Below are positions 1 through 64,000 of a stretch of DNA of 64,000 nucleotides, one piece after another. Source of the stretch: Eutypella sp. D-1 (Eukaryota; Ascomycota; Sordariomycetes; Xylariales; Diatrypaceae). The stretch covers positions 310,001 through 374,000 of the forward strand of contig JAJTTP010000016.1 in NCBI GenBank assembly GCA_023313575.1. The letters run 5' to 3'. Position 1 is the stretch's first letter, and every line of letters starts with the position of its first letter. A model generated the notes under the pieces. The model saw nothing but the letters and a program-made list of their open reading frames with translations. It did not search any database and was not told the DNA's origin. A program made the translations under genes and the position numbers.

Positions 1-683
1 TGATTGATTGAAGCTTTCAAACTCGATTATTTTTTTTCTACTGGATAAGAAAATCCCAATTGGAGCTTTGATTGGAAGAGGTTAGGTCGCTTGGATCTGG
101 TACACATTTACTAGCCTAACCTGGACTAGATTGGACCATTAGCATGTCTAACTTAAGCCTTGCCTATTATGGAAAGGGGCACCTTCCCTTGTCTCTGGGG
201 AAACTTAGTCCGGAAAATCACCGGTACCGATATATATACGGTGCTAATATGATAAGATATTGATTATTATCGATAAGTTCAGAGCTTTATCAAGTACCTA
301 AGTACTCAAAGTGCCCCTCATCCTGAAAAGGGCATACCAAAGGTACATCACATCGTATTAGGTACTTCGTACCTATGGACAAGCTAGGTACCCAGCGACA
401 GGGGGATAACCCGCTATCAGCCACTACCAGACAAGTTCGAGGGGTGCACCGTGTTTACTACAATACCTACTTAGGTACTATAACGTACAGGTGGGGTGAC
501 TCTTCCAGCCTTGACTTTTATCGTATTACCACACCAAAACATTAGGTATTGCCAATTTAATTTTATCTGACTCACTTCTCGGTTGATATCGAGGAGTGTA
601 TTCCGTTCTTTTTACCAGGGATTCTAACCCCCTTGGATCCTCTCCGTTTCCCACTACTGAGTTTTCACTCAGAAACTGTAAAT
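1..683. other. Intergenic region upstream of the threonyl-tRNA synthetase
   Basis: No gene is visible here. The stretch is rich in the word TAGGTAC and its complement (around 290-500). It includes a perfect small inverted repeat, TAGGTAC at 359-365 and GTACCTA at 369-375 with a 3-nt spacer. The same words recur in other intergenic parts of the window, so they are probably a dispersed intergenic motif rather than a promoter element specific to this gene. Confidence 0.6.
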
Positions 684-3284
684 ATGGAGGCTGCAAAAAA
701 GGCAGTCGAGTCTGTCGCTGAGGGGGTGAAGAACGTCGCTATCAGCGGTGGTGACAAACCCGCCAAGTCGGGTGGGAAGAAGGACAAGAAAGCCGCCGCC
801 GCTGGGGATGCCTCGGCCGGCCCCCTCGAGCTGAAACCCGCTCCCGATTTCCTCCAGACCCGTCTCGATCTGTTCGACCGATTAAAGAAGCGACAAGATG
901 AGGAGCTCGCCCAGAAGCCCCGTGAGCCGATCACTATCACGATGCCTGATGGTAGCATCAAGACCGGTACATCCTACGAGACTACTCCCGGAGAGATTGC
1001 TCGCGGAATCAGCAACAGTCTATATAAACGTGCCGTTGTTGCGAGACTAGACGGGGATAAGGAACAGCTGTGGGACCTGGAGAGGCCCCTCGAGAAGAGC
1101 TGTAAGCTGGAGATCTTGACCTTCGACGACGAGCAGGGAAAGCAGGTCTTCTGGCACTCGAGCGCGCATATTCTCGGTGAAGCTTCCGAGAGACGGTTTG
1201 GGTGCTCGCTGTGTATCGGCCCCCCTATCGAGAATGGTTTCTACTACGAGATGGCGTTACCGGATGGTGCTGCTGTCCAGACTACCGATTGGAAGCCGCT
1301 CGAGACCATTGTCTCGTCTATTGTCAAGGAGAAGCAGAAGTTCGAGCGTCTTACCTTGTCCAAGGACGAACTGCTCGAAATGTTCAGCTACAACAAGTAC
1401 AAGCAGCATATTATCAAGGACAAGATCCCTGATGGAACTTTCACTACTGTCTACCGAAATGGCCCTCTGATCGATCTGTGCCGAGGCCCCCACGTCCCCG
1501 ATACCGGTAGGATTGAGTCGTTTGCCATCATGAAGAATTCCGCCTCGTATTTCCTGGGTGATAACAAGAACGATTCGCTTCAGCGGATTTACGGTGTGTC
1601 GTTCCCGGACAAGAAGCAGATGGCGGCCCATAAGAAGTTCCTTGAGGAGGCTGCCAAGCGTGACCACCGGAAAATTGGTAAGGACCAGGAGCTGTTTTTC
1701 TTCCACGAAATGTCTCCCGGTTCCTGCTTCTTCCTCCCGCATGGCACCAGGATTTACAACACCCTTCTCGACTACATCCGCCAACAGTACTGGAAGCGGG
1801 GTTACCAGGAAGTGGTTACGCCCAACATGTTTAACTCCGAACTATGGAAAGCCTCAGGCCATTGGGACTATTACAAGGACGACATGTTCGTCATTGACCT
1901 CGAGGAGAATCTGAAATTCGGTTTGAAGCCGATGAACTGCCCGGGACACGCCCTGATGTTCGGCCACCGAGAGCGGTCGCACAGGGAACTACCATGGCGA
2001 GTTGCGGATTTCGGCGTTCTTCACCGAAACGAGGCCTCGGGTGCCCTGTCCGGTCTTACTCGCGTGCGGCGGTTCCAGCAAGACGATGCCCACATCTTCT
2101 GCCGCGAAGACCAGATCAAGCAGGAAATGGCGGACCTGTTCGACTTCCTGCGCGAGATGTACGGTCTTCTGGGCATGACGTTCAAGCTCAAGCTGTCGAC
2201 CCGACCCGAGAAGTTCATGGGCCAGATCGAGACCTGGGATCGCGCCGAGGACATGCTGCGGCAGTCGCTCGACGAGTTCGCGGCGTCCGAACACGGCGTC
2301 ACCTGGTCGATAAATGAGGGCGACGGCGCGTTCTACGGCCCCAAAATCGACATCACCATCGTCGACTGCCTCGGCCGTGACTGGCAGTGCGCCACCATCC
2401 AGCTCGACTTCCTCCAGCCCCAGAACTTCGGCCTCGAATACATGACCGCCGAGGCCAAGCCCAAGGAGGATGCTGCTGCTGCCCCTGCTGAGCCCGCGGC
2501 GGCGCCGCAGCAAGCGCCCGCGGATGCGAAGGACGAGAAGGACGGCGCGAAGAAGGAGCGCGTCATCAAGCCCTTGACTCCTGGTTGTGCCAGACCTGTT
2601 ATGATTCACCGTGCCAGTAAGTATTTTCTCGTTAACATATAGCAGCTGAAGGGGTTCACGTGATACTTGCCGCTTGACAATTACAGGCAGCTTTTGCAGG
2701 CCCAGTTAAAAAAACCCTTATCAATTACTAACTTTCACTCCCAACAGTGGCCGGCAGTATAGAGCGGTTCATGGGCATCCTCTGCGAGCACTACGCCGGC
2801 AAGTGGCCGTTCTGGCTCAGCCCGCGGCAGATCCTGGTCATCCCCGTCGGCGTCGGCTTCTACCCCTACGCCCAGGAGGTGCAGGCCATCTTCCACAAGG
2901 CGAAGATGTTCGTCGACGTCGACCTCAGCGGCAATACCCTGCAGAAGAAGATCCGCAACGGGCAGTTGGCGCAGTATAACTTCATCTTCGGTAAGTAGTA
3001 TATCATATTAATTCATCTCACCCCTCCCTCCCTCGCCCCGACCGACCTCTGATCTGTCCGATGTCCTCTGGCTGACATATCCGCTTCCCCCAGTCGTCGG
3101 AGACGAGGAAGTCAAGGGCCGCCAGGTCAACGTCCGCTACCGGGACGACACGTCAGCGCAGGACCGCGGCAAGCCGATCGCGCTCGACGAGGCCGTCGAG
3201 AAGATCGCGCGTCTCCGTGACGAGCGCGGCTCCTATAACCCCTTCCCGTCTATCGTCAAGGAGAAGAAGGAGGATTCCAAATAG
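684..3284 (+). CDS. ths1: Threonyl-tRNA synthetase, cytosolic
   Basis: Charges tRNA-Thr with threonine in the cytosol. Exons are 684-2616, 2748-2990 and 3094-3284 (788 aa). Introns of 131 and 103 nt have GT-AG ends. The first ATG in frame is at 684, preceded by a stop-free but ATG-less stretch. Domains in order: a Lys/Ala-rich N-terminal extension (about 1-55); a TGS domain (about 83-148); the second-domain editing site with HSSAH at 158-162; the class II catalytic core with the zinc cysteine in MNCPGH (about 417-422), motif 2 around [12 protein letters not shown] (438 onward) and motif 3 ending in MIHRA across intron 1; and a C-terminal anticodon-binding domain starting near WPFWLSPRQ. An Ala/Pro/Lys-rich insert of about 45 residues (about 588-632) lies inside the catalytic domain just before motif 3. 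No mitochondrial leader is evident, so the product is probably cytosolic. Family assignment is certain. Confidence 0.97.
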
Positions 3285-4249
3285 TACTAGTGTTGGTTGT
3301 GTAGTCTAGGTGGAGGTGGAGCGAGGCTATTTGTGGTGGGCTCTTTTGTTGCATGAATGGATGTAGATGGAAGAGGAAAAGTACATTCCTGATATCGAGT
3401 GGAAAAAGAAACCATATACCGAGAGTGACATCCCTGGTTGTGTTAAGATTGAACGTGACCATGAAACCTGGACTTAACGGACTACGCTGTGGATCTTGTG
3501 ACCTTGCAACGCATTACCATGCTAGATGCACACGAATACTTTCGCGTAAAGTGTTTCGTAAAGGACGTTTCGGAACTTAATAGTCTTACACAGTCGCCTA
3601 GGTACTGCCGACTGGGGGGCGGTGTGGCTGTCTGTTTCTATGGACGATTATGTAATACGTATCCTACCCCCGTGTTAACTCTTAATGAACTACGAGCATA
3701 CATCTTATAAAAACAGAACGGATCGCGTTCCCCTCGGTTTCGACTCGATGTAACTTAAAGTGATTTCGTTTGCTTGTCGTTATAGTTGGGTGGGTATCTT
3801 TTTCTCTCTCGTTGTTCTTAAAACGTAGAAAGCTTACGGCAATTTACGTCGGCGGTTATACGATGGGCGTCCTTTTTACGGGTAGAGGTGTGTGATATAA
3901 TGAAGGAAGGGATGGCATTATCGTTCTCAGTATGGGGTTTAACGCTCTGGAGAAGAGGGAAATATGGGATTATCATAGTTTTTTGCTTATCTCCGCCGTC
4001 TTGTTCTTGCATTTTGGTCATATAAGGCTACCGCGTCGCGCCACTCTACGCGTCAAGATAACGCGTGATTTTGCCTTCGTACACTTTACACCCATTAATA
4101 TTTTCCAGACAAAATACGAAAGTTACATTTTGTGCTTCTATCGCAAAATACTCGCTTAGGGATATAACCTTAGACGAGGTTTTATAACGCACAAAATCTA
4201 GATGTTATAAAGATTTTATAAAACTTCTTTTAATATAACGGCCGTTATT
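3285..4249. other. Intergenic region and RIP-affected left flank of block 1
   Basis: No convincing gene; the open frames are short and lack family resemblance. From about 4085 the composition becomes steadily more AT-rich before the first retroelement base at 4250. This fits mutation leaking from the repeat into unique flanking DNA. The last five bases (4245-4249, TTATT) are the mutated left copy of the target duplication of element O. Confidence 0.6.
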
Positions 4250-4521
4250 TATAACAAAGCCGTTATTATTAATTTTAATTTTAAATAATAAAAAAACGTA
4301 AAAAAGTAAATATTTAAATTAATCGTTAATTAATTAAAAAAAAATTATTTAAATAAAAATAATTTTATACTTTTTATAAAAGAAAAAAGCTTTATAAAAA
4401 AATTATATCGTTAAAAAAAAGGTTTAATAACGTATTATATTATTAAAAAAAAGGTTTTAATAATATAACTTATTTTTATATAACCTTATATTTTTTACTT
4501 TAAAATAAATAGTTTATAATA
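4250..4521. repeat. Left LTR of element O
   Basis: Pairs with 27651-27927. Its outer boundary carries the mutated 5-bp target duplication TTATT at 4245-4249. Confidence 0.85.
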
Positions 4522-4870
4522 TTATTTTTTTTAAAAGGTTTATTTTTAAAATAAATTTTTTTAATTATTACGTTTTAAATAAGTTTTTTTTTTAAATTTC
4601 TTTTACGTTAAAAGTTCTTTTAATTAATAAATAAAAATATCCGAGATTAAAAAAAAGATTTACGTTAAATTTTATCGATTTAATATTCGGGTAAATTAAA
4701 TAAATTATATTCGGAAATCCGGGGTCTTTATTAATTTTTATATTAAATATTATCGCGTCGGTTTTTTTTATATTAAAATTAAAAATATTAACTTTTATTA
4801 TTAATATATTTTATCCGGTTTATTTTATTACAGGGGTAAATTTATTATAAATTTTTTATAAAAGATTTAA
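4522..4870. other. Internal remnant of element O, left part
   Basis: AT-rich RIP-degraded DNA between the left LTR of O and solo LTR E. No open frame or recognisable domain. Confidence 0.5.
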
Positions 4871-4875
4871 GTTAA

Positions 4876-5680
4876 TGTAACGGCCGGTTTATTCCTAATT
4901 AATAATCCAGTTAAGGGGTTTATATTAATAAAAGTGCTAAAGGTTTTAAGTAATAAATAATTACGTTTAGTAATAAAAAATGCTTTAAATAATTAAGTTA
5001 TATTATAAGTTAATAAATTTAAAAACTATTTAAAAAAACGGTAATAAATATAATTATATATTATTTATATCTTTTATTTTTAACATTAAAATATATAGTT
5101 ATATTAAATCCTTAAATCGTAACGGATTTATATATAGCTTTTTTTATAGCTTATTAAATATGGTTAGTTTTGTGACGGCTGGTCTATTCCTAACTATTAG
5201 TCCAGTCGAGGGGTTTATATTAACAGGAGTGTTAAAGGTTTTAAATAATAAGTAATCACGTTTGGTAAAAAAAAAAAAAAGGGCTTTAAATAATTAAGTT
5301 ATATTATAAGCTAATAAGTTTAAAAATTATTTAAAAAAAAGGTAATAAATATAATTATATATTATTTATATCCTTTATTCTTAATATTAAAATATATGGT
5401 TATTATTAAATCGTTAAGATTATATCCGAATATAACGATTTAATATCGTTAAGATTATTACCGATTTAACCGATCTTTTATAGTTATGTAACGCATATAG
5501 CTTATTTTAATATGGCTATCTCTTTTTCCAGAACTTAAGTCAGGGATCTTTTCTTGCTATGTTAGCCCTATTAGGCCTAATGGCCCGACCGGTCATAACA
5601 AGTTTATATTTTTATTTTACCAGTAATACCGTTAATAAATAAAGTTACCAGCCCCCACTTAGCCTAGTCGGGCCATAACA
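4876..5680. mobile_element. Solo LTR E, interrupted by solo LTR F
   Basis: A Gypsy-family LTR starting TGTAACGGCCGG and ending GGGCCATAACA, flanked by GTTAA on both sides (4871-4875 and 5681-5685). LTR F is inserted at 5171-5600. Without F and its duplicated 5 bp, E is about 370 bp. The 3-prime-side module (CCACTTAGCCTAGTCGGGCC) places it in the same subfamily as B, C and D. Confidence 0.9.
5171..5600. mobile_element. Solo LTR F, nested in LTR E
   Basis: 430 bp from TGTGACGGCTGG to GGTCATAACA, flanked by the perfect target duplication AGTTT (5166-5170 and 5601-5605). It keeps more C and G than its host E, so it is younger. Its end module (GGCCCGACCGGTCATAACA) matches solo LTRs H, I, M and N and element K. 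Confidence 0.92.
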
Positions 5681-5685
5681 GTTAA

Positions 5686-7450
5686 ATAAATTTAAGTAAA
5701 TAAAACAAGTTTAAAATTAATTAAAAAAATTAAAAAAAGTTAAATAAACGTTTAAAAACTTGTAATAAATAGTTAATATTATAATTTAATATTTTTTAAT
5801 AATTATAATAAAAAAAGGAAAAGTTAAAATAATAAAGGATTAAATTATTACGTAAAAAGGAAAAACTTAATAAATAAAAAGAATTATTATTTAATTAAAT
5901 AAATACGATAAAATAATTTAAAGTTCATTTAATAACCGATTAATTAAATAATCCGGTAATTATTTAAGTTAAAATAAAAAAACTAATTATTTTTATAAAG
6001 CTTTTTTTAAACTGTTCCGAATAAAGGTTTTTTAAATTTATAAATTTACCGGAATTAAGCGATTTAAATTTTTTATATTTTTAAAATATTTAAAAAGTTT
6101 TTAAATATTTGTATTATTTAATAAAATATTAAATTTAATTAATAACTTTATATAAGTTTAAAATTTACTTAATATAATAAATCTTTTAATCGAAACGTTT
6201 TTAAATAATTTAAATTAATATATTTATAAAAGTAAGTTTTAATATAAAAATATAAAAAATAAGGTATATATTTATACCGGGTAAAAATAATTCGTAATTA
6301 ATATCGGAAATAACTTGTTTAATTTTATATAATTTTAATTTTTTAAAATTTAATTTATTATTGAGTTTTTTAATTTTAATTTAAAATATTTAAAATATTG
6401 AATTTTATTTTTGTTTTAAATATTAAGTTAGCTATTTTTTTCGTATTATAATAATAAGTTATCCGTTATTAAATAAATTAAAGTCGGGTTTAAAATCGAG
6501 CGTATAAAATTATTATTTCGTTTGTAATTTTCTCGGCTTTAAAAGTAATAAAATTAATAATGAATATATCGGTTAATAATTATTTAAATCGGGAAATATC
6601 GACTTCGCGGTTATAAAAGGTTTTATATAAGAAAATAATAACTTTATTTAATTATTTTATTAATAATGTATATAATTTCATAAATATTATTCGAAAATCT
6701 AATTAAAGCGTTTTATTTAGCTGTTATTTTAAAAGTAATAAGCCGTGGAAAATTTAAATTTAATGTTTAATTTTTTAAAAAAATTAATTCCGAATTTAAA
6801 AATAAATAATTTATTACGGTTTAAAATAATTCGTTTTAAAGTTTTATATTTATCGTAAAAATATCGAATAAATAAATAAATAAATTATTCGGTTATAATA
6901 ATATTAAAATATAAAAAAAAGTATTTATATTTAATAAATTTATTTACGATTATTTATATATTACTATATTTTACGCTAATAATTAAATCAGTAAATCTTT
7001 TTAAAAAAAGTAATAAAGTTTTAAACTATAAATTCTTAAATTTTATTAAAAATTTCGGTAAATTATAATAAATTATACGGTTTATATTTTTTTATTTTCG
7101 TTTTTTTATAAATATAACAATTTCGGATAACTTTTTAACAGTTTTTTTAATATTAAAGAAATTATATATTTTGTTTTTCGGTAAAACGTTTTCGCGACTT
7201 TTTAATAATTATAAATAATATTTTTTAAAAAGATTTAAAAAATATATAATTCTTTTTTATATATAACATTACCGTGGTTATTTTTATCGTAAATTTGTTT
7301 TTTATATTAGTTGTAATTTTCGAGGAAAAAGGTTTTTTAATTTTTATTTATTTTTTTAAATAAGATATTAATGTTTTATTAAAGGTCATTTTTTAAAAAA
7401 GATCTTTTTATAATTAAGAATATTTTTACGGTTAGTTTTATTATTTTTAC

Positions 7451-7484
<34 letters not shown>

Positions 7485-10069
7485 GTTATTATTATTTTTA
7501 TCGTCCTTAAAGGGAGTATTTATTTTAAAGCTTTTATTTTATTATAAAATAAATATTTAAATAGTTTTTTTTAATACTTTTAAATTATAATCGGTCCTTC
7601 GGTTAAAAATATTGACTTAAATATTATCTTTTTTTTAATATAATAAATTTTAAAATTAAATTTTAATAAAAATATAATTTATATTTCTTATTAACGGTTA
7701 AGCTTTTATAAAGTTATAAATTTAATTAAACTTTTATGGTTTAAATAAATATCGAAAGTTTTTTCGAAGCCGATAAAAAAAGGTTTTTATTTTTTTAAAG
7801 CGTAAATTATAATTAATAACTTTTTATCGTGAATGAAATATTTTAATGTTAATCTTTTAAAAACCTTTAAAAAATAAGTTATTAAATATTATTTATTATT
7901 TTCTTTAATTATTTAAAGGTTTTATTAACGATTTTATCCAAAATATTAACTTTTTTTTAAGTTCGGTAATTTAATAATTAAATTTAAGGTTATAACGTTT
8001 TTTAATTTTAAAAAGCTTTTTTTATTTTAGTATTCCTTTTTTATAAAATCGGTAAAAAGGGTTATAATTTAGTTAACTCTTTTAATAAAAGCTTAAACGT
8101 AATTAATAAGTTTTAAAAATTACCGAATGTTTATTATAATGACATTTTTTAAAATGGGCCAGTTTTTTATTACTTTTAATTTATCCGGGGAAGATAATAA
8201 ATTTTAAAAAGTTTAATTTTTAAATATATTATACATTTTTAAAAGGGTTTATTAAAAGGTTATTTTTTTAAAAGCCTTTTAACACTTAAGTTATGTATTT
8301 TTTATATTTTTTAAAAATATTTAAATAAATTAAAATATCGTTTAAATATATAAATACGAATTTATATAAAAAGGGTTATAAAATAATAAATATTATATTT
8401 TAAAAGCTGGTTAATATATTGCATAAACTTTAAAATATAATTAAATATTTATAATAGTTATTTAAGTAATTAAAAGTGGTTTTTTATTTTTTTTAATTAT
8501 ACGAATTAAATAATAGCCATTTAAAAGATCGAAAGCAGTAAATTATTAAATATTATTAATATTTTCCTTTATAATTATCGTTAAAAATAAAAAAAACCGT
8601 TTTTAATATTAATATTATTAAGTTATTAATAGTTATAAATTTATCGGTAAAAAGGTTTTTTTTAACGTTTAAACGTATTTTACCGTTTTTTATTTTAAAT
8701 CCTTTTTTATACTATTTTTAAAAGCTTATAACTTTTTAAAATTTATATAATATATTTTATATTTTTAAAAATGGTGTTTTTTTTAATAAAGATACGGTAA
8801 TTTTATTAATTATAAATTAATAATTTATTTTTAAATTTATTTCGAAATACCTTTTTAATCCTAGCGTATTTTTTAAAAATATTAAGTATTAAGTCTATTT
8901 TAATTTTTAATTTTTATTTATTTTTTCGGATTAAATAATAAAGTTAATAATTTTTAATATAAGTAATTTTAACAGCTTATTATAACTTTATTTTAGTTAT
9001 AATAGTTATAATTTCTAACTACGTTATTTAATAAGTTATTTAATTAATATTAAGGTTTTAATATTATAATTAAAAAAGATTTAAAATAATATCGTATTTT
9101 ATTATATCCGTAATATCGAAAATAATAATTTAAAGATATTTTTAAATAGTTATTAAAAAAAGGACCGTTTTGCGGGAAATATAACTTTTATCGTAAGTAA
9201 TTAAGTTATTATTTATTATTTTAAGTCGGTAAACGGTTTGCTTTTTAAATTTAAAAATTTCTATAATATTTTATAATAAAAAGAAAATGTAATATTTTTA
9301 TAATTTTAAATTAATAAACATTTAAAAGGTTTAATCTTTATAAGGTATATTAATTTTAAGTTAATTATTAAATTTTACGAAATTCTTAATATAAATTTTA
9401 TAAAAAGCTTTTTATTTAACTATTTACCGTTTAATTCTTTACGAAAACTTTAAAAGCTTTTTAAATAAGTTGTTTTCTTTTATTTTTAAGCTTTTTATAT
9501 AGCGTAATTTTAATATTAATCGTTTAAATAATCGCTTTATTTACGTTTTCCGTAATGGTATTAAATTATTTTAATTATTAAAAAGATATGGTATTTTTTA
9601 ACCGTAGTATTGTCGGGAATTCTTTAATTATAATAAATAAAAGATTATAATTTAAAAGTTAAAAAGGTACGGTATTTTATTTTTATAAATAAGTAAAAAG
9701 TATAAATATAATATTTATAATATATTATAATATATTTTTATATCGGGGGTATAAAACGTTTTTAATATATTCGTTTATTACTTCGGGAAAATAAATAATT
9801 AAAATTATTATAAATATTATATAAAAAAGTTATTTATCCCGTTGTTTTAATATTTTTCCGAATATTAATTATATCTTTTATCGTATTTAACGATAAAAGT
9901 TAGCTTAATTATTTAAAAGTTAAATCTTTAAAGTGATTTAATTTTTTTATTAATTAATTAATTAAAATTTTAAAAATATTTAATTCTTTTTTTAAAAAAA
10001 CCCCGTTTAATATATTTAAATTCGTATTTAAAAAGTTATCGTTATTTTTTAACTTTTATCCTATTTTTA
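5686..10069. other. Internal remnant of element O, middle part
   Basis: About 4.4 kb of strongly AT-biased DNA with no open frame. The only distinct structure is an ATT/TTA microsatellite around 7450-7496. It is interpreted as decayed coding region of O because it lies between O's LTRs once younger insertions are removed. Confidence 0.5.
7450..7496. repeat. TTA/ATT microsatellite
   Basis: A nearly uninterrupted run of TAT/ATT trinucleotides inside RIP-degraded DNA. It probably arose by slippage after the sequence had become AT-only. Confidence 0.8.
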
Positions 10070-10074
10070 AAGCG

Positions 10075-10461
10075 TGTAACGGCCGGTTTATTCCTAACTA
10101 TTAATTTAATTAAGGGGTTTATATTAATAAAAGTGCTAAAGGTTTTAAATAATAAGTAATTAAGTTATATTATAAGTTAATAAGTTTAAAAATTATTTTT
10201 AAAAAAGGTAATAAATATAATTATATATTATTTATATTTTTTATTCTTAATACCGGAATATAATATTAACCGTTAAATCGTTAAAATAATTAGTTATTTT
10301 ACTTATTTTAAATTATTAAGATAATTAACTATTTTAATTATCCTTTTTATCACGTAATTTAAATATGGCTTATTTTATCGTGGCTGTCCTTTCCAGTGCC
10401 ATGGTTAGGGATTATTTATGCCAATTTTATTTAGGCCTAATAACTTAGCCAGGTTATAACA
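10075..10461. mobile_element. Solo LTR G
   Basis: 387 bp from TGTAACGGCCGG to CCAGGTTATAACA, flanked by AAGCG (10070-10074 and 10462-10466). It belongs to the subfamily of element A and solo LTR L (end module TAGCCAGGTTATAAC). Confidence 0.9.
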
Positions 10462-13400
10462 AAGCGTTATATAAATTATAAAAAAGAAAAGTGTAATATA
10501 TATATTTTTAAACGAGTTTCTTTTTACTATTATCCGTAATAAAATATTCGGAATAAGCTTTAAAATATTTAAGCCATTTAAGCTCGTTTTTATAAATATA
10601 ATTTTATAAAAGCTTTTTTTTATTTTAAAAGTTAAAAGTTTAATTATCGTTTAATTATGCCTTTTTTAAGTTATTTAAAAAGTTATATAAGTTATAAAAA
10701 GGGTTAAAATTATATACGCACTTTAAAAATTTAGTTTTTTTATTATTTTTAATAATTAAATGCTAATAATAAGTAATAAAGTATTTTAAGTATTTAAAAA
10801 GCTAATAATAAATATAGCTTTTAATAATTAATTATTCATCTTTTTTTATTTTTTAAGCTTTTTTAAATATTATCTTATATTTTTTTTATTATTTCGGTAC
10901 ATTTAATAATTATCGTTATAATAAGCGGTTTAATTAAAATGTTATAACCTGGCTAAGTTATTAAGCTTAAATAAGATTAGCATAAACAATTTTTAACCAT
11001 GGCATTAAAAGGGATAACCACGATAAAATAAGCTATATTTAAGTCACGTAATAAAAAGGATAATTAAAATAGTTAATTATTTTAATAATTTAAAATAATT
11101 AAAGTAACTAGTTATTTTAACGATTTAATATTTAATATTATATTCCGGTATTAAGAAAAAGAAATATAAAGAATATATAATTATATTTATTACCTTTTTT
11201 TTAAATACTTTTTAAATTTATTAGCTTATAATATAATTTAATTATTTAAAGCATTTCTTTTTAATTATTATTAAACGTAATTACTTATTATTTAAAACCA
11301 TTAATATTTTTATTAATATAAACCCCTCGATTAAATTAATAATTAGGAATAAACCGGCTGTTATACGTTATAAGCTTTTATTTAATAATATTATTAACTT
11401 TAAATAATATCCGATATTATGTTTTTTAAATTAAAACTTTTTATAAATTATTAACTTTTTATTTAAACGGATCGAATAAATAAAGTAAATAACGATTATA
11501 ACCGTAACTTAAAAAATTAACCCCGTTAAATTTAAATATAAAAAATTTAAACTTTATAATAGCATTACCTTTATATAACTTTTTTTTATTACAGCCGTAA
11601 TTTATTTATATTAATAATATTATATAATAATTATAAAAGTTAATAAAATTTTTAATATTATTTTATGTGTTACCGGAAAGATAACTTAATAATTTAAACC
11701 TATTTTAAATGCTTTTATAAATATAAAAAAGAAAAGGAATTACGGAAATTAAACGTTTTTTTTTAAAATATAAAAACTTCGTGGAAAAAGTAAAAGCTAA
11801 TTACGGAAACCCGGATAAAACCCGAGCCGTTACGTAATAACTTTTAAGTTTTAAATAAAAAGGAACAGCTTATACGTACGCCGTATAATTTAAGCAATTT
11901 ATTATTAAAATAAATTAAATTAATAATAAATTTTTTATCGATACGTTTTATTAAGGATTTAAAAACTTAATTAGAAATAAGATTATTATATAAACTAAAC
12001 CAGGTATTTTCGACAAATTCGTTATTTTAATAATTAAAATCGATAATAAATAATTTAAATATCGATAAAAAAACATTATATATTTAAAAGATTTAAAAAA
12101 TATTAAAATAATAAGAATTAAAACTAAAAGCTTATCGACATATTTTATAAAACGGTATTAAAATTTATATTATTTAAGATAATACGAAAAAATAAGCAAT
12201 AAATTAAATGCTATAATTATAACAAAATAAGATATTTTAAACAAATATAAAAAGAATTTAAACGAAATAAAAATTAAAAACCTGTATTTAAGGAAAAGTA
12301 ACCTTTTACCGGTAAAAGAACGTTTAAAATAATCCGTTACGTATATTCGGATAATAACATTTATTAATAAAGATTATAAAAAATTAAACGATTAATTTAA
12401 GCCGTAATAAAATAATAACGTTAATAACGGTAAAATAAATACCTTAATAATAATAATAAAAAAGCTTTTACGGAAATTTATTTCGTAAAAAGAAAAAAAG
12501 AAATTAATTAATTAGCTTAAAAAACGATAAAATTATAAATTATAAAAAATATACGGCATTTACGTTAAACGATTTTAACGATATTTTAAAAAATAACGAT
12601 TTAAAATTTATTTATAATAATTTTATAATTAGGATAAATTTAATAATTAAAGAATTTAAATTTAAACTTTATAGTTTTTAAAATATTTTATTAATTATCG
12701 AAAATACGAATATTGCTGATATAAGGAACGAAACATCGGTATTATTAACCGAATTAAATAAATAATTAAAAAAGGATTTAATTTTTTATAATAAAAAGGA
12801 AATAAAACCGATTAACGATAATATAAAAAAATTATACGTTACGTTAACCGCATACCGTATGGTTAAAAGTAATTAAAAAAAATATTTTACCCCGGAGGAT
12901 ATTAAATATGTTATTATAATAAATATATATATTAAATGTTAAAAGTTATAAAAATCCGGAATAAAATCGAATAATAAAAATATAAAATGCGATGTTAAAA
13001 AATAAATTATTAAACGCCGATTTATATATTTATAAAGATTTATTAAAAAGGATAACTTTTAATAAAATTAAGTTTAAATATTTTTATAAAAAATTAACGG
13101 TAAAAAAATAACCGTATGTATAAAACGAATTTAATAAGGAAGAAATTTACGATAACCCGTATAATAACATATAAATTTATAATAAAGATTTAAAAAGATA
13201 AAACCGTTTATATTAAAATTATAAAACGGTATTATAAAGCTTAAAAACGTAATACGATATTTATAAATTATTTTAAAAGCTTAAAAACGATACAGATATA
13301 TTATAATATGAATAAAAGTTAAAAACAATTAATATACCGTTATAATAAATAACGGAGCCGACGGTAATTATATAACCTTAAAATTATATAATAAGTTATA

Positions 13401-16400
13401 ATTATTATAAAAGAAAATATTTTTATAATATAATAAAAACCGAAAGTTATATTTTTTAATATAACAAAAAAAAAGTATTATAAAAAACTGATTAATTTGG
13501 CGTATATATTGAAAAATAAAAATAAAACGTTATTTTCGATATTATGCTTTTAAAAAAATACGATATAATTTTTAAATAATTATAACTATATTAGTATAAT
13601 TTATTAATTAATTGGAAAATTAATTAAATAATATTCCTTTATTTTTTAAAAACCGATAATAATTTAAAAGAAATTCTTTTAATATTTAACGGATAATAAA
13701 TACGGGCATAGAAATACGATAAAAACCTTATTAAAAAAATATAACGAATTAAAAAAAAGCATAGAAAAAAAGGATTAAATAAATTATTACGTTTATTTAA
13801 TAATAATTCCGTTTTTTTAATAACATTTAAAAAAGAACGATTATATTATTACGAATACGTAACGTGTTATTATAATATTATTAATACGATAAAATGTTTC
13901 GTAAAAAACTTAAAAACGGATTATTATAATATAATAAATAAAATTACGAAATTATTTTAATAAAAGGAAAAACGTTACGATTTTATAAAATTTATAACTT
14001 TAATAAAATTAAATTTCAAAAGTTACGGGAATATTTTAAAAATAAATTAACGAAAGAATATATTTAATAATTAAAATTATGAACCGAATATTTAATTATA
14101 TTTATATTAGAAAAAAACGGTAAATTACGATTAATAATCATTTACCGATAATTAAATAAAATTATTATAAAAAACCGGATACCGTTATTATTTATTACGG
14201 AAATAAAAAACCGTTTATACGGAACTAAATAATTTATTATTTTAAACCTTAAAGATAAATATTATTATATTAAAATTAAACCCGGAAATAAGTAAAAAAT
14301 AACTTTTAAAACGAAATACAGTTTATTTAAATACTTAATTATACTTTTCAAATTAATTAATATATTAATATCGTTTTAATATATAATTAATTATATTTTA
14401 TAAAAATACTTTAATAATATTTTTATCTATTTAAATTTAAAAAGATAGCATAAAAATATATATATATCATATTATAAATATTATAAAACGTTAACTTATT
14501 AATAAAACCCGAAAAAAGTATATTTTATATATAAAACATAGGATTTTTCGGATATATTATTACCCCCGAATATATTAAAATAAACTTTTAAAAAATTGTA
14601 ATTATTAAGGATTAAAAAGTATTTATTAATATAAAGGAAATTTAAGCCTTTTTCGGCTTAATAAATTATTATCGAAACTTTATATAACGATTTAAATATA
14701 TTATAATATTTTTTACGGAATTAATAAAAAAAGATAAACGGTTTATATAAATTAATAAAGTAAATAAATGTTTTAAAAAGTTAAAAAACGTTATTATTAA
14801 TAAATTAATATTTATTATATACGATTTTAAAAAACCCGTTAAATTAAAAACCGACGTTTCGGACTATATTTTCGAAGCATAAATTAAATAATAAAATAAA
14901 ATAAAATTATATTTTATCGTATTTTATTTTTATAAACTTATTAAAACCGAATTTAAATATTTAATTTACGATAAAAAATTTCTTATTATCGTTAATGTGA
15001 CGGCTGGTCTATTCCTAGCTATTAGTCCAGTTAAAGGGTTTATGTTAATAAAAGTGCTAAGGGTTTTAAATAATAAGTAATCACGTTTAGTAATAATAAA
15101 AAAAAAGGTGCTTTAAATAATTAAGTTATATTATAAGCTAATAAGCTTAAAGATTATTTAAGAAAAAGGTAATAAACGTAGTTATATATTATTTATATCC
15201 TTTATTCTTAATATTAAAATATATGGTTATATTAAATCCTTAAATTGTAACGGATTTAATTAATACTTTTAAATCCATAAATTATAACGGATTTATATAT
15301 AACTTTTTTTATGGCTTTATTAAATATGGCTAATTTATACCTTTATTTTTCCGGTAATACCGTTAACGAATAGGGTTGCTTACCCTATTTGGCTTAATCA
15401 GGCCATAATACGATCTCTCCCCTTTTAGGGTTTTTATCCTTAAAACCTAATTTCCGTGCTTTTACTTATTTTTTATAAGTTTTTTCCGTCCTTATGTTTT
15501 TATCCTTTTTTTTTTTTTTCATTATAATTAATCGTGTTTTTAAATCTTATCGCCGGATTAATTAACGGGAAAATCGTAAAGCCTTTACTTTTTATATTTT
15601 ATTTTTTAAGTTCGAAATTATACCTTATTTTTCCTGTTTTCGTTATAAAAAATAATACGTAATATCTAAAAGTTTTACTTATTATTAAAATTGCATTTTA
15701 TATAAACAGTAATACGATAACTCGGGGATTTTAATTAATTTTTTTTAAAATATCGTTTATAAATAAAATTATTTAAAACGTAAAAAGGTATTAACCGAAA
15801 AATAATTTCTTCGTTTTTAAAAAGAGATAAATAAGGTTATTACGCGTTTTTAATATCTCCGAAAATTATAAGAGTTTTTTCGATATCGTAAGAAAAAAAT
15901 GGTTCGTCGTAATTTTTAATTTTTAAAAAAATTAAAAAAGTTAAAAAAGGAAAAGTATCGGGTAAAAAATACACATCTTATAAGGTTTATTAAAGCGTTA
16001 ATAAATCTTAAGGTTATTTCGGATTTTAATTAATTTAAAATAAATATATCGGGTAATTTTAATTAAGATATTATTTTTATTAACATTTCCGTTAACGTTA
16101 ATAAAAAATTTTTAAAAAGTATTAAACGTTTATTAAGTAATTAACAGGTTTTTATATATTTTCGAAATTATTATATCTTTTTTATTTAATTTTATATTTT
16201 ATTTATCCATCTTTTATTTACATGTTTAAGATTGTTTTTACTTCGTATTTATTTATTTTTATTTCGATATCGTTTCGTCCTATTTTTATAACGTTTATAT
16301 TTATTACGTCTTTAAGTAAGGAAATATAAAAGATTAAATAAATTTTAACTTTTAATAATAAATCCAGTTCGTAATTATTTTCTGATATTTTTTTAATAAT

Positions 16401-18223
16401 TAGGTACGGTCCGATATATTTATAATCGAGTTTTTTATTAAGTTATTTTATCGTAATATTTTTTATAACTAAATAAATTATATCTTTTTCCGAAAAAGTT
16501 AATCCTTTTAACCATTTTTAATTATAATATTTACTTATTCGTTAACGTATAAATTCGAGCTTTTTTTTTATTTTTTTATGCAATTATTTAAATTATTCTA
16601 ATGTTAATATGGTTTAAATATTATTTAGTCCTTTTTTATAAACGTTTCGATAAACGTTTAAAATAAATCCGAAATTAACGTTAATAAATATCGTTTATAT
16701 ACTTTTATAATAAGCTATGTTATAAACTAATTATATAATAAGTAACCACTTTATTTAATTATTTTATTTATAATTAATATATTATTAAAAATAAGTTTTT
16801 AATATTTAATTAGTTCGTTTTATTTATCCGTTTACTTAAGGTTTAAAAGCTGTCGTAAGCTTAAGGTTTAATCTTAATCTTATTATAAAACTTTACTAAA
16901 ATTTCGATACGAATATCGTTCCTTTATCGGAAATAATTTCGAATATAAAACCGTATATCGTTATAATATATCGTAAAAAGATATATGCCATTTATTCCGC
17001 GTCGGTATTTTCGGTATATAAAATAAAATAAAAAAACTTTATAAATCGGTTAACGATTACGAATATATTATTATAACCGTTACGTATTATTAGATTTTTT
17101 AATATTAGTAATTTAATAATAAAGTTAAATATGATAAATTTTTATAATCGTTTATTAATTAATAATAATTATAATTCTCCGTAAGGTTTATATCGTCTTA
17201 TTTTAAATTTTCCATATATATCATATCGTTATCGTATTTATTATATTACTAATTTCATTTTATTAAATATATAAGTCCGTTATAATCGTTTAAAGATTTT
17301 ATAATCTTTTAAATATCCGTATAAAAGATATTTATAAATCTCTTATACTAACTATTTTTATAATTCTCGTAATATTTATAATTTCTTTATTTATTTTTCT
17401 GTTAATAATTCGTTATTATATTATTCGATTTATTTATATAAATTATTTTAAATAATCTTAATAACAGAAATTTATCGTTATTTTAAGTATTTTTCTGGCG
17501 TTTATCGGAATACCGCGTATTTAATTAGTATATACTTTTTTTTTATAATAGGCTGTTTATTAATAACGTTTGCTTATCCGTTCTTTAATCCTTTTTTATA
17601 AATAATAATATAATCGAATTCCGTAAAATATTTGGCGTATCGTAACTATTTTCCGTTAAAGGTTTAAATAATAAAAAAGAATATAATATTTTTATAATCG
17701 GTATAAACTTTAACTTAATACATATTTTTTATAAAATAATATTTAAATTTTTTAAATGCGTTAATAATAATAAAAAATTTTTTATCGTAAATTAAATAAT
17801 TAAATTCGGTTTTAATAAGTTTATAAAAATAAAATACGATAAGGTATAATTTTTATTTTTTATTTTATTATTTAATTTATGCTTTAAAGGTGTAGTTTAA
17901 AACGTCGGTCTTTAATTTAACGGGTTTTTTAAAATCGTATATAATAAGTATTAATTCGTTAATAATAACGTCCTGTAGCTTTTTAAAAGATTTATTTACT
18001 TTATTAATCCATATAAACCGTTTATCCTTTTTTATTAATTCCGTAAAAGGTGTTATAATATGTTTAAATCGTTATATAAATTTCCGATAATAATTTATTA
18101 AACCGAGAAAAGCCTGTATTTTTTTTATATTAATAAGCATTTTTTAATCTTTAATAGTCGCGATTTTTTTAAAATTTATTTTAATATATTTAGGGGTAAT
18201 AATATATCCGAGGAATTCCATTT

Positions 18224-18637
18224 TGTGACGGCTGGTTTATTCCTAACTATTAGTCCAGTCGAGGGGTTTATGTTAATAAGAGTGCTAGGGTTTTAAGTAA
18301 TAAATAATCACGTCTGGTGATAATAAAAAAAAAGGTGCTTTAAGTAACTAAATTATATTATAAGCTAATAAGCTTAAAAACTATTTAAGAAAAAGGTAAT
18401 AAACGTAATTATATATTATTTATATTTTTTATTCCTAATATTAAAATGTGTAATTATATTAAATCTTTAAATCGTGACGGATTTAATTAATACCTTTAAA
18501 TCTATGGATTATAACGGATTTATATATGGCTTTTTTTATAGCTTATTAAATGTGGCTGGCTTACGTTTTTATTCTTCCGGCAGTACCGCTAACGAATAAG
18601 GTTACCAGCCCCCACTTGGCCTAGTCAGGCCATAACA
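18224..18637. mobile_element. Solo LTR C, nested in element B
   Basis: 414 bp, TGTGACGGCTGG to GGCCATAACA. The target duplication is CATTT at 18219-18223 and TATTT at 18638-18642, differing by one C-to-T transition. The uninterrupted pre-insertion site is preserved in element K near 45531, confirming the boundaries. Confidence 0.93.
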
Positions 18638-21594
18638 TATTTCCTATATATAAAATACACTTTTTTCGGGTTCTATTAATAAATTAACGTTTTATAATAT
18701 TTATAATACTTTATATATATATTCTTTATGCTATTCCTTTAATTCCGAATAAATAAAGATATCGTTAAGATAATAAACGACGAAAACATTAAAATATTTT
18801 CGTAAAACGTAATTAATTATGCGTTAAAACGATATTAATACGTTAATTAATCCGAAAAATATAACTAAATACTCGAATAAGCCGTATTTTATTTTAAAAA
18901 CTGTTTTTTACTTATTTCCGGGTTTAATTTTAATATAATAATACTTATCCTTAAAATTTAAAGTAATAAATTATTTAACTCCGTATAAACGGTTTTTTAT
19001 CTTAATAATAAATAATAACGGTATTCGGTTTTTAATAATAATTTTATTTAATTATCGATAATCGATTATTAATCGTAATTTGCCGTTTTTTTTAAGTATA
19101 AATATAATAAAGTATTTTATTAATAATTTTAATCGTTAAATATATCCTTTTATTAACTTATTTTTAAGGTATTTTCGTAATTTTTTAAATTCGATTTCGT
19201 TAAGGTTATAAATTTTATGGAATCGTAACGTCTTTTTTTTTATAAAGATAATCTTATGATTTTATTTATTACGATTTAATAATCTTTTTTTAAATTTTTC
19301 GCGAAATATTTTATCGTATTAATAATATTATAATAATACGTTACGTATTCGTAATATCGTCGTATTTTCTTTTTTTAAAATATTATTAAAAAAGCGGAAT
19401 CGTTATCGGATAAATATAATAATTCGTTTAATCCTTTTTTCGTATCCTTTTTTTTTAATTCGTTATATTCCTTTTAATAAAATTTTTATTATATCCTTAT
19501 ACCCGTACTTATTATTTATTAAGTATTAAGATTTTTTTTTAAGTTATTATCGGTCTTTAAAAGATAAAGGAATATTATTTAACCAATTTTTTAATTAATC
19601 GATAAATTATATTAATACAGCTATAGTTATTTAAAGATTATATCGTATCTTTTTAAAAGCATAATATCGAAAATAACGTTTTATTTTTATTTTTCAATAT
19701 ATACGTTAAATTAATCGGTTTCTCGTAATACTTTTTTTTCGTCGTATTAAAAATATAACCTTCGGCTTTTATTATGTTATAAAAATATTATTTCTTTTTT
19801 TATAATAATTATAACTTATTACATAATTTCGGGGTTATATAATTATTTTCGGCTCCGTTATTTATTATAACGGTATATTAATTATCCTTAACCTTTATTT
19901 GTATTATAATATATCCGTATCGTTTTTAAACTTTTAAAATAGCTCGTAAATATCGTATTACATTTTTAAGCCTTATAATACCGCTTTATGGCCTTAGTAT
20001 AAACGGCTTTACTATTTTAAATTTTTACCGTAAATTTATACGGCGTTGTATAAGTTATTATAATATTTTTCCTTATTAATTTTTTTTTATATATACGGTT
20101 ATTTTTTTATTATTAAATTTTTATAAAAATGTTTAAAGCTAATTTTATTAAAGGTTATTTTTTTTAATAAATTTTTAAACGTGTATAAATCGGTATTTAA
20201 TAATTTATTTTTTTAATATCGGATTTTGTATTTTTATTATTCGATCTCGTTCCGGATCTTTATAGCTTTTAACGTTTAATATATATATTCGTTATAATAA
20301 CATATTTAATATCCTCCGGGGTAAAATATCTTTTTTAACCACTTTTATTCGTACGGTACGTAATTATAATAGCGCCGAATTTCCTTATACTATCGTTAAT
20401 CGGTTTCGTTTTTTTCCTGTTATAAAAAATCGAATCTTTTTTTAACTATTTATTTAATTCGGTTAATAATACCGATTTTTCGTTCCTTATATTAATAATA
20501 TTCGTATTTTTAACAGTTAATAAAATACTTTAAAAAATACGGCGTCCGAATTTAAATTTTTTAATTAATAAATTTATCCCAGTTATAAAGCTATTATAAA
20601 TAAATTTTAAACCGTTACTTTTTAAAACGTTATTAAAATCGTTTAACGTAAATATTATATATTTCTTTTAATTTATAATTTTATCGTTTTTTAAACTAAT
20701 TAATTAATTGTTTTAATTTTTTTTTTTTTACGAAATAAATTTCCGTAAAAACTTTTTTTTTATCGTTATTAAAGTATTCGTTTTATTATTATTAACGTTA
20801 TCGTTTTATAACGGCTTAAATTAATTATTTAGTTTTTTATAATCTTTATTAATAAATATTATTATCCGAATATACGTAACGGATTATTCCGAACGTTTTT
20901 TTACCGGCAAAAGGTTACTTTTTTTCGGGTACAGGTTTTTAATTTATATTTTACTTAAATCTTTTACATTTTTTTTTAAAATATTTTATCTTATTATAAT
21001 TATAACATTTAATTTATTGCTTATCTTTTCGTATCATATTAAATAATATTAATCCTGGTACCGTCCCGTAAAATATATCGGTAAGCTTTTAATTTTAATT
21101 TTTATTATTCTGGTATTTTTTAAATTTTTTAAGTATATAATATCCTTTTTTTTCTTAACGTTATTTAAATTATTTATTATCGATTTTAATTATTAAAGTA
21201 ATAAATTTATCGAAAACATTTAATTTATTTTATATAATAATTTCATTTTTAACCGAGTTTTTAAATCCTTAATAAAACGTATCGATAAAGGATTTGTTAT
21301 TAACTTAATTTATTTTAATAATAAATTATTTAAATTACGCGGTATACGTATAAGCTGCTTTTTTTTATTTAAAGGTTAAAAGTTATTACGTAACGGCTCG
21401 GGCTTTATCCGGATTTCCGTAATTAGCTTTTACTTTTTCCTCGAAATTTTTATATTTTTCGAAAAAGTATTTAATTTCCGTAAATCTTTCTTTTTCTTTT
21501 ATTTTTACGAAGGCATTTAAAATGGGTTTAAACCATTAAATTATCCCCCCGGTAAAATATAAAACGATATTAAGAATTTTATCCGTTTCCGTAA

Positions 21595-22009
21595 TGTGAC
21601 GGCTGGTCTATTCCTAACTATTAGTCCAGTCGAGGGATTTATGTTAGCAGGAGTGCTGGGGGTTTTAAGTAATAAGTAGTTACGTTTAGTGATAATAAAA
21701 AGAAAGGTGTTTTAGGTAATTAAGTTATATTATAAGCTGATAAGTTTAAAGATTATTTAAGAGAGAGGTAATAAGCATAGCTATATATTATTTATATCTT
21801 TTATTCCTGATACTGGAATGTGTAGTTATGTTAAATCCTTGGATCGTAACGGATCTAATTAATACCTTTGGATTTATGGATCATAACGGATCCATGTGTA
21901 GCTTTTTTTATGGCTTATTAAATGTGGCTGGCTTACGTTTTTATTTTTCCGGCAGTACCGCTAACGAGTAGGGTTACCAGCCCCCACTTGGCCTAGTCAG
22001 GCCATAATA
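21595..22009. mobile_element. Solo LTR D, nested in element B
   Basis: 415 bp, TGTGACGGCTGG to GGCCATAATA, flanked by the perfect duplication CGTAA (21590-21594 and 22010-22014). It is among the least mutated LTRs in the window, keeping CCAGCCCCCACTTGG and many CpA/TpG. It must therefore have inserted after most RIP of its host. Confidence 0.93.
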
Positions 22010-25000
22010 CGTAATATATATATAACGTTATTAATATAAATAAGTTATAGCTATAATAAGAAAAAATCGCATAAAGGTAATATTATTATAAGGTTTAAAT
22101 TTTTTAAACTTAAATTTAACGGGTATAACCTTTTAATTCGTAAATATAGTTATTATTTACTTAATTTATTCGATTCGTTTAAGTAATTATTAAATAACCT
22201 GTTAAAAGTTTTAGCTTAAAAAAAACATAATATCGGATATTATTTAAAGCTGATAATATTATTAAATAAAAGCTTATAACGTATAACGGCTGGTTTATTC
22301 CTAATTATTAATCCAGTTAAAAGGTTTATATTAATAAAAGTATTAAAGGTTTTAAGTAATAAATAATTACGTTTAATGATAATAAAAAAAAAATGCTTTA
22401 AGTAATTAAGTTATATTATAAACTAATAAGCTTAAAAACTATTTAAAAAAAAGGTAATAAACGTAATTATATATTATTTATATCCTTTATTCCTAACATT
22501 AAAATATATGGTTATATTAAATCCTTAAATCGTAACGGATCTAACTAATACCTTTAAATCTATGGATCATGACGGATCCATATATAGCTTTTTTTATGGC
22601 TTTGTTAAATATAGCTGGCTTATGCCTTTATTCTTCCGGTAATACCGTTAACGAATAGGGTTGCCTGCCCCACTTGGCCTAATCAGGCCATAACAGTTAA
22701 CGTATTTAAAAAATTTAAATATTAGTTTATATTAATTATAAAAATATTATATATTTTTTTATTACTTAAATCTTTAACGGAAAATAGTTATAATACGTTA
22801 AATATTTTACGGAATTCGATTATATTATTATTTATAAAAAAGGATTAAGAAACGGATAAGTAAATGTTATTAATAAATAACTTATTATAAAAACAAATAT
22901 ATTAATTAAATTCACTGTATTCCGATAAATATTAAAAAATCTTTTAAGATAATGATAAATTATTATTATTAAAATTATTTAAAATAACTTATATAAGTAA
23001 ATCGAATAATATAATAACAAATTATTAATAAAGAAATAAATAAAAAAGCTATAAATATTATAAAAATTATAAAAATAATTAATATAAAATATTTACGAAT
23101 ATCCTTTATATAAATACTTAAAAGATTATAAAATCTTTAAACAATTATAACGGATTTACGTATTTAATAAAATAAAATTAGTAATATAATAAATACGATA
23201 ACGATATAAACTTTACGGAAACTTATAACTATTATTAATTAATAAACGATTATAAAAGTTTATTATATTTAATTTTATTATTAAATTACCGATATTAACA
23301 ATTTAATAACACGTAACGGTTATAATAACATATTCGTAATTATTAACCGATTTATAACGTTTTTTTATTTTATTTTATATAACGAAAACACCGATATAAA
23401 ATAAATAGTATATATTTTTTTACAATATATTATAATAATATATAACTTTATATTCGAAATTATTTCCGATAAAGAAATAACATTTATATCGAAATTTTAA
23501 TACAACCTTATTATAAAATTAAAATTAAACCTTAAGTAATTAAATAAATAAAACGAATTAATTAAATATTAAAAACTTATTTTCGATAATATATTAATTA
23601 TAAATAAAATAATTAAATAAAATAATTATTTATTACATAATTAGCTTATAATATAATTTATTATAAAAATATATAAACAATATTTATTAACGCTAATTTC
23701 GGATTTACCCCGGACGTTTACCGAAATGCTTATAAAAAAGAATTAAATAATATTAAAATTATATTAACGTTAAAATAATTTAAATAATTATATAAAAAAA
23801 TAAAAACAAAATTTAAATTTATACGTTAATAAATAAACATATATTATAATTAAAAAAGATTAAAGAAATTAATTCTTTCGGAAAGAAATATAATTTATTT
23901 AATTATATAAAATATTATAATAAAACGATTTAATAAAAAACTCGATTATAAGTATATCGGATTATATTTAATTATTAAAAAAATATTAAAAAATAATTAC
24001 GAATTAAACTTATTATTAAAAATTAAAATTTATTTAATTTTTTATATTTCTTTATTTAAGAACGTAACGGATATAAGCGTTATAAAAATAAAACAAAATA
24101 ACGTCGAAATAAAAGTAAATAAATACGAAATAAAAAAGATTTAAACGTATAAATAAAAAATGGACGGATAAAATATAAAGCTAAATAAAAGAAATATAAT
24201 AATTTCGAAAATATATAAAAACCCGTTAAATACTTAATAAACGTTTAATACTTTTTAAAAGGTTTTTATTAACGTCGACGAAAACGTTAATAAAAATAAT
24301 ATTTTAATTAAAATTACCCGATATATTTATTTTAAATTAATTAAATTCCGAAATAACTTTAAAATTTATAAACGTTTTAATAAATTTTATAAAACGCATA
24401 TCTTTTATTCGATACTTTTCCGTTTTTAACTTTTTTAATTTTTATAAATTATTAATATTATAAAAAACCGCTTTTATTATTTTTTTATATTATATATATT
24501 TGAAACGGTAAAAATAACGTAATTTTATATTAACCGTATTAGCTTTTTCTTTTATAACTTTTAGCTTTAATTTTAATTTACGATATTAAAATATAACTTT
24601 TTATAATTGCTCCGGATTAAGCCCGGATATATCGTATTAATTTCGGTTATAATAAATATATAATAAATAATAAAAAAATCAAAGTTAAAAACTTTATATT
24701 TTAATCGATAACGTTTATAATAAAAATAAAGTGTTATATTAACCGGATCGGATAATAAAACTGCTGTAAAAAAGGAATTACGTTAAAAGGTTTTACGTTA
24801 AAATAAAGGAGTTACGCGTTTAAAAATCGATTTATTAATATAATTAAATATAATAAAAAGGATATAAAAAAAATACTTACGGTAAAAAAGGAATAAAAAT
24901 AATAAGTTTTAAAGATAAAAACTTTAAAAAAGGAAAAATCGTATTATAACCTGGTTAAGTTATTAAGTTTAAATAAGATTAACATAAATAATTTTTAATT

Positions 25001-25370
25001 ATAATATTAAAAAAACAAATCACGATAAAATAAGCTATATTTAAGTTACGTAATAAAAAAGATAGCTAAAATAACTAATTATTTTAATGATTTAAAATAA
25101 TTAAAGTAATTAGCTATTTTAACGATTTAATATTTAATATTATATTCCGTTATTAAGAATAAAAGATATAAATAGTATATAATTATATTTATTACTTTTT
25201 TTTAAAATAATCTTTAAACTTACCAGCTTATAATATAACTTAATTACTTAAAATATTATTATTATTATTATTAAACGTGATTACTTATTACTTAAAACCT
25301 TTAATACCTTTATTAATATAAACCCCTTGATTAAATTAATAGTTAAAAATAAACCGGCCGTTATATAAAA

Positions 25371-27083
25371 TTAATATAATTATTTTTATTAAAGGCTTTA
25401 ATTTTAAATATTTAATCGGGTATAAATTTATTAATAACAGCTTCCGAAAATACTTTTAAAAAAATAAAATATATAAAATAATTTAAACTTTTTTTATAAT
25501 ATAAATAACTTAACATTTTAACGAAAATATTTCGATTTTTTAAATAAAATAAATAAGTATAAAAGTTAAATTAAATTTAAAAAGCGTATTTATTTAAATT
25601 AAAAACTTTTATTACGCGGCTAATAATTTTTAAATTTTTAATTTTTTTAAATAATTATTATTATTATATAATCGTTATATGGTATAAAGATTTTATCAGG
25701 TTCCGATTTAGTTTTAAAACTAACATTATGTTTTTTATATTCGGTAATACGGGCCTTTTTTTATAATTATAAAATATTATTTTATTAAGGTTTAAGTTTA
25801 AATTATAAATTTTACTTAAGCTTAGCGCTTTTTTTAAAGCTTTTATATTTATTTTTATAATAACCTTTTTTACCGTAATTAAAATATTTAATTTACGATT
25901 TATTTTTCGGAATCTTATTAACGGTATTAACTTATTACTTTTTTTTAACTTTATTCTTTTTAAAGTTTTATCTTTTTTTTTTTAAATTCGGTTAAATCCG
26001 GATCCTTTTTTTTCGAGATACCGTTTAAAAGTTTATTAATTATAAAAAATAACTTATTTCACGTAATTATTAAATTTTTTAAACCTTTTAATTTTATTAA
26101 GCTTATTTTTAATTTAAAATTTTAAACCGTTATAATATAATTTAAAAGAAACTGCTTTTAAAAATTTAATTTTAATAATAAGTTATTTAAAAACCGTAAT
26201 ATAATCGGCCGTTAATTTAATTTAAATTAATAAATAAAATTATCGGTTAACGTTTCGGGTTTTATTAAAATTTCCGAATATAATTTAAAAAGCGGTCGTA
26301 AAAGTATCGAAATTATTAAAAAGATTTTAAATTTTTTTAACTTTATTTTTTTAAAAAATATATTTAAAAAAAAAAGGTTTATATTAAATTAAAGCTTTAT
26401 TAATAAAACATTATTTTACCGTTATAACTTTTTTTATATTATTATCGAAAAAGTAATCGAAAAAGTTAAAATAAACCGTTAATTAAATAAAAAAACCGTT
26501 TAAAGTTTTAATGTTTTTTTTATATTTTTAAAAAGCTGTAGTTTTAAATTAAAATTAAAACGTTTTATTGTTATTTTTAAAATTTTTATCGTTTAAGTTA
26601 TTTTTTAAATCGTCGTTCCGCTCCGGGGGTTTATTATTTTAAGTATTAATTTAATATTTTTAATCGTTATTTTTTAAATCCTTGTTTTTGTTATTTTTTA
26701 AATCCTTGTTTTTGTTATTTTTTAAACCGTCGTTTAAATCTTTATTATCGTTTTTTAACTCGTTATTAAATTAATAATTCTTTTATAGCTATTATTTAAA
26801 AAGTACCGTTTACGATAACTTAAAAAAGCTTAATTATTATTAAAAGGTATTTAATTTAAATATCGGTTTTTAAGTTTACGTTTTATTAAAAAGGTTCTTA
26901 TTAATTTTTATTGCTTAAAAAGTTAATAATAACTTTTAAAGTTAAAAAGGTTTTTAAAAATTATTAATAAAAAAACGTTAAAAAGATTTTTTAAAAGTTA
27001 AACTTTTAATTTAAAGTTTTATTAACGTATTAATAAGTTTTAATATATTTTTTATTAAAAATAAATATAAATTTAAAAATAAC
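25371..27083. other. Internal remnant of element O, right part
   Basis: RIP-degraded DNA without intact frames. It contains a 24-bp tandem repeat at 26667-26714 (two full copies plus a partial third) that stays open on the minus strand. The 24-bp period, a multiple of three, suggests a former protein repeat. Confidence 0.5.
26667..26726 (-). repeat. 24-bp tandem repeat inside element O
   Basis: Two identical 24-bp units plus a partial third. Read on the minus strand each unit gives NNKNKDLK. It is probably a remnant of a charged repeat in a structural (gag-like) protein; function unproven. Confidence 0.6.
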
Positions 27084-27088
27084 TTTTT

Positions 27089-27517
27089 GTTATGACCGGT
27101 CGGGCCATTGGGCCTAATGGGGTTAACACAGTAAGAAAAGATCTTTAACTTAAGTTTTAAAAAAAAAGATAGCCACATTAAAGTAAGCCATATGCGCTAT
27201 ACGATTAAGAAGGATCGGTTAGATCGGTAATAATTTTAACGATGTTAAATCGTTATATTCGGATACGATTTTAACGATCTAATAACAGTTATATATTTTA
27301 ATGTTAGGAATAAAGGATATAAATAATATATAACTACGTTTATTACCTTTTTTTTAAATAATTTTTAAACTTATTAGCTTATAATATAACTTAATTATTT
27401 AAAGTATTTTTTTTTTATTATCACCAGACGTAACTATTTATTACTTAAAACCCCAGCACTTTTGCTAACATAAACCCCTCGACTGGACTAATAATTAGGA
27501 ATAGACTAGCCGTTACA
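27089..27517. mobile_element. Solo LTR H
   Basis: 429 bp in the orientation opposite to E-G: starts TGTTATGACCGG, ends CTAGCCGTTACA. Flanks are TTTTT (27084-27088) and CTTTT (27518-27522), a target duplication differing by one C-to-T. Same end module as F, I, M and N. Confidence 0.88.
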
Positions 27518-27650
27518 CTTTTCCGGGGATTTGTTTTCGTTATTTAAAGGTAATAAGTATTATATTTTTATAATATCGTTATTATATTTTAATATATTTT
27601 AATTAAGCAAATAGTTTTTTTTCCGTCCTTTAATTAAAAAACGATTAAAA

Positions 27651-27927
27651 TGTAATAAAGCTGTTATTACCGGTTTTAATTTTAAATAATAAAAAACGTA
27701 AAAAGGTAAATATTTAAATTAATTATTAATTAATTAAAAATAATTTATTTAAATAAAAATAATTTTATACCTTTTATATAAAAAAAAAGAGCTTTATAAA
27801 AAATATGACGTCGTTAAGGAAAAAGGGTTTAATAACGTATTACGTCGTTAAAAGAAAAGGTTTTAACGATATAGCTTATTTTTATATAACCTTATATCTT
27901 TTACCCTGGAATGAGTGGTTTGTAACA
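27651..27927. repeat. Right LTR of element O
   Basis: Pairs with 4250-4521. The last 25 bp (27903-27927) are almost free of RIP transitions, whereas the matching left segment (4497-4521) carries about ten. The target duplication CTATC at 27928-27932 is unmutated. Confidence 0.85.
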
Positions 27928-30019
27928 CTATCTCGGTTTCTTTTTTTCACGCTGACAATCACGCCTTGGGAGTTGTCGTGATCGGACACTAGAAATTCCC
28001 TGAGCTGTTGAAATTGCAGGATGGTCCTGACTTTCATCGACAATTCTGAGATGGCCTTGTCGTGTTTAAGGATAGCACTAGAACGCTATCGTCTCTGCTA
28101 CGATATGCCCGCCGTGAATGCTCTTCAGAGAAAACGAGAGGTTAGTCTTGAGGTGTATTGTCTAACGTGCTGTTATAGAAGCCAAGGCACTTAGAATTTG
28201 GGTCAGTTCATAAACACAAGATACTGTCCTATGGCCGGAAGTATTAAAGAACACGGCAAGTGCCGGAGGTTCGAGCAACGCAGTCTGTAATTACAGCCAA
28301 CATTGCGACGGTCAGTTTTGATTGTCCTTAACCTCCAGCGATAAATCTTTTGTGATTAGCTGTAGTGATCAGATTGTAGGCAGGATTATTGTTATTTCGG
28401 TAGAAAATTTTGCGTCGTTTAGGCCACTGACGCAGGACCGCGTCCCGCAATTTCTGGACAAATATTCATCACTGAACAGCCAACCTAGGACTTGCGCCTA
28501 TGTTTCCCTCGTGTCGTTACGAGCAAGCTTATCGACGATTCTAGTGCTTGCGAGTGAGTCGTATAGCCAGATCGACAATCTGTACCCTGGTCTCCGTCTG
28601 AACGAAACGTGGGAAACGATCGTTGGAATCTGACAGAGTAAGACCAAATTCATGCTTCCGGATTCTGTATTATAAAGATTAACGTGTTAAGAAGATAGTA
28701 GCGATATATACGATGGGAATCGTATATGAGCCTGGAGGAAAGATGGATCATTAGGTACAGGCTGGTCTGGGGCCCTACTTCCATGGATGAACGAACATCG
28801 GACTTAAGGTCGCTGCTTTCTTATATCCGATCAACACCCCTATTATGGCCCCACTTAATGAAACTTGACTGACCGCGACGGAAATGCAGAGTAGGATAAT
28901 TATTCTGTATATGTCTTGAATTGCCCATCTGCCTACGAAGGTTCTTCACCCTTTGCTTGCCGTGGAATTTTCGGGTTTCTATTTTTGCCCATGGGCCATA
29001 GGCTGAACATCGGGTACTAGGTAATCCATAAGAAAAGCTAACCCTTACCCACTCGGCCTCCCCCCGAAGATTTATGGTCCAGCTATAGTTGGGCCATAAA
29101 TGCTCGCACCCACCTACCAATCAAGACCTGACTCTGTATCAGGCTTATCCACAGGAAACGCTAGATATGGGTAGTTCCTGTATGTAGCTTCCATTTTTCG
29201 TTATGTTGCTGGGTGACCCTAGCGCCCACCTAGCTGGTTGCCCCGGACCCGGGCAACTACGCTTCCGCACTACCCCGCTCCGCGGACAGAATCAAACATC
29301 GACAACTATCTTGTGTGCTACTGCGTTCCTAAAATACGTTGCTTTGGTAGGATTGCCATCCATGACTTTTATTGTCAAAAGTGCCTATGTCGTATTGTGA
29401 TCCAGGGGCAAGACAATGATATCGAATAGTAATTACCTTTTGACCCATGTCCGTAGGAAAGAGATTCTGAAGAGCGCTCTAAGCTGGGGTGTATGTTCAC
29501 TAGGTATTCACACATAATGGTACCAGGAAGAGTCTGGTGATGTACTGTTATAGTGTGAAATGATACCCTGCAGTACCTACGCAGCCATTGATGAAGGTAA
29601 TTGAATGAACCAACAAAGAAAATAGATCACAGCAACGAACAAAGTCTCTTATTCATGGAAATACTCTTGGTTCTATTCTTTGACAGTTCCCTCTGTGTAA
29701 AAGCACTAGCTACATCATCTAGAAAATTCCAAGGATCAAGGTCGTTGACAATCTGGTGCAGCAGGCCTCTTTCGACCTGGCTGCTTTAACCGTTGATCTT
29801 GACATTTCCAGTTAACCCAACACCATTTTTCGCCAGTATCCTTAGCCCCGTCTTGTGAAATACCTCACCACCACTCATTTATACAGCCACCCAACCATGC
29901 AATACCCAGTCTCACACCACAGTAGGAGCAAGAGTTTGTAGCACTAATACGTCCCCTATAGCTCCCCATATGCCCGTCCCATCATTCTCTTCACGGGACT
30001 TAGCGATAGCCACAACAAG
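27928..30019. other. Gene-poor start of the central island
   Basis: Composition returns to normal within a few bases of the end of element O. Short open frames (for example around 28322-28633 and 28821-29120) start at non-ATG codons and resemble no family. I see no gene, tRNA or repeat. The last part is the 3-prime flank of the HMG gene that ends at 30020. Confidence 0.6.
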
Positions 30020-31735
30020 TTACTGTTGGGGACCTGCAGGGTAGTCCAAATATCCCTCGGGATGCTCACCCAGTGCAGGCTGATCAAGATACTCAGCAAA
30101 GAACTCATCGTCTACGTCGAACTCTCCAGAGTCTTGTCCTTCGGTGACGTTGCCAGCCTGGGGCGCGGGCGGTGCCGGGTAGGAGGGCGCAGGCGGTGCC
30201 GGGTAGGAGGGCGCGGGCGGTGCCGGGTAGGAGGACGGGGTTCCCCAGTTGGCGGGACCGGCAAGCTGCGGATCGAGATTGTTCGGGTTGGGGACGCCGG
30301 AGAAAAGGCTATGGGCGGGGAAATCTTGGCTAGTGGCGCCGGGGCCAATGTGGTTGGGGGCAGGAGGCTCGATAGCTGGTTTCTTCTCGATAAGCTGGAG
30401 TTGAGCAGCAGGGCGCTCTTCCTCGTGCTGGTTCTCGATGGCCTTGCCATTTGAGGTAGTGTTGTCTTCCGTATTCGGATTGTTGTTAGATTCACGTTGC
30501 TTCGCTTCGCGGGCCTCATCCTCCTTTGTAGCCAACTGCCTGTAGTGTTCCTTTACATCCTCAGGAGCTGCTCTCCACCTTCTCGCTGCCTCTTTGGCTG
30601 TCGTTATCGTAAGTTATCGGGATTAGTCATTATCAGACGCAACAAGGCCGAGGGCATTGCAACATACCGAGATCACCAAAGGAAATACCCGGCCTCTCCT
30701 CCTTAATCTGCCGGTTCTTGGCCATCTTGTAGATTATGAAGCAGTTTGACTTCGGTTTCTTTGCCTGCTTTCCAGTCCCCTGCGGGTCTTCGATCTCTCG
30801 CTTCTGGCCACGTGGTGCTGCCGACGGGTTGTTGGGTGCCTAACCCAATGACCCATTGTTGGCAGCTCCGTATGTGTTGCCGGTTTGGGTGCTACCGGCG
30901 GTGAAATTCACAGGGTGATTGGCTGGTCCTGGAACACCCTGGTAACCCATAAACTGGTTTCCCGGAGCAGCTTGTAAGCTTCTCGGCTGGATCCTACCAG
31001 GAACAATTAGAGCGCTGCGTGGCATCATGGTGTAAGGACCGTTTCCGCTGATGGCGAACAACATGTAGCCGGCGTCGTCGAAATATTCGTAAGTTCCAAG
31101 GTATACTAGACTAGCCCAGGTGGGTTCGGTAGCGTAAAAGACGCGACGTTTGACTTGTTCACTAGTTATTCAGGAAGCCCAGTTAATAAAATCCATGTGG
31201 AGGATGCCTCTAGATGAAGAGGTGTAGATCAATAATACGTATAGTATTAGGACTGGAGTTGGGAAGTAGAACTCGAGTCTATATTCATGAGCAGTTCTCC
31301 AAGTTTTGAAGAGATATGGTAAGGACAAGCAAGACCTTTTGACTTTAATGACAGTCTCTCTCAGGCGAGAAGGCTCAAGGCGTACATGCCTAGACGGCAG
31401 TTAAAGAAATAGTATACTCGAGAGGTGGAATCTTGTTTTGAAGACAGATGGGGGATACAGTGCTTTTGAAAAAGAAAGACGAAATGGGGCTTGTCTTACG
31501 CCATCAAGCTTTGGATATTCTCTCGCTCCTCGATACTCCAGGTGCTGAAGTCTTGTTTTGGGATTGACGCAACATGGCCACCTGGCGCGATACTTGCCGC
31601 AACTCTGCCCCAGATTGCAAAAACACTCCCATTCTTTGTGGAAGCCTCAGGTCGGACGGAAACGCCACTGGCAGTGGGGCCAGTCGATGGGCCTGGATAT
31701 CCCATGGACTTGGACTTGCCCTTGTTACCATCCAT
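30020..31735 (-). CDS. HMG-box protein 1 (MATA-type box) with an in-frame UAG codon
   Basis: Probable nuclear DNA-binding transcription factor. Exons (minus strand) are 31735-31500, 31161-30668 and 30597-30020, giving 436 codons. The intron ends are GTAAGA/CTAG (338 nt, phase 2) and GTATGT/ACAG (70 nt, phase 1). ATG at 31735 is the first in this frame. Residues about 40-130 form an unrecognised domain shared with the neighbour at 33066-35238 (shared blocks include VYLGT and PY-MM). Codon 186 is UAG (30842-30840) directly after GSLG, and the frame then continues without a break. The HMG box spans about 213-285 (start PKSNCFIIY), interrupted after the first base of a codon at the position conserved in MAT1-2-1 introns. 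The first AUG after the UAG (codon 225) lies inside the box, so a whole box requires the UAG to be recoded. The tail is Pro-rich with three SYPAPPAP repeats and an acidic end. It could be a pseudogene, but all other signals are intact. Confidence 0.85.
30162..30233 (-). repeat. Three 24-bp tandem repeats coding SYPAPPAP in HMG protein 1
   Basis: Units at 30162-30185, 30186-30209 and 30210-30233 differ by a single base. They preserve frame and give a Pro/Tyr-rich linker after the HMG box. Confidence 0.9.
30817..30866 (-). promoter_or_regulatory. Hairpin with the in-frame UAG of HMG gene 1 in its loop
   Basis: In the sense RNA, UUGGGU (30848-30843) pairs with ACCCAA (30837-30832) to close a 5-nt loop UAGGC that holds the stop codon. 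Further out GGGU pairs with ACCC, and GCUGCC (30866-30861) pairs with GGCAGC (30822-30817). The adenosine is preceded by U and followed by G, the context favoured by fungal A-to-I editing. Pairing is read by eye; function is inferred. Confidence 0.7.
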
Positions 31736-33065
31736 CGTGAGTAGAGAAAAGTGAAAAGTTACTGCATGGATTCCGTAAGTTGTGTATGTTTTGGAAAGAA
31801 TGGACGTAGGAGATGGCAGAAAAGATGGCCAAAGCCCAGAAAGTAGGCAATAGAAGGTCAGAAGTGATGGATTTGATGGCAGTAAATGATAGGGAAACAA
31901 GGAATTCAGCACCGAGTCAGTAGTTCGGCTTCCATAATGGGAGAAATTTCTCGATGACAAAGGAAATGGAAGTTGTGGAAAATACTTTTGTGGGCTGGGA
32001 CTTGTCGCCTGATAGGCTGCGAGGAAGGTACAATAGGTTGTAGTGGTGAAAGAGCACAATTCTTTGGGCAATTACGGGACGACAAGGAGTGACTAATAGC
32101 TTGATACTGTTTAATCATGCAACATACTGGACTACTACATTATTCGATAGATAAATACATAGAGAGATAATAACCCGCAGCAACTATCGGTCTCCCATTA
32201 AGCACTATATAAGAAGACGAGGGTGGATGGGTTTATCTTTCAAGACGGTCAATACCAGCTTGAAACCTTGCTCAACTCTACGTGAAGCGCACTGTTTATT
32301 CCATACTACGCAAGTATTTTATGCAAGCGAATCAGCAAGGGGGGGGGGGGGGGTTTACTGACGTACATAGACGCGTGCCCTGTTCCGTAACCTAGTCAAG
32401 GGCCCGAATTATAGCCACATCGAGAGTTGGTGGCAAGGGAATGATTCCAGACAGTCGGCATGTACGCGGTGTTTTCGATATTTATCAGGATAGTAGCTCT
32501 AGTCTATGCTTGATTTACCTCAGTCTATCAACACTTATCGAGTCGAAGCAGCACTTCCCACACAATAGCTTCCGGCGGGTTCTATTAACAGCAACTACCA
32601 ATTCTATCCATAGAATACCATGCTTGGTGTTGTGCGGTGGGGTGATCACTGGTGACCCAGTGGACGGAATCCTGGATTAGTCACAACAGTGTAGAAGGGT
32701 TGGATACGAGTGTCAGTCATTCTCGGTACAACACCATCATACTAAAACTAGAGTTTCTGGACTCTCATAATACTGGAGATCATTCACGGAATCACGATGT
32801 AAAAGTTCATAGATGTAAGATATCCCGGTTGTGTTATTATTAGTATGTGTCAAACCAAACCGATGCAGCCACCAAAGCAAAAAATAGAAAAATCCCAAAT
32901 TTCCTGAACCATTCCCCACATTCCCCCCATTCCCACCATTCCCAGTAGCCAAGATCTTTGCAGTTATGCAATACACGACCAATCCTCCAGCGCGAGCAAA
33001 TTATGTCATATACCCAGTCTATCGCACACACCCGCATGTGTATTCACCCTAGAGCTCAGATAGCT
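31736..33065. other. Intergenic region between the two HMG genes
   Basis: Holds the upstream region of HMG gene 1 and the 3-prime flank of HMG gene 2. A 15-base G run lies at 32339-32353. No gene or element recognised; short frames here start at non-ATG codons or lack support. Confidence 0.55.
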
Positions 33066-35238
33066 CTAATGCCAGCCATTGTTTCCCGGCTGACCCATAC
33101 CATATCCCATGTCACCGAGGTAGTTTTCGTCAGCTCCTACTTGTCTGAACTGTGGATTGTTGTACTCTCCAAAGCCCTCCTGAGCCATTGCTCCGGCATT
33201 CTGGTAGTTGCCGTTCGCGAAGAAAGGAGGAGCCATGGGCTGGTAACCAGGATATTGGGCGGGCATTCCAAAGCCAGGTCCACCTACATTACCCAGGTTA
33301 TAGTTAGGCACTTCGTAAGTGGGCTGGGGGAGACCGGCAGCATATGGCTGGGCGGGGTGTTGAATAGCCGGAGGGGGTGGATAGTATGACTGTTGAGCGC
33401 CATAAGGTTGGAATGGCTGCTGGACTGCCATAGGGGCATGTACCGGCTGCTGAATGTCGACGGGGGTAACAGCCTCCTTCTTCTTGGATGACTTCTTAGC
33501 AACCTTTTTGGCAGCCTTCTCTGCAGTCTTCGAGCCGTTCCTCCTGCTGATCTCTGATGACTTGCGGGGCTTGACCTCGTAGTCTGGATGCAGTCGGGCA
33601 TGCTCGGCCTTCGCTTCATCTGCCTTGTCCTGCCAATACTTCTTTTCGGCAGCATCCACATTTTTCCACATCCTTGACGCTATGGTTCCTGAACGACTTA
33701 AAGTTAGCATTGTGAGGAATATAATAACAATACGGGGGGGGGCTTACCAATTTCGGTGAAGTGAGCTGTCGGATTGTCTCTCCGGATGTCGGCCTGGTGG
33801 TGGTTCTTGAACAATATGAAGCTATTGTTAGGCTTCGGAATGCCGGAGGGCGGCGCCTTATTCCTCCATTTCTTGACCGCTGGAGCTTCAGGGTGCTGCT
33901 CCTCGGGTGCCTTTCTCTTTGTGGCGTCCGAAGGCGCGGGGTGGTTGTTGAAGGCTTCGACCAAGGCTTTGTTGCCGGAGGATGTATTCATGGGTTCTTG
34001 GTTGAAGAACTTGTTCAAGGCCTCCTTGGTGAAGTACTCATCCATGACTTCCCCGTTGATAGGCTCCCCCACGGGATTCTCAGCGATAATCTCCTCCATG
34101 AGGTCCTCCACAGGCTTCTCAACGATGGGTTCCTCTGCGGGCTTCTGGTCGAGAACATCGTCCACATCATTGTTATCTGAGGACGGGGGTGTGGGCTCGT
34201 CTCCGAAGTGGTCGTCCAAAGGTCCATCAAACAGCTCGTCCACGCCTTTGCTATCCGAGGACTCAGGCGTGGGTGTCTCGCCAAAGAGCTCGCCCAATGA
34301 TTCATCATGAATCTCATTGTCGTCGACTGAACTGTTACCGGCAGAAGGGCTCGGAACTTCAGGGTCACACTGGTCTTGTGTTTTCCCGTCAGGACCTGTC
34401 GCGATCTCAGTCGGATCATTGAAGGACTAGCCCAACGATCCGTCATCGATGACGACATGGTCGTCCTTTGCACCTTCGCCGGCGTCGAGAGAGAGATTCT
34501 CTTTGGGGACAGTGGCGTTGGTGACTTGATTGTCACCGCTCGGCACCTCCACCTCCCACTCCATTCTCATCATCGCGTAAGGTTCTTGCCCATGGATGGT
34601 GCGATACAGTTTGTATCCCTCTTTCTGGAAGTCGACCAGAGTGCCGAGATACACACTGCCACTGAGTAGAGACTCGCTGGCATAGACAGCGCGCCCTTTT
34701 CCCATCCGTTCACTAATAAAGAGTACGTTAGTACAAGATCGACCATACGTGATATGAGGTAGGCTTAGATAGCGTGATGTCCACCGGTAAATAGAGATTG
34801 GGGGATCACGTGGTCAAGGCCGCCAACCTCGACCCTTGTTGGAAATGGGTATCCCCATTACAGAGTGGGAAGGAATGGAAGGTGGAAACATGGTGAGTAT
34901 ATCATGGTAAATTGATTGTGTATCATCAAAATTAGGAGATAGTCACGTGGGTAAACTTTTCAGAAGACAAACAGACATGAGGAAATTGAATCAACTTACA
35001 TCATGAGCTCTCGGACCCGCTCTTTCTCGAAGTCACCCCAAGCATCGACCCAGGCCAAGTCATCGATCTCCACGAAGTTGTCTCCAGAGTCCAGCTGAAC
35101 CGCGAGATCCTTCCAGATCTCTGCCACGCGTTCCATCGACTCCTTGTCGGATTGTTTGGTGACGTTGGAAGCATTAGGTACGGGCATGGTGGCGGACTCA
35201 GCAGACTGGTTTCCAGAGATGTTGTTGGTAGAAGACAT
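33066..35238 (-). CDS. HMG-box protein 2 (MATA-type box) with an in-frame UAG codon
   Basis: Tandem paralogue of the gene at 30020-31735. Exons (minus) are 35238-35000, 34712-33748 and 33688-33066, giving 609 codons. Introns are 287 nt (phase 2, GTAAGT/TTAG) and 59 nt (phase 1, GTAAGC/TCAG), at the same positions and phases as in the paralogue. Residues about 30-130 are the shared N-terminal domain (WKDLAVQL, VYLGT, PYAMM). UAG is codon 175 (34429-34427), again right after GSLG, and the frame continues. Next come an acidic Pro/Asp/Glu-rich region with PTP-SSD repeats, the HMG box (about 372-443; FILF through HPDYEVKPRKSSEISRR, typical of MAT1-2-1/Ste11-like boxes), a Lys-rich stretch and a Gln/Pro/Tyr/Gly-rich tail. 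Flanking genes are not those of a mating-type locus. Expected nuclear. Without recoding, only the 174-aa N-terminal part is made. Confidence 0.88.
34412..34442 (-). promoter_or_regulatory. Hairpin with the in-frame UAG of HMG gene 2 in its loop
   Basis: In the sense RNA, CGGAUC (34442-34437) pairs with GAUCCG (34417-34412). Inside, UUG pairs with CAA across a small bulge, and GG pairs with CC to close a 5-nt loop CUAGU containing the UAG. The stems differ in sequence from those around the UAG of the paralogue, but the placement of the stop in the apical loop is the same. Pairing by eye; role inferred. Confidence 0.65.
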
Positions 35239-36455
35239 TGCGGAGGAGGTGAACTTGTGGCTGATGGGTAATTAGAAGCTTCGTTAGATCCAGGAGGATT
35301 GGTAATAAGCTCCAGATAACGAAAGCTAGAAGCACAAGATGAAATTGTGAATAGTGTGTAGAAGCTGACGCAAATGAAACAAGTTTTTTTTGGGTTTTAT
35401 GGTAGATAGTAAAGAGTCGTGTGGTCCCTGGCTGATGAAGATGGCAACAGAGATTGTCGACAAGAGTAGTAGAGTGCGCGGTAGTAGACACAATAACTGA
35501 GATCAAGAAGTAGTAGAGTAATATTAATGACCTAGTCAGTGATGAGGAAGCTTCGTGATGAGGGTGGCTAGTAGAGTTGTTGTTGGGGTGAAGGCTTTTG
35601 GGTTTGGTGATAGAGATGCCCAAAAAAAAAGTTGTAAGTTTTAGGAATGATGGTTGAAGAAGAATAGAATTCAAGAAGGGGAGGGGTGTTTAAATATGTC
35701 ATCAGAATTGGGGAATTGTGGGTCCTGTTGGGTTTCTTCAAATAGGTATAGGTACATATTTGCTTAGGGGCTAAACGTGAAGCTATCGCCACTAACTCAT
35801 ACCGTGTACTTGCAAAAAAGTATGGTGGTGACAGTTGGCAAAACCACAACATGAAAGGTACCTCACTCAAAATGGCGCAGCATGAGCCCCACATGATAGA
35901 TTCTTATTAGTATTCATTTATAATAAGTCCAGAATTTCTCTATTTCCTAGTCTATATACTGGCAATAGTAGGAAGCCTAACAGAGGCTCCGGATTTTGAT
36001 CAAGACCCCATTTGCCCTAATCATGATCAACTAGAGCGGGCAGGCAGTGCTTATATATGCAATGATCACTACAGAGATGTACCTCATATGTTCCTATTTC
36101 AACTCGGTTGCATGAGGAACATCCAAAGTTCTACGTTCAAGTACCTGTTGCTAGTGCCGTTCTGGTGCGGCTAACGGGGCGGTTGCTCGGCTGACTGTAT
36201 GGTTGTCAGGGCAATCTCGCAAACAGTAGTCACGTTTGTGGTAGAAGCTTGCCATGTGACCTTATCACTGGTTGCAAATCACATCTCAGGCTGCTAAATA
36301 TAGATGCCAACTCATCACACCTAGGTGTTTAGCGTATATTCATTTGACTACGGAACTACCCCCGGAGTCTAGTCACCAGTCTACCCCCCTCCATCAGGCT
36401 AGTCTTTCTATTCTACCCATTGTGATTGCTATCAACTACCTATTGTGATAGAGGA
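35239..36455. other. Upstream region of HMG gene 2 and 3-prime flank of the hydrolase
   Basis: No gene is supported. The first several hundred bases upstream of the HMG gene 2 ATG contain long stretches without a clear promoter motif and probably hold its 5-prime leader. Confidence 0.5.
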
Positions 36456-37712
36456 CTAGGTCTTATCAGTTCTTCCCGGGGCAAGAGCGTTCTTGGAGAG
36501 GAAGTTGGTGATGGCAGCGTAGGTCACAGGCCAAGTATATTCCTATAGTGGCGATTAGTAAGGTGGTCATGATATCTCCAGAGAGAATGCTTACCAAATT
36601 CAAGCCGTGACCAGCATGGTCAATTACTGTTGGCTGGAACGCGGTCGTCATAGGATAGTAAGGCTCTGACACGTCCAGTATAGACGACGCGTTGGCGGAG
36701 CCAGTCGCGTAGCAGTCAAGGCCACAGAATATAATGTCGTTCTCTGTGACGCGTGAGTATCAGTCATTGCCTTGTATTGTGAAGAAAAGTGATACTCACG
36801 ACCTGTAATGATGGCCACCGGGCCCGTCATATTGTTGATTCCCGGTGGCCCAGTGGTAAGCATCTCGCCGATGGCTACAGGCTGTGCTGCATTGTATGCC
36901 GCCTCCAGGACCACGGGGTCGAACTGCCCAGCCGCGAAGAAGACCATATGTTGACCTATTTCGCTGTTCGTGATAAGATAACCGTGATCGTAGTCCTCTC
37001 TCCCAGGCTTCGAATGTGCGTCGTTTAACTCTAAGCTTATCATTCCCCACGGCTGGTAATCAGATACATGGCTGAACCCGGTTAACACCATCCCATCAGA
37101 GATCTTGGGGTCCATGCTCGTCAAGGCGTTGGTGTAGCTGGATCCCTGAGAATGGCCGATGTGGACGATCTTTTCGAATGTGGCGGGGAGGCCTTGTATG
37201 CCGCCATCACGTGCTTGTAGGGTTAACTCACGGAGCGCAGCAACTTCGAGGGCTAGCTGTATCTCGTTGACAGGATCGCCATGAGATGATTCGCCAAGGC
37301 CAATGCGGTCCCAGGAGAGGGTAGAGTAGCCATGGTCTACGGCATAGTTGACGTAGCTGTAGTTGTACTGGTTGATCGGGAAATCCCAGTAGCCACGGTC
37401 GAATCCAATGCCGTGTGTCAAGATTTGAAGAATGTTGGATGGTCCAGCGTCGGGCTCGCAGTAAGTCGTGGCCAATTCGTAGTCTCCAGAAATGTTGACG
37501 GTTTCCGGCACGGGAGTGGTGCCATCTCGCAATGACTTCAAGAGGTTAAGGACGAAGTCTGTAACCTCAATACTGGTCTCTGGGACAGTAACGTCCAGAA
37601 CAGCGTTCTGGGCAGTCAGAGCCACGGGAACGGTGATGTTCTGGCATTGCCGTGCGGCAACACCAGTCACAGCAACTATTCCGCTCACGACTGCAAGGCG
37701 ATGGAGATACAT
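36456..37712 (-). CDS. Secreted alpha/beta-hydrolase
   Basis: Exons (minus) are 37712-36800, 36743-36595 and 36542-36456 (382 aa). Introns of 56 and 52 nt have GTGAGT/CACAG and GTAAGC/ATAG ends. Residues 1-20 form a signal peptide ending near GVAARQ. The alpha/beta-hydrolase fold is shown by the oxyanion-hole segment HGIGFDRGYWD (100-110), the nucleophile elbow GHSQG (186-190, Ser188) and a late His in DHAGHG (346-351); the acid is probably in the GLDCYATG-DVSEP region of exon 2. Several NxS/T sites fit secretion. The substrate cannot be read from sequence; esterase or lipase-like activity is likely. The gene lies alone in the island between the HMG pair and RIP block 2. Confidence 0.85.
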
Positions 37713-39878
37713 TTTGTCGTGGTTTGTGGGCGCACAAAGTTGATAAGCGAGGTAGATAAGAGAAGGCGAGGCAAAGACGCTGTGATCTCTGATTTGAAAA
37801 TGCCTTGATTGAACGGGGGACGTCTCTATTTATCTACAAGAATCTCTTGGTATGTCATGCCCGGTCCAAATCTTTCGAGCTGCCTTCACAAACTGTCTTT
37901 ATTATCTGATGGGAGCGATGTGGCGGCCATAGTTGTGATAATTGATATATTGTTTGCGAGGCCATGTTCGTAGGACCATCTTGGTATCCTCCAATACCTC
38001 TACAAGACGCAAAAAGTACGCTTACATGCCTCCACCTGATCTCACCTTCAGGTACTAATCCGACATACGCTAGAAACCGTATGAATCTATATCTCGAGGT
38101 ACTCAATGATTCTATTTCCACTGGGTTGCCTTCAAGATTTTGCCTCGTCTTTTTCCAAGATGATCATGCCCTTAATCATTGTCAGTCGAGTAGGATTAGA
38201 TACTCGCTGTTTTCTACGACTATTATTTCACCGATACTACATATGATATTAGCTCCAAAAATGCAGAGTTCGAAAATATCGACACAGACGAAATCGTAGT
38301 GTCGTCAGAATTAAGGCCCGGAGTTTGTCAATGAACTACGGCGGTTTCTTAGTGGAAGGCCGGAGCAATCCGGATATTGATGGCAATCCCTGTTCATTCA
38401 CGGCGTCATTTAGGGCTGAGTCTTACATTGATATCCACTCCTCGGAAAATCGCGAGAACTTGATAAATATTTAGCATAAACTTAGGCTGGTATAGGCGCG
38501 CTGTAGATTGAATGCCGATTGAATGCTTCGTTCATTGGCCTTGTGGGTAGGTATGTCGTGCAAATAGCACGGTTGATCACGTAAGATAGGAGAAACCCGC
38601 CACCAAAAAGACCCCGCAGGGTATGGCTGGTGGATTATATGGTGGCACAGCATTTGAGGCGTATGCACAGTACTTTTAGATCATTTTTTTCGCCGCATAG
38701 TCTGTGACATGATTTGTAAATGTCGGGGACCCAGTGAAGGAAACATTGGAATTAGCTCCCGCCTACTAAATGTTATCTCTGGAAACTTGTTCACCAGGGC
38801 TACATCATTATCAGCCGTCCCTTGACTGCGGACGGAATCAATACGGTGTGAATCCAATATTACAGGCAGCAACAACTACAGCATGACTCGTATCGCGAAG
38901 GGAGGGTTTGCTGGAACATTTTCCATACCAAACTTGACGGACGAAAACTTGCATTTGTAATGATTAGGAGACGTATGCAGTTTGACCATCAGCCATCACT
39001 ATATTCCTGGGCGCAATGCTTGCCAGCGCAATGTGTGTACCTGACCTACCTACATCTGTAAAGCGTGACGTCTCATTGCTGCCAAGATTTGCTAGGTTGA
39101 ATCAAAGCAGCCAGGGGAGTGGTGAAGCGCTTCTTGCTCTATATATAAGATCTCGGGGTCTCGGACACTACCACGTTCCTACCAACAGATCTCGAAAACA
39201 ACGAGTGGATTCTCCTTCATCTACAATAATTACCCGCTGTCATCTCCGAATCCGCAGAGAGTTTCTACGCTATAACTGCCGGGCATCTATCGCACCACTC
39301 CGAAACATCAGGGTGCCAAGGTCGATCCGAAACGAACAGACGAAGCAAGGCTATCCCGAAGCGGGTGACCAGGGGTGGGGAGAGGGACGAGTTGAGGTCC
39401 CTTTTCGGCTCCTGAACTCCACCTTAGTGTGGATACCTTCAGGGGCTATCGGTACGTACTTACGTACCTATCTACTGTTAAAGCGGAGCACAATTGGTAT
39501 AGAACACTTTTGTACCCATGTATCGCTCCACTTATATCTACACTGAACCAATCATATTCCATAACTACGTACGAACGGGGCCAGTTTCTTAAAAGTACCT
39601 AGGTACCCATGTAACTGGGCGTAGCCACAATGCTATTGCGCCGCTGCGGCTATAACTTGCCTGTTGACTTGGAAGGGCCGAGTGATGAAGGCAACTATGG
39701 TATGCTGCTTGGTCTTCTACTACGTATCCTCCCTGCGCCTCGAGTATGCAGAAACCTTGTTGCGTGATCGGCGACAATTCTATCTTGGCGTACCTGAGAT
39801 TTTGTCGATGTTTATCAGATACGACCGCCATCATCACTGGAGTCCGTGCCCTTTAGGTGTTTTAGCCATATGGGTGGA
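37713..39878. other. Intergenic region before RIP block 2
   Basis: No gene supported. An open frame at 39016-39546 (176 codons, ATG start) shows no recognisable domain, biased composition or intron signals and is probably chance. The word TACCTAGGTACC occurs at about 39596. The stretch next to 39879 is not visibly RIP-mutated. Confidence 0.5.
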
Positions 39879-40240
39879 TTTATAAACATTTTAAGGCATA
39901 GGTGCGTTACGCGGTTTAATTTTTATACGTTATATTAAAAAAAGCGTAAATGTTTTTCTTTCGATTAATTTATATTTTTTATATTAAATACTTATAGTAA
40001 ATATATAACTTATATACGTATTAATTTAATATAATAATAAACCAGTTTAAAAAAAATTATTTAAAATTAAAAATAATTAAAATATATTAAATTAAAAATA
40101 ATTATTAAATATTTAATATATAATAAAAAAATAAAAAAATATTTTTTAAACCGGTAATAACGCATTTATATTTTTAAATTTATTATTATAAAAGTAAAAG
40201 TTTTAAATAAGTTTTATTAAATTTATAAAGTTATTTATTT
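39879..40240. mobile_element. Short AT-rich element, apparently an internally deleted copy of the outer element of block 2
   Basis: Its left part (39879 to about 40050) recurs, with RIP-type changes, at 40238-40415. Its right part (about 40150-40240) recurs at about 54230-54322. The segment AAGGCATAGGTGCGTTA (39893-39909) is inverted, with RIP-type changes, at 40158-40174, giving imperfect terminal inverted repeats. This arrangement fits a non-autonomous derivative of the element spanning 40238-54322. The class of transposon is unknown. Confidence 0.6.
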
Positions 40241-40720
40241 ATAAATATTTTAAAATATAAATACGTTACGCGGTTTAATTTTTATATGTTATATTAAAAA
40301 AACGTAAAATTTTTCCCCCGGTTAATTTATATCTTTTATATTAAATATTTACGGTAAATATATAACCTATATATATATTAATTTAATATAATAATAAATT
40401 AATTTAAAAAAAACAATTTATTTTTATATTTATTATTATTAATTTTTTTAATTAATTATAATTAATCGGATAAAATACGGGATAAATTTATAAATAAAAC
40501 GGTTAAAAAAGCGGTAAAATTTTACCGGGCGATATAATTAAATAAAATTTTTTATAAATAAAATATTTTTTAATACCCGGTTTAAAAAAAAAAATTTTAT
40601 AACTTTTGTTTTAAAATTTAAATACTTTTTTTACCCTTTTTTTTTTATAAAAAAAATTAGTTTTTCATAATTTTTTTTCGAATTTTTTATAACTTTATTA
40701 TGATTTATAAAAACATTATA

Positions 40721-41151
40721 TATAACGGCCGGTCTATTCCTAACTATTAGTCCAGTCGAGTGGTTTATATTAACAGGAATACTAAGGGATTTAAGTAATA
40801 AATAGTTACGTTTAATAATAATAAAGAAAAAAGTATTTTAAGTAATTAAGTTATATTATAAATTAATAAAGTTAAAGAGTATTTAAAAAAAGGTAATAAA
40901 CGTAATTATATACTATTTATATCCTTTATTTTTAATATTAAAATATATAATTATTATTAAATCGTTAAAATTATATCCGAATATAACGATTTAATATCGT
41001 TAAGATTATTACCGATTTAACCGATCCTTTTTAGTCGTGTAACGCATATGGCTTATTTTAATATGGCTGTTTTTTTCTCCAGAACTGGAGTTAAGGATCT
41101 TTTCTTATTATGTTAGCCCCACTCGGCCCAATGGCCCGACCGGTTATAACA
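40721..41151. mobile_element. Solo LTR I
   Basis: 431 bp from TATAACGGCCGG (mutated TGTAACGG) to CCGGTTATAACA, flanked by TTATA (40716-40720 and 41152-41156). Same end module as F, H, M, N and K. Confidence 0.9.
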
Positions 41152-41156
41152 TTATA

Positions 41157-42350
41157 AAATATTAAAATAACGAAATCGAAATAAGCCGTTATTATTACGT
41201 TTACGGCTTTTATTTACCCCGATAAATTTATAAACGCCGATTAAAATATAAACGTTTATAAAAAATTCGATTAATTTTATTAATATTATTTATTATATAT
41301 AATTAAAATATATAAAAACTTTATAATTTTATAATTTATTTATAATATTTACTTAATATTTATACGATTTTAAAATAATACGATTATAAATTGTTAATAT
41401 ATTATAAAGACTTAAAATTTAATTTATTTCTACGTTTTTAAAACGATTAAAAATACCGAAAAATATATTAATTATTATAATAATAAATATATTTTAATAA
41501 AAATACGATTTTTTACGGCCTTTTTTTAATTTATTTTTATATCGGTAATATATTATAAAACTTTTAAATTATTACCGATTAAAATTATAAAAAGCTTTAT
41601 AACGTTTTTATAACCGTTTATATTTAAACTTATATTACCCGGGCTTTTACCGATATCCGCGTTTTTAATAAAATAAGTAATAAAGTTTTATACTTTTTTA
41701 CGATATTAAAATAATTCGTTAACGGTTTATTGATTATTTATAAAAATAACCGCTTTTTATAAAATTTATACGAAATAAAAAAAACTGGTAACGATTTTAA
41801 AAAAGAATTTAAGTTTAAAATAAAAATTCGGGGTTTTTACAATACGTATACGGATTATAAAAGATATTATAATTAAACCGTAAATATTTTATTTTTATTT
41901 CGTATATAAATTATAAAAATTAAAAACTATTTTATTAACCCGAAATATAATTCTTTATTTTTTAATTTATTTATAATCTTTTTAACGATTTTATTAAAAT
42001 TTATAATTTATATAAACATTTTATAACGCGTATTAAATTTATGAAAACCTTATAAAAATACCGAAATTAATCCGTAAAAACTTAAACCCGAATTTTAATT
42101 ATATTAAAAAATTATAAACTTATTAGTTTAATTTTTATTTATAAAAATAATTATTTATTACCCCGAGTTTAAAAATACCGGTAAATTTATTTTTATAATA
42201 AACCGTTTATATAACGATAATAAAATAACCGGTAACGTTTTAAAATATTATTTAATTATATTTAATAATTAACGGTTTAATAATTAAATTTTTTATTTTA
42301 TTATATTTATGTTATAAACAAATTATGCCGTATTTTTACGGAAATTATAA
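41157..42350. other. Internal remnant of the outer block 2 element
   Basis: AT-biased DNA between I and K. No open frame, no recognised motif. Confidence 0.4.
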
Positions 42351-42355
42351 CTTAT

Positions 42356-45300
42356 TATAACGGCTGGTCTATTCCTAACTATTAATCTAGTCAAGGGATT
42401 TATATTAATAAAAATGCTAAGGTTTTTAAATAATAAGTAATCACGTTTAATAATAGCAAAAAAAAATATTTTAGGTAACTAAATTATATTATAAATTAAT
42501 AAATTTAAAAACTATTTAAAAAAAAGGTAATAAACGTAATTATATATTATTTATATTTTTTATTTTTAATATTAAAATATATGGTTACTGTTAAATCGTT
42601 AAAATCGTATCCGAATATAACGATCTAATATTATTAAAATTATTACCGATCTAACCGATCTTTTATAATCGTATAGCGTATATGGCTTATTTTAATATAA
42701 TTATCTCTTTTTTTAAAACTTAAGTTAAGGATTTTTTCTTATTATATTAACTTTATTAAGCCTAATGGCCCGACCGGTTATAATACGATCTTTCCCTTTT
42801 TAAAGTTTTATTTTTAAAACTTATTCCGTTTTTTTTATATCTTTTAATAAATTCCTTTTTTTTTTCTTTTTATTTCTTTTTTTCTTTATATTTAATTATA
42901 TATTTAAACGTATTAAATTTTTTATAAAAATAACGTAACGTAATTCTTTTTTAATTACCGTATTATCCGATAATCTTTTTAATATAACTCCTTATTTTTA
43001 TTATAAACGTTATTACTTTAAATATAAAGTTTCGGAATCGGATTTTTCTCGTTATTTTTTTTATATTTAAAAAAACCAGCCTCGATATAACGTTTTTAAC
43101 CTTATTACCGAACAGCTTTTTAAAATATCCTTTTAACATCGTAAATTAAAAACGGAACTTAAAAAGGTTATAAAAGTTAAAAAACGTGCAAAAACGCATA
43201 CTTAACGTATTTAAAAACAGAAAAAAATATAATATAAAAAAATAATAAAAACGGTATTTTATAATATCGATAATTTAAAAAAATTAAAAAAATTAAAAAA
43301 GAAAAAGCATCGGGCAGAAAATATACGTTTTACGGGGTTTACTAAAACGTTAATAAATCTTAAGGTTATTCCGGATTTTAATTAATCTGGAATAAATATA
43401 TCGGGTAATTTTAATTAAAATATTATTTTTATTAACGTTTTTATCGGTATTAATAAAAGATTTTTAAAAAGCGTTAAACGTTTATTAAATAATTAACAGG
43501 TTTTTATATATTTTCGGAATTATTATATCTTTTTTATTTAATTTTATATTTTATTCGTCCATCCTTTATTCGTATATTTAAAATTTCTTTTATTTCGTAT
43601 TCGTTTGTTTTTATTTCGACGTTATTTTGTCCTATTTTTATAACGTTTATATTCATTACGTTTTCGAGTAAGGAAATATAAAAAATTAAATAAATCTTAA
43701 CTTTTAATAATAAATTTAATTCGTAATTATTTTTTAATATTGTTTTAATAATTAAATACGGTCCGATATATTTATAATTAAATTTTTTATTAAATCGTTT
43801 TATCGTAATATTTTTAATAATTAAATAAACCATATCCCTTTCCGAAAAAATTAATTTTTTTAACCTTTTTTAATTATAATATCTGCTTATTTGTTAACGT
43901 ATAAATTTAAGTTCTGCTTTTATTTTTTTATATAATTATTTAAATTATTCCGATATTAACATAATTTTAATATTATTTAATCCTTTTTTATAAACATTTT
44001 AATAAACGTCCGGGGTAAATCCGAAATTAACGTTAATAAGTATTATCCGTATATTTTTATAATAGGTTATGTTATAAGCTAATTATATAATAAATAACCA
44101 TTTTATTTAATTATTTTATTTATAATTAATATATTATCGAAAATAAGCTTTTAATATTTAATTAATTCGTTTTGTTTATCCGTTTACTTAAAGCTTAAAA
44201 GTTGTTATAAATTTAAGGTTTAATCTTAATCTTATTATAAAATTTTATTAAAATTTTAATATAAATATCGTTCTTTTATCGGAGATAATTTTAAATATAA
44301 AGCCGTATGTTATTATAATATGTTATAAAAAAATATATGCTATTTATTTTACGTCGGTGTTTTTATTATATGGAATAAAATAAAAAATTTTTATAAATTA
44401 GTTAACGATTATAAATATGCTATTATAACCGTTACGTATTATTAAATCTTTTAATATTAATAATTTAATAATAAAATCGAATATAATAAATTTTTATAAT
44501 CGTTTATTAATTAATAACGGTTATAATTCTCCGTAAGGTTTTTATCGTTTTATTTTAATTTTTCCATATATATTATATTGTTATCGTATTTATTATATTA
44601 TTGATTTTATTTTATCGAATATATAGGTCCGTTATAATCGTTTAAAAAATTTATAATCTTTTAAATATCCGTATAAAGGATATTTGTAAATCTTTTATAT
44701 TAACTATTCCTATAATTCTTATAATATTTATAGCTTTTTTATTTATTTTTTTATTAATAATTTATTATTATATTATTTAATTTATTTATATAGGTTATTT
44801 TAAATAATTTTAATAACAGTAATTTGTTATTATTCCAGGTATCCTTTTAACGTTTATCGGAATACCGCGTATTTAATTAATATGTACTTTTTTTTTATAA
44901 TAAGCTACCTATTAATAGTATTTGCTTATCCGTTTTTTAATCTTTTTTTATAAATAATAATATAATCAAATTCCGTAAAATACTTAACGTATTATAACTA
45001 TTTTCCGTTAAGGGTTTAAGTGGTAAAAAAATATGTAATATTTTTATGGTCGGTATAAACCTTAATTTAATACATTTTTTTATAAAATAATATTTAAATT
45101 TTTTAAATACGTTAACGATAATAAGAAATTCCTTATCGTAAATTAAATAATTAAATTCGGTTTTAATAAGTTTATAAAAATAAAATGCGATAAAATATAA
45201 TTTTCTTTTTTTATCTCGTTATTTAATTTATACTCCGAAAAGGTAATCCGAAACGTTAGTTTTTAACTTAATAGGTTTTTTAAAATTGTATATAATAAGT

Positions 45301-48300
45301 ATTAATTCGTTTATTTTATTAATCCATATAAACCGTTTATTTTTTTTTATTAATTCCGTAAAAAATGTTATAATATATCTAAATCGTTATATAAATTTCC
45401 GATAATAATTTATTAAATTAAAAAAAGTTTATACTTTTTTTATATTAATAAACATTTTCTAATTTTTAATAATTACGATTTTTTTAAGGTTTATTTTAAT
45501 ATATTCGGAAATAATAATATATTTAAAAAATTCCATTTCCTATATATAAAATACACTTTTTTCGGGTTTTATTAATAAATTAACGTTTTATAATATTTAT
45601 AATATTTTATATATATATTTTTCATATTATTTTTTTAAATTTAAATAAATAAAAATATCGTTAAAATAATAAATAACGAAAACATTAAAATATTTTCGTA
45701 ATACGTAATTAATTATACGTTAAAACGATATTAATACGTTAATTAATCCGAAAAACATAATTAAATATTTAAATAAGCCTTATTTCGTTTTAAAAGTTAT
45801 TTTTTATTCGTTTCCGGGTTTAATTCTAATATAATAATATCCGTTTTTAAGGTTTAAAGTAATAAATTATTTAGCTCCGTATAAGCGGTTTTTTATTTCG
45901 GTAATAAATAATAACGGTATTTAGTTTTTAATAATAATTTCGTTTAATTATCCATAATCAATTATTAGTTATAATTTACCGGTTTTTTTAAGCATAAACA
46001 TAATAAAATATCCTGTTAATAATTTTAATTATCGGATATATCTTTTTATTAACTTATTTTCGAGGTACTTTTATAATTTCTTAAATTCGATTTTATTAAA
46101 GTTATAAATTTTATAAAATCGTAACGTTTTTTTTTTATAAAATAATCTCGTAATCCCATTTATTACGGTTTAATAATCCTTTTTTAAATTTTTCGCGAAA
46201 TATTTTATTATATTAATAATATTATAATAATACGTTACGTATTTATAATATCGTTATATTTTTTTTTTAAAATGTTATTAAAAAAACGGAATCGTTATCG
46301 GATAAATACGATAATTTATTTAATCCTTTTTTCTTATCTTTTTTTTTTAATTCGTCGTATTCTTTTAAATAAAATTTCTATTATATCCTTATATCCGTAC
46401 TTGTTATTTATTAAATATTAAAATTTTTTTTTTAAATTATTATCAGTTTTTAAAAAATAAGGAAATATTATTTAGCTAATTTTTTAATTAATCGATAAAT
46501 TATATTAATATAGCCATGGTTATTTAAAGATTATATCGTATCCTTTTAAAAATATAATATCGAAAATAACGTTTTATTTTTATTTTTCGATATATACGTT
46601 AAATTAATCGGTCTCCCGTAATATTTTTTTTTTATCGTATTTAAAAACATAACTTTCGGTTCCTGTTATATTATAAAAATATTATTTCTTTTTTTATAAT
46701 AATTATAATTTATTATATAATTTTAAAATTATATAATTACCGTCGGTTCTGTTATTTATTATAACGGTATATTAATTATTTTTAACTTTTATTCGTATTA
46801 TAATATATCCGTATCGTTTTTAAACTTTTAAAATAACTTATAAATATCGTATTACGTTTTTAAGTTTTATAATACCGTTTTATAGCCTTAATATAAACGG
46901 TTTTAATTTTTTAAATCCTTACCGTAAATTTATATAACGTTACGTAAATTATTAAAACGTTTTTTTTTATTAAATTCTTTTTATATATATAATTATTTTT
47001 TTATTATTAAATTTTCGTAAAAATGTTTAAAACTAATTTTATTAAAGGTTATCCTTTTTAATAAATTTTTATAAACGTATAAATCGGCGCTTAATAATTT
47101 ATTTTATTAATATCGGATTTCGTGTTTTTACCATTTAATCTCGTTCCGGATTTTTATAGCTTTTAATATTTAATATATATATTTATTATAATGGCATACC
47201 TAATATCCTCCGGGGTAAAATATTTTTTTTAACCATTTTTAACCATACGGTACGCGGTTAATATAACGTGTAATTTTTTTATATTATCGTTAATCGGTTT
47301 TATCTTTTTTTTATTATAAAAAATCAAATCTTTTTTTAACTATTTATTTAATTCGGTTAATAATACCGATTTTTCGTTCCTTATATTAATAATATTCGTA
47401 TTTTCGGTAATTAACGGGGTATTTTAAAAAATACGGTATCCGAGTTTAAATTTTTTAATTAATAAATTTATCCTAATTACGAAATTATTATAAATAAATT
47501 TTAAATCGTTATTTTTTAAAACGTTATTAAAATCGTTTAATATAAATACCGTACATTTTTTTAGTTTATAATTTTATCGGTTTTTAAATTAATTAATTAA
47601 TCGTTTTATTTTTTTTTTTTTACGAAATAAGTTTTTACGAAAGCTTTTTTTTTATTATTATTAAAATACTTATCCTGTTATTATTAACGTTATCGTTTTA
47701 TTACGGCTTAAGTTAATTATTTAACCTTTTATAATTTTTATTAATAAATATTATTATCCGAATATACGTAACGGATTATTTTAAACGTTCTTTTACCGGT
47801 AAAGGATTATTTTCCTTCGGGTATAGGTTTCCAGTTTTTATTTCGTTTAAATCTTTTATATTTTTTTTTAAAATATCCCATTTTATTATAATTATAACAT
47901 TTAATTTATCGTTTATTTTTTCGTATTATATTAAACGATATAAATCCTAATACCGTCCCGTAAAATATATCGGTAAGTTTTTAATTTTAATTCTTATTAT
48001 TTTAATATTTTTTAAATCCTTTAAATATATAATATCTTTTTTTTTCCTAACGTTATTTAAATTATTTATTATTAATTTTAATTATTAAAGTAACGAACTT
48101 ATTAATAATATTTAATTTATCGTATAAAATAATCTTATCTTTAACCGTATTTTTAAATCCTCGGTAAAACGTATCGATAAAAAACTTATCGTCCTTTTAA
48201 TCGGTTTTTATTACAAATTATTTAAATTACGTAACGTAAATATAAGCTATTCCTTTTTATTTAAAGTTTAAAAGTTATTATGTAATGGTTTAAATTTTAT

Positions 48301-49178
48301 CCGGGTTTCCGTAATTAGTTTTTACTTTTTTTACGAAATTCTTATATTTTTTAAAAAAACGTTTAATTTCCGTAATTCTTTTTTTATTTTTTATTTTTAT
48401 AAAAGCATTTAAAATAAGTTTAAATTATTAAATTATCTTTTCGGTAAAACATAAAATAATATCGAAAATCTTATCGGTTTTTTCGGTTAATATATAACGT
48501 TATTAATATAAATAAGTTACGGCTGTAATAAAAAAAGGTCGTACGGGGGTAATGCCATTATAAGGTTTAAGTTTTTTAAGCTTAAATTTAACGGGTATAA
48601 TCTTTTAAGTTACGGTTATAATCGCTATTTATTTAATTCGTTCGATTTGTTTAAGTAATAACTTAATAATTTATTAAAGTTTTTAACTTAAAAAAAACAT
48701 TTTATTAAATATTATTTAAAGTTAATAATATTATTAAATAAAAGCTTATAACGTATAACGGCTAATCTATTCCTAATTATTAATCTAATTAAAGGGTTTA
48801 TATTAATAAAAATGCTAAAGTTTTTAAATAATAAATAATCACGTTTAATAAAAAAAAGGTGTTTTAAATAATTAAGTTATATTATAAATTAATAAGCTTA
48901 AAAACTATTTAAAAAAAAAGTAATAAACGTAATTATATACTATTTATATCTTTTATTCCTAATATTAGAATATATGGTTATTATTAAATCGTTAAAATCG
49001 TATTTAAATATAAAGATCTAACATCGTTAAAATTATTACCGATCTAACCGATCCTTTATGGTTATATAACGCATATGGCTTACTTTAATGTGGTTATCTC
49101 TTTTTCTAAAACTTAAGTTAGGGATCTTTTCTTACTATATTAGCCCCATTAGGCCCAATGGCCCGACCGGTCATAACA
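42356..49178 (-). mobile_element. Element K: full-length Ty3/Gypsy chromovirus-type retrotransposon, RIP-degraded
   Basis: LTRs at 42356-42785 and 48754-49178 are flanked by CTTAT (42351-42355 and 49179-49183). Total 6,823 bp, coding on the minus strand, collinear with element B. The integrase C-terminal segment at 43534-43833 is still open; it leads into chromodomain-like sequence (EYEIKEIL, then a frame continuing past mutated Trp codons near 43540). The purine tract precedes the left LTR as in B. Gag would lie towards 48700. Unlike B it has no nested insertion, so it shows the empty sites of C and D. Confidence 0.92.
43534..43833 (-). pseudogene. Integrase C-terminal/chromodomain remnant of element K
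   Basis: A 99-codon stretch that escaped stop codons. The order IGPY, LLLKVKIY, FYISLLEN and EYEIKEILNIRIKDGR matches the end of Ty3/Gypsy integrases followed by the start of a chromodomain. Composition is shifted to Ile/Lys/Asn/Tyr, as expected after C-to-T mutation on both strands. It is not a functional gene. Confidence 0.8.
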
Positions 49179-49183
49179 CTTAT

Positions 49184-49960
49184 AAATATTTTTAAAATAA
49201 CTTTAACCCGTAATAATTTATTTTTTAAAATAAATAACGTTTTTTTATATAAAGGTTTTTAATTATAATATAAATAACGGCATAAATTTAAAGTTATATG
49301 TTAATATACCCGATTAATTTAATAACCGGTTTATATATTAAACCGGGCATGATTTATTACCGGTAACCCCGATTATAATATTAACTTTTTTTCGCTTTTT
49401 ATCCGTTTTATTAATTTATAATAATAAATAAAAATAATTTTTATTTAATAATAATTATACGTATATTAAAAATAATTTTAATACTTTAAATTTATTTTTA
49501 TTTTTAAAAGTTTTTACCGAATAAATTATTTTATTAAAACGTAAAAAACCGTGTTAAATTAATATAAATACCGCATTTATTATTAAAATATTTTAAAAGT
49601 TTTTTTTTATTATATCGTTTATAATTTTATTAAAAATTTCTTTATTAATTAAATTTTTCGGTAACTTTTTATTTAAATATAAAAATAAATATATCGCGTT
49701 TTATATTAACCGTTACAAATATAAATTTTCGAATATTAATATATCGAAATCGAAATTTATATAAACCGATTATAACGTAAATAAATAAATTATAATCGTT
49801 AAGCTTTAAATTCTATTAAATTAATTACGACCGAAAACTTTATTAATAACGTATTTCTTTAATATTTCCGGGTTAACCGGTTATAACTTAATTTGTTTTT
49901 AATTTATATTATAACTTAAACGCTTATATTATTAATTTATAAAACCGTTCTGTTTTTTTT
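49184..49960. other. Internal remnant of the outer block 2 element
   Basis: RIP-degraded DNA without open frames between K and L. Confidence 0.4.
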
Positions 49961-49965
49961 AATAA

Positions 49966-50390
49966 TATAACGGCCGGTTTATTCTTAACTAATAATCCAG
50001 TCGAGGGGTTTATATTAATAAAAGTGCTAAAGGTTTTAAGTAATAAGTAGTTACGTTTAATAAAAACAAAGGTATTTTAAATAATTAAATTATATTATAA
50101 GCTAATAAATTTAAAAATTATTTAAAAAAAAGGTAATAAATATGGTTATATATTATTTATATCCTTTATTCCTAATACCGGAATGTAATATTAGATATTA
50201 AATCGTTAAAATAGCTGGGTTATCCAGATTGTTTAAGATTATTAAAATAGCTGGGCTATCCAGGTTATCCTTTTTATCACGTGACCTAAGTAAGGCTTAT
50301 CTTATCGTGGCTATCCCTTCCAGTGCCATGGTTAAGGATCATGTTTGTGCTAATCCTATTTAGGCCTAATGACCTAGCCAGGTTATAATA
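49966..50390. mobile_element. Solo LTR L
   Basis: 425 bp, flanked by AATAA (49961-49965 and 50391-50395). Body and end module (GACCTAGCCAGGTTATAATA) match element A and solo LTR G. Confidence 0.9.
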
Positions 50391-50395
50391 AATAA

Positions 50396-51486
50396 TCCCG
50401 GTTTATAATAAATAAATATATTATTTATTTTTAATAAATTTATTTATTTTACGACGGAATTTATTAATTAAATTAATAATAAAAAATATTATTAATATAA
50501 ATATAAATTAATAATTATTTTTTAATCGTTTTATAATAACGCGTTTATTAATTTATTTTCGACCGATAAAATACGTTATATTTATAAGCCGATATTATAA
50601 TTTATTATTAATATAAAAATATTTCGTAATAATAATAATATTAAAGCATTCCGTATTATAACGTTTATAAAATTTATTTATACCGTTATATTATCGGTAT
50701 ATATAATTACCGCATTTAATTATTACCGGTTTATTTATCCGTAAAATATTTATTATATTATATTGTTTTAACACGTTAATATATTAACTCTTTTTATACC
50801 GGTTAAACTTTATTAATATATTTATATCGATAAGATAAAAACCTTATTTTTTTAATTAAATATTATTAAATTAATTTAATATTAAAATTTATTAATTCCG
50901 GAGCGAAATATATTTATAAATAAGTAAAAAACCGGTTTATTTATGTTTATTAAAAAGTAAATTTTATTAAATTTTATTAATAAATCGCGTTATTACCGTA
51001 TCTTTATTATTATATTAATAAATAAACGTTAAAAACGTTATGCTTTAAAATTTAATAATAAAGTTTAAAAATGTATTAAAAAACCCCGGTTTATGAGAAT
51101 TATTATTATATAAAAATTTAAATAATTTATTAATTTTTCGATATTATAATAAAAAAACCCGATTCTTTTAAAATATTAATCGTTATTTTTCGCGTTTTAA
51201 ATAGTTTTTTATCGGAAAAATTTATAATTATCGTTAATATATCGACTTTAATACTTAATATTTTTATATATATATTTTTATAATTTTTAATACAGTTTTA
51301 AAATAAATTTAATTTATCGATAAACTGTTTATAAAACGTATAAACTTTTATCGTTTATTATAAAATATCCGGGTAAATTACGAAAATAAAATCGTTTAAA
51401 TAATATATTATAATTACTTTATTTAATAATAATTTTAATATTTAATAAAAACTTTTAATAAATATATTAAAAAAGCGGTACTATGT
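50396..51486. other. Internal remnant of the outer block 2 element
   Basis: RIP-degraded DNA without open frames or recognisable motifs. Confidence 0.4.
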
Positions 51487-51491
51487 ATAAA

Positions 51492-51921
51492 TGTTATAAC
51501 CGGTCGGGCCATTAGGCCTAGTGGGGCTAACATAATAAGAAAAGATCCCTAACTTAAGTTTTAAAGAAAGAGATAGCTATATTAAAGTAAACCATATACG
51601 TTATATAATTAAAAAAGATCGGTTAAATCGGTAATAATTTTAATAATGTTAAATCGTTATATTTAAATACGATCTTAACGATTTAATAATAATTATATAT
51701 TTTAATATTAGGAATAAAAGATATAAATAATATATAATTACGTTTATTACCTTTTTTTTTAAATAATCTTTAAGCTTATTAATTTATAATATAACTTAAT
51801 TATTTAAAGCACCTTTTTTTTTTATTACTAAACGTAACTATTTATTACTTAAAACCTTAACACTCCTGTTAACATAGACCTCTCGATTGGACTAATAGTT
51901 AGGAATAGACCAGCCGTTATA
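51492..51921. mobile_element. Solo LTR M
   Basis: 430 bp in reverse orientation (starts TGTTATAACCGGTCGGGCC, ends CCAGCCGTTATA), flanked by ATAAA (51487-51491 and 51922-51926). Confidence 0.9.
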
Positions 51922-51926
51922 ATAAA

Positions 51927-52408
51927 CCGAATAATAAATAATTTTCGTAAAAGGTTTAAGTTTTTTATATAAACCCGAGTAATTAATATTATAAATACGC
52001 GATAAAAACGATATAAAAAACGTTTTTTAAATTTTCTTTAAATAAAAACGTACCCCGGCCGGTTTTACGGATTAATTAAAATATTTTTAAAACCGTTATA
52101 TATTTTAATACGCCGCGATCGGCCGTAATATAATTATTTACCGAATTATTTTTAAAGAAAAAAAATAAAAAGTTTTCCGTTACCCGCTGTTAAATTTTAA
52201 TATTAAATTAAAAAAAAAGCTTAATAATAAAAGGTTTTTTATTATTTTTAAAACTTTATTATATTTTAAATTAACGCGTAATTAATTTTTAATTATTTTA
52301 TAATTTTTATTTACGGATTTTAAATTTTAATATAATTAAAATTATAAAAACAGGTTATAACCGATATAAACTTTAAATATAAAAAAACTGGGGATATAAA
52401 TAATAAAA
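51927..52408. other. Internal remnant of the outer block 2 element
   Basis: RIP-degraded DNA between M and N; nothing recognised. Confidence 0.4.
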
Positions 52409-52413
52409 ATATT

Positions 52414-52845
52414 TATTATAACCGGTCGGGCCATTGGGCCTAATGGGGCTAACACAGCAAAAAAAGATCCTTAACTTAAGTTTTAAAGAAAGAGACAGCC
52501 ACATTAAAGTAAGCCACATACGCCACACGATTAGGAAAAATCGGTTAGATCGGTAATAATCCTAACGATATTAAATCGTTATATTCGGATATAATCTTAA
52601 CGATTTAAATAATAACCATATATTTTAATGTTAGGAATAAAAGATATAAATAATATATAGCTATATTTATTACCTTTTTTTTAAATAGTTTTTAAGCTTA
52701 TTAGCTTATAATATAATTTAATTATTTAAAACGCGTTTTTTATTATTATTATTAAACGTGATTATTTATTACTTAAAACCTTAATATTCCTGTTAATATA
52801 AACCCCTCGATTGGATTAATAGTTAGGAATAGACTAGCCGTTATA
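52414..52845. mobile_element. Solo LTR N
   Basis: 432 bp in reverse orientation, flanked by ATATT (52409-52413 and 52846-52850). Relatively little mutated in its first half. Confidence 0.9.
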
Positions 52846-52850
52846 ATATT

Positions 52851-54230
52851 AAAATTATATTTTTTACCGGGTAAAGCTTTAATTTTATAAATTATAATTA
52901 TATTAAACTAATAATTTTAAAATATAACGTTACCGTTTATACCGGGCCCGGTTCGGAATCGGGCCGCGGTAAAAAAGGTATAAAATTTAAAAAGTTATTC
53001 GGTAAAACGGTTTTACGGTTTTATTTTTAAAAACAGTTTATAAATTTATAATTTTTAAACTTATAAATCACGTATTTATACTAACGATTATATACGTACG
53101 GTTTAAAACTTTTAACGTAATTATTAACGTTTTATTAATAATATATTATATTTTAATTATTAATTAACGTAATATTTTTCGGGCCCGTAAATACCGCGCG
53201 ATTATTATAACGTAATTTAATTATTACCGGTTTAAAGTATTTATTTTTTTAATTAAAATTTTAAAACGTTATACTGTTACGTTATTAAAAAAAGTTATAA
53301 TTTAACGTATACGGTTTATTATAAATTTAATAATATATAACGTTATTTATGTAAAAAATAATTTTAATATATTTTTATTAAATTTATATATCGTTATTAT
53401 TACGTTATTATATTTTAAAAAAAAAGAAAATATAAATTCGAACGTATTTTATAAAATAATATGTTTATATAAAAATATTGAAACCGTGTATTAATATTTT
53501 CGGGGTCGAATTAATTAATAATATTTATTTAAATCTTTTTTCGAACTTTACCCGAGTTTTTAATTTATAAGTAAAATATATACCGTTTATAAAAAACTTA
53601 ATAATTTTTAAGGGTAATAAAATATTTTATTAAAATATTATTAAATATTTAAAATATTTAAATAATGAAAAAAGTTTTATTACCGGTTACCGGGTCCGTA
53701 CCGTTAAACGTTATTAATATTATAATAAATAAATTATACGTTATTAATTTTTTAATTTTTATTTTTTCGAGCTTATTTATAATTTTCGTATTTTTTACAG
53801 CTTATAATTAAACCGTTTAATTATTTTTAAAAAATACGTTCCCGGTTTTATTAGTACGGATATATTTTATAAACGAACGTAACCGTTTTAAAATATTAAT
53901 TTTAAAAAAGTTAAATATTTAAGATAATAAAATTAATAATTTCGAAATTATTAACGTTATTTATCTATACCGTTACGGTTTTATTAATAAGTTATAAAGT
54001 AATTTCGAGGTTTTTATTTATTATAATAAATAATATAATAAAAAATAAATCCGGTATAAAAATTTTCGAAATAAATTTAATATTTTTAAAATATAATTAA
54101 AATAATATTAAACCGGTAAAGTTAATAACTAATAATAAAAAAAAGGAATAAAAACTATTTATAAATAATTTTTAATTAAAAGTTTTACGAAAAAGTTTTA
54201 AAAAAAATTAAAAATTTTACAAAAATTTTT
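52851..54230. other. Internal remnant of the outer block 2 element, right part
   Basis: RIP-degraded DNA with no open frame. It runs into the terminal repeat of the outer element at about 54230. Confidence 0.4.
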
Positions 54231-54322
54231 CGAACCGGTAATAACGCGTTTATATTTTTAAATTTATTATTATAAAAATAAAATTTTTAAATAAGCTTTA
54301 TTAAGCTTATAAAATTATTTAT

Positions 54323-55364
54323 ATATATTACGGTAAAGTTATCGATAAATCTATTTATTTTTAAGTAATTATCAGGTTTTATATAAAGAAATAAACAAGT
54401 AAAAACAGAGTCGTTCTAGCGATGAATATGGGTCGAGGTTCGATTTATAATTAATGGTGCGGGCTGGCCCAAGAAAAAATTCCTGATCTTCTGATTGGCA
54501 TGATCTGTCCCAGGATGTCAGATTGCCCGACAGGGGGCTGACCCATTATGGCGGTCCCGCAGCAGCGTGGAACTTGTCAACTTCACGGCGGCGGACCGCC
54601 ATCGAAGGGGGGTACGTACTCTACCAAATGTTTTCTCCTGTGCATTAGTCAGGGATCACTACATTGCGGCTCTTGGTGGGATGTGGGATTGGGATTGTGG
54701 ATATCTCGATCTCGGCCGACGGCCCTAATTCGCAGGCAAATCGGGCGCACGCACGCTTTCTCTGCCGACCTTGTCCACACTTCCTTCTTGGCGACGGATA
54801 CGACGGAGGCAAAAGCGTGTCTAGTGAAGGCTGGGCGTTGTTTCGGGGCTACCATTTTACTGCCTAACATGGGAAGGGCGTGGAAAAGAACACACTTAGG
54901 CCCGGCGCTTTCGAGATAACGTATACGTATTCAAAGGCGGCTATAGTTCTCGGTGTCATGCTCTGACAGCCAAGACGCGAAGACGTGTATCTCAGGCCTC
55001 CCCCACCCCGTCGTCGGGATGTGGGCGTGAGAGGAAGTTGAGTAGATAGGTAGGGTAGGGTAGGCTAGGTAGGTAGGTATATAAGACGAAGGTTGAGCCT
55101 CGCTGCCGCCGCAGCACCGTTCATACTATCACTTTCTTTTGGTCCCGGCATATACTCGACAAGTAACCGTTGATCGGTTTTTCATTCACTTCGTTCCCTT
55201 CTTCAGTTCACTAGTAGCAGTAGTAGTATTATTGTATACCAATCTTCGCTCCTTTACTATCCTAATTAACCCCCTCTGTTCAAGTCTATACTTCTTGAGT
55301 CCCGGTGACGAGCCCCAAAAGACAAGACAAGACACGAACGAAACTAATAGCTTACTCGACAACC
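54323..55364. other. Intergenic region upstream of the cupredoxin gene
   Basis: AT-rich until about 54400, then normal composition. A 123-codon open frame at 54548-54919 lacks family features and is not called. A TAGG-rich stretch (55042-55079) and a TATA box follow, then a leader of roughly 250 nt before the ATG. Confidence 0.55.
55078..55084 (+). promoter_or_regulatory. TATA box of the cupredoxin gene
   Basis: TATATAA follows directly after a repeated TAGGTAGG stretch (55042-55079) and lies about 280 bp before the ATG at 55365. Position and context fit a promoter; the transcription start is not visible. Confidence 0.5.
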
Positions 55365-56227
55365 ATGCACTTCCTTCGCACACTTCTCCTGGCCCCGGTG
55401 GCCGTCATGGCGCGCCCGTGGTCGGTATCCCCAGCGATGGTGGCGCGGACTCCACAAGACGAGGCGGCTCCGCCCGCCGAGGAGCAGCCGGCAGCGGGGA
55501 AGGTGATCCCCGTGGTGGTGGGCGGCCAGCAGGACGTATTTGTCCCGAACGTGGTGCAGGCGGCGGTGGGGGACACGGTGCAGTTCCAGTTCAGCGCGGG
55601 GAACCACACGGCGACGCAGAGCACGGCGGACGCGGCGTGTGTGCCGTTGGAGGGCGGGGTGCACAGCGGACACATACCATTTGAGGACGGACAGACCACC
55701 GTCGGCACCTTCGACATGGAGGTCACGAGCACGGATACCATGTTCATCTACTGCGCCACGGGCCCCCATTGCCAGCTCGGCCAGGTCCTCGTCATCAACC
55801 CCACCGACGACCAGCAAGTCATCGACTACGCCAACAACGCCCAACAGGCCCCCGAGAACATCGACGCCGACGAGGTCATCGGCGGCACCGTCGGCGAGAT
55901 CCCCCTCGAGGAAGCCGTCTTCGTCGCCCCGCCCCCTGCTGAGGAGGAGGCTGGCGGCGGTGCCGGTGGCGCTGCTCCGCCTACCGAGGGCGCCCCTGCT
56001 GTAAGCTATTCCCATCTCCGGCTGTTGAAGCATATTATACCCTACAGAATATCTGCTAACTATATCATCAATAGGCTGAGCCCGCCACCCCTGCTGTCGG
56101 CTCCGGCGGCTTCCTCGTCATCCCCCTGCCTGCAGGCGGATCTGCCGGGGCTGCTGGAGGTGCTGCCCAGGGGCCGAGCACCGTGACCGTGAACGTGCCT
56201 CCCGTGGCCGCCGCGACTCACGCGTAA
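55365..56227 (+). CDS. Secreted cupredoxin-like (extracellular serine-rich type) protein
   Basis: Exons are 55365-56000 and 56075-56227 (262 aa), with a 74-nt intron (GTAAGC/ATAG, phase 0). The first residues (MHFLRTLLLAPVAVMARP) are a signal peptide. Residues about 46-147 form a single plastocyanin-like domain of the fungal secreted cupredoxin family. Candidate copper ligands are His81 (GNHTAT), Cys130 and His135 (YCATGPHC). Position 140 is Gln where relatives often have Met (HCQLGQ). Cys92 and Cys136 could form a disulfide. The C-terminal third is a low-complexity Ala/Gly/Pro/Glu linker, cut by the intron. It may bind copper at the cell surface; no enzyme function should be assumed. Many relatives end in a GPI signal, but this C-terminus is only weakly hydrophobic. 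Confidence 0.85.
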
Positions 56228-56916
56228 GAGATATGCTGTCTACTTTAACTAGGTGTACGTACGTAAGGCGGGTTCCAGGGATAGCGAATGACTTAAGCAA
56301 GGAGGAGAGAGAGAGACCGGTATCAATATACGACTGACTGCCCTTTTATTTTATCTTTTTATTTTATATGTGTATCTTTAGCTTTTTGTGTGTGTATATT
56401 GTATCTAAAGCCCTCTTCGCTAGCGATGAAGTGCGATTTTTGTTGCCAGCTCTATCTATCGGTGATTGAAAAAAAAAGAGTTTTTTTGTGCGTGATATAA
56501 GCGAGGTGTATAACCGAGAGAGTTGAGGGCTTCGCGCACCATTCTCGTCGTCCTCAGAGTTTTATGTATGCTTAACTCGTCTCTGAGGTAACAGTGCCTC
56601 TTCATTATCGATCTTACGAATCTGAAGTGATCACGTGTGCAATACGCCTGCTCGGCCTCTGACGCACTGCGTGACGCGTATGGCTTAGAATTACAACATT
56701 CCAATTCTCCTATATACATATGAAGTTATATCGGTGTGTCAATGGACCGGCCACGCTGCTCCTCTCCTCAGGAAAGCAGCCCTGTTCCATCCCGCGTGAA
56801 GTCTCGTGTGAAATTATCATGTAGTGATAATCTCTACGACTGATAAGATAACCCTGAGGACAAGCCCATGAAAGCGTTCAACGTATCACTTGTTGTAAAC
56901 AATCTACATTGGAATT
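56228..56916. other. Convergent intergenic region
   Basis: Lies between the 3-prime ends of the cupredoxin gene (+) and SCOT (-). T-rich around 56340-56400. No gene seen. Confidence 0.6.
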
Positions 56917-58635
56917 TCATAGCATGGGCTTCAGGTCCTCCGCCACGTGGAACGGAGCCTCCGTCTTGGCCTTGATCTCGTCGACGGTCACGCCATCGGC
57001 GATCTCCACCAACGTAAGACCATGGGAGAAGTCCACATCGAAGACGCCCTGAGAAGAATCATCAGTATCAAGCAATTCATGGTTACAAGAGACTCATACG
57101 CAGCGTAGGAGCGAAAATGACATACCAATTCCGTGATGATGCGGGAGACGCAGGCGCGGCCGGTCAGGGGAAAAGCGCACTGCTTGACGATCTTGGGGTT
57201 GCCCTTCTTGTCGGTGTGCTCCATGGTGACGACGACCTTGGTGGCGGAGGGGTTACTGACAAGGTCCATGGCGCCGCCGAAACCCTTGACCTTGCCGGGC
57301 AGCATCCAGTTGGCGAGGTCGCCGTTGGCGCTGACCTGCATGGCGCCGAGGATAGTGAGGTTAATGCGGCCGCTGCGGATCATGCCGAAGCTCTCCTCGC
57401 TGCCAAAGACCGCGGCGCCCGCCTTGAGCGTCACCGTCTCTTTACCCGCGTTGATCAAATCCGCGTCCTCCTCGCCGCGCCGCGGGTAAGGGCCCAGGCC
57501 CAGGATCCCGTTCTCGGACTGCAGCTGCACCTCGACCTCGGGGCCGACGAAGCTCGGGGCCAGCATCGGCATGCCGATGCCGAGGTTCGCGTACATGCCG
57601 TTCTGGAACTCGCGGGCGGCACGACGCACGATGCGCTCGCGCTTGGCGGCGGTGTCGCCGGAGCCGAGGGCGGCGCGGGCGTCCGGGTCGTTCTCGTCCT
57701 TGGCGAAGGTGAACTTCTCGATGTTCTTCGCCGCGGTGCTCTGCACGACGCGCTTGACGTAGATACCCGGTAGGTGGACGGCCTCGGCGGGGATGTCGCC
57801 CGGCTCGACGATGTGCTCGGCCTCGACGATGGTCATCTTGGCGTTGCGGCCCATGGCGCCGTTGAAGTTGTTGGCCGCCAGCCGGAACTGGCAGTTGCCG
57901 AGCCGGTCGGCCTTGTACGCCTTGACGAAGGCGTAGTCGCCCGCGATGCTGTGTTCTAGTACGTAGGGCTTGCCGTTGAAGACCTTGACGTCCTTGGGGT
58001 AGGAGAACTGGTCCGGGGTGCCGTCGGGTTTATTCCGCAGCGGCAAGTCTCCGGTTTGTACGACGGTACCAAAGCCGGCCGGGGTGTAGAAGGCGGGAAC
58101 GCCCTTCCCGCCGGCGGAGCAACGCTCGGCTAGGGTGCCCTGCGGGGTGAGCTCCAGCTCGACATCGCCAGTGAGGTACATCTTCTCGAAGACCTTGTTC
58201 TCGCCGATATAACTTGCGATCATCTTTCGGATCTGCTTCGTCTTCAACAGCTTGCCGAGGCCGGAGGTGTCGGTTCCGGCGTTGTTCGAGACGGCGGTAA
58301 GGCCGGTGATGTCGGGCTTGTTGAGCATCTCGTCGATTAAAGTGTCGGGCACGCCGCAGAGTCCGAAGCCGCCGCATAGCAGTGTGGTGTTCGGCTTCAT
58401 GTCCTTCAGGGCTTCGCTGGCGGAGGGGTAGACCTTATTGATCTCAGCTCGACGCGACGTCGCCGAGAAGGCTCGGGCGAGTATCCTCGCATGCTAAGGG
58501 GATTTTGCGGTGTCTTGATTAGACTACATTTCATTGCTTTGCTTCGATTTCGGGGGGATCATCTCTATAACCTACATTGGAGCCATACCGAGAGTATGCC
58601 CTCAAAGTTCGCATACACACTGCTGCCGAGGGCAT
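56917..58635 (-). CDS. Succinyl-CoA:3-ketoacid CoA-transferase (SCOT), mitochondrial
   Basis: Transfers CoA from succinyl-CoA to acetoacetate (or related acids) in mitochondria. Exons (minus) are 58635-58576, 58493-57126 and 57048-56917 (519 aa, the usual SCOT length). Introns are 82 nt (GTAGGT/TTAG) and 77 nt (GTATGT/TCAG), both phase 0. Exon 1 is inferred: it supplies the only ATG joining in phase, and the leader then reads as an Arg/Ser/Ala-rich presequence ending near FSATSRR, typical of matrix import. The A-domain begins at [12 protein letters not shown] and the B-domain after the hydrophilic linker (about 255-290). The catalytic glutamate is Glu347 in [10 protein letters not shown]. The glycine-rich [18 protein letters not shown] and GFGGAMDLV segments are intact. 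The first AUG of the leader is the least certain part. Divergent from UTP22. Confidence 0.94.
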
Positions 58636-59551
58636 CGTGATGAGACACGTAGGGTTACGACCTCGAGAGAGTATGCACTTATATTGATATGACCAGACTA
58701 GCAAGGATTGGACCTCAAATTGACAATAATATCACAAGAAAATAGGAATTTGTAGAACCAATGCTATCCGGAACAACTTTAACTTCAAGAGGACATCGCA
58801 ACAGTAATAATTATCATTATAATAAAGGTCTGGACGACCTCTCTTGCCGGCATTTCCAGTCCATGGCCAAAGTACCTAGGTAAGTAAGTACATGAAGTAA
58901 TGTTTCGGGGTACCCTCGGCGTATGTGGGACACTTGAGAGGTAAGGGGAGGAGGAAAATGCCGGTCGGAAGCACCGCTCGGCATTGGCCATCAGATAGGT
59001 CTGGATTGGCTGTTCGCTTCCCCATGGGACAGTAGGAAAAGGAAGGACAATTCCCCTAGGACGAGTTTGGGCTGCGGAGTTAGCGCGCGGGCTAGAGAGT
59101 GGCGGGCATCATCGGCAAGTAGCGGTCCTTCATCAGATCAGCGATTCCGGTCCTGCAACCCGTGGACGGGAGCAGCCGGCTCACTCATCAGCTGCACAGC
59201 CACATGATGAGGCTTTGACTGCCACAAGAGCCACAATATCAATTTAGGATTTAGGATTTACGCTAATGAAACCGAGGTACAAGACAGATACCCGCCCGGG
59301 TGGTAAGCTTTATCTTATCAGGCTTATCTATCCAAACGATAACCAAAAACTTTTGGTTATCGGCAGTCCAAAGCAGGACCTGACCTGACCTCAATGGTGT
59401 CGGAATCACATCCACTGGACTTACATATCACATATACGACCGATACAACCTCCGCACGTCTGTCTCTCTTCTGCGACAACGCACCCCCCGCCACCTACTC
59501 TTATTTCCGACTTATTAATCCCGTCGGAATCGCATTTTAACCCCTCTCATT
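58636..59551. promoter_or_regulatory. Divergent promoter region of SCOT and UTP22
   Basis: 916 bp shared by the two divergent genes. The UTP22-proximal part has a cluster of four HGATAR sites within about 55 bp (59310-59362), two of them in a perfect inverted repeat. The word TACCTAGGTA occurs near 58871. No gene recognised. Confidence 0.6.
59337..59362. promoter_or_regulatory. Perfect 12-bp inverted repeat containing two GATA-factor sites
   Basis: Arms CGATAACCAAAA (59337-59348) and TTTTGGTTATCG (59351-59362) are separated by AC. Each arm starts with CGATAA, a match to HGATAR. Two further matches on the minus strand (TGATAA and AGATAA) lie just upstream at about 59312-59330. It sits 190 bp before the UTP22 ATG. 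It could be a dimeric factor site or form a cruciform or RNA hairpin. Confidence 0.75.
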
Positions 59552-62500
59552 ATGGAAGAAAGCTTTGCGAAACGACGAAAGATAAATCATGGCAACGATG
59601 GCTCGCTCTTCGAAGGCAGTTCGGCCGCCGTATCTGCCATGGGATCATCCGGGGCCAGCGCATTCGTGTTAGAAACTGAGGAGTTGCTCAGGGAGGTCAA
59701 ACTGGATTATCCAAAAGCTCTCCCTGGAGTCGACGACACTCTGCGACAGTTCAAAGATACAATTGAAGCTTTAGAACCACATGAACCTACTCCCGTATGT
59801 CAATACTGTCATATACTGCCATATCATCGCCTATACATGTCTATCTATATTGCCTTTTGCGTTTGTTAAATTTGCTAAAACCAGACTACCTAGATTTCGG
59901 AACTGTCCTCGAAATTTGAGAAGACGAATCGAATTGCGATCCCGTATCCCGAGCCGAGACCAGCCAAAGACTCGCCTTATAAGCTTTCCTATGCGAAACC
60001 CGCCCAAGTGAACGTTGTGGGGAGCTATGCGCTAAAGACCATGATCAAGTCATCTGAACGTCTCGCTATTGACATGATCGTAACCATGCCGGCATCTGTG
60101 CTTCAAGAAAAGGATTATCTCAACCTGCGGTACTTCTACAAGAGGGCTTACTACTTAGCTTACATTGCTTCCGGTCTGCGCAAAGCCTTTGCCTCCTCGA
60201 TGGATCTGACCTTTGACTACCTCAATGGAAATGCTCTCTCTCCCATCCTTGTCGCGACGCAGAAACAGAGCTCGAAAAAAGACAAAGATGGAACTAAACC
60301 TTCATCAAGCATTCCCTGGTCTATACGTATCATTCCTACCGCCCCCGAAGGATATTTCCCTAACGCTAAGCTATCTGCCGCCAGCAATGCGATAAGACAA
60401 GCGAATGGTGGTGAAAGCAAGGAGGCTAAGCCGCCAACCCCCTTTTATAATGCGACGCTGAAAGCAGAGGGCCTTTTCACATCCTATCTGAAGCTGCTCC
60501 ACCGCACCTCGGCTTCCTGTCCTTCTTTCAAGGACGCCTGCGTTCTCGGTCGGATATGGCTACAACAACGTGGAATTGGGGGTAGTCTTGCAGAGGGTGG
60601 GTTCGGCCACTTTGAGTGGGCGGTGCTCGTGGCGCTGCTTCTGCAGGGCGGAGGTCGCAAGGGTGAGCCGGTGCTCTCGACTTCCCTCCACAGCACCCAG
60701 TTATTCAAGGGGACGCTACAGTATATCGCTTCGGCGAATTTGAAGAAGTCCGTGGTAATAGGCAAAACTCCGTCCGATCTCGAATCAATCCGACGGAGTG
60801 GCCCCGCCATATACGACTCTGGGCGTGAACTGAATATTCTGTTCAAGATGTCGCCATGGTCTGCCAACATGCTCACAGAACAAGCAAAACAGTCTCTCGC
60901 CGCCATAAACGAGAGCGCCGATGACCAGTTCGATTCGCTTTTTATTGTAAAAGTATATCAACCTTTGCAGATATTCGATCTCATCGTCAACCTGAATCTA
61001 CCTGCTTCCGAACGGGAACGTAATCCGACGGATTGCAGGGGATTCGTGCGAAACTACAGCGAAAGGGTCTATCAGACTTTAACGAAGGCGCTTGGCGAAC
61101 GAGCCCAGCTTATTCATATCGAGAACCCTAGCGTTTCCCAGTGGCCGATCACTAATTCAGCCCCAAAGACGAAGAGGGGCAGTCTTGTCATAGGTATTAT
61201 AGTCAATCCCTCAAAAGCATCTCAGGGACGGGAGTATGGGCCTGCATATGAGGATAAAAAAGAGGCTGCCAAATTCAGAGACTTCTGGGGCGAGAAACCG
61301 GATCTGTGGCAGTTCCCCGACGGCAACATCGTTGAAAGTTTGGACTGGACGGCGTATTCTCCATTGGGGTTCTCAGGAATTTGCGAGGCTATCATTCGCT
61401 ACATCCTCAAATCCCGCCTCAAGGTGGAGGATGACGACCTGTCCTTTCACGGCCAGGAAGCTTCCAAGGTCATTGAATTTTCTCCGACAGACAAGGCTGT
61501 ATTCGATGCGGCGCGACAGGCATTTCAGCAATTCGAGAGAGACGTTCGGGGCCTGGAGGATCTGCCTCTTCATGTGAGGCATATATCCCCTATCGGGCCC
61601 GAGCTGCGGCACGCATCTCTCTCACTACCTACCCCAGCAGATAGAGGACATGCGCCACAGCCTATGGATGTTGTGGTTTCATTCGAGGCTTCGGGCAAGT
61701 GGCCCGAGGATAATCTAGCAGCCATCCAGAGAGCAAAGCTTGCTTTCCTGCTGAAAATAGGTAGTTCTCTGGAAGAGTCGAACGAAGATGTTAAGGCACA
61801 TGTAGGATTAGAGGACGTGGAAAAGGATGTAGAGGATCTGGTATTCCTAGACGTCGTCTATCCCAGCGGATATTCGTTCCGTGTCCGAGTTCATAGCGGG
61901 CTCGAGGAGACTCTGCTGGAAAGACAGACGAAGGACAAAACACTCGAACGCTACCAGCGCACCGAAGCTGCCGAGCTCCTGGCTACCTTCAAACGAACCT
62001 ACACGAACCTGCCCCTCCACAACCAGACCATCGCCACCTTCTGCACCAGGTTCCCCGAGCTGTCGCCCACTATCCGCCTGGTAAAGCGCTTCTTCAGCGC
62101 GCACAAGCTCTCGTGCCACTTCAACGAGGAACTCATCGAGCTATTCTGCTTACAGGCATTCCTCGTGCCGTACCCATACCAGGCGCCCACGAGCGCCTCG
62201 ACAGGTCTCCTACGCACGCTCCTCCTGCTCTCGCGCTGGGACTGGCGCGACGAACCCCTAATCATCGACATCAGTAGCGACACATCAACGTCCTCCTCGG
62301 CGCAGCAGCGCGCGGAAATCCGCACCCGCCTCGAGGCCTGGCGCAAAATCGACCCCAACATGAACCGCACGGTACTATTCGTCGCGACGTCCCACGACGC
62401 CAGCGGCACCGCGTACACGGCATCCCCGCGCGGCGGGCCCTCCAAGGTCGTCGCGACGCGCATGACGACACTAGCGCGCTCCGCGGTCCGCCTCGCGCGG

Positions 62501-62980
62501 GACCAAGGTCTCGCGCTCGACGCGCGCGCCCTATTCCGGCCCTCGCTCGCCGAATACGACGTCCTGCTGCACCTCGCGCCGAAGGCGCTACGCGGCGTGG
62601 AGCGCGGTGGCAGCGGCGCGAAGACACCCTTCAAGAACCTGACGCCGGTATCGGATAAGCTGCCCTTGCCCTCACACCCCGCACGCGCCCTCGTAGCGCG
62701 GCTCGCGACGCTCTACGGGCGGCCGCTGCTCTTCTTCCACGGTGGACCCGCCGACGATGGGCCCGTCGCCGCGCTCTGGAATCCGCAATTGCACGCCCGC
62801 GCTTTCACTGCGAATCTGCCTTGCGCGTTCAAACCCCGGGGCGGTAATGATGGTGATGAGGACGGTGCGGAGTCGTTGTACGAGGTCGATAGGCAGGCTA
62901 TCCTCGCGGAGATCGCGCGTATTGGCGGGGATCTGATTGAGAGGATCGAGGTCCGGGGCGCGGGCGCGGGCGCTGCGTAA
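59552..62980 (+). CDS. utp22: U3 snoRNP / UTP-C subunit Utp22 (Nrap family)
   Basis: Nucleolar factor of the small-subunit processome, acting in 18S rRNA maturation as part of the UTP-C subcomplex. Exons are 59552-59794 and 59894-62980 (1,109 aa, normal for filamentous fungi). The 99-nt intron has GTATGT/CTAG ends, phase 0; the acceptor must be the last AG (59892-59893), because the earlier one would leave a stop. The N-terminus has a basic KRRK segment and a Ser/Ala linker. Then follow Nrap-family blocks: IAIPYPEPRP, VNVVGSYALKTM, the nucleotidyltransferase-like fold with RGIGGSLAEGGFGHFEW, and the later FHGGPADDGPVAALWNP segment. It lacks the catalytic carboxylate pattern of active polymerases, as in the family. 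The last third is markedly more GC-rich at third positions than the first half. Confidence 0.95.
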
Positions 62981-64000
62981 GGTCGGCTGATGTTAGTTAA
63001 TTTTGTCTACCTACCAAAGCCAAATGGTCACGAATAATACGAAACTTGAGTCAACTTCGCTGCAAATATAATTTTTTTGTCTAATCTAATCTGTGGACCT
63101 GAAAGTTTATATATGAAAATATGGTTCCCGTCAAGGTGATGTTTGTGTGGCAGCGTACGTAATCCGGATTTTAAGACCACGAAGTGCAGTGCGAATCCAC
63201 ACAGTTATGTGTGGGTCTTAACCCCCTATTTGTGACACTTGAGGATGGTGAGTGGCCACCGCGGCGCCGCTCTTAGAAACGGCATTGACATGCAGCTAGC
63301 TAGCTAAAGAGTCTGCTGAAGCGTAAAGGGAGGTCTTCATCTCATCATGTTAGACCTTCAAAGTCAATCAAGACACGTTACCTTCCATTTCAACAGAATC
63401 AGGCCCACGCACTTGCGTCCCGCATTGTTGAGAGAGGCCGTTTACGTACGTCGAAAAAAAGCGAACGGCTCCGCTCGAGCAATGGCCCTTGCCGTGTTTT
63501 TTACTTGGAAATCTCGTCGTTCATTGCCGCCAAGATAGTCGCGACAATACGGGAATACAACACGGTGGACTGCGCAATGCAAAAGAGACAAAAAAGGCAG
63601 ACATCGTATGTTTGCACCGCCGGGCTTTCAGCTTGTAGTGCCTGGTACTAATAGCTGTTTTGTTTCGGCGATGGATGTCTATCTTCATCCGCGCGAGCTG
63701 ACTGGCCCGCATCCAATACAAGGGGGCGGTTAACACCGCTGGCTGTCCTGCGAAGCATGTCACGCTTTCGTATCCTATCGACTTGCAGGGTCGATCAGGC
63801 GCGAGAATCGAGAATTAATCAACTTGAATCTGGTTTGCGCCCGCCAGCCTGGCACGCTATGATCGTAGTGGGAGAAAGGGGGGCCTGGCTCCTGTCGGCA
63901 GACACCGACCCCGTCGTGGTGTTGATCTTAGCATGGTATTAGCCCGAGAGCGAAAGGGCGGATGCCCTTGCTAATTCCACCACTTAAAACACCGAATGGG
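62981..64000. other. Region downstream of UTP22
   Basis: No gene is supported; short open frames lack features. A two-stem inverted-repeat structure lies at 63171-63221. The window ends in unassigned sequence. Confidence 0.5.
63171..63221. other. Compact two-stem inverted repeat downstream of UTP22
   Basis: TTAAGAC (63171-63177) pairs with GTCTTAA (63215-63221). Directly stacked inside on the 3-prime side, CCACACA (63197-63203) pairs with TGTGTGG (63208-63214) around GTTA. It could be a 3-prime-UTR or transcript-end structure, or a small element. No known RNA family was recognised. Confidence 0.45.

Follow-up and report, generated by a model that had tools for sequence, protein, structure and literature searches.

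In-frame UAG codons held in predicted hairpin loops suggest an RNA-editing switch in a family of HMG-box genes of Eutypella sp. D-1

Two neighbouring HMG-box genes of Eutypella sp. D-1, likely regulators of expression, are each interrupted by a single in-frame UAG between a shared N-terminal domain and the HMG box. We think it likely, with a probability of about 0.83, that editing, probably in sexual tissue, turns this codon into UGG (Trp) and so lets the genes produce the full HMG protein in place of a short one that ends after the N-domain. We infer from the sequence that editing occurs, at which stage it does so, and that vegetative cells make the short protein. In the mechanism we propose, the tRNA deaminase Tad2-Tad3, retargeted to mRNA by Ame1 in sexual development, would deaminate the A of the UAG, UIG would be decoded as UGG (Trp), and ribosomes would complete the full HMG protein. 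Unedited mRNA would yield the N-domain protein only, and the UAG would thus control the regulator family by life stage, at the level of RNA. The window, meaning the whole stretch of 64,000 nucleotides that was analysed, holds these parts of the two genes:

33066 to 35238, minus strand: HMG gene 2 (g2), exons 35238-35000, 34712-33748 and 33688-33066
34553 to 35127, minus strand: N-terminal domain of g2, approximate extent, split by intron 1 and without a Pfam match
34427 to 34429, minus strand: in-frame UAG of g2, codon 175, directly after Gly-Ser-Leu-Gly
30020 to 31735, minus strand: HMG gene 1 (g1), exons 31735-31500, 31161-30668 and 30597-30020
30840 to 30842, minus strand: in-frame UAG of g1, codon 186, directly after Gly-Ser-Leu-Gly

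An earlier note on this DNA had described tandem genes with a UAG after Gly-Ser-Leu-Gly, frames open downstream and introns in phase, and the joined models agree: both are intact three-exon genes in which the UAG is the sole internal stop, with 435 codons in g1 and 608 codons ahead of the final stop in g2. The exons join in phase, the introns begin with GTAAG or GTATG and end with AG, and a branch-like CTAAC or CTAAT is found in three of the four (intron 1 of g1 is without the exact form). The HMG box (Pfam HMG_box, PF00505) lies downstream of the UAG in each gene, at residues 215-275 in g1 (E 8e-12) and 371-439 in g2 (E 5.1e-18), and the UAG sits between it and the N-terminal domain, whose coordinates in g2 were derived by hand from the exon model.

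Three further members, g3, g4 and g5, lie about 75 kb away in the same genome, outside the window, making five members found with both the N-terminal domain and an HMG box, and the UAG is present in four of them (g1, g2, g3 and g5). In g3 and g5 there is one in-frame UAG each, after Gly, at the junction of N-domain and HMG box, in otherwise unbroken three-exon genes; the 3' end of the g5 model is beyond the stretch read, and its last frame is open up to the stretch end. The joined models of the four UAG genes contain no second stop or frameshift. All four share the context GGGYUAGKC, with a Gly codon preceding the UAG. The boxes of g1 to g5 score 45.9, 65.7, 46.1, 47.5 and 27.2 bits against PF00505 (Pfam cut-off 25.4), and box identity among the four UAG genes is just 18-38%. 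Because four of five members carry the UAG despite this divergence, the earlier proposal that the stop was inherited and retained, instead of arising by two independent nonsense mutations, is strongly supported. Other HMG matches in the genome lie on C34, C45, C1, C6 and C25, and of these the C34 locus was looked at.

The N-terminal domain remained without a name: six N-terminal sequences compared with Pfam gave a match for one member, to Rax2_2 (E 0.039), and the best matches among solved structures were de novo designed chains, which we judged to be chance. The mating-type profile MATalpha_HMGbox (PF04769) matched g4 alone, below its cut-off (E 0.014), and SOX boxes were nearest among solved structures to a piece of g2 that includes the box.

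Such stops could also mark pseudogenes or genes in early decay, with a nonsense mutation made, for example, by repeat-induced point mutation (RIP), which can convert TGG or CAG to TAG. The surroundings of g1 and g2 lend this some weight, since the genes are flanked on both sides by AT-rich blocks whose composition is of the RIP type (GC 0.14-0.23; composite index 0.79-1.07). The genes themselves, however, occupy an island of ordinary composition:

28001 to 40000, no strand: normal-composition island carrying g1 and g2, GC 0.45-0.51, composition taken in 2-kb steps

The composite RIP index of the island is -0.13 to -0.42, which is without RIP signature, and on this index we rejected RIP-made nonsense. 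Decay in general was rejected on the frames of g1, g2, g3 and g5, unbroken apart from the UAG, with introns in phase. With the place of the UAG common to four deeply diverged paralogues, we regard decay as very improbable.

Less probable still is that the UAG is the real end of an N-domain protein and that the HMG box is made separately from another start or transcript. An N-domain-only relative is located on another contig, C67, and in g2 Met codons occur downstream of the UAG and ahead of the box. The earlier note had held that in g1 the next Met is already in the box, which stands, but the argument does not extend to g2; read from the translations, g1, g3 and g5 have no Met at all between the UAG and the box, and on this ground a separate HMG cistron was rejected. 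The linker frame is also open straight from the UAG in all four genes.

The case for editing draws on the RNA structure predicted around the stops:

34412 to 34442, minus strand: predicted hairpin of g2, 12-bp stem including G-U pairs; the A is the third base of the 7-nt loop CUAGUCC
30832 to 30848, minus strand: predicted hairpin of g1, UUGGGU-UAGGC-ACCCAA, which can be drawn as a 6-bp stem and 5-nt loop or as a 5-bp stem and 7-nt loop

In all four genes the A of the UAG is predicted to be the third base of a 7-nt loop and is preceded by U, which gives it the same register as A34 of a tRNA anticodon arm. The lowest-energy folds over 31 and 61 nt hold this A in a hairpin loop for each of the four genes and for the C67 relative, and the probability that it is unpaired is at least 0.999 in the four genes with flanks of 15, 20, 30 and 60 nt. 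Stems are 5, 12, 7 and 3 bp long in g1, g2, g3 and g5, and the fractions of 5,226 regional UAG triplets with an equally long stem are 0.012, 0.0002, 0.002 and 0.06. Equally stable 31-nt hairpins occur at 5, 16, 2 and 1 of 1,297 other UAGs (same order of genes), at 5, 13, 2 and 1 of the 304 control UAGs with a GC content of at least 0.5, and at none of the other UA sites in the same coding sequences (0/42, 0/45, 0/28 and 0/45). A UAG in some hairpin loop is itself common: among the 1,297 controls it is seen for 48% with 31-nt folds and for 29% with 61-nt folds, and among those with GC at least 0.5 for 61% and 34%. What carries the argument is therefore how stable the hairpins are, their register and their recurrence.

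The members are not equally strong. The g5 stem is weak, with 3 bp, an A.A mismatch and then 4 pairs, and 7.75% of its flank shuffles are equally stable; in g3, a hairpin as stable arises in 31% of synonymous codon permutations. Across the four sequences, a seven-pair stem that includes the loop-closing pair has 89.3% of cells paired, versus 39-54% when it is slid, and two-sided changes are seen at three stem pairs, the loop-closing pair among them. The stem was matched by 41 of 500 shuffles in the two-sided count, by 16 in covariation score and by 11 in percentage paired, again for four sequences. In g4, which has no UAG, there is no stable hairpin at the junction, and the place judged to correspond folds at -1.7 kcal/mol over 31 nt. 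The stable loops in the A34 register in all four genes, the two-sided changes in some stem pairs and the lack of a stable hairpin in g4 are evidence for editing beyond that available to the earlier note.

Neither the motif nor the stop singles out such sites on its own. GGGYUAGKC occurs at 950 sites genome-wide, compared with 1,242 for the reversed pattern, and a stop between two frames each open for at least 100 codons was, in 232 kb, a UAG seven times, a UAA seven times and a UGA eight times, with UAG not favoured. An Rfam search of 29000-36500 gave no matches, and no tRNAs were found within the window.

Programmed readthrough of the stop by the ribosome, which would make some full-length protein at every stage, would also fit the intact frame and conserved stop of the UAG genes, in all of which the base after the UAG is G or U and is followed by C. 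Known readthrough stimulators lie downstream of the stop, and UGA-CUA is a known readthrough motif. Here the stop is within the hairpin loop, and a ribosome would presumably have opened the hairpin on arrival; the contexts UAGGCA, UAGGCA, UAGUCC and UAGUCG also differ from UGA-CUA. We consider readthrough improbable.

The UAG could instead be spanned by an intron and removed by alternative splicing, which occurs alongside editing in FgBUD14, as described in PMC11156358. A scan with donors from 300 nt upstream and intron lengths of 40-400 nt found many frame-keeping GT-AG pairs across the UAG (90 in g1, 138 in g2, 108 in g3 and 81 in g5), and five in g2 and three in g5 combine a CTRAY branch motif with a donor that scores at least 5 of 6, whereas g1 and g3 have none of this quality. 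One of the five in g2, of 210 nt, would take out mainly linker, but the other four begin 223-227 nt upstream and would cost the N-domain a large part of its exon-2 half. All three g5 candidates extend into the start of the HMG box, and the g2 and g5 candidates sit at different places. In g3, one candidate has its end at the UAG; its donor is weaker (4 of 6) and it contains CTAAT. Near the corresponding place in g4 there is an in-frame 54-nt stretch with intron-like elements GTAAGA, CTAAC and GCAG, recognised by eye. If the UAG itself served as acceptor for intron 1, the reading frame would be lost, since in each of the four genes exon 1 stops after the second base of a codon (determined by hand). 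An intron over the UAG was rejected on the frame-keeping scan, and splicing would leave the hairpin and its register unexplained; it is unlikely, if the least so of the alternatives.

Editing of the UAG fits what is described for other fungi. A-to-I mRNA editing is reported from Sordariomycetes and Pyronema (PMC11156358), and editing by Tad2-Tad3-Ame1 favours U at -1 and hairpin loops (PMC4817773, PMC11156358, PMC11087585), a strong preference and no strict rule. In Fusarium graminearum, PUK1 and about 70 premature-stop-correction (PSC) genes are described (PMC4817773, PMC11156358). As in these, the UAG lies in the intact spliced frame of four of the five members with an HMG box, U precedes an A in a predicted hairpin loop (in all four UAG genes and the C67 relative), and the expected product is UGG (Trp), so that the UAG genes match the published preferences. 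PUK1 and the PSC genes are described as separate genes, whereas here site and hairpin are common to four diverged members of a single regulator family, in which editing and sexual expression are proposed from sequence.

Another parallel is CHE1, a C2H2 zinc-finger transcription factor gene of Fusarium; its site is edited in hyphae and has been shown to be conserved in closely related Fusarium species (PMC11169179). In CHE1, too, a conserved UAG predicted to lie in a hairpin loop precedes the DNA-binding domain, and there is no conserved Met downstream (PMC11169179), as g1, g3 and g5 have none before the box. The family described here differs in being of the HMG type and in keeping its UAG among deep paralogues. 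The hairpins also resemble the tRNA anticodon arm edited by Tad2-Tad3, with U and A second and third in a 7-nt loop and a stem of at least 5 bp in three of four (PMC11156358, PMC11169179), but they lie within mRNA and are likened to anticodon arms generally, to no particular tRNA. HMG-box factors of the fungal sexual cycle include MAT1-2-1, MAT1-1-3, FMF1 and PaHMG8, and the orthogroup that includes MAT1-2-1 varies in copy number in Sordariomycetes (PMC11708053). Our genes have the HMG box in common with these factors and differ by the shared N-domain without a Pfam match and by the UAG, since the account cited describes no such switch (PMC11708053). No HMG premature-stop case was among the literature matches listed, though the PSC genes of Fusarium may include an HMG gene.

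The DUF726 domain of Ame1 has five matches at four places in this genome. In pieces of two of them the residues at the place of the Ame1 MV/KN marker, as given by offset alone, are GE and AR, a reading without diagnostic value. DUF726 proteins are also found in fungi without known mRNA editing. As positive controls, no PUK1-like kinase case was found among the 122 of 220 candidates scored, several matches having a TAG, and five RID-like DNA methylase matches of at least 40 bits had no internal stops; a further DNA methylase match, of 30.2 bits, contains a TAG. The TAG that was read in a kinase match, at C8:226271, resembles a splice acceptor, and over 31 nt it folds weakly (-3.9 kcal/mol).

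We tentatively suggest, at somewhat short of even odds, that the switch is ancestral: an anticodon-arm mimic holding the UAG would have been gained before the duplications, and selection would have kept stop, register and stem. The editing enzyme would then convert all the N-domain-only forms, possibly active vegetative competitors, into DNA-binding regulators at once, and g4 would have escaped by losing stop and hairpin.

Sites of fungal mRNA editing are known in the tens of thousands (PMC11156358). Opinions differ on whether this editing is adaptive or tolerated, and individual sites are reported to be often not conserved (PMC5381528). Here the stop and its hairpin appear to have been retained across duplication and very large protein divergence, and, if the stop is edited, this would be an unusually clear sign that a recoding switch has been under selection. 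Annotation programs may break up such genes or predict false introns in them, as reported for PUK1-like genes and CHE1 (PMC4817773, PMC11169179). A family of natural tRNA-arm mimics would also offer a test of what Tad2-Tad3-Ame1 recognises, and, if the proposed switch is true, one enzyme would activate a whole set of regulators.

Two HMG-box genes on the minus strand of the window, g1 and g2, carry a single UAG at the same place, directly after Gly-Ser-Leu-Gly, between an N-terminal domain without a Pfam match (the N-domain) and the HMG box. Our exon models agree with the earlier note on this arrangement, on the phase of the introns, on the open frame downstream and on the first Met behind the UAG of g1, which is already within the HMG box; in g2, Met codons are present between the UAG and the box. 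The UAG is the one internal stop of each joined frame, and behind it both genes match Pfam PF00505 (E 5.1e-18 for g2, 8e-12 for g1). The last exon of g1 also contains a threefold repeat with 24-nt spacing (30161-30237), encoding SYPAPPAP-like units.

Features of the window
561-2639, plus strand: threonyl-tRNA synthetase-like gene (TGS, tRNA_SAD and class II core domains)
4001-28000 and 40001-54000: AT-rich blocks typical of repeat-induced point mutation (RIP), GC 0.14-0.23, strong RIP-type dinucleotide indices
31735-30020, minus strand: g1, three exons, in-phase introns, GT and AG ends
30842-30840, minus strand: UAG of g1, codon 186
35238-33066, minus strand: g2, three exons, in-phase introns, GT and AG ends
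34429-34427, minus strand: UAG of g2, codon 175
36651-37829, minus strand: 393-codon ORF lying upstream of g2; its alpha/beta hydrolase match (PF12697, 25.6 bits) falls short of the cut-off
56991-58493, minus strand: CoA transferase gene by domain match, an ordinary flanking gene
59894-62977, plus strand: Nrap protein gene by domain match, an ordinary flanking gene

Most of the window is DNA of RIP type, with a composite index of 0.79-1.07 across 4-28 kb and 40-54 kb, and a 12-kb island of normal composition between the AT-rich blocks holds g1, g2 and the ORF. Such a signature is indicative of a filamentous ascomycete. RIP was rejected as the source of the UAGs, as the index of the 28-40 kb island is -0.13 to -0.42.

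Protein searches of the organism's own genome (48.5 Mb, 72 contigs) with family proteins located more relatives at 260.9-268.7 kb of the same contig, C8, on which the window occupies C8:310001-374000, and on contig C67. Reading these loci (L024 on C8; L025, G000:C67:653500-662500) gave three additional genes, g3 to g5, that combine the N-domain with an HMG box. The UAG recurs in g3 and g5; the pattern is confirmed and now extends to four genes instead of two.

Family members outside the window (local coordinates)
L024:2385-2545, 2752-3341, 3423-4000: exons of g3, UAG at 3056-3058 after Met-Trp-Gly
L024:5116-5327, 5525-5901, 5974-6068: exons of g4, no internal stop
L024:8131-8339, 8605-9209, 9293 onward beyond the end of L024: exons of g5, UAG at 8957-8959 after Ala-Gln-Gly
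L025:5207 to ~4362, minus strand: C67 relative with N-domain, UAG at 4502-4500

In each of the five genes, exon 1 breaks off after the second base of a codon, and all five pass the Pfam HMG_box cut-off, g5 narrowly (27.2 vs 25.4 bits). Near the place of the others' UAG, g4 reads Leu-Gly-Lys; by eye it also has an intron-like 54-nt stretch (L024:5716-5769; GTAAGA, CTAAC, GCAG), which is in frame and so may be spliced or retained with the frame unchanged. A PF00505 search of the genome found no HMG box on C67, where the N-domain frame ends in a UAG followed by 45 further open, low-complexity codons (read by eye); this UAG may be a site of stop-loss editing. No further members came up at E < 0.2 when 232 kb of C8 and the other collected loci were scanned with a profile; elsewhere in the genome, the search used the single proteins g1, g2, g3 and g5 and PF00505. 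Among the genomic HMG matches, in-frame stops were read in g1-g5.

Neither recent nonsense mutation nor gene conversion accounts well for the common UAG, since Gly-UAG, inside GGGYUAGKC, stands at the N-domain/HMG junction in all four genes although their HMG boxes are only 18-38% identical. N-domain identity to g2 is 20-33% for the other five members, and the sequences suggest that the UAG site is old and has been kept. An intron spanning the UAG would remove the stop, a poorly supported alternative: one 210-nt candidate in g2 would take out mainly linker, but the other four of five there would delete much of the N-domain's exon-2 half, all three in g5 extend into the HMG box, and g1 and g3 have no candidate with a good donor and branch motif. 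If intron 1 ended at the UAG, with the stop codon serving as its acceptor, the reading frame of each of the four genes would be shifted.

In the four genes and the C67 relative alike, the lowest-energy folds at 31 nt and at 61 nt place the A of the UAG inside a hairpin loop; for flanks between 15 and 60 nt, its probability of being unpaired is at least 0.999 in the four genes and at least 0.997 in C67. The predicted loop of the four HMG genes is 7 nt long with U second and A third, which in anticodon-loop numbering is the register of U33-A34. The normal Tad2-Tad3 site is A34 preceded by U33 (passages of PMC11169179 and PMC11156358). The register differs in C67, where the A is third in a 5-nt loop (GCUGC-AUAGG-GCAGC). 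Stems adjoining the 7-nt loop have 5 (g1), 12 (g2), 7 (g3) and 3 bp (g5), the last continued beyond an A.A mismatch by another four pairs. At the place judged to correspond in g4, which lacks the UAG, the fold has -1.7 kcal/mol over 31 nt, with a linker too diverged for confident alignment.

Merely lying in a hairpin loop is common (48% at 31 nt and 29% at 61 nt of 1,297 other UAGs in the window and L024; 61% and 34% among the 304 whose GC is at least 0.5), unlike an equally stable hairpin, found at 5 (g1), 16 (g2), 2 (g3), 1 (g5) and 37 (C67) of the 1,297 and at 5, 13, 2, 1 and 26 of the 304. Stems as long occurred at fractions of 0.012 (g1), 0.0002 (g2), 0.002 (g3) and 0.06 (g5) among 5,226 UAG triplets from both strands of the C8 pieces and window, a set that counts piece overlaps twice, includes the g1 and g2 sites and excludes L024. 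Within their own coding sequences, no other UA site was as stable (0/42, 0/45, 0/28 and 0/45 in the four UAG genes). Flank shuffles reached the stability in 0.35 (g1), 0.7 (g2), 0.35 (g3), 7.75 (g5) and 2.1% (C67), and synonymous permutations in 0.35 (g1), 1.45 (g2), 31 (g3) and 2.2% (g5), so for g3 the choice of codons contributes little over what the protein sequence already dictates. Across seven pairs in an ungapped alignment of the four genes, including the pair closing a 5-nt loop, 89.3% of cells are paired vs 39-54% in slid versions, and three pairs show two-sided changes (U-A/C-G, U-A/G-C, and U-A/C-G at the loop-closing pair); shuffles reached the percentage in 11/500, the covariation score in 16/500 and the two-sided count in 41/500. 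Ribosomal readthrough of the UAG would leave the hairpin enclosing the stop unexplained, and we consider it very improbable.

Fungal A-to-I editing has U at -1 in 85.74% of sites, prefers the triplets UAG and UAA, and falls in hairpin loops at 62.4% of sites and >70% at high editing levels (parts of PMC4817773); Tad2-Tad3 with Ame1 perform it during sexual reproduction (passages of PMC11087585 and PMC11156358). All four UAG sites agree with the published preferences, and we therefore infer editing of UAG to UIG; the earlier note's interpretation is thus supported in the fit of its sites, with editing itself the probable reading. DUF726, the domain of Ame1, occurs at four places in this genome and is not specific to editing. 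Among the candidate matches examined, no known edited gene was found in this genome as a positive control. An in-frame TAG in a MAP-kinase-like match (G000:C8:226271, L028) has the look of a normal intron acceptor and usefully illustrates how six-frame counts of stops can yield false positives.

The nearest precedent found is CHE1 of Fusarium, a zinc-finger factor encoded behind a conserved UAG that is carried by a hairpin (part of PMC11169179); no HMG premature-stop family appeared among the matches listed from openly licensed literature, main texts only. These results support regarding the UAG-bearing HMG family as a probable variant on known premature-stop editing. Deamination of the A would give UIG, decoded as Trp, and the edited mRNA would yield the full HMG protein; with editing off, the product would be the N-domain protein.
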